Source of the DNA: Ceratodon purpureus
Lineage: Eukaryota; Streptophyta; Bryopsida; Pseudoditrichales; Ditrichaceae
Length of the DNA stretch: 64,000 nt
Direction: 5' to 3'
NCBI GenBank assembly: GCA_014871385.1
Contig: CM026423.1
Location: 17,659,690 to 17,723,689 of the forward strand
The position numbers and the translations under genes were made by a program. The notes below the pieces were generated by a model. That model did no database searches. It was not told the origin of the DNA and saw only the letters and a list, made by a program, of their open reading frames with translations. This document shows positions 1 to 64,000 of this stretch, piece by piece (position 1 is the stretch's first letter; every line of letters starts with the position of its first letter).

Positions 1-203
1 GTTGTCAGAATTACGGATAAATCTTAATAGTGAATTGATCTGAGCATTATTTATAGAGCATACCAACAGGCATGAACATGTACATGTGTCGAAATAAGAT
101 TCAATGCCAGAACTGCCATTTCTAATTACATAGGACGCTACAAATATAAGCAAACAAACATATAGTCAACTTCACATAATCGGTCAGAGAAAGAAGATCA
201 CAC

Positions 204-3200
204 CTGACAAAGGACCCACTCCGTCACTTCATAAACCATGCCATCAGCACAAGCATACGCATGTGGAAGATCAATCTGTAGGCAACACCGAAAAAATCCA
301 GCATTAGCAAAGCCAAGTTGATGTACAGATAAGATTCAAACTGAGAAAGGAAAAATAATGACAGGTTTACAGATTATGAACCTTTTGAAAAATTCCAAAG
401 AAAAATGCTTGACCAGTCTGTTCGACCCAACCATCACCATCCTTAGCTGGGTGATGATCTTGGCATTCCTGCACAAATGATACCCACATCAATACGAGTA
501 ATAAAACGTCCTGTTAACTGTGGTCTGCAGTGACGTCAAAGTAGAAAAATCTCTAAGAGCCCAGTTAACCTCACCATACACCATCTTGCCCGAAGCTTAG
601 TCTTGTTAGTCGATATCCATGCATGATCCTTCCCACATTTTCGACATGAAATCCTACGAGAATTTGCTGGCAAGCCTTCGTCCCCATCATCTTCTGAATG
701 TCTACACCCACAATCCGGGGTCCCATTTCTTCCGTTCTGCACGAAGAGAACATGACGCAAATCAGACGAGATATAATCAACGTTCATCCTGGTTTGATAC
801 TTTGATATTTTTCATTGCATGTGCAAAAATTACAACAAAGAGAGCGCTCTAAAAGTCGAGACAAACGCATATAGTTTTGGAAATGGCGAATCCAAGTACA
901 TAGAGGTATATGATTAGGAGCGTTAGTTATGAAAATGTAAGGAGGCTTTCAGACAATACAGATGCACAGCTCCACATGAACATTACTTCCTCTACTAACG
1001 GCTGGCAGTATGAGGTTTATAGTTATGTCCAGTTTTTGAGATATGTAAAGTCGTGATTTGTAATCATCATGAGCCGCCGATAAAAGAATGACAGAAAATT
1101 ACCCCATGTACATGATGTCTCCGAATTGTCATAAGTAAATCTTCTCGACGTAACTCTTCATCATAGGTTTTCTTTTTCACAGCATCTAACAGTATCTGAT
1201 GATCATTATCAAATCCTCCAGTTAGAAAATCACATACAGATCATTTTCCAATTCAGTACATACAGCAAGTAAAAAACGTAACTGTAAGTCAAGCGGCATA
1301 GAAAAAGGAGCTACCAAGGAGCAATATGTCTGACCACAGTAGCAAGACTAAATTGGTGAATTGTTATTTCAGCTCCCAAGTGTATGCCATTGTCAGGCCT
1401 TCAAAACTGAAAAGAAAAGTACCTCATAAGCATTCTGCAAACGTTTAAAAGCCTCTTCGGCTTGGTCATTCCCTCCATTTTTATCAGGATGTACTAACAT
1501 TGCCTGCAAAAAGTTAATATACCAGCAGCATGTAAGGACAAGCACAGATATAGGCAACAACTGCAATTTTAAGAAAACTAATATTTTTTCAAAATTCAAA
1601 ATTCTATCCTCGTCAAGATTTTTGTAATTTGCAGCAAGACTTCTGAAAACCTAATGACAACAGCAGCAATTGCAAAAGCGAACGCTCAACTGTAAATAAT
1701 AGTGCCTGATTGACAGAAGTAGAAAGAAATCGAACTATGACAATTGTAAGGAGCATCGTAGTTACAAAACGAGCCCATTGTGATACGTGCTTAACGAAGA
1801 AGACATAACATTTCAATAATACCAAGCAGACAACTGGAGGGTGGCTAGGTAGAGTAAGGTTCGAACCTTCTTCCTATATTCTCTTTTTAAACTTGATATA
1901 TCAAATGTATCATATCGGGCAAACCCAAGGACAGCGTAATGGTCATTACAACCCAGCACACGTGCCACCTCCTCCTCAGCTGACAATGGGTCGCCTTCAT
2001 TTGCTCCGCTAGTAGAAGCACCTGTGCTAGAGCGAGCAGTGTCACCATTGCCCTGAGATGAGTCCGTGTAAGGCACACTACCATCTGAAGACCTTCCATT
2101 AAATGACTTCTGATGAGAAAATGGAGTCTGGTCGGCCTTGGAATTGGTAAATTTTTCATCCTTTTCGACAGAGCTGAGGAAATAAAGCGCCAGGTCCGAG
2201 GAAATAAAGGATAGAGCAATACAAAACAGTAGTCCAAGCCAGCCCCCAGAACTTTTCATAGAGTAAACGGCATAACTCATAGTGGTGAAAACTGCAAGCC
2301 GACCCTGATTTGCAGCAAACAAAGCACCTGACAACAGTTGCATGCGATTGGATCACGGTTAGAATTACAAACAAATGACTGGAGAGTAAAAAGTGGATGG
2401 AGAGGATCGGGAAACAACCTATGTTACGAAGAAAAAGCATCAAACTCATTTATATGGTACAAAACCCATCTACACTACTGCAGATAGTGTAAGAATTCTT
2501 TCAAAGACGTGTCTCCTCAAAAGCATGGCAGCGGTAAGAGAAATCAAAATTCGTTTCAGCTGACTCAAAAAATTTGAAAAAGTGAAGCGAAGCAGCAATG
2601 CATCGTCTCACAAAAGCATTACAGTCTCTGAGTTACAAGGAAGCGAGTAGGTTGTCACCTCCAACGATCATAACAGCCCCTGTCGTCCAGAAACTTCCGT
2701 AAAGCCATAGCACCGCTGTACCGAAAAGAGCCAAGAGCACAAATGCTGGGGTGTACCCCACAAAAAATACAGCTCCCGCTGATAATCCCTGCAATTCCAA
2801 TCCTCTCTCATCAACATTCCAGCAGCGGAAGTTACAAGGCCCTTTTCCTCAATATTAAGCAAGTATCTCGTCCCTTTAGTACCCGGAGGCTAATGACCGC
2901 ATCGGACTGATAGCCACTGGAATCGCGAGGACATTGGGCAATTTTTTACCGATCGTCCATGATGAGGGATGTACTGTAAATCAGTCCGAGGTTCCGTCAA
3001 TCCGAGGTTCCGTCAAACCAAAGGCGATACACAAGAACCGCTGTAACTTAATCTCCAACTTGCTCCACTGAGGATTGGAAAAAAAGAAGCCCAATATGAC
3101 TAATGAAATCAACTCACACAGGTGGCTTGTGGACTGTGATCTATGACAGGAGACAGGCACTATACTATTGATCGAAACCTAAAACATGCGGAAATAATGA

Positions 3201-4297
3201 CTCCACTGTGTATAGTAATGGAATTGAGCACATTCCAGGGTATCGCCTGAATACAAAGAGTGAAAAGTGATACAGTTCGAGGCACATGGATTTAATGAGA
3301 AGGAGGGCATTACCAGAACAATAATCAAGTTGAATAATCCCGAAAGTCGGATGAAACTAAGCACCGTACACCAGAGCAGGAGAAAATGTGCAGCTGACCC
3401 CAAGCGAAACAGAGATGCAAAGCCTCGAATAGCAGCCTCCAAACCCAGCAGACTGAGCATGAGCATAACCCTCGTGATCAGCAACAACCACGCCCGCACC
3501 AACGGCCAATGCTGCCTCACTCTGGACTGCACTCTTGCACGCAATTGCAACAAGTAATCTCTAACAGCCAATATCGCAGGCTCCTGCTTCTCAACCCATT
3601 CTTTCACACATCCAACCCACGAAGCCCAATTGGCGCCCACCTCGCCACTCGCTCTATCACTGCTCTGCGGAACATCCTCCTTCTCCTGCACAGGCTCCTC
3701 CTTCTTCTCTTCCGCAATCTCTTCCCTCTCTCCTCCACCTCTGCTCCTCCCCGGCTGGCTCTTCGTCCGCCGCATGCTCGGCAACCCCGCTGCCCTGATG
3801 GTCTCGGAACCCTTGCTCCCTCCATCACCACCCCTCCCTCGATTACTCTCTCCCTTCCCATTCCTCCCACTCTCCTTCCCAACCCCCCCAGCACCCTTCC
3901 CTCTCCCCCTCCCACCAGAACCCTTCCCCTTGCTCCCCCCCGCTCTCAACCCCTCCCCAGCATTCCTCTCCTCCCTCCTCCCTTCACTCCTCTCCCCCCG
4001 CGGAGACGACGTACCATTCTCTCTCTTCAATTCCTCCTTCACACCCTCACTCCTCTCAACCCGCGGAGACGACGTACCACTCTCCTCCCTCGTCAATTCC
4101 GCCTCCTCCCCAAAACCCCCACCACCCTCCCCCTTCAATTCCTCCTCACTCACACATTCCGATGTGCTCGGCACCTCCTCCTCCAAATTCCGCTCAAACC
4201 CCATCGCACCCTCCCCTCCTTCAACCCCTCCCTCCCCCACATCCCCCCCATCCAACTTCCCCTCCACCTCTCCATTCCCCTGCACATGAACCTCCAT
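204..4297 (-). CDS. DnaJ-domain membrane protein (plant DNAJC14-like), C-terminus off the window
   Basis: Eight minus-strand exons with GT-AG borders join in frame: 4297-3314, 2788-2659, 2327-1867, 1503-1423, 1195-1103, 736-575, 468-382 and 275-204, giving 690 codons before the edge. Residues 1 to about 230 are low-complexity Gly/Glu/Ser/Arg with two GTSSPR-type repeats. Hydrophobic segments fill about 265-328, exon 2 and the start of exon 3. The J domain starts near residue 499 (DHYAVLGF), with HPD at about 530-532 followed by KNGG. Exons 6-8 carry CRKCGK, RARWCMEC and AKDGDGWVEQ, the Cys-rich tail typical of this plant family. J proteins stimulate Hsp70 ATPase; the membrane segments suggest an ER or other endomembrane co-chaperone (inference). 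The ATG at 4297 is the first clear one in frame; a GTG lies upstream at 4324. The last exon(s) lie left of position 1. The identification is firm; the start is less so. Confidence 0.9.
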
Positions 4298-4600
4298 CGC
4301 CCCCCACACCACCCTCCCCTCCACAATTCACCCTCACGACATCGAAACCCTCCCACTCACCATCGCTCCTCCCCCTCCAACCCCCACACCATCACCAAAC
4401 CCTAGTCCCCTCAACCGCAATCACCACACCCTCACCCCCTCCAACACCACCCCCATCACACCACCATCACCTCCCTTCACATCACTCCCACTCAAAAACC
4501 CTAATCAGTGAAAACCTCCCGATGATTTCCCAAAACCTGAACCCTGTCAAAAAATGATATCTCCTGGCACCACTGATACCACTCGTCACCAAATGGAACA

Positions 4601-6366
4601 ATGCAGGGGTCGGAAGAAACGGCTACGCCAGGGGAAGGCGTTCACCGTGGGCAGGAGGAGCCCAGCGAGGCGATCGAGTTCCCATGGGCGTCATGGCGAT
4701 GCCATGGCGATGGCGATGGCGTTCCGAAATTGTGCAACCAAAACGAGAGAGACGATGAAAGTAAGAAACCCTAATACAGTGTGTGTTTTGGAGTTTTGGA
4801 GTGTTGGTGTTGTTTTTGTTGTTGTTCTTCTACTTTGCTCTGCTTGGCTGTTTTGGTACCCCACATTATCAACGCCCTTCCAGTCAACAGCCACTCTTGT
4901 TTACTTTTCTTCTTGTACGGTGCTTTTTCATGACTTTTTGAGATTTCACTTTTGCTTTTGTAACAAATTTTTTTGGGGGGGGGGGCGGACTTGAGCTTTC
5001 TATTTTTTTATTGGATTTTGGTTTTCCATTCTTTTTATTGGACTTGGTTTTGTATGTTTTTATTGGACTTGGTTTGTATTTTTTTATTGGTCTTTAGTTT
5101 TGTGTGAAGGAAGTGGAATGGAGTGGGGAGGAACTTTCGGTAAGACAGAATCTAAGAGTTTAGATTATTAAAATTTATTTTTTTTAAATTTTTTTTAAAT
5201 GATGTTTTATTAGATTCGGGTGGTTTCTAGCCATTGCATATCATTGGCACCTCCAAGGTATTGGCGCATAAGTTGCCAATGTGAATTCATTTATATGAGC
5301 CACTATAAAATTACACAATAAAACAATCTTATACATTCAATTGATTGAGGTATTTTTGTATTAACCCCTAAACGGCCAAGAGTGTTTTTGCTCAAAATTG
5401 CCTCCAAATAGTCCCTTTTTAAAGCAAGCCGGATAATGCAAAATTAGAACCAATTTTGGTATTTCTAATCAGAAGATCTTGTATCTAACTTCTATGTCTA
5501 TATGATTATCAAATCTCACACTCTCATTCCTTACCATTTGAGAGATCATAACATTCAAAGTTGAAGAAAAAGTTTTTTTTATCCTACAAAAGGGGACAAC
5601 AGTCTTTTGGGGTCCAAAAAAACCATTTTTTTTAGTAGATTTAAGAATGAACCTCTTTAGATTCTTGTTCCTAGGTGAGTTAGGTACATGTCCACAAAAT
5701 CTCATGCCCATGCAAGGTGTAGAACCTTGAGAATATCATCAATTTCCACAAAAGGATGTGCTGAAATTCACATTCAAAGGCCGTTTTTTTACAATAAAAA
5801 TAGCATATGAAACATTCTTGGATTGAAAATCCAATAAATGCAAACATGCTCTAGTGCCTCTTCTATATGCGAGAATTTTTATTTTTTTAAAACACTAAAA
5901 TCTCGATCTCTGGTGGAATTTCAAAGTTTTGTCTTTAGGCAGATTTTGGGAAATTTTGGGCAATTTTAGGCAGAAATTGTTGCATTCACAATGGCTAGGA
6001 GCATGCCCATAGATTGGCTGAAAACATTAAAATTCTATAACTTTTTCTCACTTCGTCCCAAAAAAACGAAAATCCCCATAAACCTTTTGAAAAAAAACTT
6101 TTTCCACAGAAAAATTCAAAACATTTCAAGTAAACTTGAATTTTTAGGAAACTGCCCAAAGCCCAAAAACGCCAATTCTTGGACAATGGCCGTTTAGGAA
6201 TTAATAAAGTAGTTGCATATTTCAAATGATTTAATTATAATAGGTGTATTTTTGTCCTTATCAGTTTGTTTCACTTGTTTTCCTCAAAACCTTAACTTTA
6301 TTTTGTTTTGTTTTTTAAGCAGGAGTACTTGCACGATGCATTGCGATTTTCTTTGAGCTTAGTTGA
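4601..6366 (+). CDS. Possible small two-exon gene divergent from the DnaJ gene (67 aa)
   Basis: An open stretch from ATG 4601 ends at a GTAAG donor (exon 4601-4760). A T-rich tract and AG at 6321-6322 would open exon 2 at 6323, giving RVLARCIAIFFELS and stop at 6366. The two parts fit in phase. The alternative frame from ATG 4593 (MEQCRGRKK) is also open up to the donor and is basic, transit-peptide-like. The intron would contain a TTAA-target element. Exon 2 has a second copy at 9585, and the three differences before the stop are all synonymous in this frame. The protein is not recognised. A promoter shared with the DnaJ gene would be natural here. Both the frame and the existence of the gene are uncertain. 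Confidence 0.25.
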
Positions 6367-6480
6367 TGATGCCTTGGTGGCAATAGAAGTAAAAAATTAC
6401 GTGTATTTATAATATATTTAAAGTATACTTTTGAAGCTTAAGAAAACTATTTATATGTATTTTGATTTTTATATTATTAT
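5155..6480. repeat. Local direct duplication, copy 1 (carries the TTAA element)
   Basis: The AT-rich sequence at 5155-5360 plus 6201-6480 is repeated, diverged by several percent, at 9250-9727. The second copy lacks the 836-bp insertion. Short subsections also recur at 8940-9015, 9200-9250 and 10528-10600. The first part, with a GCCATTGCATATCATTGG core, belongs to a dispersed repeat seen in more diverged form near 10975-11160, 30745-30890 (inverted) and 36955-37080. Confidence 0.7.
5365..6200. mobile_element. TTAA-target miniature transposon (piggyBac-like), 836 bp
   Basis: Ends are inverted: CCCCTAAACGGCCA on the left and the complement of TTCCTAAACGGCCA on the right. The element is flanked by TTAA at 5361-5364 and 6201-6204. 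The duplicated copy of the host sequence has a single TTAA at 9464-9467 and no insertion, which fixes the boundaries. TTAA duplication with C-rich tips is the hallmark of the piggyBac superfamily. No transposase is encoded, so it is non-autonomous. Internal sequence resembles 31080-31290, which may be an older relative. Confidence 0.75.
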
Positions 6481-6682
6481 TCCTTTTTATTATATAAAAA
6501 ATTTGAAAGCATAGAATCACAAGTATATGACAACTACAAGAAAAACACCTCCGCAATCAACTAAAAATCAACTGAAAAGTCTTGTATCCAACAAGATGGT
6601 TCGTTTTCAGCGGTCCTTAGTTACGAATCAAAATAAACTTATATCTTGGCTAGTTGACTGCGGCATTAGCCGATGACATGTA

Positions 6683-6910
6683 TTGGATGATCTACATGGC
6701 ATAATCCCGCCAAAATTTGATGATTCACCTGGCATTGTAAGTCGTGGCGCGTTCGACTGCACATTCGAGGAAGTACCGGCTCGTCGATGGAGCCAGATGG
6801 ACGCAGGACAACGCACAATTAGGGTGTGGCTTGACATAGATAGTGGACAAGGAAATGTTGACCATGCCCTTGAAATTAACATATATACAGGGGTGGACAT
6901 GTCAGAGTGA
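6683..6910 (+). other. Unrecognised coding-like fragment
   Basis: A 75-residue open stretch without its own ATG; the Met-like first codon is TTG. Composition is balanced and soluble (for example PPKFDDSPG, VWLDIDSGQG, ALEINIYTG) and the GC content is higher than its flanks, so it looks like a captured or decayed exon. No AG acceptor sits directly in front. The product is not recognised. It lies between the two copies of the local duplication. Confidence 0.3.
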
Positions 6911-6992
6911 GGAAAAATTTTGAATTTCTATATTAATATATCAAAATTTTACAAGGGAAACGACATGTAACCATGTATTAAGTCTACCACTT

Positions 6993-7777
6993 CTAATTTT
7001 CTGTGTTCTGAGGGTCTTCTGTGTACCACTCATTGTTTTCATATGTTAAAGCTCTTCCTTCTTTTAACTGATTCTGCAATCTTGTATGTAACCAATTCTT
7101 ATTTACTATGGCAACACCTAATTTGAAATCATTTAGAGAAGTAGTTTCAAATGGTAAAGTACCATGTGTAATATACTTACTTTTCATAAAAACTCTTGCT
7201 CCATTATTATTATCAAATTTTAAACAATGTTGAAATACTCCAAATAAACCTCCTTAACGTGCACCTTTAATAAACCATGTTATAAATGAAGCTTCCATAT
7301 CTGAAGGGTGTATATGGGATTTAATATAAGAGTTTTTTGATACATGAAGTTGATGTACTTGCGTCTCGTATCCCTCCAATTGGGCATTGAAGTAGAAGAG
7401 TTTTTAAAAAACAATTTTATCCCATAAATTGTTGAACAAATATTATCTCCTAGAGCTTTATAATTCATTTGAATTTCATCATTTAACTTATTGTTACTAA
7501 ACATAACGACACATCCTTTTGAAATTTGTCCTCCATATGCGCTATAGCCATGGCAAATGGATTGATATTGTCCCCTCCTGGAATGGGGTTGATTATTTTT
7601 GGCTTTATAGGGAGATGTGAGATAGTAATGATTTACTTCATTTATTATTTTTTTATAAGCATAATTTTCCCATAATTTAGGATGATAAATCAATTTAGGA
7701 TGATAATCTCTCTCTGCTGTCCGAAACAACATGTCCGATTCAACAGGCGACATCCACAGACTTCTCTTCAGTAGCAC
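6993..7777 (-). pseudogene. Unidentified decayed protein-coding block, AT-rich
   Basis: Two long minus-strand open stretches (7777-7280 and 7187-6993) have protein-like composition rich in Asn, Lys, Tyr and Trp, for example NNGARVFMKSKYITHG and NKNWLHTRLQNQLKEG. Together they look like one gene of about 250 residues or more that no longer has a continuous frame. The AT-rich codon use differs from the host genes in the window. I do not recognise the family. A foreign or mobile origin is possible but not shown. Confidence 0.4.
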
Positions 7778-7860
7778 TTGACCAGGGCGGTCTTTTTCTT
7801 GTAGTGGACATTGCTATCTTGATGAAAAAAATTAAATAATCTTTAGTAGTTTAGAGAAAT

Positions 7861-8289
7861 TTGAAGAGGATGTGCAATTCACTCGAGGTTGCAATTTGTG
7901 AGACCTTTTTACAAGATCTACTCAGCCGTATAGCAATTAGAAATGACTCGTGGGATTCCGTGGGTTATTCACCATCTTGGACTCCGCCAAAAATAATTGC
8001 ATTTCAAGATATTGAGAATGCTCGTGCAATTTCTACGCTTTGGAAGAAGGAGATTGATAATAGTCCCGAATACGCTTGCTTGAGGTTGGCAAAATGGGAC
8101 TATGATTCATACACAGGTGGCCATTGCTTGCCGAAAGATGAATATCACACGTATCGATTTAATGTGAATAGGAACATCTTTAAGAAGTCGTGGGCCCTTG
8201 CAGAACCAATCGGCAATGAAAGATTGGAGACGGCGTCACTAGGCGAATTAAGTTGCTGTGAATTGAATCATTTGAGGGCCTTTTCTTAG
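7861..8289 (+). other. Unrecognised 142-codon open frame, probable exon or gene fragment
   Basis: The frame is open from just after an in-frame stop to TAG at 8289. The first true ATG is at 7870 (MCNSLEVAICETF). The sequence has ordinary globular composition, with SVGYSPSWTPPKIIAF, ARAISTLWKKEIDNSPEY and YDSYTGGHC segments, six cysteines and no signal peptide or membrane span. It has no recognisable domain. It may be a terminal exon or a transduplicated fragment, since it lies among duplicated repeats. Confidence 0.35.
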
Positions 8290-9249
8290 TGACCGTAGGA
8301 ATCACTCTCTTTGGTTGCAGCTAGGAGAAAAGGTGGTTCCAAGACCGGGCATCTCGGTCTCACTAAAACATCGATAATCTCACGATTTAAATTTTCCAAT
8401 ACTATTGGAGCAGATTCTCTTCAACTGAACTTTAATGTCTGCATTGTACTTTAAGGATCAACTAATTTTAGAAAAAATTGAACAAATGTTTATATTTTAT
8501 GGCAATATTTTCTTTAATTTGATTGTCTTTCTTGAATTAACCATCCATAAAATTTCCTATGTGGCTTATTTTCAAAACCTAAGATATCACAGATGCAAAC
8601 ACCGTAAAGAGTGTGAGGGAACTTTGCTTTGTAATTTATATTGTATCTATGAAATTTCAAAGACTAGCTGTTTGAACTCTTCATATCTGATGCTTGGACT
8701 CTCATTTAAGGCACTTATAAAATCCTTTTCCAGTTCAGTTTAGTTTTTGCAATATTTTGCATGTTTTTTTTATACAAATAGCGCATGTCATTGCGTGTGC
8801 TAAGTAAAAGAAAAAGTAACAACATTATGCATTGTGATTAAGGTGACTTGCAAATTACATTTAACTCTGATAAAAGTTAATAGTGGACAAAAATAATAAA
8901 GAATGTATAATACAGTTATATAATTTGTGTATAGTTTTTATGAAAATTTAAAAACATAAATTTATAATATATTTAAATTATACTTTTGAAGCTTAAGAAA
9001 ACCATTTATATGTATTTCAATTTCTATATTATTATTCTTCTTTATTACATAAAAGATTTGAAAACAAAGAATCACAAGATATCATTATTAATTCTTTAAA
9101 ATCCTTAACTTTGTTTTACAAAAATACTCCAAAACAATTGTTTCTATTGCAAAGATTATAAACATAAGAATCACAAATATGAATATAAACACATATTTAT
9201 AATATATTCAAAGTATACTTTTGAAGGTCTAGAAAATTATTTACATGTA
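8290..9249. other. AT-rich intergenic DNA with short repeat pieces
   Basis: No gene seen. Contains two short copies (near 8960 and 9210) of the TATACTTTTGAAG repeat that ends both copies of the local duplication. Confidence 0.6.
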
Positions 9250-9727
9250 TTTATATGTACTAAAAGTTTAGATTATTAATTGATTTTATTTTTTTAAATG
9301 ATGTTTTATTAGATTGGGATGGTTTGTCAGCCATTGCATATCATTGGCGCCTCCAAGGTATTGGCGCATAAGTTGCCATTGCAAATTCATTTATATTATG
9401 AGCCATTATAAAACTACACAATAAAACAATCTTATACATTCATTTTATTGAGGTATTTTTGTATTAATAAAGTAGTTGCATATTCCAAATAACTTGATTA
9501 TAATAGGTGTGTTTTTGTCCTTCTTAGTTTGTTTCACTTGTTTTTCTCAAACCTTAACTTTATTTTGTTTTGTTTTTTATGCAGGAGTACTCGCACGATG
9601 CATTGCAATTTTCTTCGAGCTTAGTTGACGATGCCTCGGTGGCAATAGCAGTAAACAATTACATGTATTTATAATATATTCAAAGTATACTTTTGAAGCT
9701 TAAGAAAACTATTTATATGTATTTCAA
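9250..9727. repeat. Local direct duplication, copy 2 (empty TTAA site)
   Basis: Matches 5155-5360 joined to 6201-6460 with the TTAA element absent; the intact target TTAA is at 9464-9467. It includes the second copy of the exon-like segment after a T-rich tract and AG at 9583-9584. It ends exactly where the Helitron begins. Confidence 0.75.
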
Positions 9728-9911
9728 CTAGTGGGACCCGTGCCGTTGAGCACGTTGTCATTAGATTAATATTAAGGACTTTTAGAAACTCCAAATAATT
9801 TTATTAAAAAAAAATTAAAAAAAAATTGAATAGTATATATTTTTGGAATAGTAAATGGAAAAAAAGAAACAAAGAATTGAAATTTTGAAAAAAAAAAAAA
9901 AATTGGAATTT

Positions 9912-10490
9912 TTATTGCAACAGAACTTCTGGGTAAACAACATTAACAGTGTTGGACTCTGTTCTGTTTTGTGGAAGCAATGCTGAAATATGATTTGGAG
10001 AAGTTGCTCTTGAAAGCGCAACATATAACTGTCCATGACTAAAAACTGGGACTCTAATATCTAATCCTATATACTTTACAGATTGGCCTTGGGACTTGTT
10101 AATTGTCATGGCAAATGCCAATCGCACTGGAAATTGCCGCCTACTGAAATGGAATGGCAATGCGGTAGAAGAAGGAGTCAAAGAAATCCGTGGTATAAAA
10201 ACATGCTCGCCTGCATGCGGACCGAAAAGTAAACGTGCTTCTAAAACACGGTGCGAAAACCGTGTGAGAACCATTCTAGCTCCTTTGCAAAGTCCTTGTT
10301 TTGGAGCAAGGTTTTGCAATAAAATGATAGGACATTCAATTTTCAAATCAAGTTTTGACAATGGAATGCCAGACAAATCCAATGAGTTCAAATACTCAGA
10401 TGGATATGCAGCATGATTGTCTGCACCAGCTTCAACAGTATTCGAATCAGCGCTCCTAAAAGTTTTGAGATTGCCAGGAAAAGATTGCAA
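9912..10490 (-). pseudogene. Helitron RepHel: C-terminal Pif1-type helicase fragment
   Basis: About 190 residues match the end of Pif1-like helicases in Helitrons. CPIILLQNLAPKQGLCKGAR is followed by the motif V-like segment AMTINKSQGQS and the motif VI-like segment HGQLYVALSRAT, then a stop. Homology continues upstream to about 10525 (VDLINKEILQSFPGN), where it is cut off by an AT-rich repeat. The Rep nuclease domain and helicase motifs I-IV are absent. In the intact family this protein nicks, unwinds and replicates the element by rolling circle. The fragment cannot do that alone. Confidence 0.9.
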
Positions 10491-10602
10491 AATCTCCTTG
10501 TTGATTAAATCAACATTTGTATTGATTCAAATATATTCAAAGTATACTTTTGAAGCTTAAGAAAACTATTTATATGTATTTCAATTTCTAGATTATTATG
10601 GG

Positions 10603-10900
10603 ACCTCTAGGGGACGCCTACGCTCCCAACATTGAGAATGCAGACGTTCCCAGAGGTTCTAATGCGATGGGAGCGTCAAAAGTTCTGAGTTTGAGGCCCC
10701 GGAGACGCGGGCTTGAATCCCAGCGGTAGTGGCACAGTGCGCAGTTCATTGTGGGCCAGTGACTGGGCATATAGTTTTGTTTCCCACGAAGCGTGGCATA
10801 ATTCATTCAGGAGGGCATGAGGGAAGAAACATGCGGGAGGCACTGTTCCGAGTGATTTTACCTGCAGGTGCATATAGTTTTCTTTTCCACCAAACGATGA
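10603..10900. repeat. GC-richer insert inside the Helitron, possible SINE
   Basis: A block of about 300 bp, much richer in GC than its surroundings, lies inside the Helitron. It contains GGCTTGAATCCCAGC near 10708, which resembles a pol III B box (GGTTCGANTCC). A weak A-box-like GCGATGGGAGC lies about 40 bp upstream. No poly-A tail or target duplication was found, so the SINE reading is tentative. Confidence 0.25.
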
Positions 10901-11594
10901 CTTTTGTGTACCACTGATATTTGATGATGCATATTTGTTATTATTAAAAATAATAATAATGATATAACTCAATTTATTATTGTGAATAGATTATAGGGTG
11001 GCCTCTTAGCTACCGCAAATCATTGACACTATACGCGCCAATGCAAATTCATTCTTAGAAGTCATCGTAAAACAACACAATAAAAAAACTCATATGTCCA
11101 TTGTATTAAGGTATTTGGTATTAACAAAGTAGATAAGTATTCCAAGTAACTTATGTTGTAATGTAATTTTAATATTTAGAGTCTTTTTTATTTGATATAA
11201 AAGATTTTGTGATATGAAAAAAAAAACATAAATGCTTATTAAAAAGTATATTAAAAAAGATATAAAAAGTTTGTCAAAATATTTTTCCATTGACTAATAT
11301 TTTTTGATTCTGTTTTTATATTTCAAAAATAGATACCCTTTCAAATAATTGTTTAATTTTTAAGATTTTAAAGATTTTAAAAAAGATTTTTTAAATGCAT
11401 TTATAACTTGCATTATGTAGATATACAAAAACATGTAATAAGAGGATTTTTTAAAAATACATTAAAATTGACTGAATAAAAATAGTTGTATTTTTTGAAA
11501 AGATACTTAAATTAGATTTCATTTATGATTTTTGTGGAATCGGCTTAAACCAACATACAGAGAGGCGCGCGGTCACTATTTTTAATAGTATAGA

Positions 11595-11776
11595 TTATTA
11601 TCATTATTACTATTATTATTATTATTATTTATAAAAGCCAAATGTATAGAAGGAAGGATGACCATACTATAGATATTTGTTGAACATATGTTATAAAACC
11701 ATGATTTATAACATTAAAAGGATAAAAGTACATATGTTTGATACAATCTATTTTCAATTTCATTACTATATATATA

Positions 11777-11849
<73 letters not shown>

Positions 11850-12540
11850 ATGAAATTGAAAATAGATTTAACACAATTATTATACATTTATTGCTCTAAT
11901 ATATACAAAATATTGTGTTATTATAACACAGTAGAAGATTTGCCACTTAGCAAACAAATTTAAAATAAAAAAGAAGCAAGGTTTGCCTTTCCAAAATTGA
12001 ATATATCAATTTTTGTTTTTATCAAAAAATCAGTAAAAATGACTTAAATGGCTTCGAAATAACAAAATATTGCAAAAAAAAATAAATTCTATTTCTCACT
12101 AATTTACAATTCTACAAAATACTTTATAACTATATACTTCATTATTTCTAAGAAACCATTTCAAAATTGACATTCACATATTTGACAAAAGAAATCTTAA
12201 ACCCTATGAACCATATCATTTGCTACAAAGAACATTAAAAAAAGCAAAAAAAGAAAAAAAAGAACCCATTTGCATTATAAAGAACAAATTCTCATCTCCA
12301 TCAAAAAACAAAAAAATCCCATTTGCATAAAAAAAACAGAAACAATAAATTCCCATTTGGATCCAAAAACAGAAGACAAAATGAAAGCTGAAAAGAATAT
12401 TGTACAATGAATGCACAGGACCATGCACAGAAACATGAAAGTGCAAAACTTTCCTAAACACTTGAGAGCCGCCTTCAACTACACAATTGAATTCATCACC
12501 AAATCCATGAGCTCAGATTAGCAACCTGGAGCCTCACAGC
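11595..12540. other. AT-rich intergenic DNA with (TA)n tract
   Basis: No gene seen. A (TA)n microsatellite with interruptions occupies about 11766-11847. It is flanked by inverted copies of a CATTACTATATAT / ATATATAGTAATG sequence. Confidence 0.8.
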
Positions 12541-12547
12541 ATATACT

Positions 12548-13075
12548 TTTCCTTTGAAGATGTAAGCTATGTGTTTGTATGTATGTAAGTGTGTGTGTTG
12601 AGGTTCAATTCAAGGATCACAACAAATACATTTCCCCTGAAGATTTAAGCTGTTTGTATGTGTATGTATGTCTGATGAGTTCAATTGAAGGATCATAACA
12701 AACACATTTCCTTTGAAGATGTAAGCTGCACTGTGTATATGTTTGTGTGTGTGGAGGTTAATTCAAGGATCACAACAAAGACATTTCCGTTGAGGATGTA
12801 AGCTGTGTGTGTATGTATGTTGGTCAGTTCAATTGAAGGATCACAACAAATACATTACCTTTGAAGATATAAGCTGTGTATATGTATTTGTGTGTGTTGA
12901 GGTTCAATTCAAGGATCACAACAAATACATTTCCTTTGTAGATGTAATATGTGCCTGTGTATGTGTGTGTTGAGTTCAATTGAAGGATTATAACAAATAC
13001 ATTTCCTTTGAGGATGTAAGCTGTGTGTGTATGTATATATGTGTGTGTGTGTGTGTGGAGTTTGATTGAAGGAGA
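12548..13075. repeat. Seven-unit minisatellite upstream of the TMEM205-like gene
   Basis: Units begin with (A)TTTCCTTTGAAGATGTAAGC near 12548, 12631, 12707, 12784, 12854, 12929 and 13002 (spacing 70-83 bp). Each has a variable GT-rich middle and a GGATCACAACAAA end. Units alternate between TTCAATTCAAGG and TTCAATTGAAGG types, suggesting growth by dimers. The array stops about 75 bp before the ATG at 13149, so it lies in the promoter or 5' UTR. Confidence 0.9.
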
Positions 13076-13148
13076 TGGTGCATGCAGATTTCATGTTGAA
13101 GGGGAGGAGTTCATCTGGTTGAGGTGAGGCAAGGAGCAGCTGCATGCG

Positions 13149-14475
13149 ATGGGGTGGTTCACGAATCTGGTAATGGGCATGGCGTGCATGGCGGGGGGCT
13201 TGGTGGTTTACCCGGTGCAGATTGCGGATTCTGGAGCTGGGGAGCAAGCTGGTGTTACAGTGTCTGGGGTTGTCCGTCTTGTGCATTTGGTGAGCTTTGC
13301 CACTGCGTTTGGGACGTCCGTGTGGGCTTCCTTCATCGGTGGTATCATCATGTTTAAGTGAGTCATGTAACTCATACTTCTACACCTTGAAGTTTGTTCC
13401 ACCAAACAAAATTATTTGCAAAAAAAATGAAGATTACATTTGAAATCTGTTTTTTTAATCGGTTCAAATGTTGTTTACTTCTTCCATCTCTCTGACTCCT
13501 TCCATTTAGTTGTTTATTTGGCTTTACCAGCTCATCTACGTTATATTGGTAAAGTAGAATCGTGAGACAGATTAGGGTTTAGTCAAAGATGTTTAAAGAT
13601 GAACTGTAGGGTTTGCAATTTTTTGTAAGACATGTGGACCATTTGTTGGCTCTGCACTGTCGTTGCTGCCAATTTGCAAATATTGTAATCCCATCTCTGG
13701 CTAAGTGGAGATAAAGAAGACAATGTGATGTTGAATTTTGAGTTTTAGAAAGGAATTTCATTAACCTCAATTCAGGTGATTGAAGGATCTAAGGATTTTG
13801 GTATTTCACGAGAGTGATTATGGGAAATGACTCATGAGACTCGTCTTCTTTGGTTGTGACAGGAACTTGCCCAGGCATATGTTTGGCAACTTGCAAGCTA
13901 AAATGTTTCCAGCTTATTTCAAGCTGCTCATTGTGTGCTGCTCCTTGTGCGTGAGTGCCATGGCTACTACTCATCCTTGGAAGACCGCTACAAAAAGGGA
14001 GCAGCTGCAGATTGTAGCTCTGGGAGTTTCACTCTTTACAGTGGTTATTAATTTATTGGTGTTTCAACCTCTTACTGTCAAGGTTTGTCACTCCAAGTTT
14101 TAGGTCTTTATATGACTGATTCTCCAAAATTGCAAGTTCTGATTTAAGTTCTGATTTAAGTTCTGATTTAAGTTCTGATTTAAAATTAATCAATCGGACT
14201 TTGGATTTAAGGGGGAATCTTAAGATGTTCGTTACACTTGGTTTGTTCTGGCAATGCAGATCATGATGCAGAGGCACAAGATTGAGAAAGAGGAGGGAAT
14301 TGGAGCTGAAGTTGGGTGGTCGAAGAACGTGGAGGCTGCTAAGAAGAACCCAGAGTTAGCCAAGATAAACAGGACCTTTGGTATGGTGCATGGATTCTCC
14401 TCACTTGCCAACATTTTCTGTTTCGGTGGCCTTGCATTCCACTCTTGGTACATTGCCTCCCGGATGTTGCTGTAA
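13149..14475 (+). CDS. TMEM205-like / DUF4149 membrane protein
   Basis: Three exons (13149-13357, 13863-14082, 14260-14475) with GT-AG borders join in frame to 214 aa. The protein has four predicted membrane segments, around residues 7-24, 43-68, 84-105 and 117-140, and a last hydrophobic stretch near 190-212. Conserved features are the start of segment 2 (RLVHLVSFATAFGTSVW), the FGNLQAKMFPAYF loop and the C-terminal MVHGFSSLANIFCF motif. This matches plant DUF4149 proteins related to TMEM205. The molecular role in plants is not established; human TMEM205 is linked to drug and metal tolerance. A seven-unit minisatellite precedes the gene. Length and motifs are complete, so the gene looks functional. 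Confidence 0.93.
14141..14188 (+). repeat. 12-bp tandem repeat in intron 2 of the TMEM205-like gene
   Basis: Four consecutive copies of AAGTTCTGATTT in the intron. No coding effect. Confidence 0.9.
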
Positions 14476-15115
14476 ATAATCACCCAATTGGGCAATTTGT
14501 CTGTTAAAGCAATTAAACGTTTGCCTGTCATGGATTCAAAATACTCACTTGATCTCAAATTATGGTCTAGAACCCGTAGTTTTACAACTGTACATCCTAC
14601 AGTTCAGCGAAACAGGTTGTTCCCTTTCCTTCTAACTTGGTGATACGTTCTTACACTTGGAGCCTTGTGAAGGGATTCAATTTTTAGCATTTGAGATGTG
14701 CATTGATCCCTTCGATGTGCGACTTTGAACACTGAGCAGATGCTCATTTGAGCAGGGCTTTAGTGCTTAGGTAGACATCTTGAACTTGATTCTTCAACAA
14801 TGAATTTGCTTGCGGTTGTTGCGAGTTGTCAATGAAGTTGTTCCATAGCCCACAATCATCTTTTCCTTCTTAAGAAATTAGATGATTACATCCTTTTATA
14901 CATGGAACAGAGTTACGAGACATGAGCTTGCTTGTACAATTGATGCTTCTGCAACGGGTGTTTGTGTTTCATTTTGAGCATCACACGTTCAGTTTGTACC
15001 TTTCAAGGCGGAATTCATCGGCAACTGTTTCTGATTTGTGACAACTTGGCGAGGTATTCTGTGTGCAGTGGGGTGGCCATGGATCCTTCACTGTTGTATA
15101 TGGCTTGATGTCTCA
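14476..15115. other. Intergenic: 3' region of TMEM205-like gene
   Basis: No further gene seen. 14825-15040 has a diverged copy at 31650-32030, where a miniature transposon interrupts it, so the third segmental copy reaches further to the left than the second. Confidence 0.6.
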
Positions 15116-15974
15116 AATGATCGCTTGTCTTAGGTGCAAAGAAATTGGTAAGCCCTGCATCGTTTTAGTCCTTCGAGTACTATTACATATCCTTGTTGGT
15201 CTAAATTACTGGTAATTCATAGCCTTATTGCAGATCTAACGGAGTTGATAAGGTAGGCAGTGCATTACTCTCAATGATTTCAACTTTCTCGGTTTTACAA
15301 ATATGATGTATGGTCCAGTTTAATGCTTTGGCAAGATTATAATTCCACATAGATTAAAATTGCCAAGAGATTATTCAATCTGATCTTATGCTTGAGCGGT
15401 CTAGTCTTACATCAAAATCCTTTAATGAATACTGCGTTTCATGCCTTGGTAAATGATGTTGAATGATGTGATCGAATTTGTGAAGTTTAATTAATATGTC
15501 TTGTCATGTGTCAAAAGCAGAGGTTAGCTAGGGAGAGTTCAATAGAAGTCCATTATCCCACAGTCTACTTCTCAATAATGAAAGCTATATATATATAGAG
15601 ACTCAGTTCCATCACAATTAACGCATGGACAATAGTGAATGGATCAAAGATACAAATGGGTCTTACACCTACTCCATGGTTGGTTGCCCACGACTGGTTG
15701 TCCATTCAGTCTATGCTACTTCTATTCAATTCCGTAGATTATGTGCATGAAACCCATTATTATGAGGGAATGTCGTAGTTGCTTAAGATTATTCAAGGAT
15801 GAGACCATCTTCCTGTGCTGGTTTGATATTAACTCCTGCATATATTCAAACAAAAGGAGCTCTATACTAGCCTCAAGCACTTCACCACATACAAAGGACT
15901 ATCTTGCAAAGGATTCATCTCCACTGTCCAGAGACACGGGAAATTTGGTGTCCCTAGAGTTGCGTTTGCATAGT

Positions 15975-16990
15975 TCATCCGGCACTTGTAATTTCTCCAT
16001 CATTAGGGACGTTGAATTCTGACTGCATTTCATATTCCCTTGCATCGACGGGAGAATTCAGAGTTTCTGTCCGGCCATCCACATCCATGCGACGGTTTGG
16101 TACCTGAAGTCCTTCCTCAAGATCTGGATTAAAAGGAACATATGCATGCCAAGTGCATGCTGTAATAAGTCAACTTGGATGCAGCTTTCAGCCTCGAAAT
16201 TGTTACATAACAGGGCATAGCAATTGAGCCAAACAATCATTAGACACACCAGCATGAAGTCTGAATTAGTACGAGATGGACAGTACAGACTCTGCCGATG
16301 CAATATTGTGGCACGTAATTATGTTGGGCAAACCTTGTGCAACACGAACGTTGCTGATGAGGTGATTTTCAGTGGACACTTGATTATCTGTCTCAGGTTG
16401 GCCTTCTCCAAATCCAGTGAAGCTGTTGCCCAAACTTGCTGCCGTGTGCTGGATGATGCCCCAGATGCATGCTCCCAGGAGAAACACTCCCAGCGGCACC
16501 ACCGTAATTTGCACCCACTGTAGAACCGTCTCCTGGTTCCTGAAATCATCACATGTATACCTCTGATGAGTCTACCTTTGAGAGGAAGGGTAGCATATGC
16601 TATGCATCAGGGAACTCTTAACTCACAGTAGTCATTCGACCAGAGTTACTCCTCTTCTATACCACTGCAACCCTTATGCGACCTGATAAGACTGGACCTA
16701 GATATTTCTACAGCAGTAGCTTCCGATTGGTTTTGAAAGAAAATGAGCTGGGTCACAAAACATTCTTCTACTGCAACTTAAAATATGGAGCATTCAGGTA
16801 TTCGATTCCGTTGAACTCATGTAGCAATTGCAGGCTGCACGGTGTTGGAAAAAAACAAATTCATTTATAGTACAGAGTTAACTCACCTGGCGGTGGCTCC
16901 CATTGAATCATTGGAACTGACAGATAACATTGCTCTTCCTGTGGCCGCTGACTCCACCACCGAGCCCGCCATGTAGAGCATCAGGAACAT
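15975..16990 (-). CDS. Small single-pass membrane protein, family member A (164 aa), unknown function
   Basis: Exons 16990-16887, 16539-16334 and 16159-15975 have GT-AG borders (donors GTGAG and GTTTG) and join in frame to 164 aa. Residues 1-14 form a short hydrophobic N-terminus (MFLMLYMAGSVVES), probably a signal peptide. A Ser/Asn-rich stretch follows, then one membrane span, about 43-64 (WVQITVVPLGVFLLGACIWG). The polar tail contains NPDLEEGLQVP and RRMDVDGRTE. Members B and C keep the same exon phases and these motifs, which supports the model. An AG at 17019-17020 suggests that the exon starts at 17018, behind a 5' UTR intron. No family was recognised. A type I plasma- or endomembrane protein with a cytosolic tail is inferred. 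Confidence 0.7.
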
Positions 16991-17399
16991 GATGTTGAAA
17001 GAAACTGGAGAAGATAATCTAGAGCAACAAACACAGATCAGCGCGGTCTCAGAGCTTCGTCTACGACTACGAGCCACATCAAGCAACTTAGTAATCTAAT
17101 CCACTGAGATGAAAGACGGTTATATCGATCGGATGCAACTCCAGATGATCCGCACATCCTCTCACAAAAATCATCAACTTTGTGGTCTCCCAGAGTGTAA
17201 GTTGGTGCTCGATCGTTAAATATCCTACAATAAGTGTGCAAAGTTTCTGGCGGTGAAAACAGAGGAGTACTATGATCAAGCCAGAGAAATCCGGCAAGCT
17301 GAGAGCCCGAGCGAGCGAGTGAGCCAGAGCAGCATTGAATTCAATGAAGCTTGTTGTAACATACAATCTCCTGGTCATGGACTCATGGTGATGGTGGTA

Positions 17400-18160
17400 A
17401 GAGCATGGGGGTTCTTATACTTGAACGCCCTGGCTGTGCCAACAGTCGGCAACAAAACCCCGCCATCGCCGACCCCCCACCAAAACCCGTCGCCACCTCC
17501 CAAACCCACCATCCTCTACCGCCGACGTACATCCATCCGCTAAAATCTACGCAAACACCATTAGAATCCGTCGCTTGTGGGTACACATCTTCATCAAAAT
17601 ACCCATCCTGGGATGCCGGGTGGGAAAATGCACCCGAGGATTAATTATGTTGGAAACCACTGGTCGGAGAGCCGGGAAGATGGGCGGGTGCCCGTGATTG
17701 CTGGCTGGCTGATGGGTTGTTAACTTGTTTTTGGCGATGTGTTCGTCAGTATTTAATGTGGTATTTAATGGGGCGACGCGTTCGTTACTATTAGACACAC
17801 ATCTACGTGTACCGGTATGCATAAGGTAAGTGTACCAATTGTCAACCATGACCAATTTACGACTGCTGGGCAAAATCTTCATTTTCTACTATAAATTTTT
17901 TGGTATCCTGAACATTTTGGGTGGAAATCTTCAATGGTTGTAAATTAGTACACTGCACCTTTTGCCTCCTTAAAATCCTAGTAATTTCAATTTTTGAGGA
18001 AAAATTCTGAAAATTTCTGTATAGACAAATACTTATCTTCCTACATTGGAAAAATTTCTACTACATCATGCTTTGAAAAATAACCTCCAAAGTTGCTTAA
18101 ATGGTTGGTTACTGGTACACTTACCTTAATCTAGTTCTCACTACTTGGCGGGGTGTTGCT
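17400..18160. other. Insertion-like stretch between gene A and its duplicated upstream flank
   Basis: Sequence present in copy A but not at the matching point of copy B. Proline-rich frames around 17405-17640 are not supported as genes. Nothing else recognised. Confidence 0.4.
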
Positions 18161-18429
18161 GCGGCACTTCTATTTCCTCTTGCAGTAAAGGTAACCTTAA
18201 AGCTTGTGTCCTAAAATAATAATAATCTAGTTCCCACAATTCATGTAGGATGGTGTCAATTTGTTCTTAGCTTCACACAACTTCATGAAGGAGTTGCTTG
18301 TGTCAAGTCGCCTAGTAATTAAGAAAGGCAATAGCTATGACTTTGCCCTTCGTCCTTAGTGCAGTTCTCTTGAAAGCAGCTATTGGGGAGATTTTGGACT
18401 TAACCCAGCTAATATCCTCACTTCTCCAA

Positions 18430-19104
18430 AGTTATTTAGTAGAATTAATTGATATATGGATGATAATTTGACAATATTTGGGTGATACTCTTGTGATACT
18501 TATGTGATACATGGATGATTTTTTTGTTTTTCAATTGATAAATATCTTATGATTTTTAACTTTTACCGGCTGGATGTCAGATATGTCTATCGGAGGGTTG
18601 GTTTGTAATTTGCTGCTAGTTGTTCCGGTGCATTGTTTGAAAGGTTTAAAGTTGCATAGTATTAGTTGTAGGTTTCACAGAAATTACTCACAAACTTGCC
18701 TAAAATTGGAATTCATGATTCATTTTATTGTTGTAGCCATAGCAAATGAGGATAACATTATTGTAGATGTCAAAGTGAAGCAAGTGTGCCCTACCAAAGT
18801 CAAAATCACTTTTTGGATAAATTTAATACACCGTCACCATTATCATTACTAATGCTTAGTGTTAGTACAAATTCTTCCTATAATGATGTTAGAATTCCAT
18901 CTAATTTATCCTAACTTCATGAATTCTTCGAAACTATTACAAATAGCTTTTAGTGTCCACTAATACGTAATAATACATTATTATAGTGGTAAAAAACACA
19001 CTTGGCCTTAACAAAGCGCACCTTGACCTTTTTTATGATTAATCATTAGTAGTTTTTTTTTATTGAAATTTTACTTTTTGATTTATTAATAAGATAAGTT
19101 GTTT

Positions 19105-19166
<62 letters not shown>

Positions 19167-20830
19167 CATTATTCTATGATCAATGTAAAAAATCATCATT
19201 AATTAGAAAATCTAATATATTTTATTTAAGATATTTTAAATTAATGATTCTCTTATAATCATTTAAATAAGGTTATGGTTTACATATAAGAAAATGTTTT
19301 ATATGATTTGCATAGAAAATCAAAACCTTACTTATAGAATCACAACCTCACTTAAATGTTGAAGACTTAAATAAAAGATTTCACAGTTGATATGGATGAT
19401 ATCCATCTTTGTTAGTTTACTACTTTTAAAATATAGTATAAGATTATTGTTAGGCATGTGGGATTTGACCTGTAAAAATAAGGTTGATCAAGACATGTTT
19501 TAACCCCTAACTATCCTTAAAATCCAAAATGGTTTTTTGCAATTTTTGGAAGCCTAGATGGGGAGGTTAAAAATAATATTTTTTTTCAAGACTTTTACTG
19601 GATGCTCCCTTTACAGTAAAGTCTATGTAATAATAATTTTCAAGCCCAATTCCAAGTTTAGAACCTTCATCTAAAAACTTTAGGTTTCAAGTCCAAAACG
19701 GGGAGTCTAAATTAGGTCTTTTTAAAAAAACAAAAACTGAAATTTGTTCATAATTAAATCACTACTCAAATTCCATAGTGACCAAAGTCAAAAAGTTTAC
19801 CAATTTTGCAAGGGCAGCCTCCAAAACTTACAAAGACAAGCTTTAAAATTTTTAATAATTTTTGAATTTTTCCTTTAAAAATTCATCAAAATTCAAGATT
19901 TTTGATTTTTTTTAAAATTGTTTTCTTTGAAAACCACAAATTTATAAAGGTACCTACTCACCGTTCACTTTTTCTTTAGCTCACAAATTGTTTTTGTAAT
20001 GCATGTTTTACTATTTTGACAATTTTATACCTTCTTATAGAAAGTAATTTGCATGAAGATCTAAAAAGCGTTTTGAGTCCCTAAAATTTTGCATGAGCAT
20101 ACCTAACCTAGTTAGCTACATGGAAAAAAATCTAACCAAAATGTTTGAAGTAATAATCATCAAGTCTCCCTTTGGCCCATTTGCATCATGCCTCTCGCCC
20201 AAGGCCAAAAAAAATATTTGCTGAAACTTTGAACACTACGATCTCACTAATGAAAAACATCCAACGGTTGAAATTTTGATCAGTTCTACCAAGTAGGTTA
20301 CTAAGGTTAGGTACAAGATCTTACAGTGGAAATTCCAAAAATAGTTTAAAAATTTATTTCATATCCTCCGGAGGGCATAGTGGTAAAAATCGCAATTTTG
20401 AGTATTCAAGCTCTCAAAAACACAAGGAAATTTAGAGGTCAAAAGACATCTTTTAAGACATTGGTATAAAATATCTCAATATTTTAGAAATTAAATCGTA
20501 ACTAAGAGCAATAGTTCTAATGAAGAATATAATTCCATATTATAATTGTGAATCTAATAATTATTGTGATTCAAAATTATTCTAGATAGTGGTATCTTCA
20601 TATAAAGCTTTGCAACATTTGTTGGATATCTTCTAAAATAAATATGATTCCTATTATTATTACTATGATTAATAATAAGTTAGTTATTGTTGTCATAATA
20701 ACAATAAATGTTTGCTGTTCTTATGTCCCATAGTATCTGCAAGTTAGTGTGTAATTGTAAATTTTGGTGCTCAAGATCAACAACGATTCAGTTCAACCTC
20801 AAATAAGTCATGAACTCCACCTCCTAAACA
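18430..20830. other. AT-rich repeat-bearing intergenic DNA
   Basis: No gene seen. Contains an (AT)n microsatellite at about 19110-19164 and, from 19500, a possible degenerate TTAA element (TTAACCCCTAACTATCC at its left side, right end not found). A short open stretch at 18574-18852 has no recognisable family. Confidence 0.5.
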
Positions 20831-20834
20831 AACA

Positions 20835-21800
20835 CTGAACAGTGAGGGCGGATTTACACCAAGGGGCCGGGCCAATTCAGTAAGCTTAAAGGCTAAAATC
20901 CTCCCTTGTGATTGGCTAAGAAGCTGAAATTGGCCCCAACCCCTTTACACTTCGAGGCCGGGCCAATTTGGTGGTATGAATATTTTAATCAAGAAATGCA
21001 AGTTCTGACATGGCCGAGCTCGGTGAATTGGGTGCACCGAGAATGGAAGGCCAATTCCTGGCCTCGGGGCCAATGTCGGATCTGAATAAAAAAAAAAAAT
21101 TATATTAAAAAACTCTTTCCCTTCATCCAATCACAGTCATTGCCGGAGCCACGGGAATTGAGCCCACCACCTCCCAGCCACGAGGATAGAGCCCATAGTG
21201 GGTTCATCCACCATGTCCTTCCTTCCTCCTCCATATCAACCATCTATGATTCATTGTTTTTGTATCCAAATCATAGCTGGAATTTTAATTTCATGCACCA
21301 TTTGGAGGCCAAATGAAGTCCAAATCCTCCTTTTTATTATGTTTTTGGTCTATGTATTAGATGTGCAAGTGCAGATACGTCGTTGAGGCTATATTCTTGT
21401 TTGATTGCGGTGATTCTTAGACTTTTAATCAAACCTTCCAATAAAGCATTATTTCCATAACATTTTGCACGACCATGAAGAACACAAAAACCTTTAAAAT
21501 CTTATGTTTTCATTCATCCATCTTGTACAAATGGCAATGAAAAGAGAGAGAAGGGCTGAAGTTCTCTAGATTTATTGGATTGGCCCGGCATCTTGGCCCC
21601 AAGGCCATTACATATGGGAAAATCGGCCCCCGTTATAATCTTATTACAATGGAGACTTGAAGCCGGCCCCAACTCAAAAATGGGCTGAAATTTCAAGCAA
21701 TCAGCCCCAAGGAAAATTGGCCCGACTTCTATATGTAAATCGGCTCTGAATGCCCCTAAAAAGGAACCAAAGTTTTTCTTCATCTCCGTCAGCACATGCG
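20835..21800. repeat. GGCC-rich repeated sequence, probable old non-autonomous element
   Basis: Several GGCCGGGCCAATT and TTGGCCCC motifs occur in both orientations at 20860-21070 and 21585-21725 in otherwise AT-rich DNA, as in the inverted subterminal parts of a DNA transposon. Clear ends and target duplications were not found. Confidence 0.35.
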
Positions 21801-22949
21801 TAGACTCCGCTGAGAGCTGACAAGTCCATCTGAAACAAAGATGCGACTACGTTGTATTTCCAGTGGCACATTATTTTGTTCTCCTCACTCAATACATTTT
21901 TTATATTTTTTTTTGCGCAAATGAACAGATTTCATTGCAAAGAATAGGTACATCCCTCATCAGACCAAAGTCCAGGGAGAAAAGGCGGACTTCTAAACAA
22001 AATTCGCACTACATCCAGTTAGGTGTTAGTCCTCTTGGGGGGACGAGGTTCCAAGTAACTTTGAGTCTAAATACCGTAGGCTACTAGCAGCTTCGTACAA
22101 AAATAATTCTAAAATAGAAAACAAAAAATTTAGAAAATTATGAAGTCAAAAAATCGAAATTAGAATAAATTAGTTTTTGCAATATTTTGTTGGTTCTAAG
22201 TCATTTCAGGTCATTTTTACTAATTTTTGGCTAAAAAACAAAAATTAATAAATTCATTTTGGAGGGGTCGAACATCATTTTTTCAAAATAATTAAATATT
22301 CGACGGAGCATGGTCGAAGTAGGCTACGGTACACTTTTTAACAATTACAACAGCCCACATAATTTATTTTGAAACAAATCAAACGAAATTCCATACGGCC
22401 CACATAATTAAGTGCCACACTTCATAAGTACTGGAGTGCCAACTTGGCTACTTCATGGAAGCAGAGATGCAACGGGCTACCCAAAACCATCACTTCACCA
22501 AAAGCCAGCACCATCCACGAAATCTAGACTTTAGAAAGCAAGTGTACACCAGCTCTAGATACTGACAGCTTTGACTACAGTGCTGGTTTTACGTATGCAG
22601 AAAGCCGAGGCAGTGGCGTGGCTTGATATCAAGAAGCCGTTGTAGGATCCACCACTTATTCATAATCCATCCCACCACAATATTCCTTTCGGACTTGGGC
22701 CTACCTTGATATGATTCGTCTGACTTGGTCTGGCCAGGTGCAAATGCATGATATGAAACCTGAAACCGGACTTCGGAAATCGAGAGACCGGCGCAATGTA
22801 GCTTCGAAGACACCCTCCGCTACAGGGCGTCCCAGGGCGTCCTCGATGATCCGTTGCGACTGTGATAACTTGTGCTCAATCCCGGTCTGCGTGGTTTGCA
22901 ATAGGCAAATTCATTTGTTACAACATTGGAATCGGACCAGGGTGGAATG

Positions 22950-23997
22950 GTTTTTCTTTTCTTTTCGAAATTAGGGTTTTTTAGGGTTTTGCTTTACGAC
23001 GGTGAAGATGGAGAAGCTAACGTATGCAGAGTCTTTACGGGCGAAGATGGAAAACGCGCTGGTGCAGCCCGTGCAAGCTCAATCAACGGGAGAACGAAGC
23101 CTCGATCAGAAGGATGCAGTAGAGTCTGGATTGGTAACAACGGTAACCAGAATGGGATTCACCCCATTGTCACCACGCCTGATGAATCACGCCCAGCAGG
23201 GTATTCTCGCAGCTCCACCGGCTTCCTCATCTACAACACGGTACTGGAGGTTAAAGTGGATCAAGAGGTCGTAGCAAAGGAGACGGTGCGTCTGCAACGA
23301 CACGTTGTGGTGGCGTACTTCGTGGGGGGAGACAAGCGCAAGTGATCCTCAATCAACGGATTACTGCAATGCTGGCTGAGATCTGCGAATGGGTGGGTCT
23401 TGGGCGAGATTTAGGTCAAGGTTTTTTTCAGGTACTTACTGGCCTGTTTGTGGCAAAGCAGAAGCTGCTCATGCGCACCCCACACTGGTCACGATGGGGG
23501 ACCTATATCCTACAGACATGGGCGACCAGATTTAATGCAAGTCATCCCATGCGCCTGAAAGTTACGACATGGGTTACGCTTTGTGGCAGTCCAGGAGAAT
23601 TCCTAGGGGTGGCGAAGGATATCGCAGGGGGTTTAGGCGACTGCTTGGTAGTGACAAGAGCAATGCGTTTGTCGCTGACCAGCCATTTTCTATGGCACTT
23701 CAATCGGGTGCATGGTGGACGACGCAATTGTCTGTCACCAATGAGAGCACAAAGGAGAACATCATCATATCAAAAGACTATTGCAACCTGCCTATCCGAC
23801 GCCGAATGTGTCACTCCACCGAGCACCTGATCAAGGAGTGCGCGAGACTCAAACGCCCATTACTATTCGGAGCAGCAGGGGACGGTGACAGTGCCGCGAT
23901 GCGGACAAACTCAGGTGTTCGAGAGACCGAACTGAAGGAACAAATTTCGCGCCTTCACACATCTCCCCCCCTCCCCGCTGCCTTTGGCCGGGCATAA
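22950..23997 (+). pseudogene. LINE ORF1-like (DUF4283 / zinc-knuckle) remnant
   Basis: Plus-strand frames read VTTWVTLCGSPGEFLGVAKD, then SNAFVADQPFSMALQSGAWW, then RRRMCHSTEHLIKECARL. This order (DUF4283-like fold, then a CX2C-like HX4C knuckle) is that of plant non-LTR retrotransposon ORF1 proteins. DUF4283 also occurs in host proteins and other retroelements, so the assignment is not certain. The reading frame is broken in at least one place and no reverse transcriptase follows. The upstream part (MEKLTYAESLRAKMEN) may be the original N-terminus at 23008. The remnant stops just before the segmental duplication at 24126. Confidence 0.55.
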
Positions 23998-24923
23998 TCC
24001 CACTTTTCTTCTTGAGAGTGATGAATCATCAGGACATTCGGACAAGGTAGGACGTGAAGGTGACACTTCGAGCAAATCACGAAACCATTACTCAAATGGC
24101 TTGTCGCGGGACACCCCAAGTACAAATGATCGCTTGTCTCAGGTGCAAAGAAATTGGTAAGCCCTGCATAGTTTAGGCCTTCGAGTACTATTACATATCC
24201 TTGTTGGTCTAAATTACTGGTAATTAATAGCCTTATTGCAGATCTAATGGAGCTGATAAGGTTGGCAGTGCATTACTCTCAATGATTTCAACATTCTCAG
24301 TTTTACAAATATGATGTATGGTCCAGTTTAATGCTTTGGCAAGATCATAATTCCTCATAGATTGAAATTTGCCATGAGATCATTCAATCTGATCTCATGC
24401 TTGAGCGGTCTAGTCTTACAGTAAAATCCTTTAATGAATACTGCGTTTCATGCCTTGATGAATGATGTTCAATGTGTTGATCGAATTTGTGAAGTTGAAT
24501 ACGGTATGTGTCAAAAGCAGAGGTTAGCTAGGGAGAGTTCAATAGAAGTCCATTATCCCAGTCAACTTCTCAATAATGAAAGCTATATAGAGACTCAGTT
24601 CCATCACAATTAACGCATGGACAATAGTGAATGGTTCAAAGATACAAATGGGTCTTACACCTACTCCATGGTTGCCCACGACTGGTTGTCCATTCAGTCT
24701 ATGCTACTTCTGTTCAATTCCATGAAACCCATTATTATGAGGGAATGTCGTAGTTGCTTAAGATTATTCAAGGATGAGACCATCTTCCTGTGCTGGTTTG
24801 ATATTAACTCCTGCATATATTCAAACAAAAAGCGCTCTAGCCTCGAGTACTTGACCATTGACAAAGAACCATCTTGCGAATGATTCATCTCCACTGTCCT
24901 GATACACGAGAAATTTGGAGTCC

Positions 24924-26366
24924 CTAAAGCTGCGTTTGCATAGTTCTTCCGGCACTTGTGATTCCTTCATTGTTAGAGACGTTGAATTCTGGCTGCATTC
25001 CATATTCCCTTGCATCGATGGGAGAATTCAGAGTTTCTGTCCGGCCATCCACATCCATGCGACGGTTTGGTACCTGAAGTCCTTCCTCCAGATCTGGATT
25101 AAAAGAAACAATTGCATGCCATGACGTGCATGCCGTAATAAGTTAACTTGGATGCAGCTTTCAGCCTCAAAATTGTTACATAACAGGGCATAGCAATTGA
25201 GCCAAACAATCATTAGACACACCAGCATGAAGTCCGAACGAGATGGACAGTACAGACACTACCGGTGCATTATAGCACGGAAATATGTTGGGCAAACCTT
25301 GTGCAACACGAACGTTGCTGATGAGGTGATTTTCAGTGGACACTTGATTATCTGTCTCAGGTTGGCCTTCTCCAAATCCAGTGAAGCTGTTGCCCAAACT
25401 TGCTGCCGTGTGCTGGATGATGCCCCAGATGCATGCTCCCAGGAGAAACACTCCCAGCGGCACCACCGTGATTTGCACCCACTGTAGAACCGTCTCTTGG
25501 TTCCTGACAGCATCACATGTATACCTCTGATGAGTCTACCTGAGAGGTTGCATTAAAAGGGTAGCATACGCTATGCATCAGGAAACTCTTAACTCACATT
25601 AAGGTTGAATCACCCATAACCACCAAAATAAGGGTTTTTGCTTATTTGTGGCAGTTTTATTTTTAGGGAGTAATTTTCTTGGATCGAAAGATAGTTTTTT
25701 TACATAACGCGTATTTTTCCATAATTTAAGTCCTCATAGATTAATAGATACAAATTTTCAAAGTGAAAAGTAGTGTTTTCCTATAACCCACCTGTAGGTT
25801 TCACTAGAAACCACTGCAGTCAATATGTTAAACCACCACACAATTTATTCCAAATTCTACAAATTTATTCCAAACCCTGGCTTGCCATTGCTTTGCTTGT
25901 TTCATGGGTGCTACAGTGGAATGGTGGTGATGGGTTCTAACAAATGGTGGTGCAAGGAAAGTCTACAGTTTGGCCAAGTGTTATGTGGTGGTAATGGGTA
26001 CATCAACCTTAGTCATTCAACCAGAGTTACTCTTCTTCTACACCACTGCAACCCTTATGCGACCTGATAAGACTGGACCTCTAAACATTTCTACAGTAGC
26101 ATATGATTGGTTTTGAAAGAAAATGAGCTGTGTCGCAAAACATTTTTCTACTGCATTTTAAAATATGGAGCATTGTATCCGATTCCCTTAAACTCATGTA
26201 GCAATTGCAGGCTGCACGGTGTTGGAAAAAAGCAAATTCATTTATGGTACAGAGTTACTCACCTGGCGGTAGCTCCCATTGAATCATTGGAATTGACAGA
26301 CAATATTGCTCTTCCTGTGGCCGCTGACTCCACCACCGAGCCCGCCATGTAGAGCATCAGGAACAT
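24924..26366 (-). CDS. Small single-pass membrane protein, family member B (159 aa), unknown function
   Basis: Exons 26366-26263, 25503-25298 and 25093-24924 join in frame to 159 aa. The N-terminus and membrane span are nearly identical to member A. Exon 3 appears to start at a different AG (25094-25095), because the site used in A is changed here, yet the phase is kept and the tail still reads DLEEGLQVPNRRMDVDGRTE. The C-terminus is longer than in A, ending AGRTMQTQL, like C. Intron 1 holds a 408-bp TA-flanked miniature transposon absent from A. Reading through the exon 2 donor would give a different, shorter tail, so transcript evidence is needed to fix the C-terminus. Confidence 0.65.
25602..26009. 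mobile_element. TA-target miniature transposon (Tc1/mariner-like MITE) in intron of gene B
   Basis: Inverted ends AGGTTGAATCACCCATAACC and the complement of AGGTTGATGTACCCATTACC are flanked by TA (25600-25601, 26010-26011). Copy A has the empty site, a single TA at 16629-16630, which proves insertion after the A/B duplication. No coding capacity. Confidence 0.8.
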
Positions 26367-27235
26367 GATGTCGAAAGAAATTGGAGGAGATGATCTAAAG
26401 CCACAAACACAGAGCGCGCGGTCTCTCAGAGCTTCGTCTACGACTACACTTGAAACTTCGCTGCAGTGGCCTAATCCCTGATACTAGTCTGGTTGGTGAA
26501 AAAGAGGAGTACTATGATCAAGCAAGAGAATTCGACCAGCTGAGAGCCCGAGCGAGCGAGCCAGAGCAGGATTGAATTCAATGAATTCAGCTTGTAGTGA
26601 CTTACACTCTCCTGGTCATGGACTCATGGTGATGGTGGTGACCAGGGAGGGAGTGGGATACTTATACATGTTCGCCCTGGCTAAGCCCATCCATATGCAT
26701 CCTGTTGCAGTTACTGTATCTCCCGCCAGAGTACCTCCAAGATACACTTGCAGTAAGGTAACCCACTGTGTCCAAAAATAATAATAATAATCTAGTTCTC
26801 GCAATTCATGATGGATGGTGCCGACAGATCATGAAGGATAGTTCCCACAATTCATGAAGGAGTCACTGTTCGGGAAGTTTCTAATACAATCCAGCTATTA
26901 TCCCCTTTTCGATAAAAGCATTCGGTAATTTTGTATGATACCTACATGATACCTAGGTGATACCCCTGTGATACTTAGGTAATATTTAAAATGCTTGTCG
27001 GAAAAAATCCTAACTCTTTCGAATTGAATCGGTAATTTGACAACTTCATTCGGCTGATTTACAACTGACTGCCGGATCTCCCCGATCATTGGAAGGAGTT
27101 GCTTGTGTCAAGTCGCCCATTAATTGAGAAAATCTCGCCCACAGCTACCGGGTACTGTATGACTCTGACCTTCGCCCCTTTGCCTAGGAGTGCAGATCTG
27201 TTGAAAGCTGCTATGGGGGAGATTTTGGACTAATC

Positions 27236-29125
27236 CCTTAAACGCGAGCAGAGCCGTTTTGTAACCTTTGGATGACTGAAAAGGCTTGTTTCTCAATTAA
27301 AAAAAAAAAAAAAGATTTTCATCCATTTCTATCCATGCACCTCCTTGTTACTCTTCTACACAACACATGCATGGAGATATCCACCATGGGAGTTAATTTG
27401 GGCCCTTCATTGGAAAATAAATAGTAAAAATAGATTTTCATCTACTTTCTTTTGAATCATTTGACATTTTCTACAAAAATTCAATTTAAACCATGAAGAT
27501 GGCATTTTTTTTTTTTTAATATGACCTTAATTAACCCCAAAAGGACAATAGTCCTAGAATGGGTTTTTTTAGAATTCGGGCATGTACGTGTGACTTCAAT
27601 TAAAGTCAAGATTTTTTGAAACTTTTTGTGAATATAGGCCATAACAAGAACTTTGAGGGAATCTTTTTTTTTTCTTTTCAATTGGACATTTATAAAAATA
27701 GTTATGGTACCTGAAGTGGAAAAAGATGCTCAAAGGGCAATTTGGGCAGCCATGCTAAATATATCAATTACCTCTGAAAATATTTCTATAAATACTTCAT
27801 GATGTCATCTTTGAGGTTATTAAAAAAAAACGACTTTGAGTGCATAATGTTCACTTTACAAAATATCAAAGTTTTCTCACCGTTTCGGGCAGTGTACTAA
27901 AAAAACTTCTTTTTTCCTTCATAAAAGTTAGAAAAAGTATTATTTTAGGTTTTTTCTTTTTTTTAGTGAAAGGATGGACATCAATCTTTACTTTGACTGT
28001 TTGGATTGAGAGTTTGTTAAATAATAAAATTTCTAGGAAAGAAAGAAGATTTAGCATTCTTGTGTATTCAACATAATAAAAATGTTATTTTCAACATGCT
28101 ACACTAGACTTTTGAGAGTAATGTTTTTAATACAATTAGGTAACTTAGTCTTCTTTGACATGCATCAAAACCCCTACAATCTATAATGCAAAAAACATAA
28201 GAGAAGAAAAGTTAGAGTGTGTCAACCTAGTCAAAAATCTTGTCATAAAAGTTTGTTTTCAAATTTCAATTGCTATAATCTTCTAATCTTTACGGCCAAT
28301 TATATTAAAAAATTTTGAACTGTCTATTACAATAATCTAGTTGAAGATCTTACGGTTAGAATTAGAAAACAAATTGTTTTTTAGTCATTCATGCTTTTTA
28401 CATTGAAAATGGCAGTTTTGGAGTGTTTTTTGATGAAACATAGTCAAGGAACTTTAGGGGTTAAGAAATTGAAGTTTATCAAGTCCACTTTTAACTCTAT
28501 CTTGAATTTTTGGAATTTTTTTAAATATGAGTATTTTACAGTAATTGCAAGTTCAACACTTATTATCATGGAAGTACCTTTTACTAGTTTTAGAGACGCT
28601 GATGATTTTCATCCACCATTATCTACTCCAATGTAAGTCAAACCTATAGAAAAAAAATTGGAATTTTTAAGTTTTTTAATTAAAATATATAAGTCTTTAC
28701 AATATTTTGTTATTTCTAAGCCATTTGAGATCGTTTTTACTGATATTTTGCTAAATTAAATTTGATAAATTGAGTTTTGGAAAAACAAACCTTATTTTTT
28801 ATTTTTCTTAAAATTTGTTTGCTAGGTGGCAAACCTCCTATGGTGTCATAGTAACAATGTATATTGTATATACTATAGTCTATAGCAACAAATGTATAAT
28901 AATTTTTTTATCTGTATTTTTTTTTGTATACTTAATTTTGTATAAATTAATGTTATTTGGAATAGATTCTATCAAACACATGTACCTTTAATCCTTTTCA
29001 ATGTTATAAATCATGATTTTATAATATATGTTCAACAAATATCTATAGTAAAGTCCTCTCTCCTTCTATACATTTGGCTTTTAAAGAATAATATTAATAG
29101 TAATAATAATAATGATAATAATCTA
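27236..29125. repeat. AT-rich dispersed repeat, copy with empty TTAA site
   Basis: No gene seen. 27800-28480 is homologous to 37340-38340 (shared TCACCGTTTC, CCTAGTC, GACATGCA segments). The TTAA at 28461-28464 is the unoccupied counterpart of the element at 37965-38314. Confidence 0.7.
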
Positions 29126-29126
29126 T

Positions 29127-29865
29127 GAGAAGGAGCCCAATAAGTGGACCAAAAAAGTGCTTAGCTATTTGTAACTTTCATCCCTTTTACAAAAATCGCA
29201 CAGAAGTGATGGAAAGATGTAATTGAAGTCAATTTTTTTGCTAATATAGGTTATTAACTTGTTTTCCTACAAACTTAGAAAAGTTTTGTGCAAAGTAGAC
29301 ACTTTGAAGTTATTGTATGAAGGCTTTAAATCCAAGCAAAGTGAATGCAGTCATTTGAAGAAGTGACTAGAAAAGAATCAAAAACTATCTAAAAATCACT
29401 TTTGATGGAGTGGTGTCCTGTATGTGTTTGAGAGGTATTCTAAAATAGTCATTTCATATACTCATTAAATGATTAGGATTCCAAAAGTACTGCAAGGATG
29501 TTTTTTAAGAGAGTCACTTATGCGGTACTTTTGTGAGCTTTTTTTCACCAAAAAATGTTTTTTAAATTGGAAAAAACATCCTCTAAAGACAATAGAAGGC
29601 ACCAAGTGAAGAAATTCAGACTTTGAAAATTCTCATTTTTATGATTTAGAACTAGTTGTCAAATTAAATTTCAATTAAAGATTTTTTTTTTTATGAAGAT
29701 GCGTGTAAGATACCTTATGACACCCTAGAGAGTGATTAAAATGCTCAAAAACTACACCAAAATGCTCAAAATCACCTTTGAGCTTTGAAAAACAGCACGC
29801 TTCATATTCACTTCTTAGTGATCACATGTTGCACTTTGTAGTCTACTTTATTGTGATCTCCCCCC
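29127..29865. mobile_element. Non-autonomous TIR element, about 740 bp
   Basis: Ends resemble GGGGGAGAGCACAATAAAGT, inverted at the two sides. Read in reverse complement, the interior matches the nested element at 33058-33812 (shared TTTTGAGCATTTTGGTGTAG). No open frame. Target duplication unclear. Confidence 0.65.
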
Positions 29866-29867
29866 TA

Positions 29868-30289
29868 AGGTAGTAATACCATAAACCGATAGAATAAGGA
29901 GTTTTGATCAATTTGAACTATCATTTTCTCAGGGAATTATTGTAAGTACATAGACAAATTGAAAACAGAATGATAGAAGTTGTTTTCATAATTTTCTGAT
30001 GAAAATACAATTTCTTAGAAATATTTTAGCTGAAAAGTTTGTCCACCCCATTTCTTGTGTTGTAGACTTCATAAAGTCTGCTACTGGCATATGCACTATT
30101 CCAAAAGCAACTCTACCCAAAACCGATATAAGATCTCAACGCTTGTAAGGTGCATCAACGCTTCTCAAGGCTTGTCAAGGTATATACTTATTGTACCAAA
30201 AATCATGGATCATGATTCTTGTTGGTCAGTTTCAGAACAAGTCTACGACACAGGTTGTGGGGGGGTATTGGTTTATGGTATTACTACCT
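29868..30289. mobile_element. TA-target TIR element, 422 bp
   Basis: A 20-bp inverted repeat, AGGTAGTAATACCATAAACC, sits at both ends and is flanked by TA (29866-29867, 30290-30291). It abuts the preceding element. No transposase. Tc1/mariner-like by its TA duplication. Confidence 0.65.
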
Positions 30290-30744
30290 TATACTATCAA
30301 AAGAAAATGTTTGCTTGTCCTTCCGTTTATTGGTTACAAGTCAATTCTACAAAAATTACAAATGAAACCTAATTTGAGTGTCTTTTCAAAACATACAATC
30401 TTTTTCATTCAATCTTTTCTAACGTATGTTTTAAACAATCCTCTTATTACTTGCTTTTATATATCCACACAATGCATGTTATAAATGCATTCATAAAATC
30501 TTTTTAAAAAATCTTGAAAAACTTAAAAAAGAAATAATTACTTGAAATATTATATATTTTGAATCTAAAATTATTAGTCAATGCAAAAATATTTTGATAA
30601 ACTTTTTATATGTTTTGTATATATTTTCACAAAAAGTACATTTTAACATAATTTAAAAAAAAAATTCAAATCACAAAATATTTTGTTTTAAATAAAAAAA
30701 TTTAAAAAATTACATTATAATGTGAATTAATTGGAATACTTAAT

Positions 30745-31640
30745 TGTTTTGTTAATGCAAAATACCTTAATAGAGTGAATGTATAAGTTTTGTACTATGT
30801 TGTTTTACGATGACTTATATGAATGAATATGCATTGGTGCCATAGACGCCAATGATTTGTAGTGGCCTATAGGCTACTACATAATCTAATAACAATAAAA
30901 AAAATAGTTTTATCATTATTATTATGGTTATTTTATCATATCTATTAATGTGCAATTTAACCTCTAAAGTCAAAAGGCCTCAAAACTATGAGAAACCCTC
31001 AAAATTGACCTTTTCAATATAAGGTGTAAGTTTTCAAGTTTTGATGTATTTTGAGGAAAAATAACTGTAGGATCTAGTATCTTTCTTGTTCCTAAGTGGG
31101 TTAGGAATATGTCCATGTACGTTTTACCCTCATACATCCTATAAAACCTAAAGAAATGCTTGATTTTTCACATAGAAGTATGCTGAAATTCAAGTAGAAA
31201 GGCCAGTCTTTGATAGTAAGAAAGGCATATGGAGAAATATTGGATTAAAAATACAAGAGGTGAGATCATGCCTTAAAAGACTATTTACATGTTCAAAAAA
31301 CAAAAATTGAGAAAAAGTGAAATCATAATTTTTGGTGAATTTTTGAAGTTTTAGTGATCTAATTAATTTTGGGAAGATTTTGAGGATGAATGAGCATGAA
31401 CTGTAGTTCTGGTAAGATTTCAGCATGCCCAAATAATATTTTTAAACTTTGACTGCAAATATCTCCTTAAGTATGAGGAATTTTAAAGCATAATGGTCTT
31501 GTTAGAAAGGTATGGAAAAACTCCATGTTTTGCAAAAAAAATGTAATTCTATAAAATCTATATTTTATAACTAAGAGCGTGACCAAAATCTAATCATGAG
31601 ATAAAAGACTGTGCATAATCGCATTTTTTGAATAATATAA
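30745..31640. repeat. Dispersed repeat copies, AT-rich
   Basis: 30745-30890 is an inverted copy of the repeat at 5200-5290 and 10975-11160. 30955-31640 resembles the interior of the TTAA element at 5365-6200 (matching GCTGAAATTCA and AAGGCC segments), and its left side reads TTAACCTCTAAAG, so it may be an old member of that family. No gene seen. Confidence 0.45.
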
Positions 31641-31806
31641 AGAATAACAATTCTTGTTAATGTTGTTCCATAGTCTACAATTATATTTTCATCCTCAAGA
31701 AACTAGAGGGATAAAACCTTTTTGGTGTTGGAACAGAGTTACAAGAGGACGACTTGTGCCTGCTGTCAAAGTTGATTTTCCCGTATCGGGTGTTTGTGTA
31801 ACATTG

Positions 31807-31954
31807 GGTGTGTTTACATCTCCTGCCAGTAGGAGCAGGGAGCCTACTCCTGGTTTGGCTCCCTACTGAATTAGTAGGCAAAAAGCCAAATTCAGCAGGG
31901 AGCCAAACTTGGAGTAGGCTCCCTGCGCCTGCCAGCAGGAAATGTAAACGGGCC
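31807..31954. mobile_element. Fold-back miniature transposon, 148 bp
   Basis: Ends GGTGTGTTTACATCTCCTGC and the complement of GGCCCGTTTACATTTCCTGC. The whole element is nearly self-complementary (GGGAGCCTACTCC against GGAGTAGGCTCCC). The equivalent site in copy A (near 14990) is empty. Related halves occur at 52460-52535 and 52585-52672. Confidence 0.7.
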
Positions 31955-32013
31955 TATTGGTTCTCAGCATCAAACGTTCAGTTTGGACTTTTCAAGGCAA
32001 AACTCATTGGCAA

Positions 32014-32065
32014 CTGTTTGTTTGTTTGTTTTGTTTGTTTGTTTGTTTGTTTGTTTTTGTTTTTT

Positions 32066-32108
<43 letters not shown>
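32014..32108 (+). repeat. (GTTT)n and poly-T microsatellite
   Basis: GTTT repeats run into an uninterrupted T tract. Possibly the reverse-orientation tail of a retroposed sequence, but no body was recognised. Confidence 0.8.
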
Positions 32109-32109
<1 letters not shown>

Positions 32110-32966
32110 TGGGAACATACAACCTCATTGCGGGATCGCAGCTATGGACTGACTTTGACACAATTGGCAAGTGTTTTTCATTTAAGACAATCTGGCTAGG
32201 TAATGTATTCTATAGTGGGTGGCTCAGAAACCGCCCAAATTTTAGATTGGTAGGCTCGGCGGGGAGCTATAAAAGGAATCCAATTTTGGAAGATGGATAA
32301 AGTGTATAGAAAAGTGGACCAATTGGAATAATTAATTTTGAATTGATACTGAATTAGTTATGAATTTTGAAAGGGGACTCAAAAACCGCTCAGTCTAAAT
32401 GTACACCACAAGTACATAGAAATTTGAAATTCAAAGCTACAATGTACCTCCTACTTGGACAGGTCTAGACTGCAGTTTGAGGTGCCGCGCGGGTTTTGAG
32501 CCACATACCCTAACTTATGTGCAATGGGATCTTCACTTTTGTGTATGGTCTGATGTCAATCGCTTGTCTCAGGTGTAGACATATTTAATCTAGCAAACTT
32601 GACCAAAAGATTCAACACCATTCAATAAGGCATGAAACACTATGTTCATCAAAGGGTTTTGATGTAAGCTATGTAAAGACTTAATTCTATCACAAGTGAC
32701 ACATAGAAACTAGTCAACAATTCATATTCATTTATTGAAAGATAGTTGTTTTTTATTTTTATTTTTTATTTTTTATTTTTATTACAAACGGGTTTCAAAC
32801 CTACTCTATTGATGATTGGTTGTCTAGTGATTCTATGCTACTTCTATCAATTCAGTCAGCAAGATTTAGTGTGTGAAATCCACTATTATGAGCAAATATC
32901 CTAGCTGCTTAAGATTATTCAAGGAATTAGATCATCTTTTGTGCTTGCTTGATAACTTCCTGTGCA

Positions 32967-33890
32967 TTAAACCGGGAGTCAGGGTATATAAAGCGGGGAC
33001 ACATTCTACACCATTTGGAACCCTAATCCTCTGAGCTCTATGCAAATCACATTAATAGGGGGAGAGCACAATAAAGTGGACCACAAAGTGCAAAATGTGA
33101 CCACCAACAAGTGAATATGAAGTGTGCTGTTTTTTAAGGCTCAAAGCTGATTTTGAGCATTTTGGTGTAGTTTTTGAGCATTTTAGTCACTTTCTAGGGT
33201 GTCATAAGGTATCTTATATACATCTTCATAAAAAAAATATCTTCAATTGAAACTTAATTTGACCACTAGTTCTAATTCATGAAAATGAACTTTTCCAAAG
33301 TCTTAATTTATTCATTTGGAGCCATCTATTGTCTTTAGAGGATGTTTTTTTCAATTTGAAAAACAATGTTCGGTGAAAAAAAACGCACAAAAAGTACCGT
33401 CGAAGTGACCCTCTTAAAAAGTATCCTTGCGGTACTTTTGGAACCCTAAACCAATCAATGAGTATATTAATTGACTATTTTAGAATACTTCTTAAACATA
33501 TAGAGTGCACCGCGAAATTAAAAGTGATTTTGGACAAAACCCTAAACCGTTATGTTCACTTTTCCAAATGACGACCATTCACTTTGCCTGACTTTGACGT
33601 CTCCGTTTTCCATTGTAAACTCAATATCTTTTCTCGCAACTTTGGAAAGTTGAAGAAGATCAAGTCTACTTTCCGTATCCCAAACTTAATTTTGCATCAA
33701 CATAACGTAAATCCCACTTTCTCTAGTCTTTACAGAAGGGGCTGAAATTGGAAAAAAGATAAGCACTTTTGTGGTTCACTTTATTGTGGTTCACTTTATT
33801 GTGCTTCCCCCCAATAGTCAAGTTTCATTGACTCCAAATATAGAATTGCCTAGGTAACCTCGGTAGTGAGTGCGGGGACTACCGGTTTAT
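32967..33890. mobile_element. TATA-bearing TTAA-ended repeat, interrupted by a nested element
   Basis: Begins TTAAACCGGGAG and ends ACCGGTTTA. A TATATAAAG box lies at 32985. It is the same element as at 35632-35816, split here by the insertion at 33058-33812. Confidence 0.65.
33058..33812. mobile_element. Nested TIR element, 755 bp
   Basis: Starts GGGGGAGAGCACAATAAAGT and ends with the complement of GGGGGGAAGCACAATAAAGT. It is flanked by AATAG-like sequence on both sides and lies inside the TATA-bearing repeat. Homologous to 29127-29865 in inverse orientation. Confidence 0.7.
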
Positions 33891-34220
33891 CAAGTAGTTC
33901 TTGATCCAATGGTCATGGAATAGTGAAAGTTACTCTATGCGGTAAGTCAAAATAGTTTGATTCCCATATGATAAAAGAAAGAGAAGGAGAGAAAGAGCAC
34001 AAATCCGTAAAGAAAAAGGCAGGAGATAAAATAAAGAGGTTATGAGGATTCAAAGAATTAAAATTTAAAATGAAAACAAGCTATCTCCACTTTACATACA
34101 CAGACACCTAGTTTAATATTAAACTACAAGCGCTCAAGCCTCAAGCACCTACTGTAAACAAAGAATTATCTTGCTAAGTATTCACCACCACTGTCCTGAA
34201 ACCCGGCAAATCGGACGCCT

Positions 34221-35106
34221 CTAAGGCTGCGTTTGCACAGGTATTCCGGAACTTGAAATTTCTCCACCAGCAGGAATGTTGGATTCTATCCGGCCATCTG
34301 CATCCATGAGACGGTGTGGTAATTGAAGTCCTTCCTCCAGATCTGGATTAAAAGGAACATCTGCATGCCGTAGTAAGTCAACTTAGATGCAGCTTTCAGC
34401 TCCGAAATAATCATATAACAGAACATAGCAAATGAGCCAAACAATCATTAGACACACCAGCTTGAGTACCGGAGGAGAGTACCGACACTGCCGAAAATAA
34501 TTGTAGCACGAAAATATACTGGGCCCAATTTGCAAACCTTGTGCATTATGAACGTTGCTGATGAGGTAATTTTCAGTGGACACTTGATTATCTGTCTCAG
34601 ATGAACCTCCTCCAAATTCATTACAGTTGTTGCCCAAATTTGCTGCTGTGTTCTGGATGATGCCCCAGATGCAGGCTCCCAGGAGAAACACTCCCAGCGG
34701 CACCACCGTGATTTGCACCCACTGTGTAACGGGCGTCTCTTGGTTCCTAACAACCAACACATGTAAACCACCGAAACTATGAAATTATCCTTTTGCTACC
34801 TAATCAAACTTCGTATATTACTCAACTTCAGAAGCTTGCTATACTTGAACGACTCATGACCCGTTACGCACAGCGTTCTATCACCGCAACTTAAAATATG
34901 GGACAGTATACTTAAATCCTCCTCAAATATTCATTACTTCAATTACACTACACAGACAATGAAAAGGTCGTCACGACGGGAGTTACGTACATGGTGGTCT
35001 CGCTCATTGAGAAGTTAGAATTAGTGGATACCATTGCGCTTCCCATGGTTGTTGACTCCACAGCCGAGCCCGCCATGGACAGCAACAAGGGCATAATGAA
35101 AACCAT
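34221..35106 (-). CDS. Small single-pass membrane protein, family member C (154 aa), unknown function
   Basis: Exons 35106-34991, 34746-34538 and 34360-34221 with GT-AG borders join in frame to 154 aa. The N-terminus MVFIMPLLLSMAGSAVES is a clearer signal peptide than in A and B. The membrane span WVQITVVPLGVFLLGACIWG is unchanged, and the tail keeps VPFNPDLEEGLQLP and MDADGRIE. It lacks about 15 residues of the A/B tail and ends IPVQTQP. Despite greater divergence, all three exons stay open and in phase, which argues for selection and for the shared model. An AG just upstream (near 35119) suggests a preceding 5' UTR intron. Confidence 0.7.
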
Positions 35107-35544
35107 TCCAAACGTATCTACAGCAATTACAAGCATAGTACGGTGAGTTCGAGATATCCCGAGTTTCAATTGTCCGTCACAATATCAGTACTACTACAGT
35201 TCATAGAAAATATTAGTAGCCAGCAAAGACTATGAGCGAGAGCGAGAGAGCAGGATTGGATTCAATGAAACTTGTGAGCTGGGAGTATACAGAAACATTA
35301 CTTCTTTATACTACTTCCTATTGGGCTTCATCATATTGGGCCCAAGTTCATCGACAACGGCAAAGCGGCTCCGCCAGGGCCGGCGAGGCGGCCGGGAGCT
35401 TAATTGCAATGAAACTCCTGGTTCGATTTTGGAATCTTTAGAAAGAATCCAGCATTTTTTTGTTTTTTATTTTATTTTTGGAACAAATGGTAAAGCAACC
35501 CAGCAATATTTTAATAACGATAAGTGGAGTGCAATACTTTCAGC

Positions 35545-35618
35545 ATGCCGACCCTTGACCTGCCGACCCTTGACCTGCCGGCCTGCCTTACCATAAGAAT
35601 CTGCCTTACCATAAGAAT
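35545..35618 (+). repeat. Short tandem duplications
   Basis: CGACCCTTGACCTGC and TGCCTTACCATAAGAATC each occur twice in succession. No function seen. Confidence 0.8.
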
Positions 35619-35631
35619 CGAGCAATTGATC

Positions 35632-35816
35632 TTAAACCGGGTTTCCGGGCATATAAAGCGGGGATAGACTCTCACCATTTGAAACCCTATTCCTGTGAGG
35701 CCTCTCCACCTCTCTCGGAGCTCTCAAGCAATCGGAGCAGTAGATCAAGATATTTTCACTCTGAAGATAGAAAGGAGGAGGTAACCTCGGGACTGAGTGG
35801 GGGAATACCGGTTTAA
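35632..35816. mobile_element. TATA-bearing TTAA-ended miniature element, 185 bp
   Basis: TTAA-ACCGGG at the left and ACCGGT-TTAA at the right. A CATATAAAGCGGGG TATA-like box lies 20 bp in, followed by AAACCCTA and a CT-rich CCTCTCCACCTCTCTCGG, the layout of a plant pol II core promoter. No open frame. Copies at 32967 (interrupted) and 41223-41586 (paired). Confidence 0.6.
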
Positions 35817-35829
35817 AGTACGGATACTT

Positions 35830-37330
35830 TCTCCAACACTGGTGTAGGACACATGTTCTGGTTTCTCTTCAAGATGGCTACGCCCACTGAGTTCATGCCC
35901 GGCCGCGATGTGGCCTCTTTCAGTGACTTAGTTCCAGTTTTTGGTAGGTATTTTTTCAGGTTATTATTAGGTATTTGAAAATCTACAAAAATCTCGCCGA
36001 GCTGGCTTCCGGCCTCGGTTCCCACAGCGGTGTATTTTTTCATCTTTTCAATGGAATTTTGCCATTTGACTCAAAAACAAATTTAAAAAAATACGGATAC
36101 AACATTATTTTTCTATTTTTTAATATTTTTTTGAGTCAAATGTTGTGCAAAGATCCGTTGCCAATGACATACAACATAATTTTCAACTCCACTTGTCATA
36201 ATTGAAAATTTTCGTCCTTGGAGGGTCCTGCTCCATGCTACGCATATTGGCAGGAAATGTGAATGAGGTTAATGATACTAGAAACTAAGAACAGAATATA
36301 AAATGGAGCTTAAAATATGTTTACTATAATTGTGATTATTAAAGAAGTTTTATTGGTTGCCATAATTGTTTATTTTTAAGAGAAAGAAACTACGGTCTCC
36401 AGGGGAGACCGAAGTGAATTAAGTGTCTGTTTGATCTACCCTGTTGTGTTTGGCAAATTATTAATTTCAAATGTAAGTTTTCTGACTACGATATTTTTTT
36501 ATGACATAACACTGACTACTATCAATATAAATACATGTGATAAATATAATAGATTACTTAACACGGACCTTTGAAAAAAAAAATACAAATTCAAAGTAGT
36601 AACTTTTGAAGTAAACAAAAGATGGAAAGTGTCTTACACATAAAATAAAATCAAAATTGGCATAAGAAAATATAGAAATCTATAGTGTCTAATTAATATA
36701 TATTAATGCTTTGGCAAGGCATAATTTTTCTTTCAAATTGATGTTATAATTGTTTTTAGAAAATTTATTTGATTGAACTACCTATACATTGAAAGTTTAT
36801 GTTAATTTGTATGTTTAAAATTTTATTGTTATCAACACTATGTAGATTTCATTGAAATTGTTTTTAAGAACATTTTAAAATGTGATTCCTTCCAATAGAA
36901 CATGAATCATAAAAAGGATAGTATAAGGTTGAAGGTTTTTTGAAAAACTTAAATATAATAGATTCTGCAGTGGCCTATTGGCGACCGCAAATCATTAGTG
37001 GTAGAGGCACCTATACATAATCATTTCTATAATTGATTATAAAAATATCACGCCATTTTGCATTGACAAATTATTAATAGCTTCCGAGAAATTTACATTA
37101 TAAGAGCAATATTTAATTTCTAATTTTTATGAATATTTTTTACTTGAAGAAACTCCATGATTAAGAAAAAAACATGAATGAAAATTAAAATGTATGTATC
37201 TTGAAAAGTATAAACAAAAATATATAAAATTATAAATATGTGCCAATTTGGTATGAAATTTTTAAAATTTTGGGCATGTAGCTGTGATGCCAATTTCATA
37301 TATTTGGTTACTTCTATAATTACTTAATAT
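35830..37330. other. AT-rich intergenic DNA
   Basis: A short GC-richer stretch at 35868-35945 could encode MATPTEFMPGRDVASFSDLV up to a GTAGG donor, but has no partner exon. 36955-37080 is another dispersed repeat copy (GTGGCCTATTGGCGACCGC). Nothing else recognised. Confidence 0.5.
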
Positions 37331-37339
37331 TTTTATCTT

Positions 37340-38340
37340 TGAGATTTTCCAAAAGAAACTTCTTTGAGTATAAAAGGTTCACTTCACAAAATATTAAAGT
37401 TTTTTCACCGTTTCAGGCAGTTTACTTAAAGTTAGAAAATTTGTTTTTGAGATTTTTCCTTTTTTTCACCTAAAAGATGGACATCAATCTTTACTTTGAA
37501 TGTTTGAATTGGGACTTTATTAAATAATAGAATTTCTAGGAAAGAAATAAGATTTAGCATTCTTGTGTATTCAACCTAATAAGAATATTGTTTTCAATAT
37601 GCTACAGTTGTCTTTTGTGTGTAATGTTTTTATTAAATTAGCTAACTTAGTCTTCTTTGTCATGCACGAAAACCTCCAAAATCCATAATGCAAAAACCAA
37701 AGAATAAAAAGTTAGAGTTTGTCAACCTAGTTAAACATTGTGTAAAAAAAGTTTGTTTTCAAATTTCAATTGCTATTATCTTCTAATCTCTACTGTCGAT
37801 TATGATGAAATTTTTTGAGCGATCTAATACAACAATCTTGTTGAAAATTTCACGGTTATAATTAGAAAATAATGATGTTTTAGTCATTCATGCTTTTTAC
37901 ATTAGAAATGGCAATTTTGAAGCGTTTTTCTAGTGAAACATAGTGAAGGAACTTTAGAGGTTAACCCTTAAACGTCAGACCCAGCCGGAGGGGCTGGGTT
38001 TAAAGGAATAATTGGAGACAGAAGTTTCATTTCTCAACCAAATGAAGCGAGACTTGTTGCGTTGGAAAGCTATTGAAAAAGCGATCTAGATTCCAAATTT
38101 TCGCTCCATTTGATAGATTGTGGAATCGTTGGTAAGCAATCAAAGTTATCAGATTGAACAAGTTTTGAGGTTGGGGCAGCTGAAGTTGAGTTGTGCTCCA
38201 ATGGTACAGTGCTACAGTGCGGCGCTACAGTGCACTGCAGAGCCATTTTTGGGGGAAAAAATATTTAGATTCGGTCCGGGCTGCCCACCCAAGACCTAAA
38301 ATGACGTTTAAGGGTTAAGATTTGCAAGATTTTGAAAAGA
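37340..38340. repeat. AT-rich dispersed repeat, occupied copy
   Basis: Homologous to 27800-28480 in the same orientation and interrupted by the TTAA element at 37965-38314. Confidence 0.7.
37965..38314. mobile_element. TTAA-target miniature transposon (piggyBac-like), 350 bp
   Basis: A perfect 13-bp inverted repeat, CCCTTAAACGTCA, is flanked by TTAA on both sides (37961-37964, 38315-38318). The empty site GG-TTAA-GA is preserved at 28459-28466. Just inside the left end is a CCCAGCC/GGCTGGG hairpin. CCCT tips plus TTAA duplication fit piggyBac. Non-autonomous. Confidence 0.85.
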
Positions 38341-38344
38341 GATT

Positions 38345-39500
38345 ATGAATAAATAAAGATAAATATAAATATAAATATATATATATATATATCTCTAATT
38401 TTTTTAGGAGTTATATACCAAGTATTTGAAAATTTTCAAATGACATATAAAGATATCCTCTGTGCAATAAAAGAAAGGTTGTATATTTTTAAAAACCACA
38501 AAGTTTAGGTTTCAAGTAAGGATACTTGTGGAATTGTTACTTGCAAGACTAATGAATGTGGTTTTTTTCATCATATAGATTTATAATGTCTTGTTGAAAT
38601 AATTGTTTACTAGCACCAACATAAGTAATTTGTAGTGGCGGTACAAATATATTCCTTTCAATTTAATTTTTTTGATAAATTTATAAATGTGTAAATTCAT
38701 GTATTAATATTAAACACAATATTTCATATATTCGATGTGATAATTTGATTTATTTTGACAATTATTAGAAGTAAAACATATATAAACTTGAAAAGGACTA
38801 GATGAATTTTGAGCAATTAGATTTAGAACTTCAATATGGATTCAATTATTGTTTTGTTCTTAAGTGAAATGATTCTTTACAATTTATTTTTTTAATATTA
38901 AAAGGACTTTATGTCAAAAAAATATAGACGTCACAGATTTTTAAATATGATAGGTAAATGGAGACTTTTTCTTCAAGTAGAAGTAGGTCAAAATACTTTC
39001 TACTTTACTCAAACTTCATTTGTACATATTTGAGATCTGAAAAACTATACAAGATAAAAGCACCAAATCCATCACTTCTACAGCTTCTATGCTATGCACT
39101 TGAAGAAGAAACCAGTTAAAAATGAGGAAATCTTAGAGGACTTGTGTTTTAGACCTTTGATAATTCACCAAAAATTCAATACAAAATTCAAAAAGGCACT
39201 TTTGGAAAACTGGTGCTGCTATGATGGTTCCAAGTTAATCGAATGTCCCCGTCCTCGAATATTCCCGTCCTCAAATACCCGACCATCTTAGGGCCTCTTT
39301 ATACTTACAATCGAAATGCCAAAGGCCGTATGATAAATTTTTTTTGAAGGTTGTGATTGGCTGAAATTGAGAAGCCATTGTATTTTGGTTTTTTACTATG
39401 AAAATTCAGTCCAAGGGTCATAGAAGAAGGAAGTGAGGTGGCAAACACTTTTTTCCTACATAGAACCAAAAGTACACTGGTTTAGTGTCCCCTGGAATTT
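38345..39500. other. AT-rich intergenic DNA
   Basis: A short (TA)n tract near 38374-38392 and no gene. A 65-codon open stretch at 39094 has no support. Confidence 0.6.
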
Positions 39501-39504
39501 GCGT

Positions 39505-39536
39505 TAGACCCACCTCGTTGAAGGTGGGTCTAACGA
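39505..39536. repeat. Perfect 13-bp hairpin
   Basis: GTTAGACCCACCT, a six-base loop, then its exact complement. Could form a stem in DNA or RNA. No gene attaches to it. Confidence 0.8.
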
Positions 39537-39605
39537 AAAACCCGAGAAGCCATCTCGAAATAGCTCAAAAAAGTTATTGGACATTCGGCCTTTGGCTTGG
39601 AGTCT

Positions 39606-40046
39606 AGAGCATCCGCACCCTGCCACGCCAAGAGTGGCCGCGAGCAGCTGTTGCGGGCCCAAGCAGCTGAAACAGCCCCACCGGCACTCGCTCAACTCCC
39701 TGCAAGCTCACGAGCCTATGAAATATCGCTGCAGACTCGCCAGTTTCAGGTACTCGCCACATCTGTTGCATGCTTCTTTTTCAGAGAAATTTCGTCCTAT
39801 TTTTTGACTTGTCAGATCTGTGCAACCGATGTCTTCATCTGCAGAGCTAGGTCATTGGCCACCTCACTGCCGACCTTCGCCACCCAACTCATCCTGTCCA
39901 TGAACGGCTTGTCGCATCTGGAGCAGTCAGTAAAAACTCTGCATAGGGGTGGGGGAGCAGAAATTTTGCGAGCCGCACGAGCCTTTGGTGGCCTTGGAAA
40001 AACCCTGTTGTGTGTCCCGCACCGGGTATAGGGGTGCGGATGCTCT
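39606..40046. mobile_element. GC-rich TIR element, 441 bp
   Basis: A perfect 14-bp inverted repeat, AGAGCATCCGCACC, marks both ends of a GC-rich block in AT-rich surroundings. A possible 3-bp CTA/TTA flank would point to PIF/Harbinger, but this is weak. Open frames inside reflect base composition only. Confidence 0.6.
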
Positions 40047-40930
40047 TAGCGAGGAGTCCTACATGTTTGAACAACTTCAAGTGGCACGCTGTCAGTTGTT
40101 GATTTGTGGCGCTACTCCTAATGATAAGGGCACCTGGCTCGAGAATTGGTCTTCCCCGTGATTGAAGCGCCAATCACACGTGGGATATTGACGAAAGCAG
40201 CAGAGTGTTTCGACCTCTTGGACTCTGTGTACACACCACTGTCCGGGAAGAGCCGGCGGTTAGTTACAAGGCTACCGGATGGATTTCAAAAATAGCTGGT
40301 AGATTTTCAAGGATAAAGGCAAATCACTGGATCAAATGATTGAAAAATAATTATATTTAGTATTCATAGACATGATATACTGGGTATAATCTAAAAAAAC
40401 CGGTTGCTTTTTGAAAATAGAGGACACAGGCTGGTTGGCTCAAAAACCTTCCCGAACAGTGGTACACACAGCCTCAATGTACCCCCATGCCATGCTTCCG
40501 TGGAGTTCGACGAAATCCCGACCACAACCTGGGCACAGTCGCCGCTTTCCTCAAACTCTTTTCTGCTGTATTTCCCTTGCAATGAAATTTCCTTTATTGC
40601 TTCAAAAAAAAAAAAAAAAACTCTTTTCTGCTGCGCTTTGGACTGACGTCCACATCGGAATAATCACACACTGTAGATAAAGCACGAACAGTTCTTCTCG
40701 AATAAATGAACACTGCACGACGCAGCACACAAAGCAGCAGCTGCCGACAAGTTGCAGTGCATAACCTCTTCCTGCATGTGCCACGAAGAACTTCATCACA
40801 CCACGGCGATGCCAACACTGATACCCTCTAATACTCCTATAATACCATTCTAGTACGTTTTGATACTGATATGATACTCGTCATATACCCTTATCAAATA
40901 AAATTATAACATAACAGGACTAACAATTGA

Positions 40931-41062
40931 ATGTGCATTATGAACGTTGCTGATGAGGAGATTTTCAATGGACACTTGAATACATGTCTCAGGTGGACGT
41001 CCTCCAAATCCGGTGAAGCGGTTCCTTCAACTTGCTCTTGTAATCTGGATGATGCACTAAAT
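40931..41062 (-). pseudogene. Exon 2 fragment of the small membrane protein family (member D)
   Basis: Matches the end of exon 2 of members A-C on the minus strand, from the CCTCATCAGCAACGTTCATA region back through the DNQVSTEN-encoding part. The membrane span, exon 1 and exon 3 are missing. A relic of a fourth copy. Confidence 0.65.
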
Positions 41063-41222
41063 AAGAAAATTAAATGTAAAATTATATTACTAGAGAAATC
41101 CTTGAGAGGTCAAGTGAAACGGTCAGATCCAAGTTTAAAAAGATCAACCTCAACAATCAAACATTTGAAACATACTAGACTATTACATTATCAACCACAT
41201 ACTTGGGAGCAATGAACTAATA

Positions 41223-41586
41223 TTAAACCAGGAGTCCACGTATAAAAAACGGGGAAACACTCTACACCATTTGGAACCCTAAACCTATGAGGTTCTCCAC
41301 CTCTCTCGAAGCTCTCTACGAATCATAGGAACAATCAAGTTTGATTGACTTCGAATATAGAATTGCCTAAGTAACCTCGGCATTGAGTGCAGGACTACCG
41401 GTTTAAACCGGTAGTTCCCTTGCACTCCCAAGGTTACCTCCCGCTTTCTAACTTCAGCGTCAAAATATCTAGATCTACTGTTCTAATTCGTTGAGAGCTC
41501 CGAGAGAGGTGGAGAGGCCTCACAGGATTAGGGTTCAAATGGTGAAGACCCTGTCCCCGCATTATATACCCGGGAACCCGGTTTAA
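41223..41586. mobile_element. Head-to-head pair of TATA-bearing TTAA elements sharing one TTAA
   Basis: Two 180-bp copies in opposite orientation lie between TTAA sites at 41223, 41403 and 41583. At the centre is the 16-bp palindrome ACCGGTTTAAACCGGT. Each arm has its own TATA-like box (TATAAAAAAC and TATATAATGC) and CCTCTCCACCTCTCTCGG-like segment. Best read as a second insertion into the TTAA target made by the first. Confidence 0.65.
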
Positions 41587-41589
41587 TAC

Positions 41590-42540
41590 AACAAGTATAA
41601 ACTTGCTATTGAATATATAACCCATGCTAACACAAACCATGAATACGCCAGGTCAGCTGTTCTTCTCGCCCTGCCACTTGGTATGAACTCAATGAACAAT
41701 ACTTGTACAACCAAGTGTTTCAGAGTAAAATGACAATAATAATGATACAGGTCTGACGACAGCCTGACCCACCTACAGCGTCACCTCCTCACCCACGAAA
41801 CTGCCCACAAGCCACCGGTACCCAGAAATCCAAGGCCAGCCAGCGGGAAAAGGGTACTAAACACTAAAATCTATAATACAAATCTGATAGCGTAGTTTTC
41901 TCACACTCAAACTTACTAGGTACTAGTAACTACTGGTACATTAACAATCCAGCCCTGGCTTGGAAGAAGCTCAAATCACCAAGACGTTTTCTTCGTTTTG
42001 AGTGCATTTACACATAGTTCTGGTACCCTCCGAGTCTCACCTCCTAAACTTTTTGTCTTTTTGACCTTTAAAAATTCACCAAAAACTCATTTTAACTCCA
42101 AAAATTCTGAAAATTTCAAGTCCGTATTCTCTTTGATTCCTCAACCTGTGTATATTTTTTAAACATCAACTGCGCCATTTTAGTGCCATTTAACCAGCAC
42201 GAATGCTGCAAAAGTGACAGTTTCTGGTTCTGCCACCTCGGGGCACAGGGGCGCTGTCGGGACCCGGGTATATACCTCCCTCAGAACCTACCTTCCACGC
42301 AGGAAAGGACACAGAGCCGCTGTTGGGTTTAAGAACCTACCTTCCACGCAGGAAAGGACGTCGTACCCACCTGAGCACTAGACCCGTCACTATCTCCAAA
42401 ATAATTGGATTTCTAAACCGAGATGGTAGAATATGTTTTAGTGACGGTTTTTGGGTTGGACCACACTGCCGACTGACGCAACACGAAGCAAAACGAGTTC
42501 CAGCGATCTCCGATTACCGTCTCCGATAGCCTTCACATTA
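41590..42540. other. Intergenic with a 42-bp tandem duplication
   Basis: GAACCTACCTTCCACGCAGG and its continuation occur twice (about 42287 and 42329). No gene seen. The right end approaches the start of the next transcription unit. Confidence 0.6.
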
Positions 42541-42544
42541 GCAG

Positions 42545-43041
42545 CTCCAAATTCAAGCAGTTGCAGTTAGTTTGCAGCCTTCCTGAGCGGACTGAACGAG
42601 AGACAGTAGCCGAGAAGGAGAAGAAGGAGAGACAGAGTGGGGAGAAGGAGAGGCAGAGTGGGGAGAAGGAGAGACAGAGTGACGAGAGGGTGAAGAAGAA
42701 AGAGGAGACGGGAAGGAGACGTAGAAGTGATAGTGGGAGGAGCGGGGGAGAAGAAGGAGAAGGAGTGGTAGATTGAGGAGAACTAGGCTGACAGAGGAAG
42801 GAGAAGGAGTGACAGAGGAAGACGAGGACGAGAAGGAGAGACGGCGCAAGACGAGGTAGTTCTGTTTTGGAGGAGAGAGAAGGAATTAGGGGAAGCAGAA
42901 GCGAAGGGGGAAGGGAGGGGGAGGCTGGAGGCTGGGAAGGGAGGGGAAGGGGAGGGGTGGAGACGGGAGACGACGAGGTGGAGGAACTGGTGGAGGTGTC
43001 GACGACGAGGAGGCGGGGGTTGAGGCGGCTGAGGAGGCCAA
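42545..43041 (+). promoter_or_regulatory. GA-rich 5' leader exon of the 44.4-kb gene
   Basis: Strongly purine-rich sequence (GAGAAGGAGAAGG-type repeats, three GTGGGGAGAAGGAGA units) ends near GGCCAATT-GTGAGT, a good donor. A spliced 5' UTR leading to the acceptor before the ATG at 44368 is inferred. Open frames on either strand here follow from the purine bias. Confidence 0.45.
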
Positions 43042-43605
43042 TTGTGAGTTTTTCTGCCATTGGTGTGGTGTGGTTTCTTTCACTGGCTTGATGGTCTGTT
43101 GTGATCACTAGCTGAGATTTTTCACTTGAAACTCTGGTTTGTTGGGTTTAGGGTGTGGGTCTAGGATCGTTGCATTTGTAGCTGTTTTCGGTTGAGATTT
43201 AGGTGTCTGAGTGTGTAATGTGTGTTTGATGGCGTTGTGGAGTAATCGGACATGTCTAGCTCTCAAATCATTTAGTTTCTTTATTTTTTCTTGTTGATCG
43301 TTGACCCACTCATCGTACTAGTACCCAGGATTTTCTCTTAATTGTAGCAGTTAGCGGATTTGTTGATTATTCTCTTTTCTGGGTTACGCCTAGAGCACAA
43401 AATCGGATGTACCATTTTAAGATTTTGAAGCTAGTCACTCATCGTTGCTCGAGTATCTATTGTCAGACTCCTTGAGAAAGAATTAAGAGGATAAAGAAGA
43501 GATGTCTTGTGATGCCAGTGTTGGGCTGTGGAATGTTTGGGTGGGTAGCGACGAATCTTTGCAATTACTTTGAAACATCCTTACTTTGAAACATCCTTAC
43601 TTTGA

Positions 43606-43693
43606 AACCCCAAAGACGAAAGCACCCAAGCCCAGGAAACATCCAGTGCACGATTTCTGTTTCCTGGGCTTGGGTGCTTTCGTTTTTGGGGTT
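43606..43693 (+). repeat. Near-perfect 36-bp stem hairpin in the leader intron
   Basis: Arms 43606-43641 and 43658-43693 differ at one base and are separated by a 16-nt loop. The core is AAGCACCCAAGCCCAGGAAA. It is preceded by three TTTGAAACATCCTTAC-type units. It could be transcribed as a small-RNA precursor, but the arms are more perfect than in most plant miRNAs, so a recent fold-back is equally likely. Confidence 0.7.
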
Positions 43694-44367
43694 AAATGAG
43701 ATGATTCAGTATGATGGGTTGTTTGGTGTGAGAGCTGAAATGCTGACAACGCGTTGAAAATTGTACCGTAAATCGACTTTTAATCGCTTCGAAAGCGAGC
43801 GTGTTACAAGGTTGCAACAATTTTTTGAGTGGATTTTTTATCCTCGACCTGTTTACTTTGTTTTTGGTAAATGTCAATTCGTTTATCAATGCGGAGTTTC
43901 ATGTGACATTTAGTGACGCGGAAGAGGCGTGAGTTGAAACATATTTTACTTCGTGAGTGGAGCTTTGTTTGAGAGAAATGAAATTGGGACATGTTTTGAG
44001 CGATTTTTTTCTTGGACTCGGGTGCTTCCAATTTTTTTGTATCGATAAATGATGCAATGCGGCGTATTTTTTAGTTCGCGAGTTAAATTGTCCATTAGAG
44101 TTTACAATTTGTAATATCCACGCCATGCGAACTGGCTTGAAGTGCGTCATACAAAATGGCACGGAGTTTGGACTGATTTATACTTTACTCAAGTTGAGTA
44201 CTTCTACACTTGGTATATTTTATTTCTTGATTTTGTGAGGTCTTCGTTGTCTGTTCTGCTCACTGCCTATCAGAAGTATTCAAAGTCGTATGGCAGGTGA
44301 AATCGTTATCATTTGTTGTTTGAATTTTAGAAACAGAGTTTTCTAAAGCCTTGAAGTCGTGTTACAG

Positions 44368-45619
44368 ATGGCCGACGGCGAGGCTGCGGCTACTGCCTGT
44401 GTCGATGCGGTGCTAAAATCAGCGCCTGTTCCGAAGCAAAATGAGCCGCCGAAGATTCTGCCCACCCTCAATGTTCCGCAAGATGATGCCCTGGTGAAAA
44501 AGGTACATCCTGAACGGCATTCTAAATCATTACTTTGGCATTGCTTTATGTTTCTTAGCGGCTAGGGACTCATGATCGAAGCAGCGATATGCTAGTAATG
44601 ACAAAGACCAAACAAACTTGAATGTTTTGTATTGGTAGTTGTTCAGTTTTCAACTTGTAGTTCTAGAATTGGAACACTCTATTACCTGAGTTCTGTTTAG
44701 TCATTATTGTTCTTCACTGTTTTCTGAAAGAAGTATGTTGTATCAACATTCAGGGTTGTGAACAGGAACTGCAGGGTGACATACATTCGGAATTTTATGT
44801 GGAAGCGAAGAAAAATATCAATCCTGAGATGATATTAAGGCATCTTCAGATAACCCTAGCAGGGATTCAACACCAGCCGCCACGCAAGGACTTCAGTAAT
44901 CAGTACATTCAGAAAGAGAAGGTTTTCATCGCGATGCTTGAGGAGTTCAGCTTAGAGGCTATCCTCTTCAAAGAAAAGGACCTCGTTTTTCTTCAACAGT
45001 TTCTGGATCATGTACTGGACGTCCATGGTAATATATCGTCTCACTCATGTTCTGAGCATCGATCTATGATAGTGGCCATCTCTTCCTTGCGTTGTAAATA
45101 TAGAACAAAGTTCCGAGTTAACAATTCTTTAGCCCCTTGTGCATGAATGAGAATTTTTAAACTAGGTACAATAATTGAGAATCCTGTATTTTACTTCCTT
45201 ATATCGCCTTAAAGCAGGAAAGTAACTGCAGTCTAAAGTGTTATAGGTTTTTTGTCATTTGTCATCTGCAAGCTAAGGTCGGACAATTCGAATCTGTGAC
45301 TATTAAAATCTTCAGAAATTATCGAGAAATTAGTAGATATGATTACAGTAGAGTGATGTACGTCAATTGAACATCAGAATCTTAGAGTACAACATAAGGT
45401 TTACCTGTAGTTATAAGAAAATACGCTTGATTTGTTATAATTTCAAGCACAGTTTAACCATTTCTTGATTTTAATGCAGATGGGGAGAAAATTATTATTT
45501 CTCCTGTGAAAAACTCACCGCCAACTGGCGATCCCGTGCTTGAGGCCCTGGCATCAGCACCATCATGCTATTATCGTACAAGTGCCGTACTGCTTGCACC
45601 AATTCTTGATGACATCTGA
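44368..45619 (+). CDS. Unknown protein of 182 aa, three coding exons
   Basis: Exons 44368-44502, 44754-45027 and 45480-45619 have GTACAT and GTAATA donors and AG acceptors. Phases 0 and 1 match and the frame ends at TGA 45619. The ATG directly follows an acceptor (GTTACAG), so a 5' UTR intron is expected. Residues 1-45 are Ala/Pro-rich. Residues 46 to about 137 are charged and likely helical (DIHSEFYVEAKKNINPEM, EEFSLEAILFKEKDLVFLQQ). The last 45 are Pro/Ser-rich and end APILDDI. There is no signal peptide or membrane span. I do not recognise the family. Coherent splicing and composition make it a credible host gene. Confidence 0.65.
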
Positions 45620-46445
45620 CGAGAAGGTCGTGTTCAAAGCTGGTAATGATGCCTGGTTCGAAGTAGTGAGAATGCCTTGTTGAATGCTCGTTGGTGGTCA
45701 CTGTAAATTATGCCAATAGCATGTTGGTATGCCACTGCCAGTATAAAGTGTAGCAGCCGATGAAAAGTCCTCAAACTTTGTATCAGCAAAGTTACGATGG
45801 TATAGAGGATCGCGTTCCACAGCATTGAGAGCTGAGTCTTGCACGGAGTGGCGACAATATTAGACCGGGATGCAGTGAAGAACTAAATTGTGACCGGACA
45901 GCGTCGCATTATCATTTACAACACATAATCCTATCTACTTAGTAGACTGGTTGTGCATATAACATACTGGATAGGTAGATTAGTAATATTGAATCGATAC
46001 CGTGGATTGAATTATAACCTATATACTTGCAGAAGTGGTAAACTTGATACTGAACGCAGAATCAAGAATATCAGCAGGATCTTAGACTCATGCGATATAA
46101 ATTGTAGATTACATCAAGTCTTCGTTCTTGATACTTCACAAATTTTAAATTGTTAGACAAATAGTGAGATCTTCCTGTGAAACTTAAAAGGCTCTTAATC
46201 TACAGATACACTGCAAATGATCAGAACTTCTAGACACTGCAAAGAATCTATACACTTTCAGACAACTCTTTCCATGTCGGAAATGAGATTGAAAACATTA
46301 TTTGAGTTGGGTTATTATATATGTACCTCATTGTTGGACTGCAAATTGATTCTAATTGGGATTAAATGTATTTTGTCATCCATGATCCCTAACCCAAACC
46401 TCGTACTTGCCAGTTTACTTTTGCATACAAATTTTCGTTGCAGAT

Positions 46446-46965
46446 CTACTTACTCGACACTGATAATCTTACTTGTGTACATGAAATCCTTACGTCAAGG
46501 ATGCGCCCGCGTCTCTTATCTGGCATTAGCCAGCTCCATTTGCAGCAGATCTGAAAGTCGAATCTCCCTCTAGCATCTTCAAGTTTGACCATTTCAGCCC
46601 CACCTCGTCTGCCCCTATCATCTCGATTCTCCAACAATATAAGCAGACTCCTTAATCCAAAGCCGTGGTCGTTGTGCAAGACCTATTACAGGGTTTGAAG
46701 AGCATCGTCTAGAATCTTGCTCGAAGTGCCAACAGGATCGAGGTTAGGAAAAGATGACGATTGACAAGATTCTTACATCGTTGCTAAGCAAAGAGACTAA
46801 ACAGTAAAGAGGAGCGAGACGGGTATCTGAAGAAGGCTTTCAAACATTCAAATAGCACACATCATTCAGACTCGATGCGAAGATATCCAAGTACAACAAA
46901 GAGCTTACCGCAAGATAACACAATACTCCGACGAAGTGGACGGTGATGGCGTTGGCGATGCAGAC
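46446..46965 (-). pseudogene. Minus-strand locus alpha of a three-copy family
   Basis: The stretch around 46905-46965, ending at a GTAAGC donor near 46904, is homologous to 63620-63690 and 56790-56850. Lower coordinates (46560-46790) match 63190-63450 and 56350-56610, including FPNLDPVGTSSKILDDALQ in one frame and EMVKLEDARG in another. The first exon can be read in two frames: one starts MSASPTPSPSTSSEYC, the other is hydrophobic. Stops interrupt the later part compared with copy beta. The product is not recognised. It may be a gene with unresolved introns or a decayed copy. Confidence 0.4.
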
Positions 46966-46999
46966 ATCCTGATGTGCAGACTACGGAGAAGTGCACCGT

Positions 47000-49790
47000 C
47001 AGCTATCATAGAGAGCACAGAGAAATAACTCAAATGTTGGACTACTTCCCCTTATCAACCCCCGCCTTTCAAGCAAAGTGGATGATATTGTCAGCCCTGG
47101 ATGAGAGACAAGCAATGAAGGGTCTCCCGAATTTTGTGGTGAGAGGCAAAAATGGTTCTCTTATTGCAAACATGGAGACCATACGCATGAAATGAGATTT
47201 TATTATTTTGAAAATTTTTTTAAAAAAATGAAGGAACAATGTTCCACATCTTCCATTAATAGGCAACTATTTAAGAATCACCACATCCACTTTTTAGTAT
47301 ATAGTCATTTTACTAGTCCAAGTTTGGTTTACACTTAGTGATAAGTCCAAGGGCTTTGAAAATTACATTTGAAAGTCACATGAATGTAATTTTTGGGTCA
47401 AACTGGGTGAGCATAAACTTAACTCCCAGAATTAGTGACCCTCCGTGAATCAAATGTCTTTAAAAAGTATTTTTTTGGACATAAAAGCTTAAGCACAGTG
47501 GAGGAAAATTGCCATCCGGATGGTAACTGCATGTCAGATGAAGACTATGCTATGGATAGTACCAGGCTACTAGTACCAGGCTACTAGTACCAGGCTACCA
47601 GCCAGTTGGATTAAAAAATTATGGAATAAAAACATCCCATCTAGATGTAAAACCATTTTTTAGAAGAAAGGATGAAATTTTTTCACTGATGTATGTGGAT
47701 GATAAAATATTGGATCCATTATATTGCAAGTGCCCACTTTTTGAAATTTAACCTTTTTTCTTTTTGCCATTGTGAATGAAAAGCAATATGAGCAACATTG
47801 TGATTGTTTGCTGGATGCCTAAATTCTAGGCAAATTCTTCTAAAATCTATCATTTTTGCATCGTAACTTCAAATGCTTTGAAAATTGTACCATAGCCTGC
47901 CCAAATATGCTACAATCAGAATGTAGTCTCAAAGAACTTTAGGAACTAATGCTAAATACCATATTACAATTCTAAACAAGCATTTCCATCAATGTTGCAT
48001 CTTATTAATGAGCTTTGTGAATCTCTATCAAATAAATGCTTAAGTCTCAATATCATTTATTACTGAGAGATTCACTCTCTTGCAACGACCTTCTACATGT
48101 TGCAAAGTATCTCTTTTCAATTCTTTCTAAACCAAAGCTCAAGGAGTCATGCTAAGCCCTTTGCATAAATAAAACATCTAAGAGTTTTTCCACCTGTAGT
48201 GGGTATTTTAACGCGTCAACGGTATCTGTTTGCACCTCCCCTCTCACACCCTACCATTCAAAAAAGTCCAACATCAAACAAGATAAGGTTAACCCACGAA
48301 AGTAGGTGCCAAGAGCTTGCCCCCTCACTACAAAATGGCGTTGGAGACATAAAAATTGAAGTGGTTTTTAAGGTCCTTGACATTGGTGTGTTGTTGGTGA
48401 AGAGCCAAGTACCATTGGCGAGGTGAACAGTGCCAGGGTTTTGTTGTTGACGCGTTGAAATTCCCTGTGAAGAAGCTCTAATGTAACAGTCTCTTACTGC
48501 GCATATTTGGTTTGGATACATTAGAGCTCCCTTGTAACAGTCTCTTACTGTGCATATTTTCAACTTGAATATACCATGGTTATGAGATTGAGACTTCCCA
48601 CGTGCATGAATCCATGCCATTGATGCCAGAAGGCAGCTACTCTTTCACTTTTTTGGTTTCAGGGACTGTGAATAGGGAAGGTGGATTTAATGCTTGGCAT
48701 GAGTGGGGGCCAGGACAGTGTACTCCAAGGTTATACTTATTCATCGACCAAAAAACATTCTTCTTTATCACATCAGTTAGCCTTTAGGAACGTCACCGAA
48801 GAAATCTTCCAACTTACGAGGCTATGACCCAGTCACCGGTTGATTACATACACTTGAGTGTTGAACTTCTCTCTTGTTTAATAGGAGTATTGTTTTATTT
48901 CCCTTTCTTTGCACGTTCATTCTGCACTTCCTTTTTCATTTGGACGGTTGTGCGTGCATGCTACATGTATTATTAGCTACTAATGAAAAGCCTACGTCAG
49001 CACGTGGTATGGCCCATTTCTGCGCTCCAACATCTCCTGGCGAGCCACAGTTAAGTTAGCAGCAAGATCTTTCCCGCCGCTCGCGCAACATATGTCGCAC
49101 CGTGCTACCGGCTCCCAAGGTGGCATTCACGATCTGATCCTCCTTCGCGGCCCGCCTTCCTCAACACCGGGGCTGTCTGTACGCTCGCTCGCTGCACCAT
49201 CATTCTCTCCCTACACCAAAGCTTGACATGATCACTTCAAAACGCCAAGTAATTCTGATCCATGCACACACATAACCTCTTCAATATGTATTCTCTCCAC
49301 ACATAATTCTCTCCACATTCTAAACTTATTTGGATTAAACTATTTTGAGATGTAAAAACAACACTTTACCAAGTGTTGTAATTATGAATACCATGTTTTA
49401 ATCGATTTCACATATGCTATCCTTAATAAGTAAATGATAAGTCTTCTTTATTTATTGTATATTTTAAAATAGGATATATAGATTTAGGTTTCATGTCTTT
49501 TGTTTGCCTTATGCATCCCATTTACAACTAAGAAGGGTAGGGTTGTCTACATAGACGGACGGAGGGTCCTAGCCGTTTCTCAGTGATGTGATGGACGTGA
49601 TGAACTTGTCCCTAGTACTAGACGATAAGAGAACTGTGTGGAGGTGAATCAAGCTCTTGAAGATTGATATTTTGATTAGGTATTAGTGGTTTACCTCCAT
49701 TATGTTCACATTCACATGTCATATATGACATGATGTAATTGATATTTGCATCATTCATTTTTTTGGGGAAAAAATGTCAAAAATATATTT
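47000..49790. other. Intergenic
   Basis: No gene supported. 47557-47600 holds three copies of TAGTACCAGGCTAC. 48470-48560 contains two copies of a GTAACAGTCTCTTACTG segment. Remaining open stretches are short and unsupported. Confidence 0.6.
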
Positions 49791-49794
49791 ATTT

Positions 49795-49931
49795 TTAGAA
49801 TCCGTCCTAAGTAAATTTGACATGTCCAAAAACTGGTTTATTTTCAGAGAACCAGTCCACCGGAAATGTTTTTTTTTTTTTTATCAAAACATGTCCCTGG
49901 ACATGTTAGGGACCTTGTGAAAATCACCACT
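49795..49931. mobile_element. Partial hAT-like element (one end only)
   Basis: Ends GGACCTTGTGAAAATCACCACTG, matching the right end of the element at 50361-51373, along with about 130 bp of inner sequence. The left end was not found. Confidence 0.6.
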
Positions 49932-50360
49932 GCTCAAGGGGGTTTTAACTTATCTAAAACCAACTAGCAAAGCTTCCAATTATCTACCATCTCATCTCCT
50001 GTCTTTAGAATTGTCTTACATATGCCTTTCAAGCAAAAAAGTACATATATTAGAGGGCAAGAATAAGTGTTTTACCTCCTACTCCTCCAAATCCGTAGAA
50101 AAGGTGCTCACCATTAAGAACCTAAAGAATCATCTCAGAATTCAAACATCTATTTGTGCTGGCGTAGCTGTGATATTGAAGAGACATTGTAATGTACAGT
50201 ACAATACAGTGTTTGGATCACAAAGTCAAGCCCCAAGGTTTATCTTCCAAATAATTTATTCCCATGCAAAACAAGTTGTAGGTTATTGAATTCTGCTATT
50301 TTGGAGTGTGGGATAGCTAATGCTGAGAATGATGTCCTTGAACCAGCGAGCATCCTACCG

Positions 50361-51373
50361 TAGGGCTGATTTTTCACAAAGTCCCAACCCGTCCATGTCC
50401 AAAAACCTCGAATTGAAAGGCAAAAAAAAATGAAACCCGTCCCAAAACCGGTTCAAAAAAATAGTACCCGTCCCGTAGTAGTTGTAAATTTTTAATAAAA
50501 AAAATAAAAACAAAAAATAAAAAAACAAAGCCAAAGGCTCCAGCAAACACATTCGCTGAACCTGGGCCTCGGCATGGCTGCGAGGCTTGGCCTGGACCGG
50601 CCTAAAAGCCCGACCCGGCCCGGCCCGGCCTGGCCTTTGAGCCCCGCTCAGGCTGCTCTGCAGAGCCCAGGCTCGCAAACACCAAGCGTGAGCACGCTTG
50701 CAGCAGGGTGCACTGGCGCAGCTGATTTGGGAGCAAGGTGATTTCTCCAAGGGGACTTCTTCAGTTGGTTTCTTTGAGCACATTGTAGCCTTTGAGGTAT
50801 GTTTGGTGACATTTTATTATTTTATCTTCTTTCAAGTGTTAAACAAGTAATGTGTAGAAGAAATGAACATACAGTTGCTCACAAAAGTTGTGGGACGCCC
50901 TAAAAATTGGTCTCATAAATTGAGAAATAAAAATTATGAAGTGAAATTTGGACGTGTTGTAGTACATGAGGGAATCTACCTTCATGTGAAATTTCACTTT
51001 AAATAGACTATTTTAAGACCCATTATTATTTGAATGAAATTTATATGGAAAAAAAAAAACTTGTTGTGAAAAGCCAAAATGTGACATTTCTTTTTATAGG
51101 AAGAATGTACATCTTGACTTGAGTCACATGTTAAAGTTTCATGAATTTTGGAGTTTTTATTCATTAAGATTTTATTGATTGAAAAATGATCCCAAAATTT
51201 TGAAATTTTTAATTTTCACTCTATAAATTGCAAAAAAATAAAATAACCCGTCCAAAGTGAATTTTACACGTCCAAAAACCGGTTCATTTTCAAAGAACCC
51301 GTCCATTGGAAATGTTTTTTTTTTCATAACATGTCCCTGGACATGTTGGGGACCTTGTGAAAAATCACCACTG
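50361..51373. mobile_element. hAT-like non-autonomous transposon with a GC-rich passenger, 1013 bp
   Basis: The left end TAGGGCTGATTTTTCACAA and right end, complement of CAGTGGTGATTTTTCACAA, are flanked by the 8-bp duplication TCCTACCG (50353-50360 and 51374-51381). Both features are diagnostic for hAT. The middle (50530-50790) is a GC-rich block with CCCGGCCCGGCCCGG runs. It ends in an exon-like stretch (GDFSKGTSSVGFFEHIVAFE) before a GTATGT donor, so it probably carries a captured gene fragment. No transposase. Confidence 0.85.
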
Positions 51374-51381
51374 TCCTACCG

Positions 51382-52440
51382 TGTTCTTGGAGGCAACTGG
51401 CGTTGGACTTTGCATTGAGGGTCTTTGCTATTTCAGCTTAGTGTTGTTGCAAACTGGTGTTGGACTTTGCAAAAATGTTCTAAATGGATTGGCTACCTGA
51501 GCTCTAGTACTGGTGTTGCAAAGTTGCTAACTATTTTCTTTCGTTCTAGGGGAAGAAATTAAAGCATTGAGACAGAAAAATTTACATCATTTTGACGCCC
51601 TGACTTCTACAAAGCCCCTCACATGTCCAGAAACATGTTCTTCAACAATTTTTGGTGGGTATGGACTCTTTTGCATTTTACCCCCTTCTAGCCGGGAGCA
51701 TTGGATTTCAGCTGATTTTTCAACCATGATTGAAACTATTAGAAATAGAATATATTAATTAAAAATTAAGTACACAATTCTATTTTCATCTTGAGAGTAG
51801 ACATTTTCTTGAAATTGTATTCATCCAATAGTGGGACTAAAAGATTATAGCATGTCTTTGAATTCTATAATGCACACTCAAATTAAGTGGGATTTTGGAA
51901 AGCGTGTGACTTCAAAGTTAAACAAAATTTGGGTTAAGTTTTCAAAATTAAAAGTAAAGAAGTTCACCAATGCCCCGTTTTAACACCTCTTTCTAATGAT
52001 ATTTCATATCAAGAACAAACTCACACATAATTACTATGAATTTTACAAGTGAAAGCAACTGCTTTAGGATAAAATTTTATACGCTGAAAATTGAAAAAAA
52101 TAGGTACATTAGTTAAGATTAGATCATGTACACTAATGGAAGATGAGCAAGAAAACATATTCCAAAATAATAAATAAAAAGATAACTTGAAACTTCCAAA
52201 CACAAGAAATACTACACACAACATGTTATATTTTTATAAGCCTTTATTGTACTTTCAAATATTTACAATATTTTAAAGTTTTGTTCATATGCACATTGAT
52301 AGTTGCAGAACTCCAAATTGGTTCTTTTTTTCCAAAAGAGGTGTAATGCAAGTCCGCAAATCTGAACTTCAGGATTGATTCTTGAAATACCAATTCTTCA
52401 CGGATTCCATGCAATGTGCATTTCTGACGCTGCAGTGGTC
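51382..52440. other. AT-rich intergenic DNA
   Basis: A short tandem-like duplication (CTGGTGTTGGACTTTGCA) near 51408 and 51452. Nothing else recognised. Confidence 0.5.
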
Positions 52441-52459
52441 ACTCATGCAAGAAAGGGTT

Positions 52460-52672
52460 AACCTGCAAATTCAGCAGGAGATCTAAGGAATACTAGACTC
52501 CTTGCTCTTGCTGGCAGGAGATGTAAACCTGCTCATTGTGAATGTATTATCATCCATCTTTCGTCTTCATCCCCTCGCCACACGGGTGCGTTTACATCAC
52601 CTGCCAGCAGGGGCAGGGAGCCTACTCCTGACTTCGCTCCCTGCTGAATTAGTAGGCAAAAATGCCAAGTCC
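52460..52672. mobile_element. Two partial copies of the fold-back miniature element
   Basis: 52460-52535 matches the right half and 52585-52672 the left half of the element at 31807-31954 (shared GTTTACATC and GGGAGCCTACTCCTG). They lie about 50 bp apart. Confidence 0.6.
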
Positions 52673-53189
52673 ACGGTTACGGCAGGTGCCTGCCCTTCAC
52701 TAGCTCTGCATTGGAGCAGGCGCCTGTCCTTTACCAGCTCTGCTTTAAAGCCTGTGCCTCCTTCCTTCACTGCAGTACCAGCCTACCAGGTTCGACAGCG
52801 CCCTTCTAGACATTGTTCAATGCCTGAGGTGATGGTGCAGCATCCGACCCAATCAAAGATCGGTCTGCAAGTGCTCGTGACGTTTCTACTGATTGAGGTA
52901 CATAGGCTTGTGTGTTAACGTCTGCCTTGCTGTTTAATCTGGCATCGTGAGAGCAGGCGTTGAAGCTGGTGAGTTCAGGTTGATTGATTTGCAACTAAGG
53001 TGGATGTCACTAGGTGGTGGTCGTCGTTGTGTGGTTGATAGAGAGCTGTTTGTGCAACGTGGTGTTCTGCTGCTAACTGAGCTGGTGTGCCGCCGTACGT
53101 CGAAAAGATGAATTTCAGTTGAGAAGTTTTGTTTGAAGTGTTTGGGCGTCGGTCAGAAGATTGGTGTTTTGGTCTCAGTCGCAGGAGAT

Positions 53190-54360
53190 GGTGGCGCGGC
53201 ATTTGATCAGCGCACTCGTAAGCTTGTAGCTCCTTGAGCAAGCCGATTCTGGGGGAGCTGTCGATGTTGTGCGTTTTCTAGTTTTAGTGGGTCTGGCGAC
53301 GAGGGCGGACTGTGGGTTTGGGATGTGAAGGTGGACGACGGTGGCGCTGCACTTGGTTAGCGTACTCGGAAGCTTGTGAGCCTTTTAAGACTACGGCGTC
53401 GTGAGCGCGCCATTGCTGGAATCCAATTTCGGAATACGTGGCTTTGACGTTTTGGTTTTGGTTGTTTCGGTAAGGATTGTAAATTTTGGGTTTCCAGGGC
53501 GACGTTTGGTTTGCGCAGTCGTAATCTTGTGAGCTCCTCGAGCCCGTAGTATCGTGGCGCGCCAAATCTGGAATAGGATTCCATCGAAGCTTTGTTCGAC
53601 ATGTCGGTTTTTTGAGTTTTCGGCTGCGAGACATACTGCCCAGCTTTGATCGTGGTGAGGATTGTAGGGCGCGCTGATTGGTTTACATGATCGTACGCGT
53701 GTGTAGCTGCTTGATCTTATGGAGTTATGGGCGCACAATCGCTGGGATCAGATTCCGCCAGAATTGTGTTGGACGCTTGGTTTCTGGCTGTTTTAGCCAC
53801 GGTGAGGATTGCACGTTTAGGCTGTGCATGCGCGACGGTGACGCTGGCCTTGTCATTTGGTTAGCCTACATCGTCCTGGCTGCGCCTTCGCTGGATCAGA
53901 GTGGTCGCCGTTTCTTTTTGTCTGTTTCTGCAAGTTTCTGGCCTAGTGTGCAGATTTTGAGTTTGTGCCGCAGTGGACGCGGGTGCCGCTTTCAGTTCTC
54001 GTGATCTCAGGCACCTCAAGCTTCTTGAACTCTCGGCGTCGCTGGAATCCTAGTCCGCTAGGTTCTAGTTGACCTGCTGTTTTCCGTAGTTTCTAGCATA
54101 TTTGGGTTAAGGTGCAAATTTTAGGCTTCTCGCTGTGGTCGAGGCCGGCGCCGCAATCGGTTTTCATGTCGCAGGCATATGAAGCTTCTTGATCTCACGG
54201 CGCCACTCGAATCCGATTCCGTCAGAGTTGTGATTAACGTGTTGGTTTTGTTCTGGGGGATTGTGGGCTGGGACGTCCAAGCGCGCGGACACTTGCAGCG
54301 GTGGCGCGGCATTTAGTTTGTGTATGCAGACGCCTCTATAACTTAGCCCTTTGAGCTTGC
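53190..54360 (+). repeat. Degenerate tandem array (about 150-175 bp units) before Gly/Ala gene 1
   Basis: Units share a GGTGGCGCGGCATTTGGTT-like start, then GTACTCGTAAGCTTGTGAGC, then GGCGTCGCTGGAATCC. They recur near 53196, 53348, 53503, 53677, 53850, 53990, 54154 and 54310. The region is GC- and GT-rich and has no sustained frame. It lies 0.5-1.7 kb upstream of the first coding exon of gene 1, and a similar region precedes gene 2. Best taken as a repeat-built promoter or leader; transcription is not shown. Confidence 0.7.
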
Positions 54361-54871
54361 GGCGTGGTGGATGGGTCACCACCAAATCTTCGAGAGTTGT
54401 CGTTGGTCACAGGGGCTTGGTTTTGTGGTCTGTGGACATGAGAGGTTGTAGCGCTTTAAGCTTGCGCATTTTTTGGTTCTGTGTAGGTGTCAAGGAAGGG
54501 GTGTGCTGCTTTTTGAGCTTAGAGGTTGTTCCATTTCACTGGAGTTTCTGAGTAGCGAGTTTTGTTTGTGCCGTCAACTGGTTTACTTCGTTTCGTTTCC
54601 TTTGCACTGTGTGAATATACTAGTGAGTAGGCGCTTATGTAGTTGTTTGAGAGCTCCGTCTTTGGGGGTTCGTTTCTGTTTGTTGTAAGTCGAGTTCCAG
54701 CTTCGCTCTGTGCTTTATGGTCTTCAAGTTTCAGATTTTTGGTGCAATAACTGTTGCAAGTTAAAGTCGCTTTGGGCTTTTGTCGGCGATGCTGACGTGG
54801 TCAACTCTGACGACGATGGTTGCAGGTTGGTGTGAAGGCTGCAGAATCGAAGGTCGGTCGAACAATTGCAG

Positions 54872-55818
54872 ATGGCAGGAGGTGAAATTCCTAATGGTAT
54901 TTTCTCGTGAGAATGTGCTCCCCACTGAACTCCATAACCGTACAGTAACTGTGGATTCCCTTGTCAACGATAAGTTTACGCTGGGAGCACTGTCGTGAAA
55001 ATAAAGTAACATATTTTGCAAGTGAAGCCATACGTTTATTACACCTATGTGTTTTAGAAGTTTCTAGTTACAATTTCAAAGCATGGTGATCCTATTTACT
55101 GAAGCGTAGGAAAAATTTACACCAGTCACAGAACTACCGATGCAAATCTTAAACTTTACAAAAGGTATACAAATGTTATAATAATAGTACTAAGAATATT
55201 ATAAAAAAATTATATGCAATTTTTGGAATCAAGTTCAACATTGTGATATGAAACCCACTAGTGGTTGGTAGTTGGACCATGTACATCATTTTAAAATTAG
55301 GAACATGCCAACGTTGAGGTTTTATTTTTAATTTGATTTAATTTAATTTAATTTCAATTTAGTTTTGAAGTTTAATTATTTTGGAACGAATGAAAGAAAA
55401 CTGGCAGCTGGGGCTTTATCGTTAAACACGCCAGAATATGCTCGAGAATAGTTGGAGCCTCACGTTATAATTCACCCCTCAATTTATGACAATTGCAGAG
55501 ATGCAAGCTGCAATGGGTGCTGCTGCCAACATTGGAGGCCTTGCTCCTCATGTTGAAGCTGGTGCAGGGATTCTTGCAGCTGCATTTGGCGCTGATGCCA
55601 ACAATGGAGGGGTTGCTCTGAATGACGTTGGAGCTGGTGCAGAGATGCAGCTTGTTGCACCAGGCGTTGATGCCAACCATGGGGGCCTTCCTCCAAATGG
55701 TCCAGGGATACTTGCTGCCCCTGCCCTAGCTCGTGGCGATCATATGTTCAACATAGACGAGGCTCTGCTAGGTGGTCCACTTCGAAAAAGTGAAGTTGGG
55801 CCATTTTTCTTCTTTTAA
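54872..55818 (+). CDS. Gly/Ala-rich protein 1 (114 aa), novel family with conserved C-terminal tail
   Basis: Exon 1 is 54872-54896, only 25 coding nt (MAGGEIPN plus one base), with ATG right after an AG acceptor. Exon 2 is 55499-55818. They join in phase and end at TAA. The protein is rich in Gly, Ala, Asn and Asp, with three loose repeats of GVDANxGG and GAGxx types, and looks disordered. Its last 25 residues (MFNIDEALLGGPLRKSEVGP and an aromatic end) match gene 2 at 61120-62562, which also has the same tiny first exon. No signal peptide or membrane span. Function unknown. The shared tail suggests a binding or sorting motif (inference). Confidence 0.75.
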
Positions 55819-56344
55819 GGAGATACATACTCGCTGTTGACCTGGCGTTCTAAGTTTCTATATGGCTCCTGTCGAGCAGTTTCAAGTATCAGTAATCCAC
55901 GCTGAGCTCATCTCAATGCGGATTAAGGCTCACAGGTTATAATGTTGTGGAGTAGTGTACAGGGTATATATTTATATCTTGCATGGTATAACTCAAAATC
56001 AAAAATTGCTAAAATGGTAGCCAGGATGCACTTTCCTGCCCCTCAGCTCAAGTCGTTTCATCACATGTACCCTGTATACAAAATATAAACAGGAAAAATT
56101 GGAGAGTGGTGTACTGTAACTAGAAACAAGATATCAAGATATATAGTAATACCAGTTTTTGATCACAATGCAATATGGGCATGCCTAATGAAGCATGTAA
56201 CTCTCAGCTTCAACATGTATGATAAAAGGACCAAACTAGACCAACCAGCCATGATCAGCCAGCCAGATGAGTTAACATGACTGTGTCCACTCGAAAGCAT
56301 TATTCTGCTCACTTACCGAGCACTATACTGCTTCATTCATGGCA

Positions 56345-56852
56345 GACCTGGATTTTGTCATGTGCCATATTCTAGCTCGAATCTTAAAGTTCGATCATGT
56401 GCTTTCATCTCAGTGCCGGTTTTCCAAACTAACCATGTACTCATTCGTTCTGATACAGGCATCAAAGAATGTAGCTTGGGAATGACTCCTGGAAATAGTT
56501 CAGGAATTTGGAGCGTATTGTCTAGAATCCTGGTCGAAGTATCAATAGAGATGAGGTTGGGAGGAACATAATCACTGATAATCCTCTTTCAGTGTTGCTT
56601 GAGCATAACAGAATAGTACAGATAAGCGTGAGACCTCACCACGAATCTCAAACTTAGTCGCTAGCAGGCTTCAAAAGCAACCAAAGAGAACAAAAGGTTC
56701 AGCATCGATGTAAGCGGATAGAACGTCACACAAACCATTACGTATGAGCCCTCAGAAGAAGAGGACGAAAATGGCGGGGGTGACATCTTAGAGTGCAGAA
56801 GAGCATTCTCAAAGAATGTGAAGTAAAGAAAAAAATCTAAAGATTCGAACAC
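56345..56852 (-). CDS. Minus-strand locus beta, convergent with Gly/Ala gene 1 (model incomplete)
   Basis: The upstream exon-like part reads MSPPPFSSSSSEGSY before a GTAATG donor near 56785. The downstream part is open for about 85 codons down to a stop near 56356: IISDYVPPNLISIDTSTRI, then LQIPELFPGVIPKLHSLMPV, then TGTEMKAHDRTLRFELEYGT. An AG at about 56595 could start it. This is the most open of the three copies and composition favours real coding. I could not prove the splice junction between the two parts, and do not recognise the product. Confidence 0.4.
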
Positions 56853-56859
56853 AAATCTA

Positions 56860-58180
56860 ACTCAAGCCCTTACCACTCTAAAACCTGAATTAGGACTAAC
56901 TTGTTGATCAGAAATATGCTTTAAGTGGTAAATCCATTACAGAAAGCAAAAAATCAAGAAATTGTCTGAAATCCAAACTTTCCCCTCAAAACTTGAAACC
57001 AGCCCAAAACCACTACCAAGCACACTCACCTCGACAACAGGGGAATAAAAACCCTAAATAAAATTGAGATTCTTCTGGAAGTCGTTGATAGCGATAGTGA
57101 CAGGGTGAATTCAAACAACAAATGATGAACATTCCCTCCTATACTGATGAACTCACTGTCATGTTTCATGGACATAACACCAATCTTGCCTCATACATTT
57201 CTCAGACTGTAAACCTTTAGATCCACCAAGAAGCTCCGATCGTAAGGTTATAGTCATGCACAACCCTCCATCTAAGCTCCAAATCGGATTCACTTGTTTC
57301 AAAACAAACAACCTCCCTGCATCAAACCCTACTCTTGAGTCACCAAAAAACCATAATCTTATTCTATCAAATACAATCAGCCCCCAAAATTACACCAAAC
57401 CCTCCAATCCTAAACCTAGGATCTCCGCAAAAGCACTAGGCAACCACATCCATCTCCAGAAACGCCGGGATGCTTACAACTGCACTCTGAAACAAAAAAC
57501 GCAAGCAATCACATCAAGTTCCAGAATCACATGTAAAGGATTTCAAATACCATACGAATCCTCAACGTGAAAAAACTCCCTTAACCGAAAACCCCATTCT
57601 GCTCCAGATCGCAGTCCAGAACCGCAACAAAGATAGGTCATCGAAGACGAACAAAGTGGAAAGTAGCGACCCGCAGCGATGGGAACCGACGGCGGCCACC
57701 TGGGTCACAGAGAGCGATTTTGAAGTACGACTCACATGAACTCTTCCACGCAGAACCAATCTCCATGGCCAAGCTCTGAGCTTGAAGATTTCGAGCAAAC
57801 GTTTCGGCAGAGAGATACCTCGCGTAAGAAAAACCCCGAACCGCGACCCCGTCTCGGATGGACCCCGTCTTGGATGGGCCCCGCCCCATCCACCGCACCC
57901 CGCCACGTTGCCAGACAGAATTTGGATCGGGATCAGCTCCCATCAACTCAACAATTTTCTTTTCACAATCCCCTCCTACTACCCACTTTGGGTCCTCCTA
58001 CCCACACTTTGGGTCCGGAGGCAACACCTTGAGTCCGGAGCGCAACTTCCATCCCACCCCGTCCCCACCATCACCGTGATGGCCCGTGGTTCGGAACGCG
58101 GACGGGGGGACCTGCGGCCTTTGCCTACAATACCACGGGTGCAGGGGCACAGCACCACCATCGCCCTGGACGCTGGGCCG
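56860..58180. other. Intergenic to GC-rich transition
   Basis: 56860-57560 holds nothing recognised. From 57560 the DNA becomes GC-rich, with open frames on both strands. Near 57850 are three GTCTCGGATGGACC / GTCTTGGATGGGCC-like units. No frame has supporting homology. Confidence 0.5.
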
Positions 58181-58182
58181 CG

Positions 58183-58470
58183 TGGTTACGAACCACCATC
58201 ACCTGGCCTTGGGCCAGTTACCCATTTTCACTATTCCATACTCTCACTACCATCGCCCGGGACGCCAGGCCGCGTTATTACCCGGCGTCGTTATGAACCA
58301 TCATCACCTGGCCTTGAGCCAGTCACCCGGTTTCACTATTCCATGCTCCCACCACCATCCCCCGGGCCTTGCCCACAATCACCACGGGAGCAGGGGCATG
58401 CAGCACCACCATCACCAAGGGGCTGGGCCGCGTCGTTACACGGCGTCGTTGCGAACCACCATCACCGGGC
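58183..58470 (+). repeat. Tandem repeat of 105 bp in a Pro/His-rich frame
   Basis: Two units (58183, 58288) and a partial third (58448) start GTTACGAACCACCATCACC. The first spacing is exactly 35 codons, so one frame repeats YEPPSPGLGPVTHFHYS. That frame (57782-58498) may therefore be a degenerate gene, but there is no recognised domain or splice support. Confidence 0.6.
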
Positions 58471-58699
58471 CATACCGGTGGGAGATGACCGTGGCTAGTG
58501 AGCCTCACCGGTCATCTCCCGGGGGGGGCCGAAGCACCAACGTATCTCACTTCCACTCTTGTCCACCATCGCCATCATTTTCAATTCCTGTCCCCTGTCT
58601 TGTCCCTGTTGCCTGGCTCGCAGTTGTAATTGCTCTTGCTTCGTTCTCTACTACAGCACTTCCCTGCTTCTCTCTTAGATGCAGTACCCTCCTTGACGT

Positions 58700-60500
58700 T
58701 GTTGAACGCTTCTGGTGAAGGTGCTGCATTTGGTAGAATTGGAGATCGGTTTCTGTTTGCAAGCAGGTTTCTTCCACTATCAGCGTTTCCTCATTCGACG
58801 CCGGGGAATTCAGGTTGGCGCTCACAGAAGAGGTACATGCCACTACTTGGTTGTCGTTGTGCAGTGGGATGTTGTGCCACTTATTGAGTTCGTTGTCAAA
58901 ATTGTTTTTTACGAGCGTCGGGTGCGTGGGTTTTGGTGGCCGGGGGTCTGTTTCGTCATTGGTTGTAGGAGGTTGCGAAGCATATGGTCTGCTTTGTTGT
59001 TCTGCCGTGTGGTTCGTTTTGTTTTCCGGTAGGGGTTGGTAGTCGTGGAATCCCGAAGCGCTCTCTTGGACGTTTTGGTAGAGGGAAGATGCATTTGTCA
59101 GCGGGAAGATGGTTTGTGTTCGATTGGCAGGGGTTGCTAGCCATTTTGTTTCCTTTGAGTCCACCGCCATCCGCGTATCCCAATCCTGGAGAGTTGTCAT
59201 GAAGGTTTTGGCTGCAGGTGGTTGGTTTCGTTTTGGTCGTAGGGGCTTGATTTTCTCTTTGATGGCGGGGATTGGTTTCTTCTACGATCGCTGGAGGTTG
59301 CGAGGCATTTAGTTTGCTTACCTGTACTGCTAACATCGCCCGCCGCCCATCGCCCATCGGCGTCGTCGCCGACGACGAATTGGCGTTCCGGAGCGCGGCG
59401 GACGCCTTGTGTCAGTTTCGTGTGACTAAACGGAACGTTTGTTGCATTCCGTTGCTGAGTGTGCCTTCTGCTGTTTTGCGTGCCTTCTGTTGCCATGCGT
59501 GCCTTTTGTCGACTCGAGGTAGTTCCGGGAGTTTCCTCAACCGGGCTGGATTGCCATTCGGGCGTGCTACCGTGAGCGGCTTGAGTCCAGGTAGTTCCAG
59601 TAGTTTCCTCCATAGGGCTAGATTACCATTTGGGCACGCCGTGCACGGCGGACGCCGTGTGTCGACTTAGCGCCGGGATCTCCCTCGCCGGGCTGAACTG
59701 CCATGGGGTGCGCTGCGGTAAACACCTTGTATCTAGGTGGCTCCACGAGCCGTCCTTCATGCCGTATTCCCATTCCAGAGCGCTGTCGAGGAGGTTTTCT
59801 TCTTGGGAAGTCGTTTCTACGTCTTTGGTTGCGGGATGTTAGCCTAGACCTCTGTCGCAGAGGTTGCGAGTCATTTGGTTTACCAACTAGCACTGCTGAA
59901 TCGTTCCAGTTGTCGGCGGATTGCCGTCACGGAGCGTTACTGTGGAGGTTTTGGACGTAGTTTTTCGTCCAAGTGTGTTCGTTTCATTTCGGGTCGCTGG
60001 AGCTTGTAAGACAGTGGGCAGCTTACTTCTTCTTCTCAAATAGTTCCATGAGCTACCCGCTCCCGGCGGAGTCAATTTCTATGAGCGTTGTTCTAAAGGC
60101 ATTGGTCGTAGAGATTCAAAACCAACAAGTCCATGGAGGAGACAGCTCATAGAGCTACATCGATACAAGGCGCAAACCAAGTCTATCACAAGGTGCTAGT
60201 TTGGCCTTCGATAACTGGAGGTTGCTTACCTTGCTGCCGAGGTAGGTCCATGATCTTCTCGCATCAGGCGTGTTCCATTCCACGCATTGCTTCAGAAAAT
60301 TTTGGTCGTGAGAAGTTGGTTTGATCTGCGGTTGGGGGGTCTAGTGAGCTACTCACCGTGGGTGGAATCGATTTCTAGAGCACCTCTGTAAAGGTTGGTT
60401 GTAAGTTGGTTGCAGGAAACTGGTTTGGTCTTTGATCGCTAGAGGCTGAGCGGCATGTGGTTTGCGTATTTTATGCTAGTGTGGGTCCTAGCTGATGTAA
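58700..60500 (+). repeat. Degenerate repeat region before Gly/Ala gene 2
   Basis: The segment TCGCTGGAGGTTGCGAGGC with a following TTTGGTTTGC recurs near 58963, 59288, 59852, 59990, 60207 and 60426 within GT-rich sequence. CATTTGG-GGT elements resemble those of the array at 53190-54360. No long frame is convincing. It occupies the same position relative to gene 2 as the other array does to gene 1. Confidence 0.55.
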
Positions 60501-61119
60501 TCCAGTTCCGCTCCTTCAGCAATGACATCGCCGGCACAACCGTTCCTTGAACTGGATTAATCTCTGTTTTATGTTAAATTTGTTTGAGTGTTCGGGCCGT
60601 CGTATCGTCGGCTGGTCTGGTTTGTTTTGTTCGTATCAGAAGAGGTCTGTTTACCGGTATTCTGTTTGAGAGTTCGTGAGTTCATTTGGGCTGAGTTGTA
60701 ACTTCGAGGTTGAAGGAATCTGTTGGGCTGATACTGGCCCGGGTTCTTGAGTTCTGGGTTTCGGATTTTGCTGTGCCCTTAAAAACAGACTTTATACCGG
60801 GAATAGTGGAGCCCATTCTCATGCAATATGAAAGTTCATTTCCATGCCATATGAAAGATGTATGAAAATTGTACTCCATGTAGTAGATCAATGCTGTTTG
60901 ACTTGTTTGACGAAAGAGTCGTGCAGAATTATAAACTTGTACTACTCCCTGTCGTATTCTAGATGGAAAAGTCACTTTTGGGCTCCTGTGAGGGTCAGTT
61001 TCTGCTGATGTGTCTGAGTTTGACTGCTGGGATCTGATGTTGCTGCACTAGCAGATTGCTTTGACCGGTGAAGGCTCCGGCACAAATTTTGGGAGCAGAG
61101 GTTGAGCCTCGATCCGATC

Positions 61120-62562
61120 ATGGCGGGAGTTGGTATCCCCCACGGTGATTTCTCTTCTCCCTGAGAGTTGTCAATACAGGCCCACCGGATTGGGTTTATG
61201 TTCACTTCATCCTTTTTATGCAGATCTATCCTGTCTTTTTTCTTTTTGGTTTATTATCTTGAAAGAATCATTGTTTTATAAGTGGCGCAAAGTCTGTGAG
61301 ATTGCTATTCAGTCACGGAACCATAAAGTATGAACTTGTCCGATGAGGGCCTTTGTGTGTACTTTACCTTCATTGCAATGAATTTCGTTCATTTGCTTCA
61401 AAAAAAATAAAAAAAAATAAAGTATGAACTTGTTACTGTCTTGCCGAATTGAGTCCCTTGCAAACTCCATGCTCTATGCTCTATTGGAAAGATTATTTCT
61501 ATGATTCGTACAAGACGATTGCTGTACCTGTTGGTGCTCCGGACATATGTAACAGGCTAGATTAAATGGTAACTTTTGGTGGCCATTGACCAGAATTAAA
61601 CAAAACTCATTCTTAGAAGTACATATCTGATTTAATGTCTGACTGGGGTGGTCGACTTAACCTGAACATGTCAGAATGCGACGATCATACTTTTGATTAC
61701 TTAGTCTAATAGGTTGAGGAGCTGTGAGGGTTCATTATTTGCTTACCTGCAATTCTAGCACGTAACTTTTAAAATGAGGAAATGGTGGAAACCGCACATA
61801 AAATTGACATTACAATTGATATTGGTTTCAGGAATGCTTGGTCTACCTGCTGGTGCTCAGAATCCTGGAGGTGGCGCTGGGATGCTTGCCGCTGCTCCAC
61901 CCGCCGGTGCTCAAATCTTTGGAGGTGGTGCTGGGGTGATTGCTGCCGCCGCGCCTGCAGCTGCTCCACCTATTGGAGGTGTTGGAGGAATGCTTGGTCT
62001 ACCTGCTGGTGCTCAGAATCCTGGAGGTGGCGCTGCGATGATTGGCGCTGCCGTGCCTGCAGCTGCTCCACCCATTGGAGGTGTTGGAGGGATGCTTGGT
62101 CTACCGGCTGCTGCTCAGAATCCTGGAGCTGGTGCTGGGATGATTGCCGCTGCTCCACCCGCCGGTGCTCAAATCTTTGGAGGTGGTGCTGGGGTGATTG
62201 CTGCCGTCGCGCTTGCAGCTGCTCCACCCATTGGAGGTGTTGGAGGAATGCTTGGTCTACCTGCTGCTGCTCAGAATCCTGGAGGTGGCGCTGGGATGAT
62301 TGCCGCTGCCGCGCCTGCAGCTGCTCCACCTATTGGAGGTATTGGAGGGATGCTTGGTCTACCGGCTGCTGCTCAGAATCCTGGAGGTGGCGCTGGGATG
62401 ATTGCCGCTGCTCCACCGGCTGGTGCTCAAATCTTTGGAGGTGGTGCTGGGGTGATTGCTGCACTTGGTCAAGGTCCTGTTCAACAAATGTTTAATATAG
62501 AAGAAGCTCTGGAAGGTCCCCCACTGCGAAGAAGCGAGGTTGGGCCGTTCTTCTCCTTTTAA
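61120..62562 (+). CDS. Gly/Ala-repeat protein 2 (251 aa), novel family with conserved C-terminal tail
   Basis: Exon 1 is 61120-61144 (MAGVGIPH plus one base, GTGATT donor). Exon 2 is 61832-62562 after TTGGTTTCAG. The joined frame of 252 codons ends at TAA. Exon 2 is built from alternating modules: MLGLPAGAQNPGGGAGM, then AAAPPAGAQIFGGGAGVIAA, then AAAPPIGGVGG, repeated four to five times with few changes, so the array expanded recently. The tail MFNIEEALEGPPLRRSEVGP plus an aromatic end is shared with gene 1. The low-complexity Gly/Ala/Pro body is probably disordered or self-associating (inference). No signal peptide. Function unknown. Confidence 0.8.
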
Positions 62563-63150
62563 GGAGATTCAATTTATGAAAGCATCAGTACGGAAGCTTC
62601 ACCATATCAGTCATTTAGATTTCAAGTTGCAGTTGATCTATACAGTCCCTCTGCGCTAGCACCTTGAAGTATCAGAAACCGTTTGGAGAATTATTCTGCC
62701 AAAAAGTTGATCGACAAGTGGAGAGCGGTACAGACTACTATTTTGTAGAATATAAGGTATATATTTGTTTCTATATAGTTGGGTAGAGATCCCAATCAAA
62801 AGTGCTGCAATTGTGGCCAGAATAGGTTTTTTCTACTAGCAACATGGCAGCAAGTTGGAAATCACTAAAATCCATTTAAAACAGTATTTGACTATGAAAG
62901 ACTATAAATTTACAGATAATGGGTCACCTTCTAGTTTTGTAAAAGTTATCTACCGTGTCATCTAGTAAATCACAAGCCTTTGTGGCCTTGTAGAGCCTTG
63001 TCAAAATATGTGCAAGAGATCCAAGATGGGAGTAAAACTGGGAATAAAAGCACACAAAATTATCTACTCGACATAAACAACGCGCTCAGCTGTAAATTTG
63101 AAAACATTATCCAAGTTGCAGCTAGATCACTTACCTTGAAAAAATCCTAC
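62563..63150. other. 3' flank of Gly/Ala gene 2
   Basis: Matches the 3' flank of gene 1 (55820-56040) in scattered blocks, for example TATAAGGTATATATTTGT against CAGGGTATATATTTATA, and AATCAAAAGTGCTGC. This shows that gene plus downstream region was duplicated together. Confidence 0.55.
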
Positions 63151-63159
63151 TCCTTTAGT

Positions 63160-63700
63160 GGCAGATCTGGACTTTTTGTTGCATTTGGATTCAGGCGCGC
63201 ATCTTCGAGTTTGGCCATGTGCTCTTTCATTCAGCACCGCCCTATTATACTCCAACGCAAATGTCCTTGTCCACTACCATAGTCATTCTTCAAGAGTTGA
63301 AACGAGGCAACCAAGAGAGAAATCACTCCTGCCGTAAGTACATATCCTAAGCTCTTACACTACACGAGGGTTTTGCAGATCATAGTCTAGAATCCTAGAT
63401 GACTGGAGTATCAACAGAGTTGAAGTTACAAGACGCGTGAAGGCTCACGACTGATAATACTCTTACATCGTTGTACTAGTCTAACATAGACACAGAACAT
63501 CGGACAAGATCCTAATGTCAGTCTGAAGCAGGTTTCAAACATCCGAAAAGCACACATTGAAGACTAGCGTTGGTTGTAGAAGATTCAAGTTCTAGACAGA
63601 ACTTACCACATATGCTATGCAATACTCGAACGAAGAGGACAGCGATGGCGGTGTCGACGAAGATATCTCAGTGAGGTGCAGACTACGGATTCGGGAGTGC
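63160..63700 (-). pseudogene. Minus-strand locus gamma, convergent with Gly/Ala gene 2
   Basis: The upstream part (about 63616-63690, GTAAGT donor near 63615) can be read as a hydrophobic exon DIFVDTAIAVLFVRVLHS or as ISSSTPPSLSSSFEYC. The frame that gives MSPPP in beta has ATA instead of ATG here. Downstream, MAKLEDARLNPNATKSPDL at 63217-63150 matches alpha's MVKLEDARG. A small length difference near 63395 disrupts the frame that is open in beta, so this copy is probably not intact. Confidence 0.35.
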
Positions 63701-63796
63701 ACCGTCAGCTAACACAGAACCAAAGCTACAGGGAAATGAGAGTGGCAGAATGCGGTGGAGAACTTCCCTTGCATGATCAACCCCAATCAAACTGGA

Positions 63797-63857
63797 TGAC
63801 AGTGCTGCCAACTCTGGATGACAGTGCTGCCAACTCTGGATGACAGTGCTGCCAACT
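63797..63857 (+). repeat. 22-bp tandem repeat, three units
   Basis: TGGATGACAGTGCTGCCAAC plus two bases repeated head to tail. Upstream of locus gamma on its strand. Confidence 0.9.
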
Positions 63858-64000
63858 CAGTGATGGAGTTCGCAGTTCCAAAGGTGGAGAAGCGTCTCAG
63901 ATTCTAAGTCAGGCACTGTAAAATCACCCATTATCAACGATTCCACCCCCAAAGATCTCTCTTCAAATATGACGAATTGTAAGGATTTGTTATGAAATAC

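Follow-up and report, generated by a model that had tools for sequence, protein, structure and literature searches.

A small two-cluster gene family, probably of single-pass membrane proteins, in the moss Ceratodon purpureus

Three loci on the minus strand of a 64,000-nucleotide stretch of Ceratodon purpureus DNA (the window; C3:17659690-17723689) probably belong, as tandem copies, to a small gene family that occupies two clusters in the genome. The products would be type I single-pass membrane proteins of approximately 130-165 residues that act as small membrane subunits through the helix, and we consider this reading, taken as a whole, somewhat better than an even bet. There is very probably a genuine two-cluster family here, of an ordinary kind, for which the searched libraries contain no model and which is perhaps confined to one lineage. 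As judged from its sequences, the family is coding; in the window copies by themselves, it is mainly the membrane segment that is constrained.

The window copies and their duplicated units

Exon models for the three copies (A, B, and C) were derived from a locus alignment, and the membrane span was located by a motif scan of the window. The span WVQITVVPLGVFLLGACIWG (20 residues) is present at three minus-strand sites about 9 kb apart. Each copy has three coding exons, all open, with intron phases 2 and 1 and with GT-AG splice sites retained. The scan and the alignment thus bear out the arrangement given in the preliminary description of this DNA (three minus-strand loci with three exons each and the same phases), and the span that it called constant is identical in all three copies.

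Exon 1 of copy A (16887..16990, minus strand, as for all exons below) encodes a short signal-peptide-like stretch and the outer part of the protein; it ends in phase 2 at the donor GTGAGT and can be aligned with exon 1 of B and C free of gaps. Exon 2 (16334..16539) encodes the membrane span and the first part of the tail and ends in phase 1, while exon 3 (15975..16123) encodes the DLEEGLQ tail and has an early stop, generated by a point change seven codons ahead of the end common to B and C. In copy B, exon 1 (26263..26366) and exon 3 (24924..25093) were placed by the locus alignment; exon 2 (25298..25503) is the same as that of A at 204 of 206 bases, and the two encode no amino-acid change. 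Exon 1 of copy C covers 34991..35106 when counted from the upstream ATG (MVFIMPLLL); with the second ATG as the start, it begins at 35094. Relative to A it is 70% identical over 104 ungapped bases. Exon 2 of C (34538..34746) differs in length by a single in-frame 3-base indel, and exon 3 (34221..34342) is 48 bases shorter than that of B, again in frame. Besides the stop in A, seven codons before the end of B, no frame-breaking change was found in A, B, or C. Intron 2 of copy C was also considered as coding sequence and rejected on account of its frame-breaking indels.

The start of exon 3 affects both the protein lengths and the tail motif. The three window copies have an acceptor, TTTTAATCCAG/AT (the slash marks the junction), at an equivalent position, and a matching CAG/AC is present in all five relatives on contig C4 discussed below. 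This common acceptor is most likely where exon 3 begins, in which case the tail would start D/LEEG and the residues "NP" would belong to the intron. Of the tail motif NPDLEEGLQ(V/L)P reported earlier, DLEEGLQ is indeed common to the copies, but its first two residues appear to be intronic. The proteins are then 152 aa (A), 159 aa (B), and 144 aa (C; 148 aa with the upstream ATG at 35106, the start that the earlier coordinates imply). Hence, only the length of B survives from the values of 164, 159, and 154 aa first proposed; judging from the lengths, those for A and C would fit upstream acceptors that are absent from the other copies and that add 12 and 6 codons, respectively.

Duplication extends beyond the exons. 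The block around A (15114..17435, minus strand) has its counterpart around B at 24123-26682, in three pieces, two with approximately 91% identity and the 5′ piece with 82%, and intron 2 of A and B is 92.5% identical. A segment upstream of B (27781..28464) has a counterpart upstream of C (37309-37964, 81% identity), with nearly the same spacing, and is part of the duplicated unit; tandem duplication and later insertions would be expected to leave such a common upstream segment at nearly equal spacing. The possibility that this segment represents a missing exon was rejected, since its indels are of many lengths, and it was judged to be apparently noncoding. Further along, at 40932..41062 on the minus strand, there is a dead exon 2 fragment (copy D), which comprises the tail half only and carries an in-frame TGA (genome search E = 1.8e-5); the slightly longer match in the genome search also takes in a TAG.

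Copy C was initially described as older than the A/B split. C is more diverged from A and B than these are from each other, in keeping with that view, but its age is uneven: identity to A is 70% in exon 1, 89% in exon 2, 84% in intron 2, and 82% in exon 3, and intron 1 is unalignable (55%). The higher identity of intron 2 and exon 2 relative to exon 1 suggests gene conversion. In the simplest reading, the 3′ part of C would have been converted by an A/B-like copy, or its 5′ part replaced.

A second cluster and the library searches

The genome searched was the assembly to which the window belongs (362,488,568 bases in 151 contigs). The search scores the best candidates only, and the counts that follow are lower bounds. 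With exon 2 of copy A as the query (E ≤ 0.001), at least nine matches were obtained, i.e., the three open copies, fragment D, and five loci at 7.44-7.74 Mb of contig C4 (E = 1.1e-7 to 8.2e-5), which show 53-58% identity over the span. When exon 2 of one of these (L012) was used at E ≤ 10, at least eight matches were recovered, the same five together with A, B, and C, and no further copies of the membrane exon were detected in the assembly beyond the C3 and C4 clusters. Exon 1 of L010 as the query gave at least four matches, all in C4. A local search of 7.43-7.63 Mb, the first 200 kb of the C4 region, returned L009 and L013 and otherwise weak, short matches. The absence of homologues elsewhere had been named, in combination with a dN/dS near 1, as an argument against the gene; five relatives are in fact present on C4, all of them within this genome.

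The models of all five C4 copies (133-164 aa) have intron phases 2 and 1 and the D/LEEG junction, an agreement that is not fully independent, because their splice sites were chosen by eye with A, B, and C as a guide. An early exon 3 stop is located at the same codon in L009 and L013; L010 and L011 continue. In a nucleotide tree, the two clusters are split with 100% support, and support inside the C4 cluster is 42-60%.

The statement in the preliminary description that no family with such a layout is known agrees with the searches of Pfam, NCBIfam, and the PDB, which gave no convincing match. Searched against Pfam individually, A and B were unmatched and C had a best E of 0.24; for the eight members, the best Pfam match (E 0.031) was to an unrelated bacterial membrane protein, and no ligand or kinase domain was recognisable. 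NCBIfam gave three weak matches for the eight members, each to one member only; the best of these (0.0083, myxosortase MrtP) was taken as hydrophobic-helix noise. In the PDB, the best values were E 0.21 for copy A and 0.26 for the eight-member profile, all to unrelated molecules. Neither the 11 pattern matches in contigs of prokaryote genomes nor the 58 in viral contigs could be confirmed as relatives, and plasmid DNA yielded none. No description of such a family appeared among the papers listed in a literature search.

As to the rest of the window, it has 213 stop-to-stop frames of at least 70 aa. Scans with Rfam (gathering thresholds) and for tRNAs found nothing in it. When A, B, and C were searched against Pfam together with 17 other window ORFs, the only clear matches were DnaJ and a Pif1-type helicase; the latter is a remnant at 9915-10526, probably derived from a Helitron. 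Repeats surround the array of A, B, and C.

Coding potential, selection, and alternative explanations

Interior indels in exons are multiples of three in eight of eight cases, compared with 10 of 28 in introns (Fisher p = 0.0014), in a test of five chosen pairs out of 28 possible, three of which involve L010, with the C4 exon 3 represented by its first 62 bases and the unalignable intron 1 of A/C left out. Together with the existence of the C4 relatives, these frame-keeping indels support the conclusion that the family is coding.

Selection is a separate matter, and here the two clusters differ. In the codon model, the five C4 copies have an omega of 0.48 (2dlnL 18.4, p = 2e-5); all eight copies together give 0.64 (p = 4e-4), and A, B, and C alone give 0.92, which is not different from 1 (p = 0.76). 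Pairwise dN/dS values (Nei-Gojobori) in the window are 0.38 for A/B, 0.65 for A/C, and 0.78 for B/C, none of them significant (Fisher p 0.07, 0.09, and 0.30, respectively). In the C4 cluster, L012 compared with L009, L010, and L011 gives 0.39-0.43 (p 2e-5 to 2e-4), while the close pairs L009/L010 (0.56, p = 0.20) and L009/L013 (0.58, p = 0.055) fall short of significance. Between the clusters, omega ranges from 0.62 to 1.01, with Fisher p < 0.05 in only three of 15 pairs. Moreover, substitutions are spread evenly over the first, second, and third codon positions (23, 24, and 23 for A/C; 27, 27, and 24 for B/C), without an excess at the third. Selection on the C4 copies is thus clear, and the window copies show weak signs of retention by selection. 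The earlier argument that a copy C which is still open suggests selection is not upheld by dN/dS in the window, and the expectation of a ratio well below 1 holds when the C4 copies are taken together, but not for A, B, and C.

These values raise the possibility that the window array is decaying, i.e., that its members are duplicates related to a functional C4-type gene, that constraint on them is mostly lost, and that the span has been kept similar by gene conversion. We regard this as a tenable, though not a probable, explanation. An omega near 1 for A, B, and C is what it predicts, and exon 3 has diverged as much as intron 2, with no pair showing a lower value (Fisher p = 1, 0.74, and 0.43). 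The early stop in A, the stop in D, and the uneven age of C (exon 1 against intron 2) point in the same direction. Decay fits less well, however, with frames that are open in all three copies, with coding indels that are in frame only, with intact GT-AG sites, and with an exon 2 free of amino-acid change between A and B. It also has to account for the span part of exon 2, where divergence is below that of intron 2 for A/C (6/94 vs 30/186 differences, p = 0.023) and B/C (4/94 vs 32/184, p = 0.002), though not significantly so for A/B (2/94 vs 15/201, p = 0.10). Only in A/B is the remainder of exon 2 lower than intron 2 (0/112, p = 0.0015).

It is improbable that a mobile element (Helitron or Pack-type) picked up pieces of genes and amplified them, leaving copies that lack a cellular role. 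The helicase remnant and the repeats around the array would be in keeping with such an origin, but when the assembly (362 Mb) was searched with positions 16640-17435, the 5′ portion of the A unit, matches were confined to the array itself, namely A, B, and a short stretch of C; this search passes over simple repeats and very common words. The membrane exon, in turn, was detected in two clusters only. Retained introns with intact phases and the selection on the C4 copies likewise argue against capture. On the evidence of these searches for further copies, the array is probably not a mobile element. That a conserved noncoding RNA or DNA element has been misread as a gene is very improbable: silent sites in the span are also conserved within A, B, and C and a 21-base run is common to the window copies, L009, and L010, but dS for the span between clusters (0.48-1.65) exceeds dN (0.32-0.48), and the in-frame exon indels, the omega of the C4 copies, and the lack of an Rfam match at gathering thresholds all speak for a protein.

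Predicted protein and possible function

The eight predicted proteins share a layout with two hydrophobic stretches. Mean hydropathy of the 11-residue N-terminal stretch is 1.99-3.37, strongest in L012 (3.37) and lowest in A and B (1.99); it is weaker in A, B, and C (2.0-2.4) than in the C4 copies (2.3-3.4; 2.28 in L013), four of five of which have a strong stretch. Following the N-terminus, the best 19-residue window lies near VPLG in all eight, with a mean hydropathy of 1.75-2.35. The tail carries a net charge of -4 to -11 in every member. Within the 20 residues after the span, all five C4 copies have four to five Lys/Arg, as expected of a cytosolic tail, and A, B, and C have none, so that charge does not fix the topology of the window copies. 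The putative signal peptide, short outer part, and acidic cytosolic tail, which the preliminary description took to fit a possible receptor-like or adaptor protein, are supported mainly via the C4 copies, while in A, B, and C the N-termini are weaker and Lys/Arg after the span are missing.

Conservation across the eight proteins is concentrated in the span, for which the consensus is W(V/L)xITxVPLGVxLxGxCxxGxI. Of 21 invariant columns, 13 lie between the span W and the I at its inner end, five constitute DLEEG, and three are in the outer stretch.

In the model that we favor, of small single-pass membrane subunits, the protein would enter the secretory pathway, the first hydrophobic stretch would be cleaved off, and the tail would face the cytosol; the conserved part of the subunit would be the helix itself. 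The pattern of invariant columns raises the possibility that the helix pairs with itself or with a partner protein through its Gly-rich face, that the invariant Cys near the inner edge of the span is a lipid-attachment site, and that DLEEG acts as a short docking or sorting motif for the tail. The window copies would represent a less constrained branch in which the helix is kept and the ends drift, A being shortened by seven codons and D dead. A bolder version, that this is an undescribed family in which the helix is the conserved working part and the ends evolve almost freely, so that the products would be helix-only regulators of larger membrane proteins that underwent two tandem expansions, strikes us as rather unlikely.

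Plant orphan gene families include lineage-restricted small membrane proteins, and the present family resembles these in its short products with a signal-peptide-like start and one span, its tandem copies, and its lack of a Pfam match; it differs in that intron phases and the junction motif are kept across two clusters. Plant receptor-like proteins have a type I layout and a short acidic tail, as seen here in the span and tail region; in contrast to them, the outer part of the present proteins is only about 25-30 residues long and contains no ligand or kinase domain recognisable by Pfam. AG-peptides (short arabinogalactan proteins) are short secretory-pathway proteins with a GPI signal. The C4 copies are likewise short and predicted to be secretory, and their outer stretch contains one or two Ser-Pro pairs, which A, B, and C lack in that part; a span and tail take the place of the GPI signal.

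If expressed, the copies would constitute a gene family without a model in the searched libraries, in which an almost frozen membrane helix stands against drifting ends, a pattern that would indicate helix-helix contact as the function. Otherwise, they would provide a good case of tandem copies that are escaping selection, with the sister cluster still constrained.

A shared run in the membrane exon and stops in exon 3

By-eye comparison revealed an identical run of 21 bases in exon 2, the exon encoding the membrane span, of all three minus-strand gene copies in the window [16334-16539 (A), 25298-25503 (B) and 34538-34746 (C)] and of L009 and L010, two members of the second cluster of relatives on another contig of the same genome. 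The identity spans both clusters despite the large distance between them. It could be due to chance, to conversion or to a small-RNA site. In the second cluster, L009 and L013 share an in-frame stop in exon 3, at a codon where the frames of L010 and L011 continue; beyond this stop, the frame stays open for approximately 28 codons.

Open reading frames elsewhere in the window

Two plus-strand ORFs rich in Gly and Ala encode 267 aa (61759-62559) and 115 aa (55471-55815), and a Pfam scan found no match for either. The larger contains tandem repeats spaced 54 and 102 bases apart; DNA near one ORF matches DNA near the other at 74%. A DnaJ-domain ORF (PF00226, E = 5.4e-9) lies on the minus strand at 1396-1650 and perhaps extends to 4327. 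It is adjoined by minus-strand ORFs with hydrophobic segments, which gave no Pfam match and may be exons of one DnaJ gene.

Repeats and a helicase fragment

A tandem array with a unit of approximately 71-83 bases occupies 12534-13073. Repeats also surround a minus-strand piece of a Pif1-type helicase (9915-10526; PF21530, E = 4.7e-13), which is probably the remnant of a Helitron.
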